DNA of 54,751 nt, taken from NCBI GenBank assembly GCA_030695905.1, contig JAUYOL010000020.1, forward strand, positions 1 through 54,751, read 5' to 3'. Both the position numbers and the translations under genes were made by a program. This DNA comes from Candidatus Omnitrophota bacterium. Its GTDB lineage: Bacteria > Omnitrophota > Gorgyraeia > 2-01-FULL-45-10. Shown piece by piece: positions 1 to 54,751 of this stretch (position 1 is the first letter of the stretch; the number at the start of each line of letters is the position of its first letter). Under the pieces are notes generated by a model. It saw nothing but the letters and a program-made list of their open reading frames with translations. It searched no databases and was not told the DNA's origin.

Positions 1-141
1 AGTTTAAGGACCTACTGCCTTCAGTCATTCTGCATGCTTGCACAAACAATCCCAAAGACCCTCGCGCATTCTTAAGAAACCTGATCAAAGCGCAAGCTGA
101 GATATCGAAAGAACCTGAGTTTAAGGACCTACTGCCTTCAG
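1..141. repeat. Terminal direct repeat, left copy (identical to 54611-54751)
   Basis: These 141 bases are identical to the last 141 bases of the window. Both copies lie inside the 39-residue (117-bp) coding repeat, and the reading frame is preserved across a join. The exact length suggests a k-mer overlap from assembly of a circularised graph path. Confidence 0.95.
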
Positions 142-3100
142 CCATTCTGCATGCTTGCACAAGTAATCCCAAAGATCCCCGCACATTCTTGAGAAACCTG
201 ATCAAGACGCAAGATGGTGCTGTCGCGCGGCAGAATTTTGCATCAAGCCCGGGAGAGACGGACGCTGTTGGCCATTTGCGTAAAGCGGGACCTGATGAAA
301 CACCGGAACGGGGCGACCTGGAGCCGGGTGGGCCCAGCCGCCGTTTTCTGAAACAACCCCAACAACCTAAGAACGATGAGGTGGCACCAAAAGGACCATC
401 CCCGGAAGCACACACAATTAAAAAGACCGTTTATGGGAAAACATATGAGTTGCCGAAAAGAGTATATGACAATGTACGCCTGGCACGGACTGAAGATGCG
501 AGTGATATTGATGTTCTCTCCAAACTGATTTGGCATGCTGACGGGCCTAGCCGCGCGAAATTCTACGAAGAAGAGATAGAAAATAAGAGAGCTGATGTCA
601 GAAAGAATATTTGGGTATATTGTGATGACGCCGGCAAGGTGCGGGGATACATATATGCAACGTTTTTCCCGGGCATTAAATCGGCGTCTATTTGGGAAAT
701 TGCAGTTTCCAAAAGAATGCAGGGGCGGCATATTGCAAAGGCGCTTATGTTTGTAGCTATGGAATACATGGAGAACGTTTTTTCAGCTACAAAATTCGAT
801 ACTTGGCCGCTTGATGAGAGTAATAAAGTAATCACGCATCTGATCGAAGAATTTGGATTTAAATATGCTGGGCATGAAGGTCTGGACGGGCCGGCTTATT
901 ATAAAGCCGATTTTACCAGTTATATAGAGGCCAAATATGAGCAGGAATATAAAGAATTTGCGAGTGCTCCTGTTTTGCCCCAGGCAATTCGATCCATTAT
1001 TCTTGCCAGAAGGTCAACTCGGCATTTTGATCAAGGCAAGATACCGGATAAAAGGACCATAAAAGTATTAGTGGATAATTCGGTGGCGACTTTGTCGCAG
1101 CGCTATGATATGGAGGATATTGAGGTATCTATATATGACGACCCAATTATTCGGCAAAGACTTGGCACCGAGATTAAAGGCTTGCGACAAGAAGGAGAAT
1201 TAAAAAAAGATGTCCAGCCGCAGCCTAAAGATGCTCCTTTTTCTATCGTAGTTTCCGTAAGAGAAAATGCTCTAAAAGCCGATAGGGGCAAAACGCTATC
1301 CGTTGCTGGCATGCTCATTGAGACTATATTGTTGTCCGCTACATCTGCAGGAGTTGACTCGCTATGGATCAGCAGCTTCGATGAGTTAAAAGCAAAAGAG
1401 ATATGCGGTGATATGTCTTCACCGTTCATACCGATTGCAATAATTCCTCTTGGATATAGGTCACAAGACCCGAGGCCTCCCAGGCGGCTGCCTGCCGAAA
1501 TCAGGATAAAAAATGAAACATATTCTCACAGCTCAGGTTTTGATGAAGAAGCATTGCTGAGGGAGGCGAGAAAAGTAAATAAAATAAATGGTGCTGTTGC
1601 TGCGGCAGAGATTGGTAATAGCGGGAATGGTGAATTAACGGCTGTTTTATCGGATAATCCGGTATATCCTAAAGCAATAAATATATTATCTCACAGATAT
1701 GGCAATGCGCCGCCACCGGAACTTTCAAACAATGGCATTGATAGTGCTTTAAAGGGAGCAATAGAGGCAGCGCAGTGGGCGCCGTCAGCACGGAATCTCC
1801 AATCTACGGATTTTATTATAATAAAAGAAAGGGATCGGATAAAAAATATTTGCAAGGCTCTTGCAATAGACCATTCCACCATAAAAGCTATGATGATACC
1901 TATAGGAAACATAGAAAGACTCAAGTTAATAGGTAAAACTAACTCGAATAATACGAGTACAGAGGCGCGTGCGAGAGAATTATTTATATATCTTGACGGA
2001 GGCGCCGCAACACAAAATATTCTATTTTCTCTTGTTTCAGCGGGATATTCGGCGGAATGGATATTTAAAAAAGATATAAGCGGCCATATATTTAAAGAAC
2101 TCGGCATACCTGTGGATCTTCACGAATATTTAGGGGTTATTACTATTAAAGATGTAAATGTGGACAAAGGTACCACCCAGACCGGGCCGCTTCCTTTAGT
2201 TGATGAAAAAGGCGACGGCCATTTGCGTAAAGCGGGACCTGATGAAACACCGGAACGGGGCGACCTGGAGCCGGGTGGGCCCAGCCGCCATTTTCTGAAA
2301 CAACCCCAACAACCTAAGAACGATGAGGTGGCTCCGGACACGGCCGTGCGTGTAATCTGTAGTGACGGATGGGACGAGGGTCAAACAGCAGAAGTGGCGG
2401 AATTTATGGTGGATGAGGGATTGATAGAAGTTGGAGATAAAAACGCTCCCAGAGAAAGTCTCGTCACGGCAGCGATGGCTCAACTGCATCCGGGCCTGCT
2501 GAATGCGCAGGAAAGAAGAGATACTGTTTTTGCTGCGCTTAAAGGAAATAAAGTCGCAGGTTGTGTTAAAACTTCTATGGATTTGGATCGCGAGGGAGAA
2601 GTTGTTGAAACTACACTCGTGGATTTGTATGTAGGTAAAGACTATAGGGGAGATGGGGTGGGGAAGGGATTAGTAGCCGCGGCGGAGGATCATTTACTTA
2701 AGAAAGGCATAACAGCATATATGGTTACTCCGGAGGATACCGACGAAGCGCAGAAATTTTGGAAGGCTCGCATTCCGGGAAGATCCCGATCTCTTGATAA
2801 AAACGGAAGACTGGTTACCAGTATGGTCCCACTGCGTTGGGGCATAAAATATAATATCAGTATCCCTGAAATTAAGATAGGGAATTTCGAAGTGCAATGG
2901 CCCGATATTAAAAGTACCATGGATGAAACAGGGCAATATATTACACCGGAGCAGGAAAGAATCGTTTTCCATGCCCTTCATGCGAAGAATCTTACTCTGG
3001 ATCAAAGGAATGAGATCCGTTATTTTATCATTGAGAAATATAAGTGGCTGATCGATGTGGTCATCAAGAAGAAGATGCATATACACGGCAAGCAGGAAAA

Positions 3101-5009
3101 GAGAGATGCCCGCGAGGAGGGAGAGCTGGGCATATTGCGCGCTATAGTTACGTTTGATCCCAAAAGAGGCAATAGGTTTTCCAGCTACGCCAGCTTTTGG
3201 ATACGCAGTGCGCTTCAGAGATCGCCTCTCCTGGAAGAAACAATCCATAAGCCCGCATATTTAGAAGAATTAATAAAGAGATATAAAGATGTGCGGAGAA
3301 AATTATGGCAAGAGTTGAGGCGCGATCCGACATTAAAGGAAATTGCGTCCAAACTAAGGGTGCCATTAAAAATAGCAAAGAAGATTCAGGCTGCTGCATC
3401 CAGGATGAAATCTCTCGATGTTTTTACGCGCAATCCAAAAGCAAGATTCGAGATGCGCAGAAATATTGTGCCGGCAAAAGAGGAAGATTTAAAGGATATT
3501 TCACCGGAAGATATTCCCGGCCTTTTAAGCTGCCTGGATTCCCGCGAAAGAGAGGTTATCGAAAAGCGTTATCGTGTGGGAGCGAAAAGAGATATTTCTT
3601 ATACCCGGAAAGAGATCGGGCGTGCCTTAGGGGTGACAGAGGAGCGCGTCCGTCAGATTGAAATAAAAGCATTGTGGAAGATGCAGAAACAGGCAAAGGC
3701 GATGAGTCTGGTAGCGAATCCGGATAACAATGGAAATGGGAATAATGGAAATGAAAAACTCAGACCACGCATGACAAAAGACAAGGCGCCCTCTGATATG
3801 CCGCTGGGCGCAAGGTTCGCCGTCACTCCGGAAGATTGGCTTGGATCAAAGGACAAGCATAGCGCCACCCAACCGGAGAAATTGCATAGAGGCCCGCGGG
3901 CTGACCAGCCGCTCAACGGCATCGGCGCAGTCGGGCCGATAAAACCGGAAGACGAGAGTGCTGATGGGGTGACGCCAAAAGCAGCGGATACCATTTTACC
4001 CTCCGGGAGGGGAAATGGTCCACAAAATATGGCTGGAGTGTCCCAAGGTGACACGTCCCCGCGGTCAACGAAGATGCTGGAAATGGAAATTAATGGCAAA
4101 CCTTACGCTATGGCAGCAATAACAAAGGGCCATAAGGCCAATTATATCGACTTGTTGGATGCGATAGCCGAAGAATTTGGTCATGAGACTGGCAGGCTGC
4201 TTCAACGGAATAGCACGATTAAGATAGTCAGGGGTGGGGAAGAATATTTTATGCAAAACACAGGAATAGACGGTAGAGTGCTTGGATATTTTTCATTACT
4301 GAAAGCAGGTGACTCTATAACTATAGTTAATGGAAAAAGAAGGGGGGTTCCCACTATTCACTTTTTGCGCAATATTGTCGATACAAAAGAGTTGACACAG
4401 AACATGATCGAAGGAATATTGTCCGCGCTCTTCTCGAACAAGGAAGTTACACTTGCTTTTAACAAAAAACTTAAAGGATTAGAGTCCGCCGAGTTAAGGG
4501 CGATGATGGCACAATTAAACAAATGGAAGGAAGCGACAGCACGAAAAAATCCTAAAATGAGGGAACTATTATCCAGGTTTAGAGCTTTTGAATATGATGA
4601 CCTCAAAACAGAGCTCAACAAACGCGGCATAGATGCTAATGCCGAAAATAGCCTTATTTTCAATTATGCGCCAAAACCTGAAAATGAGCCGTTAGATAGC
4701 CCCGGCTCTGCCATACGGCCCGTATATATTATTGAACAGGAAGAAAGTTTCGCGGAAAATTATTATTATCCGTTATTGGAAATGGTGACTATTTCTGTGG
4801 CAAAAGAGTTGCTGCAGTGGAACGACGCAGAACTTCGCGCCGCATTGGCCGCATCAAATATCGATACGGAATTTTTCGGTATAGACCCGGTTATAGATGA
4901 AAAGACCGGCATTCTGATATTCAAGGTCCTGCCTAAGATGGAGCGATACGATAACAACAGCCGCATCGACCGCTACACACGCCTCCTGCAATTCATCCGC
5001 TCAGCCTAA
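1..5009 (+). CDS. Giant multidomain protein, C-terminal part (5' end outside window)
   Basis: The frame is open from base 3 to the TAA at 5007-5009, so the true start lies upstream; a TTG at 189 is only an internal leucine codon of the repeat. Domains by nucleotide position: 39-residue tandem repeats (3-215); a linker cassette (270-385); a GNAT-like acetyltransferase (about 460-950, with IAVSKRMQGRHIAKAL as the acetyl-CoA loop); a nitroreductase-like half (about 980-1540, RRSTRHFDQGK and GYRSQDPRPP); a second nitroreductase-like half (about 1660-2160, AAQWAPSARNLQ); a second copy of the linker (2217-2332); a second GNAT (about 2340-2830, LYVGKDYRGDGVGKGL); a sigma-70 core (2841-3710); a low-complexity linker containing DQPLNGIGAVGPIKP; and an uncharacterised C-terminus. 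Codon use matches the neighbours. The role is unknown. It is a member or part of the same family as the gene at 44746. Confidence 0.9.
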   Translation, partial: FKDLLPSVILHACTNNPKDPRAFLRNLIKAQAEISKEPEFKDLLPSAILHACTSNPKDPRTFLRNLIKTQDGAVARQNFASSPGETDAVGHLRKAGPDETPERGDLEPGGPSRRFLKQPQQPKNDEVAPKGPSPEAHTIKKTVYGKTYELPKRVYDNVRLARTEDASDIDVLSKLIWHADGPSRAKFYEEEIENKRADVRKNIWVYCDDAGKVRGYIYATFFPGIKSASIWEIAVSKRMQGRHIAKALMFVAMEYMENVFSATKFDTWPLDESNKVITHLIEEFGFKYAGHEGLDGPAYYKADFTSYIEAKYEQEYKEFASAPVLPQAIRSIILARRSTRHFDQGKIPDKRTIKVLVDNSVATLSQRYDMEDIEVSIYDDPIIRQRLGTEIKGLRQEGELKKDVQPQPKDAPFSIVVSVRENALKADRGKTLSVAGMLIETILLSATSAGVDSLWISSFDELKAKEICGDMSSPFIPIAIIPLGYRSQDPRPPRRLPAEIRIKNETYSHSSGFDEEALLREARKVNKINGAVAAAEIGNSGNGELTAVLSDNPVYPKAINILSHRYGNAPPPELSNNGIDSALKGAIEAAQWAPSARNLQSTDFIIIKERDRIKNICKALAIDHSTIKAMMIPIGNIERLKLIGKTNSNNTSTEARARELFIYLDGGAATQNILFSLVSAGYSAEWIFKKDISGHIFKELGIPVDLHEYLGVITIKDVNVDKGTTQTGPLPLVDEKGDGHLRKAGPDETPERGDLEPGGPSRHFLKQPQQPKNDEVAPDTAVRVICSDGWDEGQTAEVAEFMVDEGLIEVGDKNAPRESLVTAAMAQLHPGLLNAQERRDTVFAALKGNKVAGCVKTSMDLDREGEVVETTLVDLYVGKDYRGDGVGKGLVAAAEDHLLKKGITAYMVTPEDTDEAQKFWKARIPGRSRSLDKNGRLVTSMVPLRWGIKYNISIPEIKIGNFEVQWPDIKSTMDETGQYITPEQERIVFHALHAKNLTLDQRNEIRYFIIEKYKWLIDVVIKKKMHIHGKQEKRDAREEGELGILRAIVTFDPKRGNRFSSYASFWIRSALQRSPLLEETIHKPAYLEELIKRYKDVRRKLWQELRRDPTLKEIASKLRVPLKIAKKIQAAASRMKSLDVFTRNPKARFEMRRNIVPAKEEDLKDISPEDIPGLLSCLDSREREVIEKRYRVGAKRDISYTRKEIGRALGVTEERVRQIEIKALWKMQKQAKAMSLVANPDNNGNGNNGNEKLRPRMTKDKAPSDMPLGARFAVTPEDWLGSKDKHSATQPEKLHRGPRADQPLNGIGAVGPIKPEDESADGVTPKAADTILPSGRGNGPQNMAGVSQGDTSPRSTKMLEMEINGKPYAMAAITKGHKANYIDLLDAIAEEFGHETGRLLQRNSTIKIVRGGEEYFMQNTGIDGRVLGYFSLLKAGDSITIVNGKRRGVPTIHFLRNIVDTKELTQNMIEGILSALFSNKEVTLAFNKKLKGLESAELRAMMAQLNKWKEATARKNPKMRELLSRFRAFEYDDLKTELNKRGIDANAENSLIFNYAPKPENEPLDSPGSAIRPVYIIEQEESFAENYYYPLLEMVTISVAKELLQWNDAELRAALAASNIDTEFFGIDPVIDEKTGILIFKVLPKMERYDNNSRIDRYTRLLQFIRSA
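3..215 (+). repeat. 39-residue coding tandem repeat, left end (about 1.8 units)
   Basis: The period is 117 bp. One full unit runs 3-119, and a second from 120 decays after NLIKTQDG near 215. Unit signature: FKDLLPS(V/A)ILHACT followed by NPKDPR(A/T)FLRNLIK. The units are near-identical at DNA level, which indicates recent expansion or homogenisation. Predicted character is helical. No named repeat family was recognised with confidence. Confidence 0.9.
270..385 (+). repeat. Linker cassette repeat, copy 1 (116 bp)
   Basis: Encodes a Pro/Gly-rich linker with the core GPDETPERGDLEPGGPSR. It is nearly identical at DNA level to 2217-2332 (one difference seen). It separates the tandem repeats from the first GNAT domain. 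Confidence 0.9.
2217..2332 (+). repeat. Linker cassette repeat, copy 2 (116 bp)
   Basis: Near-perfect copy of 270-385. It separates the second nitroreductase-like half from the second GNAT domain. The same linker bounding different domains suggests recombination at linkers. Confidence 0.9.
2841..3710 (+). other. Sigma-70 core domain embedded in giant protein (copy 1)
   Basis: Region 2 is visible as FDPKRGNRFSSYASFWIR, followed by SALQR (nt 3153 onward). A region-3-like helix-turn-helix follows (DPTLKEIASKLRVPLKIA). Region 4 reads LDSREREVIEKRYR and then EIGRALGVTEERVRQIEIKA, matching the -35-binding helix-turn-helix of primary and group 2 sigma factors. Region 1.1 is not apparent. Known sigma factors are stand-alone cytoplasmic proteins, so this location is unusual. 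A homologous copy lies at 50318-51190. Confidence 0.9.
3901..3953 (+). repeat. Short linker repeat DQPLNG(I/F)GAVGPIKP, copy 1
   Basis: The same linker peptide and very similar DNA occur at 52136-52188 and 53163-53215 in the gene at the other end of the window, tying the two giant sequences together. Confidence 0.85.
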
Positions 5010-5018
5010 AGTCCGGCT

Positions 5019-5046
5019 TGACTATGCGTACACATTATGGTACACT
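5019..5046 (+). promoter_or_regulatory. Candidate promoter and operator of the toxin-antitoxin operon
   Basis: TTGACT (5019-5024), a 16-bp spacer, then TACACT (5041-5046). Two GTACAC direct repeats, about 11 bp apart, overlap the spacer and the -10. This suits autoregulation by a Phd/YefM-type antitoxin. A strong GGAGGTGA ribosome site follows before the ATG at 5064. The promoter is inferred from sequence only. Confidence 0.5.
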
Positions 5047-5063
5047 TGTGATGGAGGTGAACC

Positions 5064-5354
5064 ATGGTAAGAACAATTACGACAAGGGAATTCAGGACGC
5101 ATCTGGCAGACGTGCTTAATGATGTGGTGAAACGCTTTGACAGGTATGTAATATCGAAGCGCGGCAAGCCGGAAGCCATATTGATGTGCGTCGATGATTA
5201 CGAAGGGTGGCTCGAGACTATAGAAATAATGTCTTCAAAAAAAGTGCTTAAGGATATTGAAGCCGCAAAAAGAGAGTTGCGCCAGGGCAAAGGTTATAGC
5301 TTTGACGAGGTATTTAGCAGGGTGCGCCATAATGCTAAAAGGCGACATTCGTGA
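5064..5354 (+). CDS. Phd/YefM-family type II antitoxin
   Basis: A 96-residue protein. The N-terminus (TITTREFRTHLADVLNDV) matches the Phd/YefM DNA-binding fold, and the segment KRGKPEAILMCVDDYEGW is typical of the family. The basic, flexible C-terminus would wrap the toxin. A good ribosome site (GGAGGTGA) precedes the ATG. The stop codon overlaps the GTG start of the toxin gene by four bases. By family knowledge it neutralises the toxin and represses its own promoter. It lies 54 bp behind the giant gene. Confidence 0.88.
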   Translation: MVRTITTREFRTHLADVLNDVVKRFDRYVISKRGKPEAILMCVDDYEGWLETIEIMSSKKVLKDIEAAKRELRQGKGYSFDEVFSRVRHNAKRRHS

Positions 5355-5608
5355 GTCGGTATACTATAATAATAGCTCCGCGCGCTAAGAAAGAAATCGA
5401 GAGGCTTCAGCCGAATATTAAAGAGCGTATAGGTAACGCATTATTGTTATTGGCTGGAGATCCCTTTATAGGCAAAGCCCTTAAAGCGGATCTGGAAGGG
5501 CTCTATTCATATAGAGTAGGAGATTACAGGATAATTTATGACATTATCCGCCGTTCGCTTATTATTCAAGTTCTCAAGGTAATGCATCGTCGAGAAGTCT
5601 ATCGCTGA
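5351..5608 (+). CDS. RelE/ParE-family toxin
   Basis: An 85-residue protein starting at GTG 5351, overlapping the antitoxin stop (GTGA). Family features: the N-terminal strand YTIIIAPRAKKEIERL, then LEGLYSYRVGDYRIIYDI and a terminal HRREVYR, the arrangement of RelE-type ribosome-dependent mRNA endoribonucleases. The R-x-G-D-Y-R-I-I-Y core and the C-terminal Arg/Tyr are present, so it looks active. Its 3' end overlaps the convergent thpR by about 10 bp. Confidence 0.88.
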   Translation: MSRYTIIIAPRAKKEIERLQPNIKERIGNALLLLAGDPFIGKALKADLEGLYSYRVGDYRIIYDIIRRSLIIQVLKVMHRREVYR

Positions 5609-6162
5609 AATTTTGCCTCGTAAAGTTTTGTATAGATCGAACCCTTTGGCGAGAGTTTGCTTTGGAAGAATATAACAGATGAAATTAGCTGTGTTTCAGC
5701 CGTAAGCTGTAGGCTGTAAGCTGTAAGCTTTTGTTTCAACGCATCTTTGTTCTTCGAAGAACGGACTCTTCCGATTGTTAAGTGCGCGGTGAAGGGGCGG
5801 GATTCTTTCTCGAAGCCTATCTTATATAGTTCTTCATCAATCTTTCCGGCAACTTCCACTGATTCTTTCGCGCCTTTATCAAGGCCCACCCATATTACGC
5901 GAGGATGATCTATTTTTGGGAATGCGCCGATGTTTTTAATATTTATCTCAAAGGGTCTTAAGGATCTGCCTATTTCGTCGAGGATGGACTTGATCTTTTC
6001 GCACTTTTCTTCCGTTATCTCTCCAAGGAACTTCAAGGTAAGATGGATATTGTCCTTTTCGACCCACTTTACATCGGCTCCGGAATATTTCAGGTGTGAT
6101 TGTATTTGGGAGAGGGATGAGCGGATTTCTTCGGATAGCTCTATAGCTATGAATGCTCGCAT
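5599..6162 (-). CDS. thpR: RNA 2',3'-cyclic phosphodiesterase (2H superfamily)
   Basis: A 187-residue protein with both 2H motifs: HLTLKFLGE near residue 40 and HLTIGRVR near residue 126. These supply the two catalytic HxT pairs that hydrolyse 2',3'-cyclic phosphate ends of RNA. The start (RAFIAIELSEEIR) is the usual family N-terminus. It overlaps pncC upstream by 16 bp, so the two are probably translated together. Near residue 147 the peptide TAYSLQLTAETQL derives from a repetitive DNA element, replacing the usual loop. thpR, cinA and recA are often adjacent in bacteria; here the first two point away from recA. Confidence 0.92.
   Translation of the reverse strand: MRAFIAIELSEEIRSSLSQIQSHLKYSGADVKWVEKDNIHLTLKFLGEITEEKCEKIKSILDEIGRSLRPFEINIKNIGAFPKIDHPRVIWVGLDKGAKESVEVAGKIDEELYKIGFEKESRPFTAHLTIGRVRSSKNKDALKQKLTAYSLQLTAETQLISSVIFFQSKLSPKGSIYTKLYEAKFQR
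5695..5738. repeat. Short AGCTGTAAGC-type repeat inside thpR
   Basis: Iterated AAGCTGTA / GGCTGTAAGCTGTAAGCTT units, read in frame as AYSLQLTA on the minus strand. Related sequences flank the four-helix-bundle gene at 6742-6776 and 7137-7170, which suggests a dispersed element of this genome. Confidence 0.6.
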
Positions 6163-6659
6163 ATCAGATCCAATGCTGCTTCCGATGCCTGGAATTTAAC
6201 ATTCTGCCTCGACCCCTTGAAACGAAACTTTTTCACAACCTGTTTTTTATCCATTACCAAAGCTATATAAACCAAACCTACAGGCTTTGATCTTGTACCG
6301 CCTCCCGGCCCTGCAATACCAGTCACGCCAATGCCGATATCCGTGCCGGCCAAAAGACGCACGCCCCGGGCCATCTCGATCGCTACATCCTTAGAGACAG
6401 CATCGCATTTTTGAGATTGCCTGCCTGCCGGACAGGCAGGCTTCGCTCCCTTCGGTCGCTCGCAATGACGGAAAGAAACGCCGAGAAGGTTCTCCTTTAT
6501 ACCATTAGAATATGCAACCACACCGCACAAAAAGTAAGCGGAGCTTCCGGCTACATTTGTTATCCGGTCGGATATCAAACCGCCGGTGCAGGATTCGGCT
6601 ATGGCGAGAGTCAGCTTCTTTTTTCGCAGGATTTTCCCGACATCAATTTCGGAACTCAT
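6147..6659 (-). CDS. pncC: Nicotinamide-nucleotide amidohydrolase (CinA C-terminal domain type)
   Basis: A 170-residue stand-alone CinA C-terminal domain that deamidates NMN to NaMN in pyridine-nucleotide salvage. Family motifs: LAIAESCTGGLISDRIT with the catalytic Ser-Cys-Thr stretch, SSAYFLCGVVAYSN, and GVTGIAGPGGGT. The N-terminal molybdopterin-binding half of full CinA is absent. Between NLLGVS and DAVSKDVA lies an extra segment (RHCERPKGAKPACPAGRQSQK) encoded by a palindromic repeat; without it the protein has the usual length. The insertion keeps the frame and sits in a loop, so function is probably retained. Confidence 0.9.
   Translation of the reverse strand: MSSEIDVGKILRKKKLTLAIAESCTGGLISDRITNVAGSSAYFLCGVVAYSNGIKENLLGVSFRHCERPKGAKPACPAGRQSQKCDAVSKDVAIEMARGVRLLAGTDIGIGVTGIAGPGGGTRSKPVGLVYIALVMDKKQVVKKFRFKGSRQNVKFQASEAALDLICEHS
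6412..6472. repeat. Palindromic element inserted in frame in pncC
   Basis: A perfect 8-bp hairpin, CCTGCCTG / CAGGCAGG (6420-6427 and 6433-6440, loop CCGGA), is nested inside an outer pair ATTGC (6416-6420) and GCAAT (6462-6466). The intervening CTTCGCTCCCTTCGGTCGCT is typical of a palindromic element I recall as scattered through many candidate-phylum genomes. Its translation (HCERPKGAK) is a recognisable repeat signature. Confidence 0.75.
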
Positions 6660-6741
6660 GACGCTATTTTAAATTATTTTAAAAAAAATTGCAACAAAAT
6701 TGGCACTTTTTACGTCTTATATAGTAGGGGGTGAAAACTAG

Positions 6742-6776
6742 GCGTTAGCCGTTAGTCGTCAGCTATCAGCTTTCAG
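6742..6776. repeat. Flanking repeat upstream of the four-helix-bundle gene
   Basis: A TTAGCCGTTAGTCGTCAGCT-type sequence just before the start codon. The reverse complement of 7137-7170 resembles it (GTCAGCTATCAGC against CAGCCATCAGC). Together they frame the gene as an imperfect inverted repeat. Confidence 0.5.
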
Positions 6777-6782
6777 TTAAAT

Positions 6783-7151
6783 ATGAAAGAACAAAAATTT
6801 AGAAAATTAGAAGTTTGGAAGAAAGCAATGGATTTTGTAGAAAATATTTATAAATTTACTAATAGTTTCCCTGTGTCTGAACTGTATGGACTGACAAGTC
6901 AATTGAGGAGGGCTGCAACCTCTTTAGCTCTTAATATAGCGGAGGGTAGTGGGTCTGGGTCAGATAATGAATTTAACAGGTTTCTTAATATGTCTCTGCG
7001 GTCATCTTATGAAGTTATGTGTGGGATTGAGATAGTGAAGAAGCTTGGCTATGTCAGCGGTGGAGAAGCGGACGATCTAAGTAAAAAATGTGATGAGATT
7101 TCCGCTATGATTGGCGGGTTAAAGAAAAAGCTGATGGCTGAGAGCCGATAG
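6783..7151 (+). CDS. Four-helix-bundle protein (23S rRNA intervening-sequence type)
   Basis: A 122-residue protein of the S23/four-helix-bundle family. Signatures: FRKLEVWKKAMDFVENIY at the N-terminus, YGLTSQLRRAATSLALNIAEG in the middle and FLNMSLRSSYEVMCGIEIV toward the end. The biochemical role of the family is not established. Members occur inside 23S rRNA intervening sequences and also, as here, as solitary genes bounded by short repeats, which suggests a mobile cassette. No strong ribosome site precedes the ATG. Confidence 0.85.
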   Translation: MKEQKFRKLEVWKKAMDFVENIYKFTNSFPVSELYGLTSQLRRAATSLALNIAEGSGSGSDNEFNRFLNMSLRSSYEVMCGIEIVKKLGYVSGGEADDLSKKCDEISAMIGGLKKKLMAESR

Positions 7152-7170
7152 CCGAAAGCTTAAAATAGCT
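7137..7170. repeat. Flanking repeat downstream of the four-helix-bundle gene
   Basis: GGCTGAGAGCCGATAGCCGAAAGCTT-type sequence overlapping the 3' end of the gene; imperfect inverted partner of 6742-6776. Confidence 0.5.
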
Positions 7171-7179
7171 GAAAAACTC

Positions 7180-7258
7180 TTTACACGAGGGAGGTGATAA
7201 ATGTATAATACATTGTTCCAAATAGTGTAATTATGACATATGATTCAATGGATATAAT
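7180..7258 (+). promoter_or_regulatory. Candidate recA promoters
   Basis: Two -10 boxes are perfect TATAAT (7204-7209 and 7253-7258). The first has TTTACA 18 bp upstream (7180-7185); the second has the weaker TTATGA at 7231-7236 with a 16-bp spacer. Either could start the long recA-led transcript. No inverted SOS-type operator was recognised. Confidence 0.5.
7201..7230 (+). other. Possible 9-codon leader ORF with strong ribosome site
   Basis: ATG at 7201 to TAA at 7228-7230 would encode MYNTLFQIV. It is preceded by GGGAGGTGAT (7189-7198), the best ribosome site in this region. It overlaps the first TATAAT, so it would be translated only from a promoter further upstream. It may be a remnant of a lost gene. 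Confidence 0.25.
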
Positions 7259-7281
7259 CGCAAAATAAAGGAGATTTTGAG

Positions 7282-8334
7282 ATGGTAAAGGCTAAGGAAA
7301 AGGTAAAGGAAGAGGTAAGAACCGAGATCAGGGAGTATAAAAGCATTACGCAAGAACAGAAGTCGAAGGCGTTGGAGATGGCCCTGGACCACATAGAAAA
7401 GCAGTACGGCAAGGGCGCGATAATGAAGCTGGATCCAAATTTTAAGATCGACGTACCTGTTATACCGACCGGCTCTATAGCTATTGACCTGGCGCTCGGT
7501 GTGGGAGGGGTTCCGCGCGGCCGCGTAATAGAGATATTCGGGCCGGAATCGAGCGGCAAGACCACGTTAACCTTAAGTATAATCGCGAATGCCCAGAAGA
7601 TGGGCGGGCAGGCCGCATTTATTGACGCGGAGCATGCTTTTGACGCTACTTATGCGAAAAAGATAGGCGTCAATTTGGACAATCTTCTGATGTCTCAGCC
7701 GGATACAGGTGAACAGGCCCTCGACATAGCGGAGACTCTCGTAAAGTCGAATGCTGTGGATGTGGTAGTCATAGATTCTGTCGCGGCGCTTACGCCGAGA
7801 GCCGAGATAGAAGGTGATATAGGTGATTCTCATGTAGGTTTGCAGGCGCGTTTGATGAGCCACGCTTTGAGAAAATTATCCGGTTCAATATCAAAGTCCA
7901 AGACCTGTGTAATATTCATAAACCAGATAAGGGAGAAGATAGGGGTTATGTTCGGTAACCCTGAGACCACACCGGGCGGAAGAGCCTTGAAGTTCTATTC
8001 TTCCGTCAGGATAGATCTAAGGCGCATCGCCTCGCTTAAAAAAGGCGAGGAAGCTGTCGGCAATCGCGTGAGAGCATCCATTGTGAAGAATAAAGTCGCG
8101 GCCCCCTTCAGAAAAGCCGAGTTTGATATAATGTTCGATGAAGGTATCTCAAAGGCCGGCAGCATACTCGATATGGCCGAAACTCTTGAGGTGACGAAGA
8201 AAAGCGGCGCATGGGTGCTTTACGGAGAAGATAAATTGGGCCAGGGCAAGGAAAATGCCAGGGTGTTCCTAAAAGAGAATCCGAAGGTTTTAGCGAAGAT
8301 AGAGAAAGAGATACTCGAAAAGGCGTTGAAGTAA
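7282..8334 (+). CDS. recA: Recombinase RecA
   Basis: A 350-residue RecA. It forms ATP-dependent filaments on single-stranded DNA for homologous recombination and SOS co-protease activity. Walker A is GPESSGKTT and Walker B is [10 protein letters not shown]. The L2 loop region and [27 protein letters not shown] are conserved. The N-terminus has an extra lysine- and glutamate-rich leader of about 25 residues before [12 protein letters not shown]. The ATG follows AAAGGAG at a good distance. recX follows 1 bp after the stop. Confidence 0.98.
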
Positions 8335-8335
8335 A

Positions 8336-8800
8336 TTGGACGAAAAGATACTTGCCAGGGCCAAGAATAACGCTTATGCGCTATTGCGGCAGAGACCGCG
8401 CAGTGAATACGAAATACGTAGCCGCCTTAAGCTAAAGGGCTATGACAAGGATGTGATAGAAGATGTCGTCAGCCTTCTTAAGCGCATAGGCGATATAGAC
8501 GACAATAAGTTCGCTCATATATGGATGGAGTCGCGCATGCGGATGAATCCTATGGGCGAAGTCGTCCTTAAGTATGAGTTGAAAGAAAAAGGCGTAAGCG
8601 ATTCTATTATAGAAGCCACCTTAGCTCAAAGGCGCGAAAAGTATGATGAATACGAGGTGGCTTTTGACATGGCAAAAGAGCGGTTCGAGCGGTTTAAAAA
8701 GCTCGACAGACAGAAGGCCGCTAAGCGCGTATATGATTTTCTTGTGCGACGCGGTTTTAAGTACGATGTTATCAGAAGAATTATAGAAGATTTACGATGA
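8336..8800 (+). CDS. recX: Regulatory protein RecX
   Basis: A 154-residue RecX, the modulator that binds RecA filaments and limits their activity. It shows the three-helix repeats of the family: AYALLRQRPRSEYEIRSRLK, then a middle repeat with IGDIDDNKFAHIWMESR, and RVYDFLVRRGFKYDVIRRII at the end. The start is TTG at 8336, directly after the recA stop, consistent with low-level coupled translation. The stop overlaps the alaS start by four bases. Confidence 0.92.
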   Translation: MDEKILARAKNNAYALLRQRPRSEYEIRSRLKLKGYDKDVIEDVVSLLKRIGDIDDNKFAHIWMESRMRMNPMGEVVLKYELKEKGVSDSIIEATLAQRREKYDEYEVAFDMAKERFERFKKLDRQKAAKRVYDFLVRRGFKYDVIRRIIEDLR

Positions 8801-11343
8801 ATACAGACGATATACGAAGCTCATACCTGGAATTTTTTAAGTCCAAAGGTCACGAGATTGTATCAAGCGACTCTCTTGTGCCTAAGGATGACCCGACGCT
8901 TCTATTTACAGGCGCGGGCATGAACCAATTTAAAGAAAAGTTTTTAGGGCGTAATATTACCTATAAACGTGCCACATCATCGCAAAAGTGTTTAAGGACG
9001 GGCGATCTGGAGAATGTCGGCAGGACGAGCGGCCATCACACATTCTTTGAGATGCTGGGCAATTTTTCATTCGGGGACTATTTTAAGAAAGAGGCTATCC
9101 AGTGGGCGTGGGAATTTTTTACTAAAGTTTTGAAGATCAATCCCGAAAGATTGTGGGTATCGGTTTATAAAGATGACAATGAGGCGTATGGTATCTGGAA
9201 AAATGATATGGTGGTCCCGGCCGCGAAGATAATAAAGTTCGGTGAAAAAGAGAACTTCTGGCCATCCGAGGCTCCAAGCAAGGGGCCTAATGGTCCATGC
9301 GGGCCATGTTCTGAGATCTTTTATGATTATGGCAAAGGTGTCGGGTGCGGCGAAACCGGATGCAATCCCTCATGTGATTGCGGAAGGTTTATCGAGGTAT
9401 GGAATCTTGTCTTTACGCAGTTTGACAGGCAGTCCGACGGCAGTTTAAAGCCGCTTCCGAATAAAAATATCGATACAGGCATGGGGCTGGAGAGGATAGC
9501 CTCGGTAATGCAGGGGGTAAAGACGAATTTCGAGATCGATATTTTCGTGCCGATAGTTGAGGCGATCAAGAAAGCGTCAAAGCGTCAAAGCGTCAAAATG
9601 TTATCTGTCAATGCCATTGCCGACCATATCCGCGCGGTTACATTTATGATAGCCGATGGCGTCATGCCTTCGAATGAAGAGCGCGGATATGTCGCGAGAA
9701 AACTGATACGACGGTCGATGACACACGCCAAAGACATAGGAATACATGAACCGTTTTTATATAAGTTAGTCAGCGTTGTGTCGGATGTTATGAAAGCGCA
9801 GTACCCGGAGATAAAGGAAAGACGTGACGATATAGCCCAAATAATAAAAAGGGAAGAAGAGAGTTTTCTCCTTGTGATTCAGACGCAGCTGCCGAAGGCT
9901 GAAGAGGTATTTGAAAAGATTTCGAAAGAAAAAACCGGACAGAATCTACCCGAGGCGGCGTTTAACTTTTACGATACATATGGCATGCCATATGACATGC
10001 TTGAAGAAGTGGCTCAGAAGTTTCGTTTGAAGATAGACAAAGACGCCTTTGAGGGGCTTCTTGAAAAACAGAGAGAGCAGTCGCGCTCCAGGACAAAGAT
10101 AAAGAGTGAAATATTTACCGAGACGTTCGCGAAGAAAGTCGAGGCGCTGGGCTTAAGGACAGAATTTTTAGGATATGAGAACTCGCATGCCGAGGCAAAA
10201 GTCCTCGCAGTCCTCGAGGGCGGCGAAGTTATATTAGACAAAACGCCCTTTTACGGTGAATCGGGCGGCCAGGTTGGCGATTGGGGAAAACTGGAGACTA
10301 AATCGGGCGCGATGGAAGTCGAAGACGCTAAAAAGATAGGCGACGCCATAGTCCATATAGGAAAGATGCTGCGCGGCAAAATAGAAAAAGGCGAAACGGC
10401 AAAAGTTTCGATAAATGAAGATGTGCGCGAGAGGATAATGAACAATCATACCGCAACGCACCTCTTGCAGGCAGCATTAAGAAAAGTGCTGGGTGAACAT
10501 GTCCGCCAGACGGGCTCTTTAGTGGACCAGGATAGGCTGAGGTTTGACTTTACACATATGAAGAAGATGGATCCCAGAGAAGTCGCGAGGGTAGAAGATG
10601 TGGTCAATGAAGCAATAAAAGACGAGATAGCGGTTAAAAAAGAGATAAAGAGCTTATCCGCTGCCAAGGCCGACGGCGCGGTCGCGTTATTTGGAGAAAA
10701 ATACGGTGATAAAGTACGTGTTGTTTCAGTGGGGACTGTATCGAAAGAGTTGTGCGGCGGCACACATGTCGACAATACGAGGGATATAGGATTTTTCAAA
10801 ATAATAAGTGAAAGCTCTATTGCCTCGGGCGTTCGCCGCATAGAAGCGTTGACGGGCCGGAAAGCGCTGGAATGGGTCGAAGAGCAAAAGAAGGCTGAAG
10901 ACCAGAGGCGAAAAAGCGAAAGTGATAAGGAAACCCGGAAGAAGGCCTTAAGCGCGCGGCTTGATGATGAGATAGCTAAATTAGATGACGTTATTGCCAG
11001 ATCAGCTGCCGCGGCAAGTACGAAAATTATAACTGAAATCATTGAAGGCGTGAATATGGACGGTTTGAGGATGCTTAGCGATAGGATACGCGCTAAAGCA
11101 CCTTCTTGCGCTATTATACTCGCGATATCTGATGAAGAAAAGGCGTCATTTATGATATTTTTTACAGAAGACATCGTCAAAAAGGGCCTTAAAGCGGGCG
11201 ATACGGCAAAAGAGCTTTCCAGGCTTTTGAATGGCTCAGGCGGCGGTAAGCCTGATTTTGCCCAGGGCGGCGGTAAAGATCCCCAAGCTCTTGTAGGCGC
11301 ACTGGAAAAAGTCAGGGCAATCATTAAGGAGAAGCTATCATGA
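8797..11343 (+). CDS. alaS: Alanine--tRNA ligase
   Basis: An 848-residue class II synthetase charging tRNA-Ala. The catalytic core starts with IRSSYLEFFKSKGHEIV. The editing domain has HTATHLLQAAL, and the metal site continues with KELCGGTHVDNT. A C-terminal oligomerisation/C-Ala part ends with GGGKPDFAQGGGKD. Length is close to the family norm (about 875). Near nt 9573-9596 three direct copies of an 8-bp unit (GCGTCAAA) encode KRQSVK in a surface-type segment. It overlaps recX and hisD by four bases (ATGA) at each end. The alaS position after recA-recX is seen in many bacteria. Confidence 0.98.
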   Translation: MNTDDIRSSYLEFFKSKGHEIVSSDSLVPKDDPTLLFTGAGMNQFKEKFLGRNITYKRATSSQKCLRTGDLENVGRTSGHHTFFEMLGNFSFGDYFKKEAIQWAWEFFTKVLKINPERLWVSVYKDDNEAYGIWKNDMVVPAAKIIKFGEKENFWPSEAPSKGPNGPCGPCSEIFYDYGKGVGCGETGCNPSCDCGRFIEVWNLVFTQFDRQSDGSLKPLPNKNIDTGMGLERIASVMQGVKTNFEIDIFVPIVEAIKKASKRQSVKMLSVNAIADHIRAVTFMIADGVMPSNEERGYVARKLIRRSMTHAKDIGIHEPFLYKLVSVVSDVMKAQYPEIKERRDDIAQIIKREEESFLLVIQTQLPKAEEVFEKISKEKTGQNLPEAAFNFYDTYGMPYDMLEEVAQKFRLKIDKDAFEGLLEKQREQSRSRTKIKSEIFTETFAKKVEALGLRTEFLGYENSHAEAKVLAVLEGGEVILDKTPFYGESGGQVGDWGKLETKSGAMEVEDAKKIGDAIVHIGKMLRGKIEKGETAKVSINEDVRERIMNNHTATHLLQAALRKVLGEHVRQTGSLVDQDRLRFDFTHMKKMDPREVARVEDVVNEAIKDEIAVKKEIKSLSAAKADGAVALFGEKYGDKVRVVSVGTVSKELCGGTHVDNTRDIGFFKIISESSIASGVRRIEALTGRKALEWVEEQKKAEDQRRKSESDKETRKKALSARLDDEIAKLDDVIARSAAAASTKIITEIIEGVNMDGLRMLSDRIRAKAPSCAIILAISDEEKASFMIFFTEDIVKKGLKAGDTAKELSRLLNGSGGGKPDFAQGGGKDPQALVGALEKVRAIIKEKLS

Positions 11344-12560
11344 GACTCGTGAGGGTTGGCAGTAAGCAATTTCAGAAGCTTTGTGAGCGCGGTTCAGGAC
11401 GCAATAAACGCGTTACCGAAAGCGTGAGGAATATTGTCGAGAACGTAAAGATGTACGGCGATGACGCTGTTATAAAATATACAAGAAAATTCGACAGGGT
11501 AAAGCTTACTCCCAGAGACCTAAGAGTCTCTGAATGCGAGACATCGGGCGCTTATCAGGATATAAAGCCGGACTTTGTTTCGGACCTGAAAGTCGTTATA
11601 GATAATGTGACAAAATTTTACAAAAAGCACCTTAAGAAATCATGGAACATAAAGGATACCAATGGCGTTCTATTGGGCGAGAAGGTAATGGCCATAGAAA
11701 AGGTAGGCGTGTATGTTCCAAGCGGCACAGTCCCTCTGGTATCAAGTGTTTATATGACCGTCATACCGGCAAAGATGGCCGGGGTAAAGAAGATAGTGCT
11801 CGTAACGCCGCCTAATAAATATAAGTCGGTAGACCCTCACATATTGGTTGTAGCCAACCTTCTTAAGGTTGACGAGATATACAAGATAGGCGGAGCTCAA
11901 GGCATTGCCGCGCTGGCTTTTGGAACTAAGACAGTGCCGAAGGTCGACAAGATAGTCGGCCCGGGTAATGCCTACGTGACCGAGGCTAAGCGGCAGGTCT
12001 TTGGATATTGCGATATAGATATGCTGGCAGGCCCCTCCGAGGTCGTGATAATAGCGAATCAGTTGTCCAATATCGATTATATAAAGGCTGATATGGAGGC
12101 GCAATCCGAGCACTTCATGGGGCTTTCCATACTTATTACGAATTCTAAGAAGATAGTAAAAGCTCTGAAGAAAGAAACTTTCAAAGGCTACATAGTTTTG
12201 GTAAAGAATATGAAAGAGGCGGCCGAAGTATCAAATATGCTGGCGCCAGAACACTTACAGATCCTTACCAACAACCCTAAAAAGATATTAAAGGATATAA
12301 AACACGCAGGCGCGATATTTTTAGGGCCGTATACACCGGTTGCGATAGGCGATTATGTCGCGGGTCCGAGCCATGTGCTTCCCACAGGCGGGAGCGCGCG
12401 TTTCTTCTCTGGATTAGGAGCGCAGGATTTTTATAAGTGCTCGCATGTTTTGTCATACACCAAGAGCGCTCTTGAAGAAGTGAGAGGGCCGCTTGAAAAG
12501 ATAGCGCAGATAGAGGGATTAAAGAAACATTTGGATTCGGTAAAGGTGAGATTTAAATAG
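11340..12560 (+). CDS. hisD: Histidinol dehydrogenase
   Basis: A 406-residue enzyme for the last two oxidations of histidine synthesis (histidinol to histidine, NAD-dependent, zinc enzyme). Conserved features: VPSGTVPLVSSVYMT, GGAQGIAALAFGT, VGPGNAYV, AQSEH (Gln and His zinc ligands), LAPEHL (general base Glu-His), GDYVAGPSHVLPTGG with the zinc Asp, and EGLKKH with the last zinc His. All ligands are present. The ATG overlaps the alaS stop, so it opens the his block directly coupled to alaS. Confidence 0.97.
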   Translation: MRLVRVGSKQFQKLCERGSGRNKRVTESVRNIVENVKMYGDDAVIKYTRKFDRVKLTPRDLRVSECETSGAYQDIKPDFVSDLKVVIDNVTKFYKKHLKKSWNIKDTNGVLLGEKVMAIEKVGVYVPSGTVPLVSSVYMTVIPAKMAGVKKIVLVTPPNKYKSVDPHILVVANLLKVDEIYKIGGAQGIAALAFGTKTVPKVDKIVGPGNAYVTEAKRQVFGYCDIDMLAGPSEVVIIANQLSNIDYIKADMEAQSEHFMGLSILITNSKKIVKALKKETFKGYIVLVKNMKEAAEVSNMLAPEHLQILTNNPKKILKDIKHAGAIFLGPYTPVAIGDYVAGPSHVLPTGGSARFFSGLGAQDFYKCSHVLSYTKSALEEVRGPLEKIAQIEGLKKHLDSVKVRFK

Positions 12561-12567
12561 AAACCAA

Positions 12568-12584
12568 ATACCCTCCCGGAGGGT
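12568..12584 (+). promoter_or_regulatory. Intercistronic hairpin between hisD and hisB
   Basis: TACCCTC and GAGGGTA form a perfect 7-bp stem around CCG in the 45-bp gap, with no U-run behind it. It may be an RNA stability or processing element within the polycistron. Confidence 0.45.
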
Positions 12585-12605
12585 ATAACGGTTAGGGAGA
12601 AAAAG

Positions 12606-13214
12606 ATGGCGAAAAAATTAAGAATAGCGAAGATAAAACGCAAAACCACCGAGACGGACATATCGGGTAGCCTTGTGATAGACGGGGCAGGTAAAACAGA
12701 TATAAATACAGGTGTGGGTTTTCTGGACCACATGCTTACGCTTTTTACTTTTCACGGACTATTCAACCTGACATTAAAGGCAAAAGGAGACTTGAAAGTC
12801 GATATACATCACACGAATGAGGATGTCGCGATCTGTCTTGGCAAGGCTTTTAAAGAAGCCCTCGGTGATTACAAAGGGATAAGGCGGTATGGCTCAAAAG
12901 AGGTCCCTATGGACATGGCGGCCGCGAAGGTTATGGTAGATATAGGCGGAAGATACGCTTTTGTATGGAGAATGCCGAATTATGCGACTACCATAGCCGC
13001 GCGCGAAAACTATTCGCTGGATGACGGCAAGGATTTTCTCGATACATTCGCGAAGAACGCTAATATAAATTTGCATGTCGATATATATTCCGGAGAGGAT
13101 GTTCACCATGTATTAGAAGCCGTATTCAAAGCGCTTGGTATCGCTTTGGACGAGGCCGCGCAGATAGACACAAGACGAAAAGGCGTCCCCTCGACTAAGG
13201 GAACGATAGACTAA
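12606..13214 (+). CDS. hisB: Imidazoleglycerol-phosphate dehydratase
   Basis: A 202-residue monofunctional IGP dehydratase (no histidinol phosphatase domain). Manganese-site motifs: GFLDHMLTLFTFHG, DIHHTNEDVAICLG, and near the end GEDVHHVLEAVFKALG. It removes water from imidazoleglycerol phosphate. A GGGAG site precedes the ATG. It is followed three bases later by hisH. Confidence 0.97.
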   Translation: MAKKLRIAKIKRKTTETDISGSLVIDGAGKTDINTGVGFLDHMLTLFTFHGLFNLTLKAKGDLKVDIHHTNEDVAICLGKAFKEALGDYKGIRRYGSKEVPMDMAAAKVMVDIGGRYAFVWRMPNYATTIAARENYSLDDGKDFLDTFAKNANINLHVDIYSGEDVHHVLEAVFKALGIALDEAAQIDTRRKGVPSTKGTID

Positions 13215-13217
13215 ATT

Positions 13218-13817
13218 ATGATAGTAGTTATAGACTATGGCATGGGGAATCTTCACAGCGTGCGCAAAGCGCTTGAAGTTATGGGCGCCCGCGTAAAAGT
13301 TTCCTCTAACCCGGAAGATATAAAAAAAGCGGAAAAGATAGTATTCCCCGGAGTTGGGTCATTCGGTGAGGCTATGAAGGAATTAAAACTCCGTAAGCTG
13401 ATAACGCCTATAAAAGACGCTATTGCCCAAGGTAAGCCATTTCTCGGGCTGTGTCTCGGGCTGCAGCTGTTATTTGAAAAGAGTGAAGAAGCGCCAGGCG
13501 TTAAAGGCCTCGGTATATTGCGCGGGGAAGTAAAGAGATTTAAACTGAAGAGTTTAAAAATTCCTCATATGGGTTGGAATGTTATCAAGGGGCATGGGGC
13601 CGGTATCCTGAAGGGGGTGCCAAGCGGCTCATACATGTACTTTGTCCATTCTTATTATGCGGCGCCGAAGAATAAAAAGGATATTCTTACGACAACCGAC
13701 TATGGTATAGATTTTACATCAGGCGTGCGCAAAGATAATGTTTATGCGCTGCAATTTCATCCGGAGAAAAGCCAGGCGGTTGGCTTAAAAATTTTGGGGA
13801 ATTTTGTCCGATTATGA
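13218..13817 (+). CDS. hisH: Imidazole glycerol phosphate synthase, glutaminase subunit
   Basis: A 199-residue class I glutamine amidotransferase. The nucleophile Cys lies in GLCLGLQLLFE, and the His-Glu pair in LQFHPEKSQ; the oxyanion strand PGVGSFGEA is present. It passes ammonia to HisF, encoded two genes downstream. The stop overlaps the hisA start (ATGA). Confidence 0.97.
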   Translation: MIVVIDYGMGNLHSVRKALEVMGARVKVSSNPEDIKKAEKIVFPGVGSFGEAMKELKLRKLITPIKDAIAQGKPFLGLCLGLQLLFEKSEEAPGVKGLGILRGEVKRFKLKSLKIPHMGWNVIKGHGAGILKGVPSGSYMYFVHSYYAAPKNKKDILTTTDYGIDFTSGVRKDNVYALQFHPEKSQAVGLKILGNFVRL

Positions 13818-14545
13818 TTAAAGTTATTCCGGCTATAGATATAAAAGGCGGTAAGGTTGTCCGTCTAAAGCAGGGCAAATTCGGCGATGTGACCGTTTAC
13901 AATGATTCAGCTATGGAAGTTGCCAGGATGTGGGCCGATATGGGCGCCGAGCTTATTCACGTAGTAGATCTGGATGGCGCCTTGGAGGGAAGCTTGAAGA
14001 ATCTGGCTATTGTAAAGGAGATAGCCAGAAAAGTAAGCGCAAAACTTGAGCTTGGAGGCGGGATAAGAGACATAGAGACGATAAAGGAAGTCCTGGACTA
14101 CGGCGTAGAAAAAGCGGTCATAGGGACGAGGGCCCTTGAAGACGATTTTCTTAAAGATGCCGCGGCTAAATTCGGCGACAGGATTGTTGTAGGTATAGAT
14201 GCCAGAGACGGCATAGTTTACACGAAGGGCTGGGTATTGAAGACAAAAATAAAAGCGGTCGATCTGGTAAAGAAGATGGCCGATAACGGAATCAGAACGA
14301 TAAATTACACCGATATCTCCCGCGACGGTATGTTGAAAGGGCCAAACATAAAAAGCCTAAAAGATATATTGGAAGTTTCACGCGCTAATGTAGTAGCGTC
14401 GGGCGGCGTTTCGACCATGGATGATGTTAGGAAGCTAAAAGAGCTGGAAACCTATGGACTAAGCGGCATGATAATAGGGAAGGCTCTCTATGAAAAGACC
14501 CTGGACCTTAAAGAAGCGATAAAGATATGCTCACAAAAAGAATAA
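13814..14545 (+). CDS. hisA: ProFAR isomerase
   Basis: A 243-residue half-barrel-duplicated TIM barrel. Catalytic Asp lies in [14 protein letters not shown] near the N-terminus and the second Asp in [10 protein letters not shown]. It isomerises ProFAR to PRFAR in histidine synthesis. A separate trpF exists at 19520, so it need not be bifunctional. Its 3' end overlaps hisF by 19 bp. Confidence 0.97.
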
Positions 14546-15297
14546 TCCCCTGTCTTGATGTTAAGGACGGGCGCGTTGTAAAAGGCGTAAATTTTTTGAA
14601 TTTACAGGACGCGGGCGATGCTGTCGAAAACGCCAGGTTCTATGACAAGGAGGGCGCCGACGAGCTCGTATTCCTTGATATTACCGCAAGCCACGAAAAG
14701 CGCAAGACGACCATAGAGCTTGTTAACAAGGTTGCCGAATCTATATTTCTTCCGTTTACCGTGGGCGGCGGCATAAGCACGGTGGACGATATCCGCAACC
14801 TATTGAAAGCCGGTTGTGACAAAGTTTCTATAAATACAGCCGCAGTCAAGAGGCCGGAATTTGTGAAGGAGTCTTCCGATAGGTTTGGAAGCCAGTGTAT
14901 AGTAGTCGCTGTGGACGCCAGATGCAAGGTTAAGACCAGACAAAAGCAGCTCTGGGAAGTATATATAAATGGTGGCCGCACTCCGACCGGACTTGATGCT
15001 GTTGAATGGGTGAAGAAAGTCGAGAAATTGGGCGCCGGAGAAATTTTATTGACGAGCATGGATTATGACGGCACAAAAGAAGGCTACGATATAGAATTGA
15101 CCAGAAAAATAAGCGAATCCGTCAGGATCCCGGTGATCGCTTCCGGGGGCGCGGGAAACCTGGAGCACCTTTATCAGGCGCTGACGCAAGGCAAGGCAGA
15201 CGCTGTGCTTGCCGCGTCGATATTTCATTATAGGGCGTATTCGGTGCGGGAAGCGAAGGATTATTTAAAGAAAAAAGGAGCGAATATAAGATTATGA
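14527..15297 (+). CDS. hisF: Imidazole glycerol phosphate synthase, cyclase subunit
   Basis: A 256-residue TIM barrel. The catalytic aspartates are visible in [15 protein letters not shown] and VVAVDARCK, and the C-terminal phosphate site is [13 protein letters not shown]. It forms the cyclase half with HisH, releasing IGP and AICAR. The ATG lies 19 bp inside hisA, implying coupled translation. Confidence 0.97.
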
Positions 15298-15686
15298 TCA
15301 AGATACCCAAAGATTTGAAGTTTGATGAAAAGGGGCTTATACCGGCTGTAATACAAGACGAGCTGTCCGGAGAGGTTCTGACGCTTTGCTACATGGATAA
15401 AGAGGCTATTGAGAAGACGTTTAGCGAAGGCAAGATATATGTTTACAGGCGCTCTAAGGGCAAGTTGATGATGAAGGGAGAGACGAGCGGATGTATCCAG
15501 AATCTCAGGAGGGCGTATATGGACTGCGAAGGTAATTCGCTTTTATTCGAAGTAGAGCAGATAAGGGCGGGTTGCCACGAGGGATATTTTAGCTGTTATT
15601 ACCGCGAATTCGATAAGGACGGCAATGTTACGATAACCGCGGAACGTATATTCGATCCCAAGAAAGTTTACAAGGGGCAAGGTTAA
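15294..15686 (+). CDS. hisI: Phosphoribosyl-AMP cyclohydrolase
   Basis: A 130-residue monofunctional enzyme opening the adenine ring of PR-AMP. Zinc-site cysteines are in [16 protein letters not shown] and [13 protein letters not shown], and the substrate motif KGETSG is present. The pyrophosphohydrolase (HisE) domain is missing. hisG, hisC and hisE are not in the window and must lie elsewhere. It overlaps hisF (ATGA) and touches trpE (TAATG). Confidence 0.95.
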
Positions 15687-17173
15687 TGAATATGTATTAT
15701 CCGGGCAAAGAAGAATTTATAAGGTTGTCTAAAAAAGGTAATCTTATACCGGTTTATAGGGAGATATTGACTGATTTCGAGACGCCTCTATCGGCTTTTA
15801 GAAAGATAGATAAAAGCGACTATTCATTTTTACTGGAATCCGTAGAGGGCGGCCAGAGGCTGGCGCGGTATTCTATATTGGGAAGCAATCCATCGCTGGT
15901 GTTTTCAAGTAAGGGCGATAATATTGTTCTTAAGGAGGGAAATCGCTCAAAGAGCTTTTCTGCCAAAGATGATCCCATAGCGGAACTGAAGAGCATTCTT
16001 ACCAGGTATAAGTTTGTCGATGTTAAAGGATTGCCCCGTTTTTGCGGCGGGCTCGTAGGGTTTTTTGGTTATGACATGGTAAGGTTTATAGAAGACCTGC
16101 CGTCAAAAAATGCCGATGATCTCAAATTGCCCGATTCTTTATTTATGCTCACAGATACGCTTCTCATATTTGATCATGTCGACCATAAGATCAAAGTAGT
16201 TTCCAATGTGCATGTAACAGGTTCGCCTGCTCACGCATACACTGAAGCCTTAAAAAAGATAGACAGTATAATAGCCGACCTTAAAGGTTCGTTGCCAAAA
16301 AACGAGAGCAGCGCCATTAAAAATAAAACGCTTAGCCATACGGTAAAATCTAATGTTACAAAAAAAGAGTTCGAAGATATTGTACGTAAAACAAAAGAAT
16401 ATATTAGAAAGGGCGATATAATACAGGCGGTACTTTCGCAGCGGCTTAATGTGAAAATAAGCTGCCACCCTTTCCAGATATACAGGGCGTTGAGGTCGAT
16501 AAATCCTTCGCCGTATATGTATTATCTGAAACTTGGGGATTTTTTCATCGTCGGTTCGTCTCCCGAGATCATGGTAAGAAGCGAGAATGGCCTTGTCGAG
16601 GTAAGGCCGATAGCGGGTACGCGCCCCAGGGGAGCTTCGGAAAAAGAAGATGAGGCGCTGATAAAAGATCTGCTGCAGGACCCGAAAGAAAGAGCCGAAC
16701 ATATAATGCTGGTTGATCTTGGCCGCAATGATATAGGAAGGGTATGCGAATTCAAATCCGTAAAAGTTTCGGAATTGATGACCGTAGAGAAGTATTCGCA
16801 CGTTATGCATATCGTAAGCGATGTATCCGGAAGGCTTAAGAAGGGCAAGGATATATTTGATGTTATCAGGGCGACATTTCCGGCGGGCACCGTAACGGGC
16901 GCTCCGAAGGTGCGCGCTATGGAGATAATAGATGAGCTGGAAAATTTGAGGCGCGGCCCTTATGCCGGAAGTATAGGATATTTCAGTTTTTCCGGCAATC
17001 TTGATACATGCATAACGATTCGTACGATAGTGATAAAGGGTAAGACCGCTTATATACAGGCAGGGGCGGGTATCGTGGCGGATTCGAAACCGGAAAAAGA
17101 GTACCAGGAGACGCTTAATAAGGCACAGGCGCTATTGCGCGCCATTGAAATGGCGGAGAGAGGATTAGAATGA
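15686..17173 (+). CDS. trpE: Anthranilate synthase component I
   Basis: A 495-residue chorismate-utilising enzyme. The N-terminal part has LLESVEGGQRLARYS, the motif of tryptophan feedback binding. The catalytic part has VVGSSPEIMVR, IAGTRPRGASEKEDE, HIMLVDLGRNDIGRV and TFPAGTVTGAPKVRAMEII. With TrpG it makes anthranilate from chorismate and glutamine. The first codon overlaps the hisI stop, so there is no room for a trp attenuator here; control must be upstream or allosteric. Confidence 0.97.
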   Translation: MNMYYPGKEEFIRLSKKGNLIPVYREILTDFETPLSAFRKIDKSDYSFLLESVEGGQRLARYSILGSNPSLVFSSKGDNIVLKEGNRSKSFSAKDDPIAELKSILTRYKFVDVKGLPRFCGGLVGFFGYDMVRFIEDLPSKNADDLKLPDSLFMLTDTLLIFDHVDHKIKVVSNVHVTGSPAHAYTEALKKIDSIIADLKGSLPKNESSAIKNKTLSHTVKSNVTKKEFEDIVRKTKEYIRKGDIIQAVLSQRLNVKISCHPFQIYRALRSINPSPYMYYLKLGDFFIVGSSPEIMVRSENGLVEVRPIAGTRPRGASEKEDEALIKDLLQDPKERAEHIMLVDLGRNDIGRVCEFKSVKVSELMTVEKYSHVMHIVSDVSGRLKKGKDIFDVIRATFPAGTVTGAPKVRAMEIIDELENLRRGPYAGSIGYFSFSGNLDTCITIRTIVIKGKTAYIQAGAGIVADSKPEKEYQETLNKAQALLRAIEMAERGLE

Positions 17174-17739
17174 TACTCGTCATAGATAATTACGACTCAT
17201 TTACATATAATCTCGTCCAGTATTTAGGCGAGCTTGGCGCTAACCCGAAGGTTATTCGTAATGACAAGATTACCGTAAGCGGAGTAAAGAAGATGAAGCC
17301 GGAAAAGATACTATTATCTCCCGGGCCCGGCGAGCCTAAAGACGCGGGTATATCGGAAGACCTCATAAGGGCCGTTGGCGGAAATATACCCATATTAGGA
17401 GTATGTCTTGGCCATCAATCGATAGGCGAGGCTTTTGGCGGTAAAATAGTATCGGCGAAACGTATAATGCACGGCAAGACCTCTTTGATCTACCACAATC
17501 AAAAAGAGATATTTAAGGGCGTGAAAAATCCGTTTGAGGCAACACGGTATCATTCGTTGGTAGTTGAGCGCAAGACTCTGCCGAAAGTTTTAAGCATTAT
17601 AGCCGAAACAAAAGATAAAGACAGAGAGATAATGGGCCTTAGGCATAAGGCTTATCCAATATGGGGAGTGCAGTTTCACCCGGAATCTATTCTTACGGGT
17701 GAAGGCAAGAAGATTTTGGGAAATTTTTTAAAGATATGA
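17170..17739 (+). CDS. trpG: Anthranilate synthase component II (glutaminase)
   Basis: A 189-residue class I amidotransferase. NYDSFTYNLVQYL is the family N-terminus; the nucleophile is in GVCLGHQSIGEAFGG and the catalytic His-Glu in VQFHPESILT. It is separate from trpE and trpD, overlapping each by four bases. It may also serve a PabB, as in species with a single amphibolic subunit. Confidence 0.97.
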   Translation: MILVIDNYDSFTYNLVQYLGELGANPKVIRNDKITVSGVKKMKPEKILLSPGPGEPKDAGISEDLIRAVGGNIPILGVCLGHQSIGEAFGGKIVSAKRIMHGKTSLIYHNQKEIFKGVKNPFEATRYHSLVVERKTLPKVLSIIAETKDKDREIMGLRHKAYPIWGVQFHPESILTGEGKKILGNFLKI

Positions 17740-18746
17740 TAAGAGAAGCGATAGGGAAGGTTACTAAGCGCGTCGATCTTGGCGAAGCCGAGACGCGCAA
17801 GGTATTCGAAGAGATAATGTCGGGCCAGGCATCCGCGGAAGAGATAGCCGGGTTTTTAAAGGCATTGCGCGAAAAGGGTGAAACCGTAGAAGAGATAACC
17901 GGCGCGGCAAAGGTTATGATCGAAAAGTCTGTACGCATAGATGCGGGCGCGGACCTTGTCGATACTTGCGGGACAGGCGGCACCGGGATCAATACTTTTA
18001 ATATATCAACAACCGCGGCGTTTGTTGCGGCAGGATGCGGTGTCAAAGTCGCCAAGCATGGCAATAGGAGCGCCTCGAGTCAATGCGGCAGCGCCGATGT
18101 GCTGGAGTCTCTCGGGGTGAAGCTCGATATATCCCCGGAGATGGTACGTAATTCCATTATCGAAATAGGCATTGGTTTTATGTATGCTCCGATGTTTCAC
18201 AGCGCGATGAAATACGCGGCCGAGCCGAGAAAAGAGATAGGCGGAAGGACGATATTTAATATCCTCGGGCCGCTGTCAAATCCGGCTCGAGCGTCCGGAC
18301 AGGTCGTTGGCGTTTATGACGCTAAGCTTACCGAGATATTAGCGCAGGTATTAAAGAATCTGGGCTCTAAAAGGGCGTTGGTGGTATGCGGCATGGATGG
18401 GCTTGACGAAATAACGATTACGGGTAAGACTAAAATTGCCGAACTGAAAGACGGGCAGATAAAGACGTATTATATAAGCCCTGAAGAATTCGGCATGAAG
18501 AAAGGTAATATCGCGGATATTGAGGGCGGCTCTTCAAAAGAGAATGCCCGGACAACATTATCAGTGTTAAGCGGCCAACCCGGCCCGAAAAGAGATGTGG
18601 TGCTGCTAAACGCTTCAGCGGCTCTTGTAGTAGCGTCTAAGGCTAAGGATTTTAAAGAAGGCATAAAACTGGCGGGTCTCGCTATAGAATCGGGGCTCGC
18701 ATTGGATAAGTTAAAGCAGTTAATAGAATTGACCAACAAAAAATGA
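17736..18746 (+). CDS. trpD: Anthranilate phosphoribosyltransferase
   Basis: A 336-residue enzyme joining anthranilate and PRPP. The PRPP loop DTCGTGGTGINTFNIST and KHGNRSASSQCGSADVLE are conserved, as is RTIFNILGPLSNPA. It overlaps trpG and trpC by four bases each. Confidence 0.97.
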   Translation: MIREAIGKVTKRVDLGEAETRKVFEEIMSGQASAEEIAGFLKALREKGETVEEITGAAKVMIEKSVRIDAGADLVDTCGTGGTGINTFNISTTAAFVAAGCGVKVAKHGNRSASSQCGSADVLESLGVKLDISPEMVRNSIIEIGIGFMYAPMFHSAMKYAAEPRKEIGGRTIFNILGPLSNPARASGQVVGVYDAKLTEILAQVLKNLGSKRALVVCGMDGLDEITITGKTKIAELKDGQIKTYYISPEEFGMKKGNIADIEGGSSKENARTTLSVLSGQPGPKRDVVLLNASAALVVASKAKDFKEGIKLAGLAIESGLALDKLKQLIELTNKK

Positions 18747-19519
18747 TACTATCGAGAATAATAGAGGAAAAGCGGAAAGTTGTAGATGAGGCCAAGAGGC
18801 GCAAGCCTCAAGGTGAGCTTTTGAGCCAGATAAAGAGCCTTTCGGTAAAGAGCTCATTTAAAAAGAATATATCGCGCCCTAATCATATAAATTTGATAGC
18901 GGAGATAAAGAAGGCCTCGCCGTCAAAAGGTATATTGCGGGGCGACTTTAATCCCGTCAAGATAGCGATAACATATCAGGCTAACGGCGCAAGCGCTATA
19001 TCCATTCTTACGGATGAGAGATTTTTTGAGGGGAAGCTCGAGCATATCGTAAAGGCGCGCGAGAATGTGTCTATTCCCATATTAAGGAAAGATTTTTTTA
19101 TCGACGAATACCAAATATACGAGACTGTAGCCTCCGGAGCCGACGCTATACTGCTTATCTGTGATATATTATCTATGGGGGAGTTGACGAAATTTCATAA
19201 CATCGCTACCGAGCTGGGGCTTGATTGTCTTGTAGAAGTCCATAATGAAGAGGATATTGAGAAGGCGCTTGCGGTGAATGCCGGCATTATAGGAATAAAT
19301 AACCGCGATCTTCACACATTCAAGGTTGACCTGGCCGTTACGCAAAGGCTCATAAGAATGATACCGCAGAATAAAGTTATCGTTTCGGAGAGCGGCATAA
19401 AATGTTATGAAGATATAATGTTCTTAAGGTCCTTAGGCGTAAATGCGGTATTGATAGGCGAGGCTTTTATGGAAGCCGACGATATTGCGGCGAAGATGCG
19501 CGAGATGATGAGATATTAA
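18743..19519 (+). CDS. trpC: Indole-3-glycerol phosphate synthase
   Basis: A 258-residue TIM barrel. LIAEIKKASPSKG carries the catalytic lysine and substrate site; ISILTDERFFEG, ILRKDFFIDEYQI, GINNRDL and VSESGI follow in canonical order. Monofunctional, with trpF starting on the next base after its stop. Confidence 0.97.
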   Translation: MILSRIIEEKRKVVDEAKRRKPQGELLSQIKSLSVKSSFKKNISRPNHINLIAEIKKASPSKGILRGDFNPVKIAITYQANGASAISILTDERFFEGKLEHIVKARENVSIPILRKDFFIDEYQIYETVASGADAILLICDILSMGELTKFHNIATELGLDCLVEVHNEEDIEKALAVNAGIIGINNRDLHTFKVDLAVTQRLIRMIPQNKVIVSESGIKCYEDIMFLRSLGVNAVLIGEAFMEADDIAAKMREMMRY

Positions 19520-20140
19520 ATGACCAAGATTAAGATATGCGGTATTACAAATAAAAAAGATGCTGTAGAAGCTGCGGAATTAGGCGCGGACATGTTAGGG
19601 TTCGTTTGCTATAAAAAATCAAAAAGGTATGTTGAGCCGAAGACGATAATGGATATCGCTAACGAGCTGCCTGATAGAATAGCGAAAGTCGGCGTCTTCG
19701 TGGATGAAGAGGCCGGGAAAGTCTCTGAGATAGCGCAAAACTGTTTGTTGGATACACTGCAATTCCATGGAGATGAGAGTCCTGAATATTGTGCGCGTTT
19801 TAAGGGAGCATATAAGATTATCAAGGCGTTCAAAATTAAGGATAAGGACAGCTTAAAAGGTATAAATGATTATGACGTTGATTTTTATATGCTCGATACA
19901 CATAGTGATAAACTGAAGGGCGGTACAGGGAAGAGCTTTGACTGGAAGATAATAGAAAATTTCGAGTTTTTAAGGCCTGTCATACTCTCAGGCGGACTCA
20001 ATCCGTCTAATGTAGGTCAGGCGATAGACAAGGTGTTCCCATACGGCGTGGATGTGTCGAGCGGCATAGAAGAATCGCCCGGCAAGAAGGATTTAAAATT
20101 AATGAAGGAGTTTGTAGAAAACGTAAGGAAGAGCCAATGA
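19520..20140 (+). CDS. trpF: Phosphoribosylanthranilate isomerase
   Basis: A 206-residue barrel. The catalytic Cys lies in [20 protein letters not shown], the catalytic Asp in [20 protein letters not shown], and the phosphate site in GLNPSNV with [10 protein letters not shown]. It converts PRA to CdRP. It overlaps trpB by four bases. Confidence 0.96.
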
Positions 20141-21312
20141 ACATTCCAAATAAAAAAGGTTATTTTGGTAGATTCGGCGGAAAGTTTGTTCCGGAAACTT
20201 TGATGGCGGCGTTAGCCCAGCTGGAAAAGGAATATAGAAAGTTAAAGGCGGATAAGCCGTTTAAAAAAGAACTGGATAGCTATCTCAAAGATTACGCGGG
20301 GCGTCCAACGCCGCTCTATTTTGCCAAGAGATTGACCAGGCAAATAGGAGGCGCGCAGATCTACCTTAAGAGAGAAGATCTTTTGCATACAGGCGCGCAT
20401 AAGATAAATAATACTCTGGGGCAGATATTATTGGCTGTAAAGATGGGCAAGTCGCGTATAATCGCCGAGACCGGCGCGGGACAACATGGAGTCGCCACCG
20501 CGACTGTCGCGGCGCTATTCGGGCTAAAATGCGAAATCTTCATGGGCGAGGAAGATATTAAGCGTCAGGCGATAAATGTATTCAAGATGAAACTATTAGG
20601 CGCCAAGGTCACGCCTGTCACCAGCGGATCGAAGACGCTTAAAGACGCCATGAACGAAGCCATAAGGGATTGGGTGACCAATGTTGGCACTACGTATTAC
20701 GTTATCGGCTCTGTCGCGGGCCCGCATCCATATCCGGAGATGGTCAGAGACTTTCAGGCTGTCATAGGCCGGGAAGCGAAGCGGCAAAGTCTGAAAAGTT
20801 TTGGGAAGCTGCCTGATTATCTGGTCGCATGCGTTGGCGGCGGAAGCAACGCGATGGGGTTATTCTACGCTTTTATGAAAGATAGGGTTAAATTTATAGG
20901 CGTTGAGGCCGCGGGGCTGGGCATAAATACAGATAAACACGCCGCGACTCTATGCAAAGGCTCCGTCGGTGTATTGCATGGTTCGAAAAGCTATCTTTTA
21001 CAGGATGCGGACGGCCAGATAGAGATAGCCCACTCTATTTCTGCCGGGTTGGATTATCCGGGAGTCGGGCCGGAACATTCGTATTTCAAAGATTCGGGCC
21101 GCGCCCAATACGTTGCCGTTACTGATGCTCAGGCGCTTGAAGGCTTTTCTATGCTTACAGAGCTTGAAGGCATCATTCCGGCGCTCGAATCATCCCACGC
21201 TGTATATTACGCGACACGCCTTGCGAAGCGGCTGCCGAAAAGCAAGATCATAGTCATCTGTCTGTCCGGCAGGGGCGATAAGGATATAGACATAGTGCGA
21301 GGGGTTCTATAA
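20137..21312 (+). CDS. trpB: Tryptophan synthase beta chain
   Basis: A 391-residue PLP enzyme. The PLP lysine is in [13 protein letters not shown], the phosphate loop is [11 protein letters not shown], and the catalytic Glu region is [14 protein letters not shown]. It condenses indole with serine. It belongs to the TrpB1-like class by length and by the partner trpA nearby. trpA is displaced by about 2.2 kb of other genes. Confidence 0.97.
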
Positions 21313-21401
21313 AATTTTTTGTAATAGTCGCTTCAGGCTGGACCATAAAAGTTCCGCCTGCGATATTAGGAGAAAATTTTAACTAAAGCAAAAACGAAAT
21401 A

Positions 21402-22280
21402 ATGATAAGAAATTGTAAAAAAGATGAAAGTTGTAAAGATAAAGAAGGTAATTGTCTATCAATTGGCTCAGATGGACTTGTTGTTCAGTGTGTTGGTCCT
21501 TGGGTAGAGGATAAGTATTATTTTTTAGAGCGATATTTGAATGCATCGCGTGAAGTTAGGAGAAAGTATGCTGAAAGAGGAAATGCGGTATTTGTTGATC
21601 TGTTTGCAGGCCCAGGAAAGTGTATAATAAAAGATGATAAGAGAGAAATTGATGGTGGAGCATCAAGAGCTCTTCGTAGAGACGAAGCGCAATTTAATGA
21701 AAGTTTTTTATTTGATATCAGCAAAGCCAACGTTATAGCACTAGAAAAAAGACTCAGCTCAATAGCAAATTGTAGTATAAAACAAGGGGATTCAAACTTA
21801 TCGATTTGTGAGTTGGTAAAAAAATTATCAGGGCATCGCTTTAAGAGGTATCACTTTATTTTTATAGATCCTTTTGGACCAGAAGCGTTAAAATTTTCTA
21901 CCCTAATAGAGTTAACGAAGCTAAGTCGTTTGGATATGCTAATCCATTTTCCAATAATGGCAATTAGAAGAAATTTGAAAATGTGGGTTAAAAAGGACAA
22001 TACAATATTAGATGAATTTTTGGGTACAAAAGAGTGGCGTGACAAAATATCATCTTTATCAGAAGACAAGATATGCAGTGCCCTAATAAATGTGTACAAA
22101 GATGCATTATCAACGATAGGGTGTGTTTTCATTTTTGATTTAAAACCAGTAGCTATAAAGAATACAAAAAATGCGCCACTATATGATTTGATTCTTGTTT
22201 CAAAGAATCCACTTGCTCAAAAAATATGGAATACCGTTGTTAACAAAGATCCTGACGGTCAAAAGCATTTCAATTATTAA
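21402..22280 (+). CDS. tcmP: Three-Cys-motif partner protein TcmP
   Basis: A 292-residue protein resembling the three-Cys-motif partner family. It has an N-terminal cysteine cluster (CKKDESC, C at residue 18), GLVVQCVGPWVEDKYYFLERYL, and the methyltransferase-like VFVDLFAGPGKC followed by FIFIDPFGPEALKFS. The biochemical role is not established. The next gene encodes the radical-SAM-like partner that gives the family its name. The DNA is visibly richer in A and T than the surrounding trp genes and lacks a clear ribosome site, signs of horizontal transfer. It interrupts the trpB-trpA order. Confidence 0.82.
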   Translation: MIRNCKKDESCKDKEGNCLSIGSDGLVVQCVGPWVEDKYYFLERYLNASREVRRKYAERGNAVFVDLFAGPGKCIIKDDKREIDGGASRALRRDEAQFNESFLFDISKANVIALEKRLSSIANCSIKQGDSNLSICELVKKLSGHRFKRYHFIFIDPFGPEALKFSTLIELTKLSRLDMLIHFPIMAIRRNLKMWVKKDNTILDEFLGTKEWRDKISSLSEDKICSALINVYKDALSTIGCVFIFDLKPVAIKNTKNAPLYDLILVSKNPLAQKIWNTVVNKDPDGQKHFNY

Positions 22281-22281
22281 T

Positions 22282-23115
22282 ATGAAAACAATAGAACGAA
22301 AATCATTACTTTATAAAAGCGAAGTTGAATACGCAGATTTTTGCTTAAATCATGTTGAGGGTTGTTCCCATGGTTGCAAATATCCTTGCTATGCTTATAT
22401 GATGAAAAAAAGGTGTGGTATCGTGAAAACCTATGAAGAATGGTGTCAACCAAAAATAGTTTCCAACGCGTTAGAGCTATTAGATAGAGAAATACCGCGC
22501 TATAAAGACAAAATCAAATATGTGCATTTATGTTTTTCAACAGATCCTTTTATGTATAAGCAGAGCGAAGTATGTGATTTGAGCTTAAAGATAATCGAGA
22601 AGCTCAATATAAATGATATTCGTTGCACTGTCTTGACCAAAGGGATATTTCCTAAAGAGCTTGAAAATACTGGAAGATTTGGTCGGAATAATGAATATGG
22701 CATTACGCTGGTATCGTTGGATGAAAAATTTAGAAAAATGTTCGAATCAAATTCATCCGATTTTGAAAGTAGGATAGAGTCTCTTAGATATTTAAGTAAA
22801 AAAGGAATGAGAACATGGGTCAGTATGGAGCCGTACCCTACACCTAATTTGATAAATCAAGATTTAAGAAAAATATTAGAAAAAATAATTTTTGTGGATA
22901 AAATTATATTTGGCAGGTTAAATTATAATGTTAAATCGTCCGAATTCAGGTATACTAAAGAGTTTTATAATGAGCTTTCTAAAACTGTAATGGAATTTTG
23001 TGAAAGAAATAGAATAAAGTACCATATTAAACACGGAACTATTTCAACGGTGGACAAACCAGCAAATAATAAAGTATTTAGTGGCTATAACTCCAAGAAA
23101 ACTGTTTTTGCTTAG
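22282..23115 (+). CDS. Three-Cys-motif radical SAM-like protein (TcmP partner)
   Basis: A 277-residue protein. I chose the ATG at 22282, directly after the tcmP stop; an upstream start at 22195 would run 86 bp into tcmP. The cluster motif is EGCSHGCKYPCYAYMM, with spacing C-x3-C-x3-C instead of the classical C-x3-C-x2-C. It continues with VHLCFSTDPF, TVLTKG and WVSMEPYPTPNL, matching the photolyase-like/phage Gp37-Gp68-type radical SAM group. Substrate unknown. It shares the AT-rich composition and codon use of tcmP, so the two form one transferred cassette. Confidence 0.78.
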   Translation: MKTIERKSLLYKSEVEYADFCLNHVEGCSHGCKYPCYAYMMKKRCGIVKTYEEWCQPKIVSNALELLDREIPRYKDKIKYVHLCFSTDPFMYKQSEVCDLSLKIIEKLNINDIRCTVLTKGIFPKELENTGRFGRNNEYGITLVSLDEKFRKMFESNSSDFESRIESLRYLSKKGMRTWVSMEPYPTPNLINQDLRKILEKIIFVDKIIFGRLNYNVKSSEFRYTKEFYNELSKTVMEFCERNRIKYHIKHGTISTVDKPANNKVFSGYNSKKTVFA

Positions 23116-23142
23116 AAACACGAATGATTTTAAGGGAGCCAT

Positions 23143-23556
23143 ATGGATATAAGACCAAATCTGCAGTTTTCAGTTGTGTGCGATGATGTGAGGCGGGAAG
23201 ATAACGGGAAGTTTATGCTTCTCGGGATATTCGAAGCGATAAACGCTAAAGAGTTCCCCGCCAGGCACCACACGATGTTTGTTGCCAATAGATGGTGCAA
23301 GGGTGAGGGGTCATTTACACAAAAGATACGTATTATCAGCGCAAAAGACAAGGGCCTTGTATTTCAAACCGAAGATCAGCCTTTTCAATTGATTGATATA
23401 GATACGCATCACACTATAATCTCAAAGTTTAATAACATGTTATTTCCGAGTCCGGGTAAATATTGGGTCGAGGTATTTTTAAATAACGAACTTATTTTGA
23501 ACTATCCGATAATGTTGAAGCAGATGGAGATAAAAAATAATGAATCGAATAGATAA
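23143..23556 (+). CDS. Hypothetical protein, DUF6941-like
   Basis: A 137-residue soluble protein. The start MDIRPNLQFSVVCDDVRRED, followed by GKFMLLGIFEAINAKEFPA, resembles a conserved family of unknown function (I recall it as DUF6941). Predicted to be mostly beta strands, with PGKYWVEVFLNNELI toward the end. A GGGAG site precedes the ATG. Composition is like the chromosome and unlike the tcmP pair. It overlaps trpA by 17 bp, so it is probably co-translated with trpA. Function unknown. Confidence 0.75.
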   Translation: MDIRPNLQFSVVCDDVRREDNGKFMLLGIFEAINAKEFPARHHTMFVANRWCKGEGSFTQKIRIISAKDKGLVFQTEDQPFQLIDIDTHHTIISKFNNMLFPSPGKYWVEVFLNNELILNYPIMLKQMEIKNNESNR

Positions 23557-24343
23557 AAAATTCAAAGAGTTAAAAAAGGGTAAGAAGAAAGCTTTCATAG
23601 CTTATGTGACAGCCGGCGACCCGAATCTTTCGGCGACAAAGAGCATAGTTTTAGCGCTTGAGGGCGCGGGTGTGGATATAATCGAACTTGGCATACCGTT
23701 TTCGGATCCGCTCGCGGATGGCCCGACGATACAGGCGGCTTCGCACAGAGCGCTTCTTAAGGGCGCGACCTTGAGAAAGATATTCTCGCTGGTTGGTATA
23801 TTGAGAAAAGCCACTGATATACCGATAGTATTTATGACATACTATAATCCCGTATTGAGATATGGTATTGAGCATTTTGTCAAAAGCTGCAAAAAAGCGG
23901 GTGTCGACGGGGTTATAATACCGGACTTACCTTTTGAAGAGGCGAGAGATTTAACGGCATTTTCAAAAATAGCCGGAATAGCCACTATATTTTTGGCAGC
24001 GCCTACATCTACCAGGGCAAGGATTGGCGGTATCGCGAAGAACTCATCCGGGTTCGTATATTATGTCTCGCTGACAGGCGTTACCGGCGCGAGGAGCAGG
24101 CTGCCTGCCGAAGTTACCTCAAAAGTAAAGCTGATAAAATCTGTCACCAAAAAACCGGTTGCTGTAGGATTTGGCGTATCTACTGTCCGGCAGGCTCGCG
24201 AAGTTTCGAAATTTTCCGACGGCGTTATTGTAGGAAGCGCGATTGTAAAGATAATCGAGAATAATCAAAAAAATAATAAGGCACTGCTATCAAAAGTATC
24301 AAGTTTTGCAAAAACTTTAGCAAAGGCGATCCATAATGCGTAA
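23540..24343 (+). CDS. trpA: Tryptophan synthase alpha chain
   Basis: A 267-residue TIM barrel. The catalytic Glu is in DIIELGIPFSDPLADGPTIQ and the catalytic Asp in VDGVIIPDLPFEEA; the phosphate site is VGFGVST. It releases indole from IGP for TrpB. Start and stop overlap both neighbours (17 and 8 bp). Confidence 0.97.
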   Translation: MNRIDKKFKELKKGKKKAFIAYVTAGDPNLSATKSIVLALEGAGVDIIELGIPFSDPLADGPTIQAASHRALLKGATLRKIFSLVGILRKATDIPIVFMTYYNPVLRYGIEHFVKSCKKAGVDGVIIPDLPFEEARDLTAFSKIAGIATIFLAAPTSTRARIGGIAKNSSGFVYYVSLTGVTGARSRLPAEVTSKVKLIKSVTKKPVAVGFGVSTVRQAREVSKFSDGVIVGSAIVKIIENNQKNNKALLSKVSSFAKTLAKAIHNA

Positions 24344-25250
24344 GCGAACCCCGATACCCGGTTCTCGGTCTGCGAGTTCAGTTTACGCGGTGATTCTTGT
24401 AGGCGGCATAGGCAAACGTCTTCAGCCGCTATCAAGGCCTTCCAGGCCAAAGCCGTTTTTGTCGATAACAAAAGATAATAAGACTATATTCCGTAAAACC
24501 GTAGACAGGATAAATAAGATAATACCTGTGGAAAATATAGCTGTTGTCGCCAATAGATCGCAGGCAGGAATGGTAAAAAAGAATTTTCGCAGGATAGCCA
24601 GGGAAAATCTTTTCCTTGAAAAAGCGTCGCGCAATACAGCGCCCGCCATAGCCCTTGCCGCGTTGAATCTTAAGAAAAGGGACCCAGGCGCTATCATGGT
24701 TATTTTGCCCGCGGATCACTATATAGGTAACCAAAAAATATATTCCGATACCATAAAGAAGGGCATAGATTTTGTAGCAAAAAACCCCAAGGCCATGGTT
24801 ACCATAGGATTAAAACCGTATTTTCCGGCAACCGGATACGGATATATAAAGGTGCAGAAGGCGGGTAGCAGGGGCGGGGTGTTAAAGGTGGAAAAATTTG
24901 TGGAGAAACCGGATCTTAATACGGCCGTCTCGTTTATTAAAGATAAAAATTACCTGTGGAATACCGGCACATTCATATTTAAGGCGGCAACTTTTCTGGG
25001 AGCTATACGCAGGCTTGCCGCGGATATATACGGCGGGTTGAAGGATATCCGCAAGATAGAGCAGAGGTATGAAAGATTGCCGAATATATCCGTAGATTAC
25101 GCGGTAATGGAAAAAGCTTACGAAATTTACTGCATAAAAGGGTCTTATTTCTGGGAAGACATAGGAAGCTTCGACAGTTTGAAAAAAATTCTTAAGATAG
25201 AAGGAAGGCGCTTTATCGAAAAAGACGGTAAAGTGACAAAGATTTTATGA
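24336..25250 (+). CDS. manC: Mannose-1-phosphate guanylyltransferase
   Basis: A 304-residue nucleotidyltransferase. The signature loop is ILVGGIGKRLQPLSRPSRPKPF, with LEKASRNTAPAIALAAL, ILPADHYI, GYIKVQK, KFVEKPD and WNTGTFIF following in the order of GDP-mannose pyrophosphorylases. The C-terminal phosphomannose isomerase half of bifunctional ManC is absent. It makes GDP-mannose for surface glycans. The first 15 residues (KRTPIPGSRSASS) look like a non-conserved extension caused by overlap with trpA. The stop overlaps ruvX. Confidence 0.9.
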   Translation: MRKRTPIPGSRSASSVYAVILVGGIGKRLQPLSRPSRPKPFLSITKDNKTIFRKTVDRINKIIPVENIAVVANRSQAGMVKKNFRRIARENLFLEKASRNTAPAIALAALNLKKRDPGAIMVILPADHYIGNQKIYSDTIKKGIDFVAKNPKAMVTIGLKPYFPATGYGYIKVQKAGSRGGVLKVEKFVEKPDLNTAVSFIKDKNYLWNTGTFIFKAATFLGAIRRLAADIYGGLKDIRKIEQRYERLPNISVDYAVMEKAYEIYCIKGSYFWEDIGSFDSLKKILKIEGRRFIEKDGKVTKIL

Positions 25251-25663
25251 GAATAATGGGCCTTGATTTCGGGACGAAGCGCATAGGGGTAGCGTTGAGC
25301 GATGAACTATTTTTGACGGCGCAAGGGATCAACACCATTCAGCGCAAGGAATTAAAAAGCGACCTGGAAGAGATATCAAAAATCGCGCGGGAAAATAATG
25401 TGCAGGAGATAGTGACCGGGTTGCCTCTTAACATGAACGGTACTTACAGCGCGAAGACCAAAGAGGTTGTGGAATTTATAGACGAGCTTTCAAAAGTCGT
25501 TACAGTGCCTGTCAGGACGTGGGATGAGAGATTGACGAGCATGCAGGCCGAAAGAGTGCTTCTTGAAGCTGATGTCAGTCGCGCGAAACGTAAAAAGGTT
25601 ACCGACAAGCTTGCGGCTCAGATAATTTTACAAAGTTATCTGGACTCAAGAGGGAAAGGTTAA
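25247..25663 (+). CDS. ruvX: Holliday junction resolvase-like RuvX/YqgF
   Basis: A 138-residue RNase H-fold protein. Motifs: MGLDFGTKRIGVALSD (first acidic residue), EIVTGLPLNMNGT, and VRTWDERLTSMQAE (second acidic pair), then DKLAAQIILQSYL. Family members take part in rRNA 5'-end maturation and/or Holliday junction resolution. It overlaps manC by four bases. Confidence 0.93.
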   Translation: MRIMGLDFGTKRIGVALSDELFLTAQGINTIQRKELKSDLEEISKIARENNVQEIVTGLPLNMNGTYSAKTKEVVEFIDELSKVVTVPVRTWDERLTSMQAERVLLEADVSRAKRKKVTDKLAAQIILQSYLDSRGKG

Positions 25664-25668
25664 AATTA

Positions 25669-26934
25669 ATGCGGGAATTAATCAGAAAGATGGATAATGG
25701 GCTTAGCGTGGCAGCCAAAGAGATGCCTCATATGGAGAGTGTATCTTTTGGCATATGGATACGCACAGGGGTGAGGTGCGAAAATAATGTAAATAATGGC
25801 ATAAGCCATTTATTGGAACATCTTTTATTTAAAGGCACCAAGACCAGGGACATGAAGGAGATAAAGGAGCAAATAGAGGGCCGTGGCGGCAGTTTTAACG
25901 GATTTACCTCCGAAGAATTTACATGCTACCTGGTGAAGCTTCTCGCCAAGGACGCCGAGCTTGGTGTGGATATACTAAGCGATATGGTGCTGAATCCACG
26001 CTTAGACGAAAACGAGGTTGAGAAAGAGAAGGGCGTTGTAATAGAAGAGATCAATATGTATAAGGACATTCCCGCCCAGCACGTACATGAGATCCTCACC
26101 GAAATGTTATGGCCCAAGCAACCGCTGGGGCTGCCTTTGGCCGGCAGCGCGGAATCTGTGACTTCTATAAAGAGAGAAGATATAGTTTCCTATAAAGAGA
26201 CTTACTATAATCCTAATAACATGCTTCTGATAGGGACGGGCAGGGTCAACGAGGCGGATCTATCGGCCCTTGCAAGTAAATATCTATCAAGGGTATCTCC
26301 AAAAAATATACCAAATTTTGATAAAGCAAAAAAAGATCAGAAGGCGCCATTCCTAAGCCTTAATTTCAAGGAGACAGAACAGACGCATGTGGCCATAGGA
26401 TTTCATGCGCCCGACCGGTTCAGTCCCGATAAGTACGCGGCGAGCATACTCAATATAATAATGGGAGCTAATATGTCATCGCGTCTCTTTCATATAGTAA
26501 GGGACGAGATGGCACTGTGTTACGAGATATCATCAAGCATGCGAAGATATGAAGATACGGGCGCTTTTGTCATAGGCGCCGGACTCGAAGAGAAGAAGCT
26601 TATAAAGGCTCTCGAGGTTATATTCAGGGAGCTGGATAGCATAAGGAAAGAGCCCGTGAAGAGTGAGGAGCTTGAAAGAGCCAAGGAGTTTTATAAAGGA
26701 CAGCTTTTATTTACTATGGAAGATACAATGAGCCTGATGTTATGGCTTGGTGAAAAAGCTATAGCTAAAGAAAAGGAATTTGATCCAAAGAGTATAATAA
26801 AAAAGATAGAATCTGTTACCCGGGATGATCTAATGCGTGTGGCATCGGATATCTTTAAGGACGACAGCCTTAATATGGCGGTAATTGGTCCGGTAAAAGA
26901 TGAAAAAAGATTGAAAGAGGCTCTGCATATATAA
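25669..26934 (+). CDS. M16 family zinc metallopeptidase
   Basis: A 421-residue processing-peptidase-type protein. The inverted zinc motif HLLEH lies in GISHLLEHLLFKGT, and the third ligand Glu in EKGVVIEEINMYKD. The C-terminal inactive-type half contains FKETEQTHVAIGFHAPD and MGANMSSRLFHIVRDEMALCYEI. No signal peptide is visible, so it acts in the cytoplasm or needs another route. It is immediately followed by a site-2-type protease gene (TAATG overlap). Confidence 0.92.
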   Translation: MRELIRKMDNGLSVAAKEMPHMESVSFGIWIRTGVRCENNVNNGISHLLEHLLFKGTKTRDMKEIKEQIEGRGGSFNGFTSEEFTCYLVKLLAKDAELGVDILSDMVLNPRLDENEVEKEKGVVIEEINMYKDIPAQHVHEILTEMLWPKQPLGLPLAGSAESVTSIKREDIVSYKETYYNPNNMLLIGTGRVNEADLSALASKYLSRVSPKNIPNFDKAKKDQKAPFLSLNFKETEQTHVAIGFHAPDRFSPDKYAASILNIIMGANMSSRLFHIVRDEMALCYEISSSMRRYEDTGAFVIGAGLEEKKLIKALEVIFRELDSIRKEPVKSEELERAKEFYKGQLLFTMEDTMSLMLWLGEKAIAKEKEFDPKSIIKKIESVTRDDLMRVASDIFKDDSLNMAVIGPVKDEKRLKEALHI

Positions 26935-27992
26935 TGAAGGGCTCTATTAAGTTATTTAAATTATTCGGCATATCGATAAATATACACGTAACATTTTTAC
27001 TGCTTCTGGTATTTTTTCTGTCGGGCGGAATAAAATGGCTTGTGTTATTATTGGGAGTATTCTGTTTTGTCACTCTTCATGAGATATGCCACTCGCTTGT
27101 GGCAAAGTCTTACGGCATAGAGGTGCGCGAGATAACGCTGCTGCCCATAGGCGGCGTCGCTTCAATGTCGTCGATGCCCGAAAAGCCCAGCCAGGAATTT
27201 TTTATTTCAATAGCCGGGCCGCTCTTCAACCTGATGGTTGTAGCTGTATTCTATATTCCGCTGAAAAAGTTTTTGGGCGCGGAAGTGCTCTTTTATCGGC
27301 CTTTTTCCACAGCTACATGGCCGCTTACTTTGGCCTATCTGTATTGGATAAACCTCATCTTAGCGCTATTTAATCTGATACCGGCCTTTCCTATGGACGG
27401 CGGAAGGGTCTTAAGATCACTCCTTGCCCAAAAGATGGGCTATCAGAAAGCTACGAAATTGGCGGTCAACCTGGGCCATATATTCGCGCTCGGATTTGCC
27501 TACTTCGGTATAGTGGGCTTCAACATAATACTGATAGCGATAGCTATATTCATCTATATAGCGGCTTCCAATGAAGGACTCCAGGTTGATTTAAAAGAAA
27601 CCTTGAAAAGATTCAAGGTTAAGGATATACTATCTGCCGATTTTTTCACATTGAATATCGATACAACACTTGCCAAGGTGATGGAACTGGTTCTCCATTC
27701 TCATCAGGAGGACTTTCCTGTAACCCATAAGGCTGATACAGTGGGTTTTGTGACCAGGAATGATGTCCTGGCCGGTATTCACAGCCTGGGCGCGGACGCT
27801 ACCGTAGGGGAAATAATGAGAAAAGATTTTCCAAAGATCGCGGATACAGACTCTTTGGTCCAGGCGCAGAAGATGATGGAGGAGAGCGGTTTGCGGGCAA
27901 TACCCGTAACCAAGGGCGGCAAGATAATAGGTATAGTTACTATCGAAGATATAGGCAGGGTTTACAGCATCGCTTCACAAAGAAATAAATAA
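26934..27992 (+). CDS. M50 (site-2-type) membrane metalloprotease with CBS pair
   Basis: A 352-residue integral membrane protein. Several hydrophobic segments surround HEICH (residues about 49-53, the zinc site) and NLIPAFPMDGGRVLRSLLA with the third ligand Asp. Two CBS motifs fill residues about 225-350 (KVKDILSADFFTLNIDT and MRKDFPKIADTDSL). This is the M50B/SpoIVFB-like class with C-terminal CBS domains, which bind adenine nucleotides. Such enzymes cleave substrates within the membrane, often regulators. Substrate unknown here. Confidence 0.93.
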   Translation: MKGSIKLFKLFGISINIHVTFLLLLVFFLSGGIKWLVLLLGVFCFVTLHEICHSLVAKSYGIEVREITLLPIGGVASMSSMPEKPSQEFFISIAGPLFNLMVVAVFYIPLKKFLGAEVLFYRPFSTATWPLTLAYLYWINLILALFNLIPAFPMDGGRVLRSLLAQKMGYQKATKLAVNLGHIFALGFAYFGIVGFNIILIAIAIFIYIAASNEGLQVDLKETLKRFKVKDILSADFFTLNIDTTLAKVMELVLHSHQEDFPVTHKADTVGFVTRNDVLAGIHSLGADATVGEIMRKDFPKIADTDSLVQAQKMMEESGLRAIPVTKGGKIIGIVTIEDIGRVYSIASQRNK

Positions 27993-28010
27993 ATAAAAGA
28001 AAGGTTAAAG

Positions 28011-28646
28011 ATGGTTAAGACCATTATAGCGCCAAGCATATTATCAGCCGATTTTTCCGTTCTTGGCCAGGAGATAAAGAAAGTCGAAGCCGGCGGCGCG
28101 GACTGGATACATGTCGATGTTATGGACGGACACTTCGTGCCCAATATAACGATAGGCCCTCTGGTCGTAAAATCGATAAGACCCGTTACAAAGCTTCCGC
28201 TTGATGTGCATCTTATGATAAAAAATCCTGAAAAATACATAGAAAGCTTTGTGAAGGCCGGCAGTGATATAATAACGTTTCATTCGGAGGTGGAAGAAGA
28301 TCCGAGAGAGATTATAAAACTTATAAGGTATTACAAGAAGAAGGCCGGTATATCGATAAAACCAAAGACTGAAATTAAAAAGATAGAGCACCTTCTTTCC
28401 ATGGTCGACATGGTATTGATAATGACAGTTGAGCCCGGATTCGGCGGGCAGGATTTTATGTTTGACTGCCTTGATAAGATAAGCCAATTGCGCAAAATTT
28501 TCAAAAAGGATATAGAAGTTGATGGTGGTATAAATGATATGACCGCGCGCGATTGTATGGCCAGCGGTGCGAACGCGCTGGTCGCGGGCAGCTATATCTT
28601 CGGCGCAAAGGATTACGCGCTGGCGATAAAGAAATTGAGAGGATAA
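28011..28646 (+). CDS. rpe: Ribulose-phosphate 3-epimerase
   Basis: A 211-residue TIM barrel. APSILSADF, HVDVMDGHFVPNITIGP (metal His-Asp), LDVHLMI, LIMTVEPGFGGQ and EVDGGIN are all conserved. It interconverts Ru5P and Xu5P in the pentose phosphate pathway. GAAAGG precedes the ATG. Confidence 0.96.
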   Translation: MVKTIIAPSILSADFSVLGQEIKKVEAGGADWIHVDVMDGHFVPNITIGPLVVKSIRPVTKLPLDVHLMIKNPEKYIESFVKAGSDIITFHSEVEEDPREIIKLIRYYKKKAGISIKPKTEIKKIEHLLSMVDMVLIMTVEPGFGGQDFMFDCLDKISQLRKIFKKDIEVDGGINDMTARDCMASGANALVAGSYIFGAKDYALAIKKLRG

Positions 28647-28655
28647 GGAGCTTTT

Positions 28656-30080
28656 GTGTCTATAATAAAATTTGGTACTGACGGTTGGAGAGCGGTAATA
28701 AGCGAGAATTTTACTTTCGATAATGTCAAGAAGGTGGCCCAGGCAATGGCAGATTATATATTGAGCCAGAAAGAAGTTCTTAAAGGGCGTGAATTTAAAG
28801 CGGTGGTAGGCTATGATACGAGATTTTTATCATATAAATACGCGGAGATCTCGGCGTGCATCATAGCATCTAACGGCATACCGGTTATACTCGCCGATAA
28901 GGCCAGCCCCACACCTTCTGTAAGCTATGCCATAAAAGACAAGAATCTTGTCGGGGGTATAGTAATAACGGCAAGCCACAACCCCGCAAGATATAATGGG
29001 ATGAAGTATAAGGCCCATTATTCCGGTTCCGCAGGCCCTGAAATAACCAAAAAGATAGAAAGCCTTATAGGCATAAATGATGTTAAATTCAGGCCACTGA
29101 AAGAGCTTAAAGAAGAAGGCATATTAACCGTTGAAGATATCGTTTCGAGGCACCTCGCTTTTATCAAAAAATATGTTAATCTAAAAATTATCAAAGCGAG
29201 CCGCATGAAGGTTTTAGTTGATTCTATGTATGGGGTCGGGGATAACTACATAGCGGATCTTTTGAAGGGCGGCAAGATAAAAGTGGATACTATACATGAA
29301 GATGCTAATCCCGGATTCGGTAATATAAATCCTGAACCGATAATGCCCAACTTAAAAGAGCTTGCCGATATGACCAAAAAATATAAATATTCCGTAGGTC
29401 TGGCTACGGATGGGGATGCCGATAGGCTCGGGGTAACATTGCCCAATGGAAAACTTCTTACCGGCCACAAGGTTATGACGCTTCTATTGCTGCACCTCTT
29501 GGAGGATAAAAAGATTAAGGGCGATGTGATTCAGACCATCTGCGGGACAGCGCTTATAGAAAAGATATGTAAAAAATATGGCCTGAAGATGCACGAGACC
29601 CATGTAGGGTTCAAGTACATATGCGACATAATGCAGAAGGAAGATGTTCTGATCGGAGGCGAAGAGACCGGCGGGGTAGCGTTCAAAGGATATATACCTG
29701 AACGCGACGGTATATTGTCGGGCCTTCTCATACTTGAGATGATGGCCACAAGGCGCAAGAAGCTGGAAGATATCATAAAGAGCGTCGACAAAGAATACGG
29801 CACATATGAATACAGGCGACTTGATATGAGGGTGCCCGACGACAAAAAGAACATGTTGATGGATTACCTCAAACAGAATACCCTTAAAAAAGTACTCGAC
29901 ATGGATGTGGTCGAGGTTAAAAATTACGATGGATATAAATTCATTTGTAAAGACCGCTCATGGTTTATGCTGCGGCTTTCAGGCACCGAACCCATAGTAA
30001 GAGTATACGCGGAAGCGCCGAATGAGAAGACGGCATTGGCAATATTGGAATTTGGAAGAAAGTTAGTCAACGCTCTATAA
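28656..30080 (+). CDS. Phosphoglucomutase/phosphomannomutase family protein
   Basis: A 474-residue alpha-D-phosphohexomutase with GTG start after a good AAGGAG site. [10 protein letters not shown], the phosphoserine loop [12 protein letters not shown], the metal loop [10 protein letters not shown], the sugar loop GGEETGG and the phosphate loop [12 protein letters not shown] are all intact. Substrate (glucose, mannose or glucosamine phosphate) cannot be fixed from motifs. The manC-like gene upstream makes a phosphomannomutase role plausible. Confidence 0.9.
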
Positions 30081-30082
30081 AA

Positions 30083-31879
30083 ATGGATAAATCATTAATA
30101 AGAAATTTTTCTATAATAGCCCATATAGACCATGGCAAGTCCACGCTTGCCGACAGGATATTGCAGGTGACGGGCGCTATAAGCGAGCGCGAATTTCACG
30201 ATCAGATGCTTGATGATATGGATCTTGAGAGGGAGCGCGGCATTACCATTAAAGCTAGCGCTGTACGCCTGAATTACAAGGCAAGGGACGGCGTTTCGTA
30301 TGAACTGAATCTTATAGACACTCCGGGCCATGTCGATTTTACCTATGAGGTTTCTAAATCTATCGGCGCGTGTGAAGGCGCCCTTTTAGTGGTAGACGCT
30401 GCCCAGGGTATAGAAGCCCAGACAGTGGCCAATCTTTATCTGGCCATGGAGCACAATCTTGTGATAATCCCTGTTATAAACAAGATAGACCTGGCCAACG
30501 CCGAAATAGAAAAAGTAAAACATGAGATATCCGACATACTTGGATTGGATAAGAACGATATTTTATTGGCAAGCGCTAAGGTCGGGACCGGCATAACAGA
30601 AATTCTCGAAGCCGTTGTAGAGAGAATACCCGCGCCCAGGGGTGATGCGGCAAATCCGTTGCAGGCGCTTGTCTTCGATTCAAAATATGACGCATATAAA
30701 GGCGTTATCATACTCGTAAGGTTAATGAATGGAGCTCTAAAAAAAGGCACGCGCGTGATGATGATGGCAAGCGGTAACTCGTATGACGTTTTAGAAGTAG
30801 GCGTCTTTAAGCCCGGAGCCCAACAGATTGGTAACCTGGAATGTGGAGAAGTAGGATATATCGCATGCAATATAAGAGACGCCAAAGAGGTTTCGGTAGG
30901 AGATACTATTACAGACGCGGACAATCCGGCATTATCGGCTCTTCCTGGATATAAGAAAGTAAGGCCGATGGTCTTCAGCGGCACCTATCCGGCGAATAGC
31001 GCGGATTTCCCCGCGCTTAAAGACGCCATAGAGAAGATGCGGCTTTCCGACGCATCTTTCGTATACGAACCGGAGAAGTCCGCCTCGCTTGGCATGGGTT
31101 TTAGATGCGGCTTTTTAGGCCTTCTTCACATGGAGATAATACAGGAGAGACTGGAAAGGGAATACGACCTGAACCTTGTTATAACAACGCCCAGCGTTAT
31201 CTATAAGATAACAAAGAATAACGGTGAAGTGGTGGAAGTAGACAATCCTATGAAGTTGCCCAATCCTGGCGAAATACAATCTATAGAAGAGCCGTATGTA
31301 AAGGCATACATGATAATACCGAAAGAGTATATGGGCAATGTGCTTGAACTTTCGGAGTCGAAACGCGGAGTGTATGTCTCTACGCAGTACCTGGATGAGT
31401 CAAGGACGCAGATAGTATATGATATTCCATTAGCTGAAGTAATAATAGATTTTTATGACAAAATAAAATCTGTTACCAAGGGCTATGGCTCGCTTGATTA
31501 CGAGCTGTTGGATTACAGGCCCACGAATATAGCGAAATTGGATATACTTATAAATGGGGAAGTGTGTGACGCTCTCTCGTCGATCGTATTCAAGGACAAA
31601 GCTTATGCCAAGGGCAAGGCGGTCATAGAGAAGTTGAAGGAAAATATTCCGCGCCACTTATTTCAGATAATACTGCAGGCCGCTATAGGCGGACAGATTA
31701 TAGCCAGGGAGACTATAAAATCGGTTGGGAAAAATGTTACCGCAAAATGTTATGGCGGTGATATAACAAGAAAGAGAAAGCTTTGGGAAAAACAGAAGGA
31801 AGGCAAAAAGCGCATGAAGCAGTTTGGCAAGATAGAGATACCGCAGGAAGCGTTTTTGGCCGCGCTGAAAACATCATAG
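30083..31879 (+). CDS. lepA: Elongation factor 4 (LepA)
   Basis: A 598-residue translational GTPase. G1 is [15 protein letters not shown], followed by [24 protein letters not shown] and [10 protein letters not shown]. The C-terminal LepA-specific domain has [20 protein letters not shown]. Length matches the family. It precedes lepB, the usual lepA-lepB pairing. Confidence 0.98.
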
Positions 31880-31945
31880 TTAATTCCTGCGAAGCCCTAC
31901 CGGCTATTTAGAGCCAAAGGGCGAAGCAGAAAAAGGAAAGGCATA

Positions 31946-32527
31946 ATGGTTAAAGAAAAGATCAAATCTGAAATAAGGGAATGGACCGAATCGATAATAA
32001 TCGCGCTGATATTGGCGCTTCTGATAAGGACGTTCGTCGTGCAGGCTTTTAAGATACCATCAGGATCGATGATACCTACATTTGAGATAGGAGACAGGAT
32101 ATTTGTTAATAAATTTCTGTATGGCGCGCGCATACCTTTTACGAATATAAGGCTTCCGTCGGTAAGGGGGCCGCAAAGAGGCGATATCATAGTTTTTGTT
32201 TCGCCTGAAGCGCCGAAAAGAGATTTTGTAAAAAGGCTTATAGCTACCGCAGGAGAAAAGGTCGAGGTAAAGAATGGCAATATTTATATAGACGGCAAGG
32301 ATACCGATATTCCCGCTTCCATACGCTCAAACTATTATTACAACAGAGGAGATTACGCGAAAGAGGGTGAAGCGATAACCGTTCCAAAGGATTCTCTCTT
32401 TGTATTGGGTGATAACAGCGCGAATTCAAGAGATTCACGCTACTGGGGATTTGTGCCGAAAAATAACCTTATCGGCAAAGCCATGTGTATTTATTGGCCC
32501 ATAAAAAGGATCCGCGCTATAAAATGA
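31946..32527 (+). CDS. lepB: Signal peptidase I
   Basis: A 193-residue membrane serine protease. One N-terminal membrane segment (IIIALILALLIRTFVVQAF) precedes the nucleophile Ser in IPSGSMIPT. The catalytic Lys is in RDFVKRLIA, and GDNSANSRDSRYWGFVP is the conserved box E region. It removes signal peptides of exported proteins, which would include the giant proteins with Ala-x-Ala-type sites. It follows AAGGAAAGG and overlaps pgsA (ATGA). Confidence 0.95.
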   Translation: MVKEKIKSEIREWTESIIIALILALLIRTFVVQAFKIPSGSMIPTFEIGDRIFVNKFLYGARIPFTNIRLPSVRGPQRGDIIVFVSPEAPKRDFVKRLIATAGEKVEVKNGNIYIDGKDTDIPASIRSNYYYNRGDYAKEGEAITVPKDSLFVLGDNSANSRDSRYWGFVPKNNLIGKAMCIYWPIKRIRAIK

Positions 32528-33087
32528 TGAATCTTGCGAATAAGATAACGATAAGCAGGATAATACTAACACCGCTTTTTATAACAGCGATAGTTTATTC
32601 CAGGACGGACATCGCGCTGGTCTTCTTCATACTGGCGGTAATTTCCGACGGACTGGATGGTTTCATAGCCAGGACGCGCAATGAAAAAACTATCCTGGGC
32701 ACGATACTCGATCCCGTAGCCGACAAGGTACTATTGATAAGCGCGTTCATATGCCTCGCGATAGTAAGTAATATCCCGGCCAATCTAAGGCTTCCCGCTT
32801 ATGTGCCCATAATAGTGATCTCACGCGACGCTATAATAGTATTGGGCTCGATAATGATACATGTCGTTAAAGGTAATATCAAAATCGAGCCGAGCTTTTG
32901 GGGCAAATTCACAACTTTTTTTCAGATGATGACGATAGTGAGTATACTGGTAAGATTTAACTATTCGGAAATAGTGTGGGACATAGCTACGGTGCTCACT
33001 GTAATATCCGGAGTGGACTATATGATCAAAGGCAGCCGCGTCTTAAGTGAGAATAATTTAAACAAGCAGGGGGAGCATAAAAGATGA
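32524..33087 (+). CDS. pgsA: CDP-diacylglycerol--glycerol-3-phosphate 3-phosphatidyltransferase
   Basis: A 187-residue membrane enzyme. I start it at ATG 32524 (overlapping the lepB stop), giving MMNLANKITISRI, the family's usual N-terminus; the longer frame from 32485 lies inside lepB. The CDP-alcohol phosphotransferase motif D-G-x2-A-R-x8-G-x3-D-x3-D is complete (DGLDGFIAR through GTILDPVADK). It makes phosphatidylglycerol phosphate. Confidence 0.93.
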   Translation: MMNLANKITISRIILTPLFITAIVYSRTDIALVFFILAVISDGLDGFIARTRNEKTILGTILDPVADKVLLISAFICLAIVSNIPANLRLPAYVPIIVISRDAIIVLGSIMIHVVKGNIKIEPSFWGKFTTFFQMMTIVSILVRFNYSEIVWDIATVLTVISGVDYMIKGSRVLSENNLNKQGEHKR

Positions 33088-33740
33088 TATCGGTTTTAGT
33101 TTTTTTAGCGGCGATCTTATCGGCCTATCTGATAGGTTCTATGCCGACAGGGTTCTTAATGACCAAGATATTCAAGGGTGTGGATATAAGAGGCGTAGGT
33201 TCGAAAAATGTCGGAGCCACCAATGTGTATCGTACCGCGGGAAAGCTGCCAGGCTTCTTGACACTTTTTATAGATATAGCTAAAGGCATATTGGTCGTTA
33301 CGGTAGTGGCCCAGTTTTATTACGTGCTTCTTCAGGACCTGGATTATATATTTTTCAGAACGCTCTTGGGATTGATAGCAATATTCGGCCACATATGGAG
33401 CGTCTTCTTGAAATTCAAAGGAGGCAAGGGAGTTGCTACCACAATAGGAGTCACTGGAATAATTGCGCCGATCCCGCTTCTATTATCACTGGTGGTATGG
33501 CTTGCGGTATTTATTCCAACAAAGTATGTGTCGCTTGGCTCAATACTTTTTGGAATATCCCTTCCGATATTTTCCGCTCTATTAAACGAGCCATTTTATG
33601 TATCTATATTTTGCGTAATAATTTGTCTTATCAACACTTATAAACACAGAGAGAATATAGCCAGATTGTTAAAAGGGGCGGAGAATAAGACCATCCTTTC
33701 TAAGAAATGTCCAATTTCCCCGTCGAGGGCACTAGACTAA
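33084..33740 (+). CDS. plsY: Acyl-phosphate glycerol-3-phosphate acyltransferase
   Basis: A 218-residue polytopic membrane protein. IGSMPTGFLMTKIFKGVDIR, GSKNVGATNVYR, GHIWSVFLKFKGGKGVATT and TYKHRENIARLLKGAE are the PlsY motifs. It acylates glycerol-3-phosphate with acyl phosphate. The last residues after KGAENKT (ILSKKCPISPSRALD) are not family-like. They probably come from sequence at the insertion-element junction near 33708, so the native C-terminus was replaced or extended. Confidence 0.93.
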   Translation: MISVLVFLAAILSAYLIGSMPTGFLMTKIFKGVDIRGVGSKNVGATNVYRTAGKLPGFLTLFIDIAKGILVVTVVAQFYYVLLQDLDYIFFRTLLGLIAIFGHIWSVFLKFKGGKGVATTIGVTGIIAPIPLLLSLVVWLAVFIPTKYVSLGSILFGISLPIFSALLNEPFYVSIFCVIICLINTYKHRENIARLLKGAENKTILSKKCPISPSRALD

Positions 33741-34932
33741 AGACACCACGGCCATAGCAAAAAGACAATTTTTTCGCGAAGAGCCTAATATTTTATCTCT
33801 ATGACATTCTGCCGTTCACGTATATCAAAGAACGCGTGCCCCGGGCGCTTATAGCCTCCCTCTTTAAGCTTGTACCCCGAATGCGCTCGTCTGAAGTTAT
33901 AATATCTCATAAAAGCTTCCAGGTCTTTGTTAAGCTCTTCTAAGGACGTATATTGCTTATCAAGCCGGCACAAGTAGAAGTCCTGCCATATGGTTTGATT
34001 TAAGCGTTCGGCATAGCCATTGGTCCAGGGATGTGCCACTTTGGTCACAGAGTGCCTTATACTCTGTAATCGAAGAGCTTGAGTAAAGAAGCTTTCAGTA
34101 TCTTTGAAGCGCGCATTATAGAACTCAGATCCCTGATCAGTTAATACTCGTCTAATCTTACCCGAAGGAGAGCATCTGACTACATGGTTGACCATAAAGT
34201 CGATAGAGTTCTCCGCCGTCTTTTCGCCATACACCTTCGCCCAGCCGTAGCTGGAATACGTGTCACAGGCCGTATATTGCCATATTTTGCCTAGATTAGC
34301 GACGGAAGCAGTGAATGTGTCAACGCTTACCAGTTCACCCGCTGAATGGCTTTCTACGTGCCTATGCTTGGCAAGGAGAAGAGAATGCTCCTTTTTGGTG
34401 AGAGTAGGCCTACCTTGAGCTTCAGCCCAGAGCCTGCGCTTCATCCTGGTATTAAGACCTTCTTTTTTTAAGAAGTTCCAAATAGCACCATGCGATACCC
34501 CGATAGCTGGATCAGCCGCTATCATTTGAGGACCGTGTGTAGGATTATAATAGACATAATTTAGTATCCTTAATCTTTGTTCCCATCCAATAGCATGAGG
34601 CCGGTTATCAACCTTCCTTACGCGGTCTCTCAAGCCTTCGTATCCTTCAAGCATAAATCTCATTCTCAATTTATAGAACCATCTTTTGCTGACTCGATAT
34701 TTATAACATATCTCACGCCAGGGAATAGCCCTGTACTTCCAATCATCAATCATATTCTTGCGCAACTCAAACACCCTCTCTCTATCTCTCATAATATACC
34801 TCATCTTTCCACCTCCATAATTTACCTTAAAAACAAACAAAAAACAAAAAGAGAATAAAAACTTTGTGCACACATATCGTGGATAATTCATGTTTGTTAA
34901 GTAACAAAAAAGATGGAAATATAGGATTGACA
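33708..34932 (-). mobile_element. Insertion sequence, IS481-like (boundaries tentative)
   Basis: Contains one DDE transposase. Proposed ends: TGTCCAATTTCC at 33708, inside the plsY reading frame, and TGTCAATCC...ATTTCC reading inward from 34932. The two ends share TGTC and a TTTCC core but are not a strong inverted repeat, and no target duplication was evident, so the limits are uncertain by tens of bases. Confidence 0.45.
33785..34804 (-). CDS. IS481-like DDE transposase
   Basis: A 339-residue protein. I start at ATG 34804 because GGAGGTGG lies directly upstream; the longer frame to 34933 has an unlikely aromatic leader. N-terminal helix-turn-helix (WREICYKYRVSKRWFYKLR) precedes a retroviral-integrase-type catalytic core: first Asp in ELVSVDTF, second in VLTDQGSEFYN, and Glu in WTNGYAERLNQTIWQ. 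A C-terminal tail (YYNFRRAHSGYK) is typical of IS481/IS3-like enzymes. The catalytic triad is intact, so the element may be active. Confidence 0.85.
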   Translation of the reverse strand: MRYIMRDRERVFELRKNMIDDWKYRAIPWREICYKYRVSKRWFYKLRMRFMLEGYEGLRDRVRKVDNRPHAIGWEQRLRILNYVYYNPTHGPQMIAADPAIGVSHGAIWNFLKKEGLNTRMKRRLWAEAQGRPTLTKKEHSLLLAKHRHVESHSAGELVSVDTFTASVANLGKIWQYTACDTYSSYGWAKVYGEKTAENSIDFMVNHVVRCSPSGKIRRVLTDQGSEFYNARFKDTESFFTQALRLQSIRHSVTKVAHPWTNGYAERLNQTIWQDFYLCRLDKQYTSLEELNKDLEAFMRYYNFRRAHSGYKLKEGGYKRPGHAFFDIRERQNVIEIKY

Positions 34933-34954
34933 TGCCTATGAGGCGTGATATACT
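34927..34954 (+). promoter_or_regulatory. Strong sigma-70-type promoter at the IS edge, toward the giant gene
   Basis: TTGACA (34927-34932), 16-bp spacer, TATACT (34949-34954). The -35 is a perfect consensus and coincides with the proposed right end of the insertion element, with the -10 outside. This is the layout of hybrid promoters created by insertion elements. Transcription would begin near 34961, about 180 bp before the giant gene. Confidence 0.6.
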
Positions 34955-35011
34955 ATCATCAATAAATTTCTAGGGCCTCCGATTTTTGAAACACACTCGG
35001 GGGAGTTCGAG

Positions 35012-35095
35012 GGTCTTTAGAAAGCAGTTAGATTATTTATTACACAAAGACCAGATAGCCTAGAATAGTTTGCTTGGCAATCTGGTATTTTTATT
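35012..35095 (+). terminator. Terminator-like hairpin (possible attenuator) in giant-gene leader
   Basis: ACCAGATAGCC (35050-35060) pairs with GGCAATCTGGT (35076-35086): ten base pairs and one A-A mismatch around a 15-nt loop. ATTTTTATT follows. Upstream, GGTCTTT (35012-35018) is complementary to AAAGACC (35046-35052), which overlaps the terminator base and could act as an antiterminator arm. The leader from about 34961 to 35141 holds no other gene that I can see. Confidence 0.55.
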
Positions 35096-35141
35096 GCCGA
35101 ATGGTTAAAAGAACAAAATGAAAGAAAGTTAACTATCACAA

Positions 35142-38100
35142 TTGAACACACAAATAAAACCGCATAGAAAATTTCCTCTTGCTATCAGAGTAATAGCTGC
35201 TATCCTGATTGCCGCTTTCTTTGCACAGGACATCGTATGGGCAAACCCGGATTGCCTTCAGATCCAGCTTCGCGCCAAACAAGATAATTTCAAGCCTTCA
35301 TTCTATTCGCAATGTTTATTGAGAAGCACAGACCTGATGGCTATTTCGCGCGCCTTAGAATTGTTAGGCGCAGAATATCAAGAAAAGGTTAATGCTAAAT
35401 TTGGAAGTAACGAGATGGCTTTTGCTTATGCGGAAGTTTTTAATACCGCGAAGGGCGTATTACGCGATTTTGATAATAAGAAGATACTCGAGGTGGGTCC
35501 GGGATACGGTATTTTCATGCACACCATGAAGAAATTTTCCGAAGAGACAGGAGTGAGATTAGAATTGACGGGCCTTGAGAAAGATGAGGCGAAGGCAAAA
35601 TACGCGAGGGATGAAGGCAAGTTAAACGTAATAACCGGTGATATTACCAAAGCTCCGGAGCAGTTGAAAAATGAGCAATTTGATGCTGTTGTAGTGCGAT
35701 GGCCTTACTTTGAAATATGGGGACAGAAATATATATTGGACTACATCAAAGGTTGCTATGAGATGACCCGTCCGGGCGGGGTGTGTATCATAGATACAAA
35801 TGTGCATTATCTGGCTGCTCGAGCATATAGCCTTGAGCGTATCTGCTTCGATGCTGGTTTTGATGTTGAAGGTAAAAAATCCTATACTGATAGCAAATTT
35901 TTAATTCTTCGAAAACCGCAATCCGGGAGGAAGAGAATACACCCGGTTTTGAGAGTTTTGATAAGTGGTATTGTTTCGAGTGTTCAAAGGGCGGCAGAAA
36001 AATCGGGAAAGAAAAAATATGGAATGATCGATATCAGCGAAATTAACGACGCTGATTCATTGTCAGATTACATTGATAAGCTGGAGAAAAAGTCCGGGTA
36101 CGGGCAGCTTTTAGATGCAACGCGGCAAGAGAAAGAATTCCTAAAGCCGTTATTCGATCTATTATTTAAAAAACTTGAAAGCGATTTTGAGGATTCTGGC
36201 GATTTTGTGGCGTTATGTAAACAAGTGCTGAAGAACAGTGACGCCTATGACCTGCGGGCAAGGCTGAATAATGAAGATGCTGCTTTATTCAACGAATTCA
36301 GAAAGTTAAAGCGCAAAGATAAGGATATCCCCGTAGGGCTTTACGGCCTGCTATTATTCTACCTGACCGCCAATCCAAAACCTTATTTCCGTCATCTTTA
36401 TAAAGAGATAATGAAGGCGCGGCCGATAACAGAGCTTGCTTTGGGCAGGAAAGGTATATCGTTTCGTACACGCGGTGACAGTATAGTTCATCTTTATCCT
36501 ATGAATCTTTTGCATGAGGGGCCCGACGCCGTTTACAGGAAGTCATTGAATGCAATGGTCGGAGAAAAAGAACCTCATGATGTGAGGGGTAAGCCCGACG
36601 CAAATGATCTGAAGATTAAACGCGCGGTAGAGATCGGGAGAAGACATGTCGCAACATATAGGCGCTATAGCTCCGAAGAAAGGGAAGCGCTTGAAAAAAG
36701 GATAGCTAATTTCGAAAAGAAAGCCACGGTTCTTGAATTAAGAGATATGAAGACATTTCTTCTTTTCTCTGAGCCGGGACTTAACATAGTAAGGCCAATT
36801 CATGCGGGCAGAACCAGGAGCGCCCACTATCTTTCGAAGCGCCTTATAGATACTCTTAAAAAAGACGATGACGAAGATATGAAATTACTCTGGATCCTGC
36901 TTAATTTTAGCCAGGGGGTCGTTGATACATATGAGCAGATGATGAAAGAAGAAGGCAGTCCACAGGATATTCAAAAGAAGCTCTCCGGGCTTAATGAGCG
37001 GTTTTTCGAATTGGAAGACACTCATTTGCTGCCCCCGGAAAAACTGAAGGAAAAGCTTGCCGCGTTGATGGAGGAGGATACCCTTATCAAGTATAAAGAT
37101 GTCTTTGTGGCAGCGGAAAACGAGGAAAAAGAGGTTGATGTTCTCATGCAAGCCACGCACAATGTCAGGGACAGACTGGCTATTGAAGAAATGGAATTTG
37201 CAGCAAGTCTGCTTCGAGTACTACTTGTTAAACAGTCTGAAAACGCGATAATGATGTGCCGTCATCTGCTATATAGGTATGAAGGGCTGGGCCTGCATTC
37301 GGAAGCGGACAGGGCGTATAGAAATTTAGATTATCTCGTATCCACACTTCAAGCTTATGATTATGGGCGTCTGCCTTTTGAATTTCAGGAAGAACTGATA
37401 TTTACCGCTCTCGCTTTTGAACGATGGGATGAGGTTAAGAATGAGTTAAAGACACTTTTAACGGGCAAAGGATATACGAGAAATGTGAGAGTGGCAGAAT
37501 TGGAAATATTAAAAAATGATATTATTACCGCCGACTTTATAAGTAAGCTTATGCATGCGCTGCACGCCCAAAAAGCCGCGGCTACTCCGGAAAAGTTGCC
37601 TATTGTAGAAGATGCTGAAAAGTTTGCGATAAAGCTGTTAAGCGATTATTCTAAGAACGGGTTTAGCGCCCTAAAGGAGCAGGATATTGACCCGGATTAT
37701 GATACGCCGCCTGGCCCGATGCCTGCCAGGGGTCAATATAAAGGCAATAAGGGTAAAGAGCTTAAGGATATCAGCGCGGGAGTCTGCATTCTTACCTCCC
37801 TTTGCGCGATCGATTACCGGATCGCTTTGATAGCCGGCGCAGCGCTGGTCGTGATAGGCGTCCTTGGATTCATCGATAGTGTTGCCGGATCACCAGACCA
37901 TATTTTGAAAGCTATCAGAAATACCCCCACGTTTGAATTTCCGTTTAACGGCAAGGTCTTCATGGACTATAAACGGGAAGCCGAATTTGATAAAAACAGT
38001 CAGCTAAGAGTGGTTCTTGCGAAAGGCCTGCTCGAGACGGATATTTTTAATAAAATGCAGGCACTGATTAGAGCGGTTAAAGGCAGCGATAAGCAGGTTG

Positions 38101-41100
38101 AAATAATGATACCACTGGGCGCGGTCAATTGGATCTATCGAAGCATCGTTGATCCAATTAAGCATTTCTTTAATTCGACGTCATGGGACGGTATTTATGT
38201 CGACACGTTGCGAAAGGCGGGTGTGAATTATCGTATATATAATCCCGATGGAAGTTTGAAATGTCAGGGTATCCTTAATAATTCCGGTAAATTTCAGGTA
38301 GTGATAAGGCTGTTCGATTCAAAAAATAATTTCCTGTGGTATGTTAAAAAATCCCATTCATTTCAGGTGGGCCTGTCCGGCCCATTACCGGCTCCGACCT
38401 CTATAAAAAATTTACCCTGGGGCGGCGAATGGTATGAATTTAAGAATGGGGAAGGCAATAGGCGCGCCGAATTTACCATGATTAGTTCTGCCGGTAAATG
38501 GGTGCCTTTGTACAATAAAGAATATGGCCAGCTGATAGTGGTTCATGTGGATTTGGAAAAAGGCTCAGAGGACGCCAAAGAAGATTTTTTTGTTATACGC
38601 CCGGACACATCGTCATCGTCATTGCTTATCGATAAGCAAGTCGGTAAGCTCGGCCTGGCGCAAGAGCACATATTCTACTTTTTAAATCGGAATTCTGTGC
38701 CTGTACCTATGAGACTTGCCTTCCCCGAATCTGTAGAAAATCCCATTACAGCGATGCAAGTTATAGGACTTGTTAAATCCGCGGTTGGTGCCGAAAAAAT
38801 AATCCGCACTGATGGCGCGCATGTTTATAAAAAATCGCAAAGTGTTTGGGCACTTGAACCCGACTTTACAGATGCAGATTACAAGAAAGCGATAGCTAAA
38901 CCTTTTATCCTGCCTGCCGGGAAAAAATACGAACCAAGGGTTTTTACTATGCATAAGTCAAGTGCGTCATTACCGGATTTTCTTATATGCGATCCCGGTA
39001 GCGAAGATATTGTCATAATCGAGATCGGAAGGCATGCAGTCTTATCGACTGCCAGGAAGATGCTAAATGGTTTGAGAGCGTTAAAGCTGGTAGGGCCGAA
39101 GATTTTGGGCGCTCGTAGTGGCATGCCTAAGACCGCTACCTTTTATTCGGAGGAAATAATTCATGGAGAAGATCCCGTGGATTATAAAATTGACGGCAAG
39201 CAGAATACGGCTATGAAAAGCGCGGTCAATACGTTGATAGAGACATCGCGTTTCGAACGGTCGCGTATTAAAAAAGGATATACACGGGATTTTGTGGCGA
39301 AGGCGCAGGGGATCGTTAATCTTGTAGAGGAATCTCACCAATATAGGAAAGACGCCATACCCTTGCCGGCCAATATCAACGTTAGGACAACATTCAGATT
39401 GTATAGTGACGACATTTCCTGTTTTGATGTTGTTTTGAAGTTTGCTAAACAAAAAGGTGGAAGGTACTACCTCAATAAGAACGGTATACAAATTTTAGCG
39501 AAGTCCATTACATTGCAGGAACTTTTTGGCGCGGCAAATCAGCGCCCAAGACCAGCATTGTCTTCACCAGGCAAGCCTTTCCTGGGTGCTTTCCAGAATA
39601 CAGCCATTCCGACCCTTGGGGTTTTGAAACAAAAAGATTTTAATGAAATTGCTTCTGTTTCCAGAGAGAGCCTCGCGGACATGCTGGCATTTTTGAAGAC
39701 TATAGAGTTTGCCACTGATGAAGGGATTGCCCACTTGTTGGATTCCGTTTTTACGCAGGGTCCGCCTGAATATGTAAAAAAGATGAAGGATACATTTTTC
39801 TACATGTTTATTCTTGCCAGAAGTAATTCCGCCTTCAAAGAGTTATTATTGCGATCACTCCAATCTTCAAATCTTGATCTAAAAGAAATAAAATTCGCGC
39901 TATCGGATGCCCTTCCGATAAATTCCGCCAGATACTTTGATGCCAATGCAAATACAGCAATAATCGTTTTAAACCGCGGATTCTTTGATATGGACGAACA
40001 CATTTACATGACCTCCCCGGAATTTAGTTCGGCTGTTTATCATATCCGAGCAGAAAGGATTATGCATGAATTAGCGCATAGCAACCTTCCTGATATGGTT
40101 CCAGGCGATTATAAACCCTCCGAAGAAGAACAAATAATTCAGAGCTTGGACAGGCCCCTGAAAATCGTTACGGATGAAATTGGCATGCAGGATAAGATAA
40201 AAAAGTTGAGGAGAGTATATCCCAAAGCAAAGGAAGCAATGCAGCATTCCGGACATATTTTTGATGCGGCGTTCAGATATAACCAGCAATCAGAGCCTTC
40301 GCTTCTTGCCAAAAGGATCAAGGTCTCTGAAATTCTATATCTTGGGGAAGATGCCGGACTTACAGATCTTACAGTTGACGTAGGGATGGAAGATCTGCCG
40401 GAAATATTATATATACTTGCCACTATAGTAAGGCCGTTTGATGCCTCTGGTGTCAAGGTGCAGCCTTCCGGTGCCGGGCCAGCTACTATTACAGTAATTG
40501 ACCGCATAGGTAACGCCCTCACAGAATATCAGTTTAAAGCCGGTGCGGATGAGTATAAAAGGTTAATTGATAATATAAAATCACGGGTGGATGCCGCAGA
40601 CGAGATAGTCAATAAACACCTTAATTTAACTCTTCATATAGCAGAAGGTGAGGGTGGAGAGGTAAAGATTGAAGGTGAGTCCCTGGCCAGCCGCTATCTT
40701 AGCACAATCAGCAACGGGGAAGATGACCCGGAAGAATTACGCGGTGCTAAAAAATTCGGGCCGGGAGCGGCAAGCAAGGATGACCCCGCGTTTTCTGCTG
40801 TAAAAAGCGCCTATCAGTATAAAGCAGAAATAGAAAATATACATGGTGGCCAGCAGCCGCTTACTATGCGTTTTTCTGAAGCAATGCGTGGAGGCGACTT
40901 GTATGTAGAGGGCATTACAGCGGTAAGGGATGGGCCCGGAACAGCCGCTATCGGGGATTTCAACTTTACAATACGTGCGGATAATACACTATGGCTTCCT
41001 ACGTATCATCCCATAGGTTTAATAGGCTCGGAATCATGGATAAAAAACCATAATAAAGGTATTAGCCAGACATTTCTGCAATGGGTCAATGATTATGCGC

Positions 41101-44100
41101 TGGCCCACAATGTGAATAAAATTATTATTGAAACATATGAGTTGTACGATCTTCACGCGTTTAGAAGATCTTTTGTGGATACAGTCAGGATCGGGGGCAG
41201 GGTTTACGATATAAAAGAATGCGAGCAAGCCGGCATATTTGACAGAGTAACGGCCGGGAGATTGATAGCTTATGATACTGAAAGAGGGCAGAGACTTGGA
41301 AAGATAGAGCTCGAACATGTTAAAGGGCAGGGGCCATCCTACGGGGTGCTATATTCGGAGAGCGAAAAGCTGGCAGTCGGAGATTCTATATGTATAGATA
41401 AATGTATAATACATCTTAATGACAAGCCGGTCGCATTCATCGGGCAGGCAGCCGATGACATATCAGTGGTATTTTCAGGAGCACCTAAACCTTTACAGCA
41501 AAAAGAAGAGCCCGCTCTATTGCCAGGGCCGACCGTAAAAACAGCAAGAAAGATTATGCCTTCCCGTGCAAGCAGGACATTAGTAGAACGCGCAGTAATA
41601 GCCATCCGGAGCATGGGCCATGGAGAAGAAATATTTGACGTTAGGCAAGACGTATTTAGTTTTAAGGACAGGATATTGATGGTAGGTGATGATGCTTGTA
41701 AGTTTGTCAATATATACAAAAAAGTCAAACATGAATGCTCGAAAGAGTTATTCGGTGACTTAGATGCCCTACTGGAAGATGTTCTTGCTGTTTCGAATAA
41801 TGGACCGGTGAGCATGAGTAAGGTAAAGCGGTGGATTTTTAGCTTAAGTAATATTTTGAAGCGCATCAAGATTAATAGGGCCAGGCTGAAATATATCCAA
41901 AATGAGCTAAGCTCGTATTTTGAAACGTATGAATCCGAGATGAATGTTCGCTTCAATACGCTCGATGACGTGGCGAAGCAATTAGATGCAGATATGTCAG
42001 ATTTGGAGAAAAGAAAAGAATCTGCTAAAGCGAAAAAAGAGGACAAGCTCATTGAAGAGTTGATTGGTCTTCAATGGCATATTCAAGCCGAACGCGCAGA
42101 AGTGCAAAAGCAGTTAGATGCTATGGTTGGCATTTATAGGAAAGAAACATCGAAAAAAGACGGCGACCTGTTACTTATCGACAGTCTTATATCGATGTTA
42201 ACTACGGATATATTAAGATTAGAAAATAGGCTTAGATTTGCTAAAGGCGAACCGCGCGCCAAAAAAGTTAGTATCGTTTCGATCTTGAAAAGAATTACCG
42301 CGGCCGATAATGTTTACCTGGATGAAACGCGCCTTCCTGTACTAAAGGTCAGAGGCGAGGATCTCTCTATCCGGTCCGCGCTTAGTAATATTGTCATAAA
42401 TGGGTGTCAGGCCGCAAGAGAGAAAGACGCACAAAAGGCCGGCGTAAAAGTTTCCTTGAGGCAGGATGGCAACTTCGCGGTGATAGAGATCGAAGATAAC
42501 GGAAACGGGATTCCAGATGATAAACTCAAGTTCGACTCACGAACCGGAAGGCTAACGCTATATAATCTAAATAATACTACCAAAAAGCGCGGGACAGGCT
42601 TAGGAACGACAGAGGCATGGTATGTCCTGGTGGAGGATATGGGCGGGACTATCGATATTAAGACAAAGCCCGGCGAAGGAACGAAATTTACGATCCGCCT
42701 GCCCCTTGCTCCTACTTCTAATATCCAACCGATGGGGCCGGGCGCCGCTAATGCAGATAGCCCTGAATTTTCGAATAATGGGGATGATATTTTACTTATC
42801 CCTGCGAAAGTACGAATGAAAGGAATGGAAGGCAGGACATGCAGGATTTTTGTGCCGCTGGAGTACCGACAATACTTACCGGAGTCCTTCCATGTTGCGG
42901 CAGAGGGGAATATACAAGGTGGATACGTTGTGGCAGAGGATAAGAATACAATGAGTGTATATTCCGAAAAAGACTATCGAGAGAGGCTCAAAGAAATCGA
43001 AGGATCGAATGATTATACGCGTTTACAGTTATTTACAACGCGTTCTTTAGCTATTAAAAAATTGAATCCAAAAGGTGAATTTGCCATCCCATCCGCATTG
43101 CTGCATAGCCCCGCGGGTCTCGTAAATAGTTCCATAACATTAGCTATTTACTTGAACTGGGATCCTCAAAGCGCGGCTATTAAGGCAATGATTGAGGAGA
43201 TGTCCGCGGTATTTGACGGGCATAAAATTAAAAACAAAAAATTATTAAGTGCTTTGATCGAGCCGGAAAAGCATCCGGGGCAAAGTAAGATATTGATCCA
43301 CATGGGTAACTATTTCTTTAAAATGCTTCTTCTGGATTATATCGCTACTAACTATCCAAATCTGGATAATTCACGCCTTCACCAATTTATCAATAAAGCG
43401 CAGGCCATATCGGAGAGGGACGCCATATTCAAGAAGCATGAATCAATTTATAAAAGATATATTAAGTTGCGCCCCGCCGTCCATTATTTAAAATGGAATT
43501 TTATTGCCGCACTGCTCGGTAGCCTTATAGCCGATACCGGTGATGCCAAAAATGCTTTTTTGATCGGCAGGCATTTTTCAAAGGATTATTTTGATAGTTT
43601 TAAGGTGGGTAGAAGTATCCCTGTAGCAAAAGCACGAAAAAATGAAAACAGGCCTTTTGCTTATCGCAGGGATATCTCAAAGATCGCGCCCATCATAAGA
43701 CCTTTTATAGATACATCCAAACCGTTACAGGAGATTTTGGAGACAGAGTTATCTCCTACAAATTCTGACAGAATAGGCTGCTCTGCATCAAGCTATACAA
43801 ATGCCGCGCTGGGTGACGCTATCCTGGATTTTGTTGTGACAACTGAAACGTGGGAGAAGTTCGGTTTTAAAGAAAAGGTTATTTTTTATCAAAATGCTCA
43901 CAGTAATCTGGTTAAAGGAGATTTTATCGGAAGTATTATGATGACGATATTGGGTAAGACGAAAGATGAATTAACCGCGGAAGACATTGAGCATGGGCAG
44001 AATCTTTTTGAGTCATTGGTGGCTATAGTCTACAAGTCAAACGGCGGACTCGAAGGCAATGGCCTGGCGAAGGCGCGCGAATTTGTTTTCAAAATGTTCA

Positions 44101-44753
44101 TAGATCATGCCAAGCACCGGCAGGCAGAGACAAAGCCCGCAGAAGAACGCTCGAATAATATTGCGGTCCTGCACAAGCTTTTTCAGGAAGCTAATATATC
44201 TCAAGCCTCGCGAGTATTAATATCAGAGAATTTACTTATAAGTGACGGAAATACTAATGAGTTGGATGAAGCCAGGCTGGCCCTAAAGCCGTTACTGGGG
44301 AGCGGCAAGGTGGCGATATTAAAGCCTGATGAGATACGAAGACATGCCATAAACCGCAGAGAAGACAAGTCAAAATTAGCCATTGTATTGAGCCGCGAAG
44401 ATTTTGAAAACAAAGCTATATGGAATGGTTCTGAAAAAGAGACTTCGCTTAAGGCGAGCCTTATTATCCTGGATGATAGGCTGACCGGCGCCAACTATCT
44501 CTATATAGAAGGGGTGATAGGGCTCGCGTACGCCCTTATGTCCAATAATAAACGGGCGATAAGCGCTTATTACCGGATATTGTCAGGCGCGGCCATAGAT
44601 GATGCGGTATTAAAGCTTCTCGACGATGGCCGTGATAATACTGTGGCATTTGCATTGCGGGCCATATTGAAGTTCAAGCCTACAGAGAAGATGAGTGAAG
44701 AAGAATTTAATAGTTATAGAATAACGATCGAAAGCGCTCTCATAAATGCATAA
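35142..44753 (+). CDS. Giant multidomain protein with signal peptide, methyltransferase and histidine-kinase-type ATPase
   Basis: Complete, 3203 residues, TTG start just after an in-frame TAA at 35130-35132. N-terminus: a basic segment, a hydrophobic stretch and AQDIVWANP, an export-type signal (residues 10-35). Then: SAM methyltransferase-like (about 85-240; ILEVGPGYGIF, RPGGVCIIDTN); long helical stretches; a membrane-type segment (about 877-912); a zinc-protease-like HELAH at 1642-1646; a folded unknown (about 1915-2105); coiled coil (about 2260-2370); and a HATPase domain (about 2377-2527) with N box NIVINGCQAA, G1 DNGNGIP and G2 GTGLGT. Helical C-terminus. Linkers contain GPGAA...PEFSNNG. 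No HisKA phosphoacceptor or receiver domain was recognised. Function unknown; it belongs with the giant genes of this lineage. Confidence 0.93.
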   Translation: MNTQIKPHRKFPLAIRVIAAILIAAFFAQDIVWANPDCLQIQLRAKQDNFKPSFYSQCLLRSTDLMAISRALELLGAEYQEKVNAKFGSNEMAFAYAEVFNTAKGVLRDFDNKKILEVGPGYGIFMHTMKKFSEETGVRLELTGLEKDEAKAKYARDEGKLNVITGDITKAPEQLKNEQFDAVVVRWPYFEIWGQKYILDYIKGCYEMTRPGGVCIIDTNVHYLAARAYSLERICFDAGFDVEGKKSYTDSKFLILRKPQSGRKRIHPVLRVLISGIVSSVQRAAEKSGKKKYGMIDISEINDADSLSDYIDKLEKKSGYGQLLDATRQEKEFLKPLFDLLFKKLESDFEDSGDFVALCKQVLKNSDAYDLRARLNNEDAALFNEFRKLKRKDKDIPVGLYGLLLFYLTANPKPYFRHLYKEIMKARPITELALGRKGISFRTRGDSIVHLYPMNLLHEGPDAVYRKSLNAMVGEKEPHDVRGKPDANDLKIKRAVEIGRRHVATYRRYSSEEREALEKRIANFEKKATVLELRDMKTFLLFSEPGLNIVRPIHAGRTRSAHYLSKRLIDTLKKDDDEDMKLLWILLNFSQGVVDTYEQMMKEEGSPQDIQKKLSGLNERFFELEDTHLLPPEKLKEKLAALMEEDTLIKYKDVFVAAENEEKEVDVLMQATHNVRDRLAIEEMEFAASLLRVLLVKQSENAIMMCRHLLYRYEGLGLHSEADRAYRNLDYLVSTLQAYDYGRLPFEFQEELIFTALAFERWDEVKNELKTLLTGKGYTRNVRVAELEILKNDIITADFISKLMHALHAQKAAATPEKLPIVEDAEKFAIKLLSDYSKNGFSALKEQDIDPDYDTPPGPMPARGQYKGNKGKELKDISAGVCILTSLCAIDYRIALIAGAALVVIGVLGFIDSVAGSPDHILKAIRNTPTFEFPFNGKVFMDYKREAEFDKNSQLRVVLAKGLLETDIFNKMQALIRAVKGSDKQVEIMIPLGAVNWIYRSIVDPIKHFFNSTSWDGIYVDTLRKAGVNYRIYNPDGSLKCQGILNNSGKFQVVIRLFDSKNNFLWYVKKSHSFQVGLSGPLPAPTSIKNLPWGGEWYEFKNGEGNRRAEFTMISSAGKWVPLYNKEYGQLIVVHVDLEKGSEDAKEDFFVIRPDTSSSSLLIDKQVGKLGLAQEHIFYFLNRNSVPVPMRLAFPESVENPITAMQVIGLVKSAVGAEKIIRTDGAHVYKKSQSVWALEPDFTDADYKKAIAKPFILPAGKKYEPRVFTMHKSSASLPDFLICDPGSEDIVIIEIGRHAVLSTARKMLNGLRALKLVGPKILGARSGMPKTATFYSEEIIHGEDPVDYKIDGKQNTAMKSAVNTLIETSRFERSRIKKGYTRDFVAKAQGIVNLVEESHQYRKDAIPLPANINVRTTFRLYSDDISCFDVVLKFAKQKGGRYYLNKNGIQILAKSITLQELFGAANQRPRPALSSPGKPFLGAFQNTAIPTLGVLKQKDFNEIASVSRESLADMLAFLKTIEFATDEGIAHLLDSVFTQGPPEYVKKMKDTFFYMFILARSNSAFKELLLRSLQSSNLDLKEIKFALSDALPINSARYFDANANTAIIVLNRGFFDMDEHIYMTSPEFSSAVYHIRAERIMHELAHSNLPDMVPGDYKPSEEEQIIQSLDRPLKIVTDEIGMQDKIKKLRRVYPKAKEAMQHSGHIFDAAFRYNQQSEPSLLAKRIKVSEILYLGEDAGLTDLTVDVGMEDLPEILYILATIVRPFDASGVKVQPSGAGPATITVIDRIGNALTEYQFKAGADEYKRLIDNIKSRVDAADEIVNKHLNLTLHIAEGEGGEVKIEGESLASRYLSTISNGEDDPEELRGAKKFGPGAASKDDPAFSAVKSAYQYKAEIENIHGGQQPLTMRFSEAMRGGDLYVEGITAVRDGPGTAAIGDFNFTIRADNTLWLPTYHPIGLIGSESWIKNHNKGISQTFLQWVNDYALAHNVNKIIIETYELYDLHAFRRSFVDTVRIGGRVYDIKECEQAGIFDRVTAGRLIAYDTERGQRLGKIELEHVKGQGPSYGVLYSESEKLAVGDSICIDKCIIHLNDKPVAFIGQAADDISVVFSGAPKPLQQKEEPALLPGPTVKTARKIMPSRASRTLVERAVIAIRSMGHGEEIFDVRQDVFSFKDRILMVGDDACKFVNIYKKVKHECSKELFGDLDALLEDVLAVSNNGPVSMSKVKRWIFSLSNILKRIKINRARLKYIQNELSSYFETYESEMNVRFNTLDDVAKQLDADMSDLEKRKESAKAKKEDKLIEELIGLQWHIQAERAEVQKQLDAMVGIYRKETSKKDGDLLLIDSLISMLTTDILRLENRLRFAKGEPRAKKVSIVSILKRITAADNVYLDETRLPVLKVRGEDLSIRSALSNIVINGCQAAREKDAQKAGVKVSLRQDGNFAVIEIEDNGNGIPDDKLKFDSRTGRLTLYNLNNTTKKRGTGLGTTEAWYVLVEDMGGTIDIKTKPGEGTKFTIRLPLAPTSNIQPMGPGAANADSPEFSNNGDDILLIPAKVRMKGMEGRTCRIFVPLEYRQYLPESFHVAAEGNIQGGYVVAEDKNTMSVYSEKDYRERLKEIEGSNDYTRLQLFTTRSLAIKKLNPKGEFAIPSALLHSPAGLVNSSITLAIYLNWDPQSAAIKAMIEEMSAVFDGHKIKNKKLLSALIEPEKHPGQSKILIHMGNYFFKMLLLDYIATNYPNLDNSRLHQFINKAQAISERDAIFKKHESIYKRYIKLRPAVHYLKWNFIAALLGSLIADTGDAKNAFLIGRHFSKDYFDSFKVGRSIPVAKARKNENRPFAYRRDISKIAPIIRPFIDTSKPLQEILETELSPTNSDRIGCSASSYTNAALGDAILDFVVTTETWEKFGFKEKVIFYQNAHSNLVKGDFIGSIMMTILGKTKDELTAEDIEHGQNLFESLVAIVYKSNGGLEGNGLAKAREFVFKMFIDHAKHRQAETKPAEERSNNIAVLHKLFQEANISQASRVLISENLLISDGNTNELDEARLALKPLLGSGKVAILKPDEIRRHAINRREDKSKLAIVLSREDFENKAIWNGSEKETSLKASLIILDDRLTGANYLYIEGVIGLAYALMSNNKRAISAYYRILSGAAIDDAVLKLLDDGRDNTVAFALRAILKFKPTEKMSEEEFNSYRITIESALINA
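42268..42722 (+). other. GHKL/HATPase domain within the giant protein
   Basis: N box near residue 2416, DNGNGIP from residue 2452, GTGLGT from residue 2484, and a final strand GEGTKFTIRLPL. These ATP-lid motifs are intact. Upstream coiled coil could act as a dimerisation helix, but a clear phosphorylatable His motif was not found. Confidence 0.88.
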
Positions 44754-47700
44754 TCAACAAAAAATTACAAGAGACAGAAGGCAAAATTTAAGGCCCGGGC
44801 TAAATGGGGTGGGGGAAACTTCCCCCCGAGTAGTGACCCTCATCCCAACCCGGGCTTTTATAATAAAAATAATATCAGTGATGCTGATAGCGGCGTTTGC
44901 CGCGCAGGATGTGGCGTGGGCGAATCCGGAAGTTTTTGAGCATCGGGCTTCGACGACTACTCTGCAGATCCCGTCTTTCTTCAGCCCCATGGACGCGCGG
45001 ACCGATAAGAATGTTCTCGAAATGACATTGCAATATATACTGAAGACGGTCGGCGATACAGAGCAGTTTAAATATCACCTTACGCCTAAAGTTGCCGGTG
45101 TAATGCTGGACTTCGAGTTTGATAAGGCGCGCAGAGAGGATGAGGACACGATAATCCCCTGCGGTGCCGCAAGCGACCGCTCAACCCGTCTATATGAGGC
45201 GGTTATAGGGTCCGATAATTCGATCAAAGAGTTGCGGCAAGCCAAAAAAGACAGAAGTGATAATGCTGCAGATAAAGGCAAAGTTAGCGCCGCGGTAAAT
45301 CCAATTAAAGAGCTGCCAACCCCAAAGCCCGCAGAACCTTCTGTGAAAATCCCTACAAAAGCCGAGTTTTTTGACATCGTAAATGAAAGAGCCATGAATA
45401 TTATTGCTCTTGCCGGAACTCATTTTATCGGCGGTAAAGCAATGGCACAGAGATCGCTCGATAAAATGATCCTGGATTTTAACAGAGAAACAAAGGCGGG
45501 GTATGTAAGTTCTTATGCGGTTGCCCTTACAAAAGTAGTTTTAGACAGGCACGGCGAAAAATTAAACTTTAACGCTATTATCAAACCTCTGGATGACAAG
45601 TTGCGCAAACATAAAGGGATATTTGTAAGAAAAAACTTACGAAAACACTTATTATGGGCCCTTGAATCCCAGGGTATTTTCGATTCGGATACCATAGAGC
45701 GGTTAAAGGCAGCCGCACAGGGAGGGGATTCCAGGATAAAATCTCTGAAAACTGTGCCTAACAAAACCCTTTCTTTCTTCAAGCGCTTCTGGCGCGATGA
45801 GCGGGGTGAATTATCATTGCCGCGGCTTATTACCAATCGCAGGAATCGCCACAATTTCGATCTTAAGGCAACGGTCAGCTATATCATTCCTTATTTTAAA
45901 GAACATAATAAGTTACCGGCCGAAACAGAACTTTCCAAAGCTCTTGGCCCTACTCAGCCGCTTTTTTCTAAACATATGCCAGAAATATTGGCTGAACTTG
46001 CGAGGCAAATTGAAGAGGAAGGATTTGACCCGGCTCTCCGCCAGGAGATAGGGAAAGCTATAAGCCTGCCTATACCACTCCAAAATGGCACGGATCCGGA
46101 TATAAAGAACATGATAGGGCGTTTAATCGATACGATCATATCTTTGCCTATCAGGAGTGAGGCATGTCTGGATCTTCTTACGGCGGCCATTAAGTTATTT
46201 AAAATAAAATCACCCAACTATGCACAGATACTCAGTTTGATTATTCAGGCACAACATAATTCTCCGACAATGAGTCAGGTAGGCGCTGTATATACTAATC
46301 CGGAGATGGTGAGAACGATAAATCGTATCAACAGGTCTTTTGAAGGATTGAAGAGCATTGTGGCGCAGGCCGGAGGAATAAAACTTCCCCCTGCAATAGC
46401 AAGAGGGAAAAAAGAAAAAGAACTGATTGAAAAGGCTATCGCGGAGCTGGAAGCGCCTGATTCCACAAGCGCAGGACTAATCGGGAAGTATCGGGTTGTT
46501 TCGGATATTTCCTTTATCCCGCACAATGAAAAAGATGTCGACAATGGGCAGATTGTGTTTACAGGTATAAATATAGAAGATCCTACAAGGCAGAAAATCT
46601 CTATTAGTATTGATGCCCAGAGGGCGCCACCGGGACTCTTCAGGCTTTTCCGGAGGACAAAACTAAGGAGAATAGACTGGCCTCTCGAAGATTTCCTGGA
46701 TAAGTTCCGCGGCCAAACCTTTCTTTTAAGCCCCAATCGTTACCATATAAACGGTATAGGCACAAGTAACTGTATTGCCATAGCGTATCCGCTTAAAAAT
46801 GACGATATAGCGTTGTTCCATGAAGTAGCTGAAGCGGCTGATTTGGATGTGTCCGGATACCTTAGAAGGGGCGATCTCGATGCTTATATAAATCGTGTCG
46901 ATAAGAAATACAGGCAAGACCCGGCTATGCTGCAGCATTATGCGTTAAGATTGTTCCAGCGCGAGATGTGGCCTAGGGACGATGGTCTCCTCACGCAGTT
47001 GATAAAAGAGATAGATTTGAACCATGGGGTAAGGCTGAAGAAGAGCGTTATTGTCAAGGGTATGTCGTTAAAAGAAAATGCATTTGCTGCAAGAGAAGCA
47101 TTTGAAGTGGTAGGTAACCAGATTCTTGCCATACTCGTGATCAAGGACAGGAAGGGGCTTGTAAATATAGAAGGCCCTGCTACCGAAGCAATTGAAGATC
47201 GGCTGACCCGCGCGTATAAGTTTATCGCACAACTCGAAAAAGAGGCTGCAGTAAATCCTGCAGGCATTATGACTCTTGATGAGATGATGAGAAGAAAATA
47301 TCACTATTTCATCGAAAACCACATAAAGGATTTGGAGGAATTGCCGAAACTTATAGTAAACGAAAATAAGATGTCTACTTCTCAACGCCAGCTTTTTATT
47401 GGAGATCAAGGCTTGATCCGTGGGGCAATAGATATTTTAAAAGAGCTAAAAGAGGTACTTGAAGTGAGCCTGGAACAGCCGGTACAGGCAACAAAGACAG
47501 TCTCGAATCCCAGGATGAACGGTTTTGTGTATCTGCCGCCGGTAGCAAAGATGTTGAAGGCTTTGTTCGCGGAAATCAGGATATGGTTTGAAGCGCTTTT
47601 TGATTTAGATATAGATGTTTGTAGAAAATTGCAGAATTCGATCGATTGTTTTAACAAGGTCTACATTCTCAATAGTCGGTTTATTGATTTCTTAGTTTTT

Positions 47701-50700
47701 CGTGAGACTACAGTCGAAGCCCTGCCTCAGATCGCGGCCTTTCTCAAGGAAAATAGACTCACAAGCAAGGAAAGCTTAGCGGATCTTGAGTCGAAGCAAC
47801 AGGATGCCAGACGAAATAAAGGCCGGGTGATAATAGATCTGGCAGAATCTATCCGCAAAGCGGACAGATTGGATATCTCCTACATATCACACCTTAAGTG
47901 GCGTCTTGCATCTTTGAAAAAACTATATCGTAGAAGTGCTTACCGGGAAGACCTGAACAATATAAGAAGGCGTGTTGGTATAGAAATAGGATATTGTAAA
48001 TGGGCCCGGGCAGGGATTGCTAAAGAAATACAAAGATTAAATAATTTAGATTTTGAATATCCGTTGCATGGTGAGGAAACGCAAAAGTTACGCGCGCTGA
48101 AAGAACTTGATAAGTGCGAAGAGGCTATCCTGGCAGCGTTATATCTTATCAGAAATAAGATAAACGAATTATCTCCTGAGAACACGACAGGCGCCAGTTC
48201 TTCATCTGCAATAGTTGACCGGCCGAATAATGCGGCAGAAAATAATCTTCACCCTGTTTATTCTTTGCTCAGGCGATTAGGCTATCCTGAAGCAGCTATA
48301 CCTGCTATTGCCAGCGGGCTAACTCAGTTACAGGATAAAATAGCTCAAGCCAATTTGCGGCAGAAATTAACAGCAAAAGATATTACTCGGCACATTTCAG
48401 CGCTGACCGAATTAATGAATCTATTTATGAGCGAAGGCTATTATGATCCCGGGAATCCGCATTCGCTCATTAAGGCATTGGTAAACGGTATCAATAAGGG
48501 AGATATTTTTGCCGAAATAGACCGTTCAATGATTTTTGGAAGACGAAAAGCAGGCCTAAAAAGGATCCTCTCCTCCTGTGTTTCAATATCTCAGTTAGCT
48601 TTGATTATTCTAAGCTTAGCGGGAGTTAATGCCAGAGTCGCTATCGCGCCTGACCACGCATTTATTTTTATACCTTTGGATAAAAATCATGCCTTATTTG
48701 CCGATTTTACCCTTGGCATAGTAACCGTGGTGGATTTATCTCATTACCAGGAAGAAGGCGCGTACTTAGTCTTAAAACCGGAGTTTAGAATTTCTCCCGA
48801 GAATGAAGCTTATGTTCAAGAACGGCTTAAACAAAGAATATCTATAAGGCAAAACGAATTATTGCATTCGTTCTATTTCTCTATTCAAATAACCAATGGT
48901 TATATCTTAATACCTTCTTTATTAATGAATCTGGGAAGTGTTTATTATAAATTGGGTAAATATGCCAAAGCTATTAAAAAATATAAAGAAGCCATTAAAC
49001 TTAATCCGAAGGACGCAGAAATACACTATGACCTGGGAATCGTTTATTATAAATTAGGTAACTACTATGAGGCAACTGTAGAATACGAAAAAGCCGCTGA
49101 TCTTAATCCAAAACATGCCAAAGCCCGCAATAACCTGGGGAATATTCATTATTCATTTGGTAGCTACGATAAGGCTGTCAAAGCATACAAAGATGCCATT
49201 AGTATTAATCCAGGGGAGGTAATGTTTCACAATAATCTGGGGGATGCCTATGCTAAATTAGGCAACTATACCGGGGCCATCGCAGAATTCCAAAAAACCA
49301 TTGAGCTTAATTCGGGCTATGCCGGAGCCTGCTATAATCTAGGAAAGGTTTACTATAAACAAGGAAAATACAATGAGGCAATTAGGGCATGGGCAATGGC
49401 AATAGTTAGTTTGATATTAGAGTTAAGATTTATGAGTGTCGTAAAGGCAGCATTAATAAGACAAAATCCAGAAAGCGCTGTGCCAGCTATAAAGTCAGGG
49501 GTGATAGCCGCACAGCAAAGATTTGCGCGCCAGCAACAAAGGTTCGATGATTTAGCCGATGGCAGGATTCCGGCTCGTGAAGATATGAGTTTTGCAAATG
49601 CGCCGGACCGTTGGGTCCGTTTCGCCTCCGGCCCCAGCCCGACAAAGCTGGAAGAAAAGATAGAAGAGCTTATCGAATTGATTATACCGCTGCCTATCTA
49701 TAATAGAGATATATGTTTGGACCTTCTTGAAGGAGCTTCTAAATTATGCGATAAATATTCGGATGAGCTTACAAAGATACTAAGTCTGATTATCCAGGCA
49801 GAAAATATATTTCCGACCAAAATGCAGATAGAGATTGCCAATGTTAAACGCGGAACGATGGTCAAAATGCGCAGGGCCAGACAGTATTTTGAAAACTTGA
49901 AGATAGTTTTAAACAAAAGACTTAAAAAAGGAGAAAAAGGTGAGGTGGTGGAGTCGCCAAGTCCGGACATAGGAAATCAGCCTGATATACCGACTCTTTT
50001 GCGAAAACCGCAAAAAACTCGCGATGATTGGATAACATTACTAAAAAAGATGGCAAATTTTCTACCCGAAGGTGAAAAACCTACTGTAAGAAATATTATT
50101 AAATTATCCGGAGGGCAACTGCGATATAGCACCGTAACAGGGGTCTTGCGCAGACATAACATTCCTTATGCTGATGTCGGGCTTATAAACGAAAAACTTA
50201 AGGTTCCCGCGCTGCAAAGTTTCGCCGGAGCGCTGCCGCCGCCGAATGCGAAACTCCATCCCGAGCCAGAAGGTACATCGTATCAGGGAGATTTTAATAA
50301 TGATGGCGATGGTTCTGGTGGGATAAAATATAATATCAGTATTCCCGAGATCGGGATAGAGAACTTCGAGGTGCAATGGCCTGATATTAAAAGGACCATG
50401 GAGGAAACAGGGGAATATATTACACCGGAACAGGAAAGAATCGTTTTTCATGCCCTTCATGCTAAGAATCTTACCCTGGATCAAAGGAACGAAATTCGCT
50501 ATTTTATTATTGAGAAATACCGATGGTTGATCGATACAGTTATCATGAAATATGGAATGCACTTCTATGATGAGCAAAGAGTCGCTGATGCCCGGGATGA
50601 AGGGGATTTAGGGATCTTGCGCGCAATGGTCACGTTTGAGCCCGAAAGAGGCAATAGGTTTTCCAGCTACGCTGATAATTGGATACGTAACGCAATCCAA

Positions 50701-53700
50701 AGATCCCCTCTCTTAAGACAATTAATTCCTACGTCGGAATATGCAGAAGAGAAGATGACGAGATATAGGTATGCAAAGCAAAAATTATGGCAAGAACTGG
50801 AGCGTAATCCGACATTGGATGAAATTGCGCGCGAGATGAGGATATCGACAGAAAAAGTGCAGGAGATTGAATCTGACTTGCCAAGAATAAGATCTTTAAA
50901 TATTTCCACTACCGGCCAGAAAAAAAGAGCAACTATGCGCAGGAACCTTGTGCCGGCAAGGGAGGAAGCCATATTAACAGAAGGATCGCTGGAGAATCTC
51001 GAAGACTATTTAGGCAAGCTTGCTCCCCTTGAGGAAAAAGTTATTCGAATGCGTTACGGTTTAGGGGTAGGTCCGGACAGGGGAGTTTCTCATACATTGG
51101 AAGAGATAGGGAAAGCTATAGGCGTAACGAGAGAATGGGTCCGTCGGATTGAGGCTAAGGCGTTATGGAAGATAAGAAGAATGATGCTTGAATCAAGACT
51201 CGCCAATGATATTAATCGGATCGCGGTAAAGCGGGAAGAGGGAAATAATGCAGTTAAAGCGCCTCAAAATGAAACGAGTCCGCGTAAGAAGTACCATCGG
51301 CTTGATCTTGCTGGAACAGTTGAATATATTATTGGTTGTTTCAAAAATGATCCAACGTGTATAAATTTGCCGGGTCCGCTGGCGCTTTCAAAGGTTCTGG
51401 GACCAACGCAACCTGTTTTTTCTAACCAATACGCTAAGATATTAGCCGCGCTTAAAGAGCAAATTGAAACAGAAGGGTTTGATGCGGTATTGCGTGAGCG
51501 AATAAACAAAGCTATCGAAAAAAAGGTTGCCAAAAAGGCAGTTGCTATGCGCGTGACTGATGATCCGGTTTTGCCAGGAGCGCTGCCGCCGCCGAATGCG
51601 AAACTCCATCCCGAGCCCGAAGGTGTATCGTATCAGGGGGATTTTAAGCAATCACCTGTGCAGGAGAAATGGGAAGCCAGCGTAGAAGGATCCGGGACAG
51701 GTACCATAATAGGAAAATTAAGTTTTTCTTCAGGCGAAAAAGAGCTGGGTTACATAACATTACAAATTGAAAAAGAAGGCATCAGTGTGTATAGTTGCAC
51801 CGGCCTTAATGTTATTTTAAAAGGCAATGGCCTGGGAGAAAAGCTATTACTTAGGGGCTTGGAACTGGCCAAGCGAGAAGCGCGCAATAGGAGGTTACAG
51901 CCTAAATGGGCGCTTGTTTATTATACCTACACAGGAAAAAGTGATGATACAAAATTGGAAGCGCTAACGCATATTCTTACGAAATTGGACTTTGCATGCT
52001 ATTCCATAGGACAAGACCAAATAAATGACCCGGGCTTGAGGACATTATTAGCCCGGCATGCAAACCAGGGCTCGGCTAACCGATGCTGGTTTCAGGATCT
52101 GGATAAAATTAGTGAAATCCAGGAAGGCCCGTGGCCGGACCAGCCGCTCAACGGGTTCGGCGCCGTCGGGCCGATAAAGCCGGGGGATGAGGTACCGGAT
52201 TTCTGGCAAGGTCAATGGTCCCGCGTTTCGTCACATTTAGTCGATTCAAATGGGTGGTTTGGCGTTGCGGCGTATCCTTTAGTTGTGCGCAATTTTATTA
52301 TCGGACAGAGCGAGCTGGAAGCAAAAAGACAGAAAAGAAAAGTCAGAATTATTGACTTGGGGGCGGGTGCGAATCTCTACATTGCCAGAAAAATTCATGA
52401 GGAATTTACAAGCGAAAGTCTTGACGCTGAAATCCACGCTTTGGATCCTGCCAGGAAAGAAGATGTAGAGCGGTTATCAACATTACAAAGTGTAATTTAT
52501 CACTCCGGACAAATGGAAAATCCCGCAGGGATAGAACCAAACTCTATGGATATCGCCGTTTCAGCTTTTGCGCTGGACTACACGGACATGCCCGCATCAT
52601 TAAAACAGATTAACCGTATGCTTTCTGATGATGGACGTGCGTTTTTAGTTGTTCATCATCCCGAGTCGGATTCTATTGAACATGTCCGCAGCTATTTAAA
52701 TGATATCAAGAATGCATACAAAAATTTAAATCAAGTATTAGAATTTTTGACCAATAATACAGGAGAGATACCTATATACAGCATAAGGTTCGAGCTGGGT
52801 AGGGTTGTAAATTCAACTTACATTTACCAGTCTCACATCACTCAAATCGTATCCCAGATCGACGATTATATGAGAGGAGAAGAGAATGAACAGGCTAGGG
52901 CAAAGCTGATCGGCGAGATTAGGAAGACCATCGATATTGTCAAAGCCGAGATTATGTCCGGGGACCGCTTGTTATCCAATCTGTTCACGAGTAAGCGGGA
53001 TGTTAAAAGATTTTTTTCCGAAGAAGGTTATGAAGTCGAGGTTTTATTATTGAAAGAAACGAAAGATTATGACGGAGATGGTTATGTCGAAGTTCCGGAA
53101 GCATACGGGATTATCCTTACTAAAAGCGCAAAAATCGATTCTAGCCAGACCGGGCCGTGGCCGGACCAGCCGCTCAATGGTATCGGCGCCGTCGGGCCGA
53201 TAAAGCCTGGTGATGAAGATAGGACATCCCAGAATGTACCGCCTCTGTCCCCGGCTATTAAAAAATCAAGAGAAGCGCTATTAGAAGTTTTCCGTAACGT
53301 TAACCAAATTGGAACGTTGGAAGAAATACGTGCTATGGATCGTTCTGAATTTGCTGAACGGCTAGGATTTAAGAATCTTGGCGATACGAGTGCTCGGCCG
53401 TTCAGAGGTTTCCTAACCTACATTTCCGAGAAAGACTGGATTGAATTTAAAAGATTGAGAAAGAATGTCAAACAGGGAAGAGTGAAAGATGATAGAGAGA
53501 TCTCTTTTTCTCAGTTCAGAATTGATGGGCATGGATTTTATTATGATAAAGCAAGGATCGAAAAATGGTTAGAACGAGAAAGCTTTTCCGCTGGTAAACC
53601 TTTGTTTGTTCATGAATTACTAGAGCAGGCAAGTTTGAAAGCAGGACTGACTTCCGATATGTTCCGCTATTTTAATGACGACAATCTGATGGTGCTAGAA

Positions 53701-54751
53701 GGTGAGCTAAGATTTGCAAGTCTTATGGGAAAAAGAGACTTACAGATTGCTCAAAAAGGAGTTCAGGATAAAATCGAATATGCCGATACTCTTCTCAACA
53801 GTCCTTTTAAATCCAGTTTTTTTAAAATTTTTTCCAGATTTAGTAATAGCAAAGAATCTAGAAAGAGCCTGTTTAGAATCAAGCGTTCATTAGAAAGATT
53901 GCTGAAGAAATCTGGAAGTGAATTGTTTCATCAAACTTCCCTAAGTTTATGGCGTATTGCTGGTGAAAATAGAGACAGCGGCCGTTTCCAAGAATCGCCA
54001 CCCGTCGGTGGCCCGACCTCAGCGCAAGCCAAAAGCGGAGTATCTCAGAATGACACATCCCAAAATAACACGGAGGAGCAGGTCTCGGAGTCACGCCGGG
54101 CCGGTGTGGTTGAGATACGTCATAAAAAGCGCGGAATCCTTTCAGATAAAGATAAGAAATATCGAGATCAGCTTTGCGAGTCTATCTATAGGTCCTTTGT
54201 AAAGGCCGGAGCACAACTATTGGAAAAAGATATAAAAAGATATTCGGATATTGTATCAAATACCCTTGTAAGATATGATGCCGAGTCGCTACAAAGCCTT
54301 GTGGAAAGAGACATATTGACCACAGATGAAATAAATATGATAACAGAGCGCGTATCTTTTGATACAGCCGGCCTGGTCAAAAAGGTTATAACAATAATAG
54401 ACGCCTATAGAAAGGCATCCCTAACTGATAGAGCCAAAGATAAGCTCCTTGCCCATTTCTTTACAATAGAAGAGATCGACAGATTGAAGCATGATTTTCC
54501 TGATCTACAGCCTTCAATCATTCTGCATGCTTGCACACACAATCCCAAAGACCCTCGCGCATTCTTGAGAAACCTGATCAAGACGCAAGATGAGATATCG
54601 AAAGAGCTTGAGTTTAAGGACCTACTGCCTTCAGTCATTCTGCATGCTTGCACAAACAATCCCAAAGACCCTCGCGCATTCTTAAGAAACCTGATCAAAG
54701 CGCAAGCTGAGATATCGAAAGAACCTGAGTTTAAGGACCTACTGCCTTCAG
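44746..54751 (+). CDS. Giant multidomain protein, N-terminal part (3' end outside window)
   Basis: One open frame with no stop from 44746 to the right edge, at least 3335 codons. The start is unresolved. ATG 44746 overlaps the previous stop (ATGCATAA); GTG 44833 would give a conventional-length signal peptide; GTG 44878 and ATG 44881 lie inside it. Signal: RAFIIKIISVMLIAAFAAQD then VAWANPE. By nt position: unknown domain B1 (45856-46062); domain A1 (46108-46260); long helical part; transglutaminase-like segment (about 48500-48780); TPRs (48925-49420); A2 (49645-49800); sigma-70 core (50318-51190); B2 (51301-51516); GNAT (about 51661-52080); SAM methyltransferase (about 52200-52960; IIDLGAGANLY); further helical region; 39-residue repeats from 54496. 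Role unknown. Confidence 0.9.
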   Translation, partial: MHNQQKITRDRRQNLRPGLNGVGETSPRVVTLIPTRAFIIKIISVMLIAAFAAQDVAWANPEVFEHRASTTTLQIPSFFSPMDARTDKNVLEMTLQYILKTVGDTEQFKYHLTPKVAGVMLDFEFDKARREDEDTIIPCGAASDRSTRLYEAVIGSDNSIKELRQAKKDRSDNAADKGKVSAAVNPIKELPTPKPAEPSVKIPTKAEFFDIVNERAMNIIALAGTHFIGGKAMAQRSLDKMILDFNRETKAGYVSSYAVALTKVVLDRHGEKLNFNAIIKPLDDKLRKHKGIFVRKNLRKHLLWALESQGIFDSDTIERLKAAAQGGDSRIKSLKTVPNKTLSFFKRFWRDERGELSLPRLITNRRNRHNFDLKATVSYIIPYFKEHNKLPAETELSKALGPTQPLFSKHMPEILAELARQIEEEGFDPALRQEIGKAISLPIPLQNGTDPDIKNMIGRLIDTIISLPIRSEACLDLLTAAIKLFKIKSPNYAQILSLIIQAQHNSPTMSQVGAVYTNPEMVRTINRINRSFEGLKSIVAQAGGIKLPPAIARGKKEKELIEKAIAELEAPDSTSAGLIGKYRVVSDISFIPHNEKDVDNGQIVFTGINIEDPTRQKISISIDAQRAPPGLFRLFRRTKLRRIDWPLEDFLDKFRGQTFLLSPNRYHINGIGTSNCIAIAYPLKNDDIALFHEVAEAADLDVSGYLRRGDLDAYINRVDKKYRQDPAMLQHYALRLFQREMWPRDDGLLTQLIKEIDLNHGVRLKKSVIVKGMSLKENAFAAREAFEVVGNQILAILVIKDRKGLVNIEGPATEAIEDRLTRAYKFIAQLEKEAAVNPAGIMTLDEMMRRKYHYFIENHIKDLEELPKLIVNENKMSTSQRQLFIGDQGLIRGAIDILKELKEVLEVSLEQPVQATKTVSNPRMNGFVYLPPVAKMLKALFAEIRIWFEALFDLDIDVCRKLQNSIDCFNKVYILNSRFIDFLVFRETTVEALPQIAAFLKENRLTSKESLADLESKQQDARRNKGRVIIDLAESIRKADRLDISYISHLKWRLASLKKLYRRSAYREDLNNIRRRVGIEIGYCKWARAGIAKEIQRLNNLDFEYPLHGEETQKLRALKELDKCEEAILAALYLIRNKINELSPENTTGASSSSAIVDRPNNAAENNLHPVYSLLRRLGYPEAAIPAIASGLTQLQDKIAQANLRQKLTAKDITRHISALTELMNLFMSEGYYDPGNPHSLIKALVNGINKGDIFAEIDRSMIFGRRKAGLKRILSSCVSISQLALIILSLAGVNARVAIAPDHAFIFIPLDKNHALFADFTLGIVTVVDLSHYQEEGAYLVLKPEFRISPENEAYVQERLKQRISIRQNELLHSFYFSIQITNGYILIPSLLMNLGSVYYKLGKYAKAIKKYKEAIKLNPKDAEIHYDLGIVYYKLGNYYEATVEYEKAADLNPKHAKARNNLGNIHYSFGSYDKAVKAYKDAISINPGEVMFHNNLGDAYAKLGNYTGAIAEFQKTIELNSGYAGACYNLGKVYYKQGKYNEAIRAWAMAIVSLILELRFMSVVKAALIRQNPESAVPAIKSGVIAAQQRFARQQQRFDDLADGRIPAREDMSFANAPDRWVRFASGPSPTKLEEKIEELIELIIPLPIYNRDICLDLLEGASKLCDKYSDELTKILSLIIQAENIFPTKMQIEIANVKRGTMVKMRRARQYFENLKIVLNKRLKKGEKGEVVESPSPDIGNQPDIPTLLRKPQKTRDDWITLLKKMANFLPEGEKPTVRNIIKLSGGQLRYSTVTGVLRRHNIPYADVGLINEKLKVPALQSFAGALPPPNAKLHPEPEGTSYQGDFNNDGDGSGGIKYNISIPEIGIENFEVQWPDIKRTMEETGEYITPEQERIVFHALHAKNLTLDQRNEIRYFIIEKYRWLIDTVIMKYGMHFYDEQRVADARDEGDLGILRAMVTFEPERGNRFSSYADNWIRNAIQRSPLLRQLIPTSEYAEEKMTRYRYAKQKLWQELERNPTLDEIAREMRISTEKVQEIESDLPRIRSLNISTTGQKKRATMRRNLVPAREEAILTEGSLENLEDYLGKLAPLEEKVIRMRYGLGVGPDRGVSHTLEEIGKAIGVTREWVRRIEAKALWKIRRMMLESRLANDINRIAVKREEGNNAVKAPQNETSPRKKYHRLDLAGTVEYIIGCFKNDPTCINLPGPLALSKVLGPTQPVFSNQYAKILAALKEQIETEGFDAVLRERINKAIEKKVAKKAVAMRVTDDPVLPGALPPPNAKLHPEPEGVSYQGDFKQSPVQEKWEASVEGSGTGTIIGKLSFSSGEKELGYITLQIEKEGISVYSCTGLNVILKGNGLGEKLLLRGLELAKREARNRRLQPKWALVYYTYTGKSDDTKLEALTHILTKLDFACYSIGQDQINDPGLRTLLARHANQGSANRCWFQDLDKISEIQEGPWPDQPLNGFGAVGPIKPGDEVPDFWQGQWSRVSSHLVDSNGWFGVAAYPLVVRNFIIGQSELEAKRQKRKVRIIDLGAGANLYIARKIHEEFTSESLDAEIHALDPARKEDVERLSTLQSVIYHSGQMENPAGIEPNSMDIAVSAFALDYTDMPASLKQINRMLSDDGRAFLVVHHPESDSIEHVRSYLNDIKNAYKNLNQVLEFLTNNTGEIPIYSIRFELGRVVNSTYIYQSHITQIVSQIDDYMRGEENEQARAKLIGEIRKTIDIVKAEIMSGDRLLSNLFTSKRDVKRFFSEEGYEVEVLLLKETKDYDGDGYVEVPEAYGIILTKSAKIDSSQTGPWPDQPLNGIGAVGPIKPGDEDRTSQNVPPLSPAIKKSREALLEVFRNVNQIGTLEEIRAMDRSEFAERLGFKNLGDTSARPFRGFLTYISEKDWIEFKRLRKNVKQGRVKDDREISFSQFRIDGHGFYYDKARIEKWLERESFSAGKPLFVHELLEQASLKAGLTSDMFRYFNDDNLMVLEGELRFASLMGKRDLQIAQKGVQDKIEYADTLLNSPFKSSFFKIFSRFSNSKESRKSLFRIKRSLERLLKKSGSELFHQTSLSLWRIAGENRDSGRFQESPPVGGPTSAQAKSGVSQNDTSQNNTEEQVSESRRAGVVEIRHKKRGILSDKDKKYRDQLCESIYRSFVKAGAQLLEKDIKRYSDIVSNTLVRYDAESLQSLVERDILTTDEINMITERVSFDTAGLVKKVITIIDAYRKASLTDRAKDKLLAHFFTIEEIDRLKHDFPDLQPSIILHACTHNPKDPRAFLRNLIKTQDEISKELEFKDLLPSVILHACTNNPKDPRAFLRNLIKAQAEISKEPEFKDLLPS
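44793..44861 (+). terminator. Terminator-like nested hairpin at the giant-gene junction
   Basis: GCCCGGG (44793-44799) pairs with CCCGGGC (44849-44855), followed by TTTTAT. Inside, GGGGG and CCCCC flank AAACTT. It would end transcription of the 35142 gene, yet it lies within the open frame of the next gene, so the start of that gene may be downstream of it. Confidence 0.5.
45856..46260 (+). other. Duplicated small domains B1 and A1 in the giant protein
   Basis: B1 (45856-46062) contains ALGPTQPLFS and ARQIEEEGFDPALRQ; it matches B2 at 51301-51516 (VLGPTQPVFS, KEQIETEGFDAVLRE). A1 (46108-46260) contains ACLDLLTAAIKLF and ILSLIIQAQ; it matches A2 at 49645-49800 (ICLDLLEGASKL, ILSLIIQAE). These are diverged internal duplications of unknown folds. 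Confidence 0.8.
48500..48780 (+). other. Transglutaminase-like segment in the giant protein
   Basis: ILSSCVSISQLALIILSLAG gives a candidate Cys, PDHAFIFIPL a candidate His and ALFADFT a candidate Asp, in the order and spacing of transglutaminase-core-2-like domains, followed directly by TPRs as is common for that class. Assignment is by eye. Confidence 0.5.
48925..49420 (+). other. TPR array in the giant protein
   Basis: Five 34-residue tetratricopeptide repeats with the canonical NLGxxYYKLGKYxxAIxxYxxAIxLNP pattern, for example NLGSVYYKLGKYAKAIKKY and DLGIVYYKLGNYYEA. It is a protein-protein interaction scaffold. Confidence 0.92.
50227..50295 (+). repeat. Linker cassette GALPPPNAKLHPEPEG, copy 1
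   Basis: 69 bp nearly identical to 51577-51645. It sits immediately before the sigma-70 core. Confidence 0.88.
50318..51190 (+). other. Sigma-70 core domain embedded in giant protein (copy 2)
   Basis: Homologous along its length to 2841-3710. Region 2 reads FEPERGNRFSSYADNWIR, then NAIQR; region 3 has NPTLDEIAREMRISTEKVQ; region 4 has EEIGKAIGVTREWVRRIEAK. It diverges from copy 1 mainly in regions 2.4 and 3, the promoter-contacting parts, which would predict different DNA preferences if active. Confidence 0.9.
51577..51645 (+). repeat. Linker cassette GALPPPNAKLHPEPEG, copy 2
   Basis: Near-identical to 50227-50295; it sits immediately before the GNAT domain. Confidence 0.88.
52136..52188 (+). 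repeat. Short linker repeat DQPLNGFGAVGPIKP, copy 2
   Basis: Between the GNAT and methyltransferase domains; matches 3901-3953 and 53163-53215. Confidence 0.85.
52201..52960 (+). other. SAM-dependent methyltransferase domain in the giant protein
   Basis: Motif I is VRIIDLGAGANLYIARKI; MDIAVSAFALDY and MLSDDGRAFLVVHHPE follow as motifs II and III of a class I methyltransferase. Substrate unknown. Confidence 0.8.
53163..53215 (+). repeat. Short linker repeat DQPLNGIGAVGPIKP, copy 3
   Basis: Follows the methyltransferase domain; same peptide as 3901-3953. Confidence 0.85.
54496..54751 (+). repeat. 39-residue coding tandem repeat, right end (two units plus part)
   Basis: Units 54496-54612 and 54613-54729, then a partial unit to the edge; period 117 bp. 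The first unit is more diverged (FPDLQPSIILHACT). The array runs off the window and matches the array at 3-215. Confidence 0.92.
54611..54751. repeat. Terminal direct repeat, right copy
   Basis: Identical over 141 bases to 1-141. Length exceeds one 117-bp repeat unit, so it is a 1.2-unit match within the array. Confidence 0.95.

What the first reader, a model, noticed from the sequence alone, without database searches (positions are those of the whole stretch)
2841..3710. Sigma-70 core inside a giant mosaic protein (copy 1)
Regions 2, 3 and 4 of a sigma factor are complete in appearance, yet they sit between a GNAT and an unknown C-terminus in a protein of at least 1,600 residues. Sigma factors are known as compact cytoplasmic proteins. 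A sigma core in a protein family that starts with an export signal could be a sequestered or released regulator, an effector acting on another cell's RNA polymerase, or a domain reused for another purpose.
Basis: partly seen in the sequence, partly recalled or inferred. Interest (0 to 1): 0.85.

Follow-up and report, generated by a model that had tools for sequence, protein, structure and literature searches.

The report
Sigma-factor module in exported giant proteins
A Candidatus Omnitrophota bacterium carries, inside giant proteins that appear built for export, a domain derived from the bacterial transcription factor sigma-70; the same domain recurs in giant proteins across the phylum, where it seems to have kept its DNA-binding half better than its polymerase-binding half.

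Summary
Window 2841-3710 encodes a sigma-70 region 2-3-4 core inside one uninterrupted ORF (3-5009, 1668 aa, 5'-open), between a GNAT domain and an unannotated C-terminus. Pfam r3 and r4 are clear, r2 only at threshold. An AlphaFold model has the sigma helices; its 50 best PDB matches are all sigma factors.

It is not an isolated oddity. Copies 1 and 2 belong to a distinct sigma-derived module ("type A") with its own N-terminal segment (LFxALHAxNL) and, outside this genome, a conserved tail (DHxDVYLxE). In 384 Omnitrophota genomes the 14 best matches all lie in frames of 1,668-57,756 aa. In all five type-A proteins whose N-terminus could be read (own copy 2, G412, G405, G393, and the compact 542-aa G184) a signal-peptide-like sequence precedes the module. 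Copies 1 and 2 show purifying selection.

Type-A modules keep the fold and -35-recognition residues better than core-polymerase contacts, though the statistics are weak. My best reading is a sigma fold reused as a DNA-binding module in exported mosaic proteins, probably acting on another cell's DNA. Export, target and recipient cell are inferred. The N-terminus of the copy-1 protein lies outside the window.

The parts
3..5009 (+). Giant mosaic ORF P0002 holding sigma copy 1 (1668 aa, 5' end outside the contig, stop at 5007-5009, C-terminus ...LLQFIRSA)
474..773 (+). GNAT-like domain 1 (weak)
   Evidence: P0002 aa 158-257 (Acetyltransf_9, below its cutoff; Acetyltransf_1 counts 2 stretches in the protein)
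999..1457 (+). Nitroreductase domain 1
   Evidence: PF00881, P0002 aa 333-485; two stretches counted, the second around aa 580 onwards
2511..2765 (+). GNAT domain 2, directly upstream of the sigma module
   Evidence: PF00583, P0002 aa 837-921
2847..3080 (+). Type-A module N-terminal segment of copy 1 (KYNISIPEI...ITPEQERIVFHALHAKNLTLDQRNEIRYFIIEKY)
   Evidence: 81% identical to copy 2 over the first 94 aa; dN 0.057, dS 0.84 (NG86) over 73 codons
3096..3218 (+). Sigma region 2, copy 1
   Evidence: at Pfam cutoff
3267..3422 (+). Sigma region 3, copy 1
3522..3689 (+). Sigma region 4 (helix-turn-helix), copy 1
270..385 (+). 116-bp linker repeat (99% identical to 2217-2332), brackets the GNAT-nitroreductase stretch
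   Evidence: found only at these two places in the genome
2217..2332 (+). 116-bp linker repeat, second copy, upstream of GNAT 2 and sigma copy 1
44746..54750 (+). Giant mosaic ORF P0004 holding sigma copy 2 (3335 aa, 3' end outside the contig)
44833..44931 (+). N-terminal signal-peptide-like segment of P0004 (IIKIISVMLIAAFAAQDVAWANPE)
   Evidence: E 1.2e-17; its core is the most hydrophobic 12-residue window of the protein
50326..51198 (+). Sigma type-A module, copy 2 (60% identical to copy 1)
50227..50267 (+). 41-bp perfect direct repeat, left border of the copy-2 cassette
51577..51617 (+). 41-bp perfect direct repeat, right border of the copy-2 cassette
35142..44753 (+). Third giant ORF P0003 (3203 aa), no sigma, same N-terminal signal motif (35154-35252), HATPase domain and a methyltransferase-like match below cutoff
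1..141 (.). 141-bp exact terminal overlap with 54611-54751, inside a 117-bp tandem repeat coding a 39-aa unit; an in-frame join would make one 4957-aa ORF with both sigma copies

Best explanation
Copies 1 and 2 are members of a sigma-70-derived domain family ('type A') that lives inside exported giant mosaic proteins of Omnitrophota. SHOWN by sequence: a sigma fold in two giant ORFs here; related modules in giant frames in several families of the class and in other classes of the phylum; a signal-peptide-like N-terminus in all five type-A proteins whose start could be read; purifying selection between the two copies. SUPPORTED but not proven: the module moves as a cassette (copy 2 is bracketed by perfect 41-bp repeats); core-polymerase contact residues of sigma region 2 are mostly replaced while the -35-recognition helix of region 4 is better kept and region-4 units are duplicated, so that the module works as a DNA-binding domain rather than as a true sigma factor. 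INFERRED: the giant protein crosses the inner membrane by the Sec route and reaches another cell, where its cofactor-dependent domains (GNAT, nitroreductase, methyltransferase) could work, and the sigma-derived module binds that cell's DNA.
For: Sigma fold. Family: the tree puts nine type-A modules of five genomes in one clade (95/87), apart from 31 standalone sigmas. Phylum survey: all 14 matches with E <= 7e-17 lie in frames of 1668-57,756 aa; ordinary-length frames appear only at weaker E, from 2.5e-15. Signal-like N-terminus in the same ORF as a type-A module: own copy 2, compact 542-aa G184, G412 with two modules, G405, G393; in four of these five its core is the most hydrophobic 12-residue window of the protein, G393 being the exception. 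The lineage motif ...F[IVL]AxD[IL][ASTV]WA[NYH]P recurs in 20 of 25 relatives, mostly in long frames, with small residues at -3 and Ala at -1 in most of those read. Residues: mean retention 0.33 at eight sigma-2 core-contact positions, 0.68 at seven region-4 DNA-contact positions. Region-4 or HTH amplification. Selection. Cassette borders.
Against: The contrast between lost core contacts and other conserved positions is weak (permutation p 0.055 for core contacts alone, 0.10 for all functional positions), and the contact lists are from memory. G229 and G343 keep WW and Q437, so some type-A members look more sigma-like. The signals were judged by eye, by the -3/-1 rule and by hydropathy, not by a trained predictor, and those of G184, G412, G405 and G393 miss the 19-residue threshold of 1.6 used for TM segments. 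No secretion or injection machinery was sought. Copy 1's own N-terminus is not in the contig. The own copies lack the conserved tail.
Confidence: 0.42

Rival explanations
1. A true sigma factor exported as an effector: after delivery into a bacterial prey or host cell it binds that cell's RNA polymerase and redirects or poisons transcription.
For: All three sigma regions present in order; some embedded modules keep contact residues well (G055, G005, G365c_1917; G229); neighbouring domains need cytosolic cofactors.
Against: In the type-A clade L384, E/Q406, E407, N409 and Q437 are mostly replaced.
Confidence: 0.15
2. Surface or extracellular DNA binding: the giant protein stays on or near the cell surface and its sigma and HTH units bind extracellular DNA for adhesion, biofilm or nucleic acid capture.
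For: Signal sequences; two arrays of HTH units in the same protein as the sigma module in G001; a Tiki/ChaN-like match, below cutoff, in the N-terminal part of G405.
Against: GNAT, nitroreductase and SAM-methyltransferase domains have no obvious cofactors outside a cytoplasm.
Confidence: 0.15
3. The giant proteins stay in the producing cell (signal used as a membrane anchor or not used) and the sigma module is a tethered or releasable regulator of the cell's own transcription.
For: Cofactor-dependent domains suit a cytoplasm; sigma factors normally act at home; copy 1's N-terminus is unseen.
Against: A charged N-side, a hydrophobic stretch and a signal-peptidase-like site predict N-in/C-out; no TM-like segment would bring the sigma back inside in G412, G405 or G184.
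Confidence: 0.15
4. Neutral or structural filler: sigma folds are captured and kept as helical building blocks without DNA or polymerase binding.
For: Heavy mosaicism, long branches, lost contact residues.
Against: Purifying selection; module conserved over several classes with an N-terminal segment and tail; recognition-helix residues largely kept.
Confidence: 0.13

Closest known systems
Sigma-70 family, group 1/2 (RpoD, RpoS, SigA)
   Same: Regions 2, 3, 4 in order; fold; much of the region-4 recognition helix
   Different: Far below NCBIfam equivalog cutoffs (114 bits against 354 for RpoD_Cterm); embedded in giant ORFs with export-type signals; own N-terminal segment and, in other genomes, a tail; many core-contact residues replaced
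Giant ORFs of Omnitrophota (PMC10066038)
   Same: Same phylum, giant length, few annotated domains, suspected role in predation or symbiosis
   Different: A word search of that paper's main text found no sigma domains (the word 'sigma' occurs once, in a company name); the extracellular domains it names are adhesin-like
MzaA, sigma-70-like protein of the MZA anti-phage system (NCBIfam NF041931)
   Same: A sigma-70 domain inside a larger protein; 100.6 bits to copy 1
   Different: Model of 726 positions; the match is far below its 800-bit cutoff; no giant ORF or export signal known to me
TAL effectors (from own knowledge)
   Same: Exported bacterial proteins that work by binding another cell's DNA
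   Different: Unrelated fold, type III delivery into plant cells; no homology tested or claimed here

Membership tests
Sigma-70 family fold | Pfam regions 2, 3 and 4 above cutoff, in order | tested here: met
   r4 and r3 clear, r2 at cutoff in the whole ORF and 26.9 bits (cutoff 24) on the excised segment
Sigma-70 family fold | Structure with region 2 and region 4 helices | tested here: met
   local matches, whole-chain TM-scores about 0.3
Functional sigma factor | Core-polymerase contact residues of region 2 conserved | tested here: not met
   mean retention 0.33 over eight positions in 15 type-A modules; copy 1 has D403, E406 and E407 but not L384 or N409; statistics weak
Functional sigma factor | -35-recognition helix residues conserved | tested here: inconclusive
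   mean retention 0.68; copy 1 keeps E585, R586, R588, Q589 but has E at 584
Functional sigma factor | Binds core polymerase and directs transcription | not testable with these tools
   needs purified protein
RpoD/RpoS equivalogs | NCBIfam trusted cutoff | tested here: not met
Omnitrophota giant protein family with N-terminal signal | N-terminal signal motif | tested here: inconclusive
   met for P0003 and P0004; copy 1's N-terminus is outside the contig
Omnitrophota giant protein family with N-terminal signal | Organism belongs to Omnitrophota | tested here: met
   AlaRS 62-75% identical to the nearest Omnitrophota MAGs

The most novel reading that the evidence does not exclude
A phylum-wide class of exported giant effectors in which a sigma-70-derived domain is delivered into other cells and acts on their DNA or transcription, with domains shuffled as cassettes between short identical linkers.
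Probability: 0.35. Interest if true: 0.92.

Novelty: new variant of a known kind. Interest (0 to 1): 0.74.

Why it matters
Sigma factors are textbook cytoplasmic subunits of RNA polymerase. A conserved sigma-derived domain inside export-type giant proteins across a phylum gives one of the few concrete handles on what the poorly understood giant ORFs of Omnitrophota do, and makes it testable whether these bacteria act on the DNA or transcription of other cells.

Tried and rejected
Plasmid: the 141-bp terminal overlap suggested a circle, but the contig carries recA (single copy in the genome), alaS, his and trp genes; no other contig carries that 141-mer. I could not decide between a repeat-caused loop and a real join; both are in frame. 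Recent capture of the host's own sigma: rejected, the copies group with modules of other families, not with the own RpoD or C33 sigma. Frameshift or chance ORF: rejected by codon-position bias and dN/dS. A single origin of all embedded sigmas is neither shown nor rejected (AU p 0.41); a second clade ('type B', G005 and G365) exists. ssrA-like degron for the Ala-ending C-termini: the predicted tmRNA tag is AAPLASVAL, no match. The second AF2 job (G184 with tail) gave pLDDT 67.0, too low to interpret the tail. Literature searches for secreted sigma factors and for sigma-70 in giant proteins found nothing relevant in the held library, which has no preprints. My count of Ala-ending C-termini (10 of 10) left out three giant ORFs that do not end so; corrected.

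Full report
1. The observation. The stretch 2841-3710 translates without a stop inside an ORF of 1668 aa that enters from the left end of the contig. Pfam finds GNAT, nitroreductase, GNAT, then sigma-70 regions 2, 3 and 4, then about 430 residues without a match. Region 2 only reaches its cutoff. PDB sequence search gives SigA, RpoS and RpoD. An AF2 model from ten embedded modules has mean pLDDT 76.6, and its 50 best Foldseek matches are all sigma factors. TM-scores over the whole chain are low (about 0.3), as expected for a flexible multi-domain protein with low pTM, so the match is local.

2. Where it lies. The contig is G000:C20 of a 1.82-Mb, 97.5% complete genome. AlaRS is 62-75% identical to the nearest Candidatus Omnitrophota MAGs. 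The contig bears recA as the only copy in the genome and ORFs that read as alaS, his and trp genes (own reading), so it is chromosomal. Its ends share an exact 141-bp stretch inside a 117-bp tandem repeat; an in-frame join would give one ORF of 4957 aa with both sigma copies. I leave open whether that join is real. The N-terminus of the copy-1 protein is therefore not known from this window.

3. Two copies. Copy 2 (50326-51198) is 60% identical to copy 1. Differences concentrate at third codon positions in the first 75 codons; dN 0.057 and dS 0.84 (NG86) over the first 73 codons, dN 0.39 and dS 1.6 over the rest, where dS is saturated. Both look coding and constrained. The copy-2 cassette is bracketed by perfect 41-bp direct repeats, and a 116-bp, 99% identical repeat brackets the GNAT-nitroreductase stretch of P0002, which suggests that domains move as cassettes.

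4. A family. In 57 related genomes the sigma query also rang in long frames of G001, G055, G016, G005 and G004. A query made from the N-terminal segment of the module found five of 384 genomes of the class: G000, G001, G365 and G358 in giant frames, and G184 in a 542-aa frame. With a wider alignment, in 384 genomes of the phylum, all 14 matches at E <= 7e-17 lie in frames of 1668 to 57,756 aa; frames of ordinary sigma-factor length appear only at weaker E, from 2.5e-15, mixed with some longer ones. A tree of 47 sequences puts nine type-A modules in one clade (95/87), and a second embedded group, type B, in another (100/99); several branches are long, and one clade of all embedded modules is not rejected. 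Members in other genomes share a tail DHxDVYLxE after region 4; copies 1 and 2 lack it. G405 and G358, from different classes, also share the sequence that follows the tail (seen by eye).

5. Export. P0003 and P0004 begin with a charged stretch, a hydrophobic segment and ...QDxxWANP. An alignment of five such N-termini found matches in 20 of 25 relatives, mostly in long frames; of 20 fetched, most show a small residue at -3 and Ala at -1 of a plausible signal peptidase site, and one (L162) was not recovered. Type-A carriers with a readable start: P0004; G184, 542 aa...SQILWIHSAYALRSES; G412, 2399 aa, two modules; G405, 2074 aa; G393. In P0004, G184, G412 and G405 the N-terminal core is the most hydrophobic 12-residue window of the whole protein; in G393 1.3% of later windows equal it. 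G412, G405 and G184 show no 19-residue TM-like segment at the threshold of 1.6, the signal itself included. G005 and G016, which carry other sigma types, also begin with the signal motif. These are hydropathy and motif judgements, not predictions by a trained tool.

6. What the module keeps. In 15 type-A modules, G408, G411, F419, F427, A431 and I435 (E. coli-style numbers mapped through the own RpoD) are kept in 87-100%, while L384 is kept in 27%, the consensus E at 406 in 7%, E407 in 20%, N409 in 13% and Q437 in 13%. Mean retention is 0.33 at core-contact, 0.50 at -10 and 0.55 at other conserved positions. The contrast is weak (p 0.055 and 0.10). Seven region-4 DNA-contact positions average 0.68. 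The contact lists come from my own knowledge. Region-4 units occur alone or in extra copies in C43 of this genome, G365, G412 and G413, and G001 carries two HTH arrays in the same protein as its module. This favours DNA binding over polymerase binding, without proving either.

7. Mechanism. The best reading is a sigma-derived DNA-binding module in an exported mosaic protein. GNAT, nitroreductase and methyltransferase domains need cytosolic cofactors, which makes delivery into another cell more likely than surface display; that step is inference. Seymour et al. (PMC10066038) report giant ORFs in Omnitrophota, a link to attachment in one species, and that their functions are obscure.

8. Novelty. 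Sigma domains and giant ORFs are both known; their conserved combination in export-type proteins was not found in the papers searched. I rate it a new variant of a known kind with high interest.

Noticed in passing
window 5007-5009 and 44751-44753; L012, L048, L049, L050, L052, L064, L187, L189, L190: Eleven of 14 giant or module-bearing ORFs with a readable stop end in Ala (e.g. FIRSA, ALINA, LLTAA, YLVAA, FAQAA), against 2 of 26 ordinary ORFs of the window; crude probability 1.6e-10, chosen after seeing the data. Exceptions: G055, G365a, G365c. The predicted tmRNA tag does not match.
   Followed up: partly
L061 (G365:C32), L062 (G365:C23): G365 carries eight sigma-like modules in giant frames: three tandem type-B modules in one 1700-aa frame, one type-A in the next frame, and four modules (type A and B) plus extra region-4 units in a 3581-aa frame.
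   Followed up: partly
L064:4824-6449 (-): G184 encodes a compact 542-aa protein: signal-like N-terminus, sigma module, tail; a tractable candidate for experiments.
   Followed up: partly
L063 (G358:C2), G229:C9: Sigma modules lie in open frames of 57,756 and 35,009 aa.
   Followed up: no
window 54500-54751 and 1-216: 117-bp tandem repeat coding a 39-aa unit (FKDLLPSVILHACTNNPKDPRAFLRNLIKAQAEISKEPE) at both contig ends.
   Followed up: partly
L012 (G000:C43): A fourth giant ORF of this genome (2499 aa) joins starch-synthase-like, alpha-amylase-like and sigma region-4 domains behind the same N-terminal motif.
   Followed up: partly

What the first reader, a model, noticed from the sequence alone, without database searches (positions are those of the whole stretch)
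50318..51190. Second sigma-70 core, diverged in promoter-contacting parts
The second copy keeps the leading segment (IKYNISIPEI and ITPEQERIVFHALHAKNLTL) almost unchanged, but differs in the -10-contacting and region 3 parts. Two sigma cores sharing a family-specific N-terminal extension define a new domain architecture rather than an accidental fusion.
Basis: partly seen in the sequence, partly recalled or inferred. Interest (0 to 1): 0.75.

Follow-up and report, generated by a model that had tools for sequence, protein, structure and literature searches.

The report
Sigma-like modules in exported giant protein
The stretch encodes one of two copies of a module descended from a bacterial sigma factor (the protein that tells RNA polymerase where genes start), here buried inside a roughly 5,000-residue mosaic protein that appears to be exported; relatives of the module occur only in such proteins across one uncultured phylum and have mostly lost the usual promoter-reading residues, so it is probably not an ordinary sigma factor.

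Summary
Window 50320-51180 encodes a sigma-70-type module, 61% identical to a second one at 2841-3689. The leading segment is 92% identical; regions 3 and 4 are 40-49%. Pairwise dN/dS is about 0.2, so both copies are constrained.

Three things change the reading. (1) The two copies are probably in one gene: the contig ends overlap by 141 bp inside a tandem repeat and join into a 4,957-codon open frame. Synteny in relatives and IS sequence at other contig ends suggest the contig was misjoined at an IS element. (2) The extension is probably a diverged region 1.2 (weak evidence). Its specific form was found in about 2% of Omnitrophota genomes, in frames of 1,668 to 57,756 codons plus one 542-codon frame with a signal peptide; no ordinary stand-alone sigma factor searched has it. 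(3) All 8 such frames with a visible start begin with a Sec-type signal peptide. Across 16 modules, fold residues persist but promoter-contact residues are lost more than chance (p about 0.007).

Most likely: a sigma-derived module carried as variable cargo in an exported mosaic protein, no longer a standard promoter reader. Export and activity are untested.

The parts
50320..51180 (+). Sigma-70-type module B (the finding): extension + regions 2, 3, 4; aa 1859-2145 of ORF B
   Evidence: BLASTP to copy A 61% id; Pfam r2/r3/r4 above gathering scores
50320..50499 (+). Leading segment ('extension'), probably diverged region 1.2; 92% identical between the two copies
   Evidence: strong profile hits only in giant frames and one 542-codon signal-peptide frame; weak profile match to region 1.2
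50509..50703 (+). Sigma region 2 of module B (Pfam PF04542)
50749..50904 (+). Sigma region 3 of module B (Pfam PF04539)
51010..51177 (+). Sigma region 4 of module B (Pfam PF04545)
2841..3689 (+). Sigma-70-type module A (first copy); would be aa about 4236-4518 of the joined protein
44746..54750 (+). ORF B, 5' part of the giant gene (3,335 codons, runs off the contig)
3..5009 (+). ORF A, probably the 3' part of the same gene (1,668 codons, 5' open)
   Evidence: synteny and contig ends
44851..44928 (+). Signal-peptide-like segment of ORF B (RAFIIKIISVMLIAAFAAQDVAWANP)
   Evidence: with cytosolic and stand-alone sigma controls
54488..54751 (+). 117-bp (39-aa) tandem repeat at the contig's right end
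1..216 (+). Same 117-bp tandem repeat at the contig's left end; bases 1-141 identical to 54611-54751
50220..50297 (+). In-frame linker repeat ALPPPNAKLHPEPEG, left of module B
   Evidence: 91% DNA identity to 51570-51647
51570..51647 (+). In-frame linker repeat ALPPPNAKLHPEPEG, right of module B
35142..44753 (+). Upstream giant gene U (3,203 codons, signal peptide, HATPase); its ends match the giant gene next to cinA in relatives
33708..34890 (-). IS element (transposase frame 33785-34933) at which the contig is probably misjoined
   Evidence: its two ends open contigs C26 and C4 of the same genome

Best explanation
The finding is a sigma-70-derived module, one of two in a single mosaic protein of about 5,000 residues in an Omnitrophota bacterium. 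The protein starts with a Sec-type signal peptide, so the module is most likely carried out of the cytoplasm as part of the protein. It belongs to a phylum-restricted sigma branch found in such proteins, swapped in and out of them as cargo. Shown: the two modules, their constraint, restriction to giant or signal-peptide-bearing frames, the signal-peptide-like N-termini, and loss of canonical contact residues while fold residues are kept. Inferred: the two copies lie in one gene; the protein is really exported; the module no longer opens promoters for the cell's own RNA polymerase and instead works as a binding module (DNA or RNA-polymerase type) outside the cytoplasm or in a partner cell.
For: Two modules, 61% identical; dN/dS about 0.21 overall and about 0.1 in the first 33 residues, with no amino-acid change in the next 27. 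Extension: 14 hits in 10 of 384 phylum genomes, all in frames of 1,668 codons or more; the class search adds one 542-codon frame; 42 genomes of other phyla none. Tree: the 17 extension-type modules split from all stand-alone sigmas at SH-aLRT 96. 8 of 8 extension-bearing frames with a visible start have a hydrophobic N-terminal stretch of signal-peptide type, 7 of 8 with a net basic stretch before it (best 12-residue hydropathy 1.9-3.1; 56 stand-alone sigmas at most 1.6). No further transmembrane-like segment in the G184, G412 and G405 proteins. Contact residues in 16 modules versus 51 stand-alone: Q437 1/16 v 51/51, W433 6/16 v 50/51, N409 3/16 v 51/51, E407 4/16 v 50/51, R584 6/16 v 50/51; DNA-contact loss p=0.007 against other invariant sites. 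The frames also carry cytosol-type domains (GNAT, nitroreductase, methyltransferase, SNF2 helicase, DnaJ).
Against: Signal peptides were called by a simple hydropathy rule, not a trained predictor. Purifying selection and retention of some contacts in A/B (D403, E407, Y430, W434, R436, R588) would also fit a working sigma with changed specificity. A few modules (G343, and the separate canonical-type units in G365) keep most promoter contacts. B has two hydrophobic stretches (aa 1274, 1548) between the signal peptide and the module that could be transmembrane and put it back inside. No expression, export or binding data. The AlphaFold model is poor (mean pLDDT 51).
Confidence: 0.45

Rival explanations
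1. A working alternative sigma factor with altered promoter choice, tethered in a giant membrane-linked protein and released by proteolysis, as in sigma factors fused to membrane anti-sigma parts.
For: Purifying selection on both copies; fold and several core and DNA residues kept in A and B; a family-specific Q at the T440 position in 9 of 16 modules, as if specificity had shifted rather than decayed; fusions regulated by proteolysis are known in ECF sigmas (PMC8999054).
Against: N409 and E407 core contacts and the W433/Q437 promoter contacts are mostly lost across the family; the signal peptide precedes the module, and in G184 nothing else in the protein looks able to hold it on the cytoplasmic side.
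Confidence: 0.25
2. Gene debris: the giant frames collect fragments of ordinary genes, and the sigma modules are remnants with little or no function.
For: Contact residues lost, modules shortened in some genomes (region 3 lacking or unmatched in G358, G413 and G405), patchy presence, and the giant gene beside cinA in three relatives lacks the module.
Against: dN/dS about 0.2, with the extension near-invariant despite synonymous change; long stop-free frames; the same extension and, outside this window, the same C-terminal DHxDVxLVEV tail recur across families.
Confidence: 0.17
3. The exported protein is an effector, and the sigma-like modules act on DNA or RNA polymerase of a neighbouring host or prey cell.
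For: Signal peptides plus cytosol-type, cofactor-dependent domains in the same proteins, with ATP- and acetyl-CoA-binding motifs present by pattern; variable cargo between conserved ends; Omnitrophota are proposed symbionts or predators with giant proteins (PMC10066038).
Confidence: 0.13

Closest known systems
Sigma-70 family factors, group 1 and 2 (RpoD, SigA, RpoS)
   Same: Regions 2, 3 and 4 by Pfam, region 1.2-like segment before 2.1; PDB matches to SigA/RpoD at E about 1e-40
   Different: Embedded in a giant protein behind a signal peptide; on a separate branch of the tree; canonical core- and promoter-contact residues mostly lost in the family
Non-canonical ECF sigma factors fused to membrane or extracytoplasmic domains (ECF48, ECF52, ECF53, ECF36, IutY)
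   Same: Sigma domain fused to other domains, some of them membrane-linked (PMC8999054)
   Different: ECF sigmas lack region 3 (general knowledge), and in the ECF48/52/53 and IutY types the added parts are C-terminal to a cytoplasmic sigma domain; here region 3 is present and the module follows a signal peptide
Omnitrophota giant ORFs (Seymour et al. 2023, PMC10066038)
   Same: Very long open frames in the same phylum, proposed cell-surface or symbiosis role
   Different: No sigma factor content is mentioned in the passages of that paper found here, and no paper found joins the two; these frames carry sigma modules and cytosol-type enzymes

Membership tests
Sigma-70 superfamily (by fold) | Regions 2, 3, 4 in order, at or above curated cut-offs | tested here: met
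   B: r2 25.4/24, r3 40.9/25.3, r4 54.5/24.1 bits; A: 24.0/24, 38.0/25.3, 50.7/24.1
Working group 1/2 sigma factor | Core RNA polymerase contact residues in region 2.2 (D403, E407, N409) | tested here: inconclusive
   A and B keep D403 and E407 but have E/D at N409; family 4/16 for E407 and 3/16 for N409 versus 50-51 of 51 stand-alone
Working group 1/2 sigma factor | -10 reading and melting residues W433, W434, Q437 | tested here: not met
   A/B: W433 F/N, W434 W/W, Q437 S/N; family 6/16, 8/16, 1/16
Working group 1/2 sigma factor | Groups with stand-alone RpoD/SigA-type proteins in a tree | tested here: not met
   17 extension-type modules split off at SH-aLRT 96 (quick tree with long branches)
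Working group 1/2 sigma factor | Binds core and starts transcription | not testable with these tools
   needs biochemistry
ECF sigma factors | Regions 2 and 4 only, no region 3 | tested here: not met
   region 3 found in A and B
Sec-exported proteins | N-terminal signal peptide: basic n-region, hydrophobic core, AxA-type site | tested here: met
   8 of 8 extension-bearing frames with a visible start (net basic n-region in 7 of 8); controls negative; simple rule, not a trained predictor
Sec-exported proteins | Actual translocation | not testable with these tools
   needs localisation data
Omnitrophota giant ORFs | Open frame longer than 20 kb (the limit used in PMC10066038) | tested here: not met
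   joined frame about 14.9 kb plus an unknown number of collapsed repeat units; a relative with the same module reaches 57,756 codons

The most novel reading that the evidence does not exclude
An uncultured bacterial phylum exports sigma-70-derived modules inside giant mosaic proteins, and these act on DNA or transcription in another cell: a sigma factor turned into an effector.
Probability: 0.12. Interest if true: 0.92.

Novelty: new variant of a known kind. Interest (0 to 1): 0.6.

Why it matters
Sigma factors are known as cytoplasmic subunits of RNA polymerase. A distinct branch of them that lives in signal-peptide-bearing mosaic proteins, keeps the fold and loses the promoter contacts, suggests that the sigma fold has been put to another use. 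It also offers a handle on what the unexplained giant proteins of Omnitrophota do: a defined, testable module with a known ancestral activity, in contrast to the mostly unannotated rest.

Tried and rejected
Circular 54.6-kb element: the contig ends overlap by exactly 141 bp and would close in frame, but the middle holds chromosomal genes with a single recA and relatives have the block inside the chromosome; rejected in favour of a misjoin at an IS element whose ends open contigs C4 and C26. Two separate giant genes sharing a repeat: considered until synteny in G011, G012, G018 and G184 pointed to one gene. Extension as a wholly new domain: not favoured, since it lies where region 1.2 lies with LTxEEE in register; but hhalign gives only score 17.7 and 1 of 60 column shuffles reached that, so homology is suggested, not shown. 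Genome-contig scan with the 3-row alignment found nothing although the genome of RIFCSPLOWO2_12_FULL_50_11 does hold a relative, so that scan is not sensitive. AlphaFold on the two window copies gave pLDDT 51, too poor for a fold search. Viral-contig scan with the extension could not run. Literature searches found no report of sigma factors in Omnitrophota giant proteins; subscription journals are not held.
Full report
What is there. The window is the whole of contig C20 of a 1.82-Mb, 43-contig genome. RecA places it with Candidatus Omnitrophota: the best hits by E-value are Omnitrophota records at 66-69% identity, and the highest identity of all, 72%, is another Omnitrophica record. Most of the window is ordinary chromosome: recA, alaS, his and trp genes, lepA, pgsA, plsY (my reading of the translations). 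Giant open frames lie at both ends: U (35142-44753, 3,203 codons), B (44746 to the right end, 3,335 codons) and A (left end to 5009, 1,668 codons). The finding is the sigma-70-type module of B at 50320-51180; its sister is at 2841-3689 in A. They are 61% identical over 287 columns, and Pfam regions 2, 3 and 4 reach or exceed curated cut-offs in both.

How the two copies differ. The leading 60 residues are 92% identical; region 3 is 40%, the 3.2 linker 44% and region 4 49%. Synonymous divergence is high throughout (dS 0.7 to above 1). dN/dS is about 0.21 overall and about 0.1 in the first 33 residues, with no amino-acid change at all in the next 27. So the leading segment is held by purifying selection, not only by recent copying, though its dS is somewhat lower than elsewhere. 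These are single pairwise estimates near saturation.

One gene, not two. The first and last 141 bases of the contig are identical and lie in a 117-bp tandem repeat that occurs nowhere else in the genome. Joining the ends through it gives one stop-free frame of 4,957 codons. Taken literally this is a 54.6-kb circle, which cannot be the chromosome. Synteny explains it. In relatives G011 and G018 the block thpR/cinA-recA-...-lepA-pgsA-plsY is linear. In G011, G012 and G018 a giant signal-peptide gene lies between the pgsA-like/pgpA-like genes and cinA/thpR, and its two ends match the ends of U. In G011 and G014 the block is followed by the dnaG-rpoD neighbourhood. In our genome, contig C26 starts near the pgpA-like gene and contig C4 starts near dnaG-rpoD; the first 141 bases of each match (140/141) opposite ends of the IS element at 33708-34890 of the window. 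The simplest order is C26(pgpA)-IS-U-B+A-thpR-cinA-recA...plsY-IS-C4, with the contig misjoined at the IS. Then both sigma modules sit in one protein, at about aa 1859-2145 and 4236-4518. This is inference from assembly and synteny; I put it at about 0.85.

A sigma branch of its own. A profile of the extension (nine sequences) was searched in 384 genomes of the phylum: 14 hits in 10 genomes, every one in an open frame of 1,668 to 57,756 codons. The earlier class search with three sequences also found G184, where the module is in a 542-codon frame; its three weakest hits (G014, G036, G190; E 4e-4 to 3e-3) were in short frames, and the one checked (G036) showed no similarity to A or B. Of 49 genomes reached through RecA loci only one was positive, Omnitrophica bacterium RIFCSPLOWO2_12_FULL_50_11, with the same coordinates as G393; none of 42 outside Omnitrophota was. 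Outside this window the modules share a C-terminal tail DHxDVxLVEV that stand-alone sigmas lack. A quick maximum-likelihood tree separates the 17 extension-type modules from stand-alone RpoD and RpoD-like proteins at SH-aLRT 96; the separate canonical-looking units in G365 fall nearer the stand-alone proteins. Several rows are long-branched, so branching inside the group is unsure.

The extension. It sits directly before region 2.1, and LTxEEE aligns with the LLTxEEE of region 1.2, with about six extra residues before region 2.1. Profile-profile comparison gives score 17.7, matched by 1 of 60 column shuffles. I read it as a diverged region 1.2, probable but not shown.

Contact residues. Against E. 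coli RpoD numbering, 16 modules were compared with 51 stand-alone Omnitrophota sigmas. Fold residues such as G408, G411, L412, G424, F427, I435, R562, G564 and Q589 are kept. Q437 remains in 1/16 (51/51 stand-alone), W433 in 6/16, W434 in 8/16, R584 in 6/16, E407 in 4/16, N409 in 3/16; T440 is always replaced, by Q in 9/16. DNA-contact positions lost identity more than random sets of stand-alone-invariant positions (p=0.007; -10 set p=0.01; core set p=0.05). Which residues make contacts is taken from established sigma-70 structures and genetics, from my own knowledge.

Export. All eight extension-bearing frames with a visible 5' end (B, G184, G358, G393, G403, G405, G412, G413) begin with a hydrophobic core followed by an AxA-type site, preceded in seven of eight by a net basic stretch; best 12-residue hydropathy 1.9-3.1. 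Ten soluble housekeeping proteins of the window score at most 1.26 and 56 stand-alone sigmas at most 1.6. In G184, G412 and G405 no other transmembrane-like stretch was found; B has two candidates at aa 1274 and 1548, before the module. The same proteins carry cytosol-type domains: GNAT and nitroreductase in A, SNF2 helicase and DnaJ in G343, methyltransferase in G405.

Shuffling. Module B lies between two in-frame 78-bp linker repeats, 91% identical in DNA, at 50220 and 51570; ORF A has 119-bp linkers 98% identical. The linkers occur only in ORFs A and B of this genome. Giant genes at the cinA slot of three relatives have related ends but different middles and no sigma module. The sigma module thus looks like exchangeable cargo.

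Mechanism. Best supported: a sigma-derived binding module within an exported mosaic protein, kept by selection but no longer a standard promoter reader (0.45). Rivals: a working sigma with shifted specificity (0.25), debris (0.17), an effector acting in another cell (0.13). The paper on Omnitrophota giant ORFs proposes surface and symbiosis roles and notes that their functions are obscure (PMC10066038); sigma factors fused to membrane parts are known among ECF types (PMC8999054) but differ in architecture.

Noticed in passing
window 33708-34890: IS element (transposase frame 33785-34933) whose two ends also open contigs C26 and C4 of the same genome; the contig join plsY-IS-U is probably a misjoin.
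   Followed up: yes
window 35142-44753: Giant gene U has a signal peptide and a HATPase with its usual motifs; its first and last stretches match the giant gene next to cinA in three relatives, while the middles differ: conserved ends, variable cargo.
   Followed up: partly
window 50220-50297, 51570-51647, 52119-52190, 53145-53216, 3891-3956, 270-388, 2217-2335: In-frame linker repeats nearly identical in DNA between diverged modules, found only in ORFs A and B of this genome; possible recombination points for module exchange.
   Followed up: partly
L063 and G358:C2: A 57,756-codon open frame in a relative that holds an extension-type sigma module lacking region 3 and begins with a signal-peptide-like segment.
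   Followed up: partly
L062:2-10744 and L061: Genome G365 carries at least eight sigma-like units in giant frames, of two kinds: extension-type and canonical region-1.2-type.
   Followed up: partly
L061:6897-6899: A single in-frame TAA separates two giant frames (2,571 and 2,143 codons) in G365; nonsense change, sequencing error or a true gene boundary not resolved.
   Followed up: no
L046, L061, L062, L063, L064, L065: Conserved tail DHxDVxLVEV after region 4.2 in the relatives' modules, absent from both window copies.
   Followed up: partly
L113, L114, L115, L198, L199 N-termini: Giant proteins of other families share an N-terminal domain with an I/LQDAH motif soon after the signal peptide (EEGYEGPVPT follows in three); weak Pfam match to Cofac_haem_bdg (ChaN/Tiki) in one.
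   Followed up: no
L008:7655-15151 (G000:C43): Another signal-peptide giant frame of this genome (2,499 codons) with a region-4-only sigma piece near its C-terminus.
   Followed up: no
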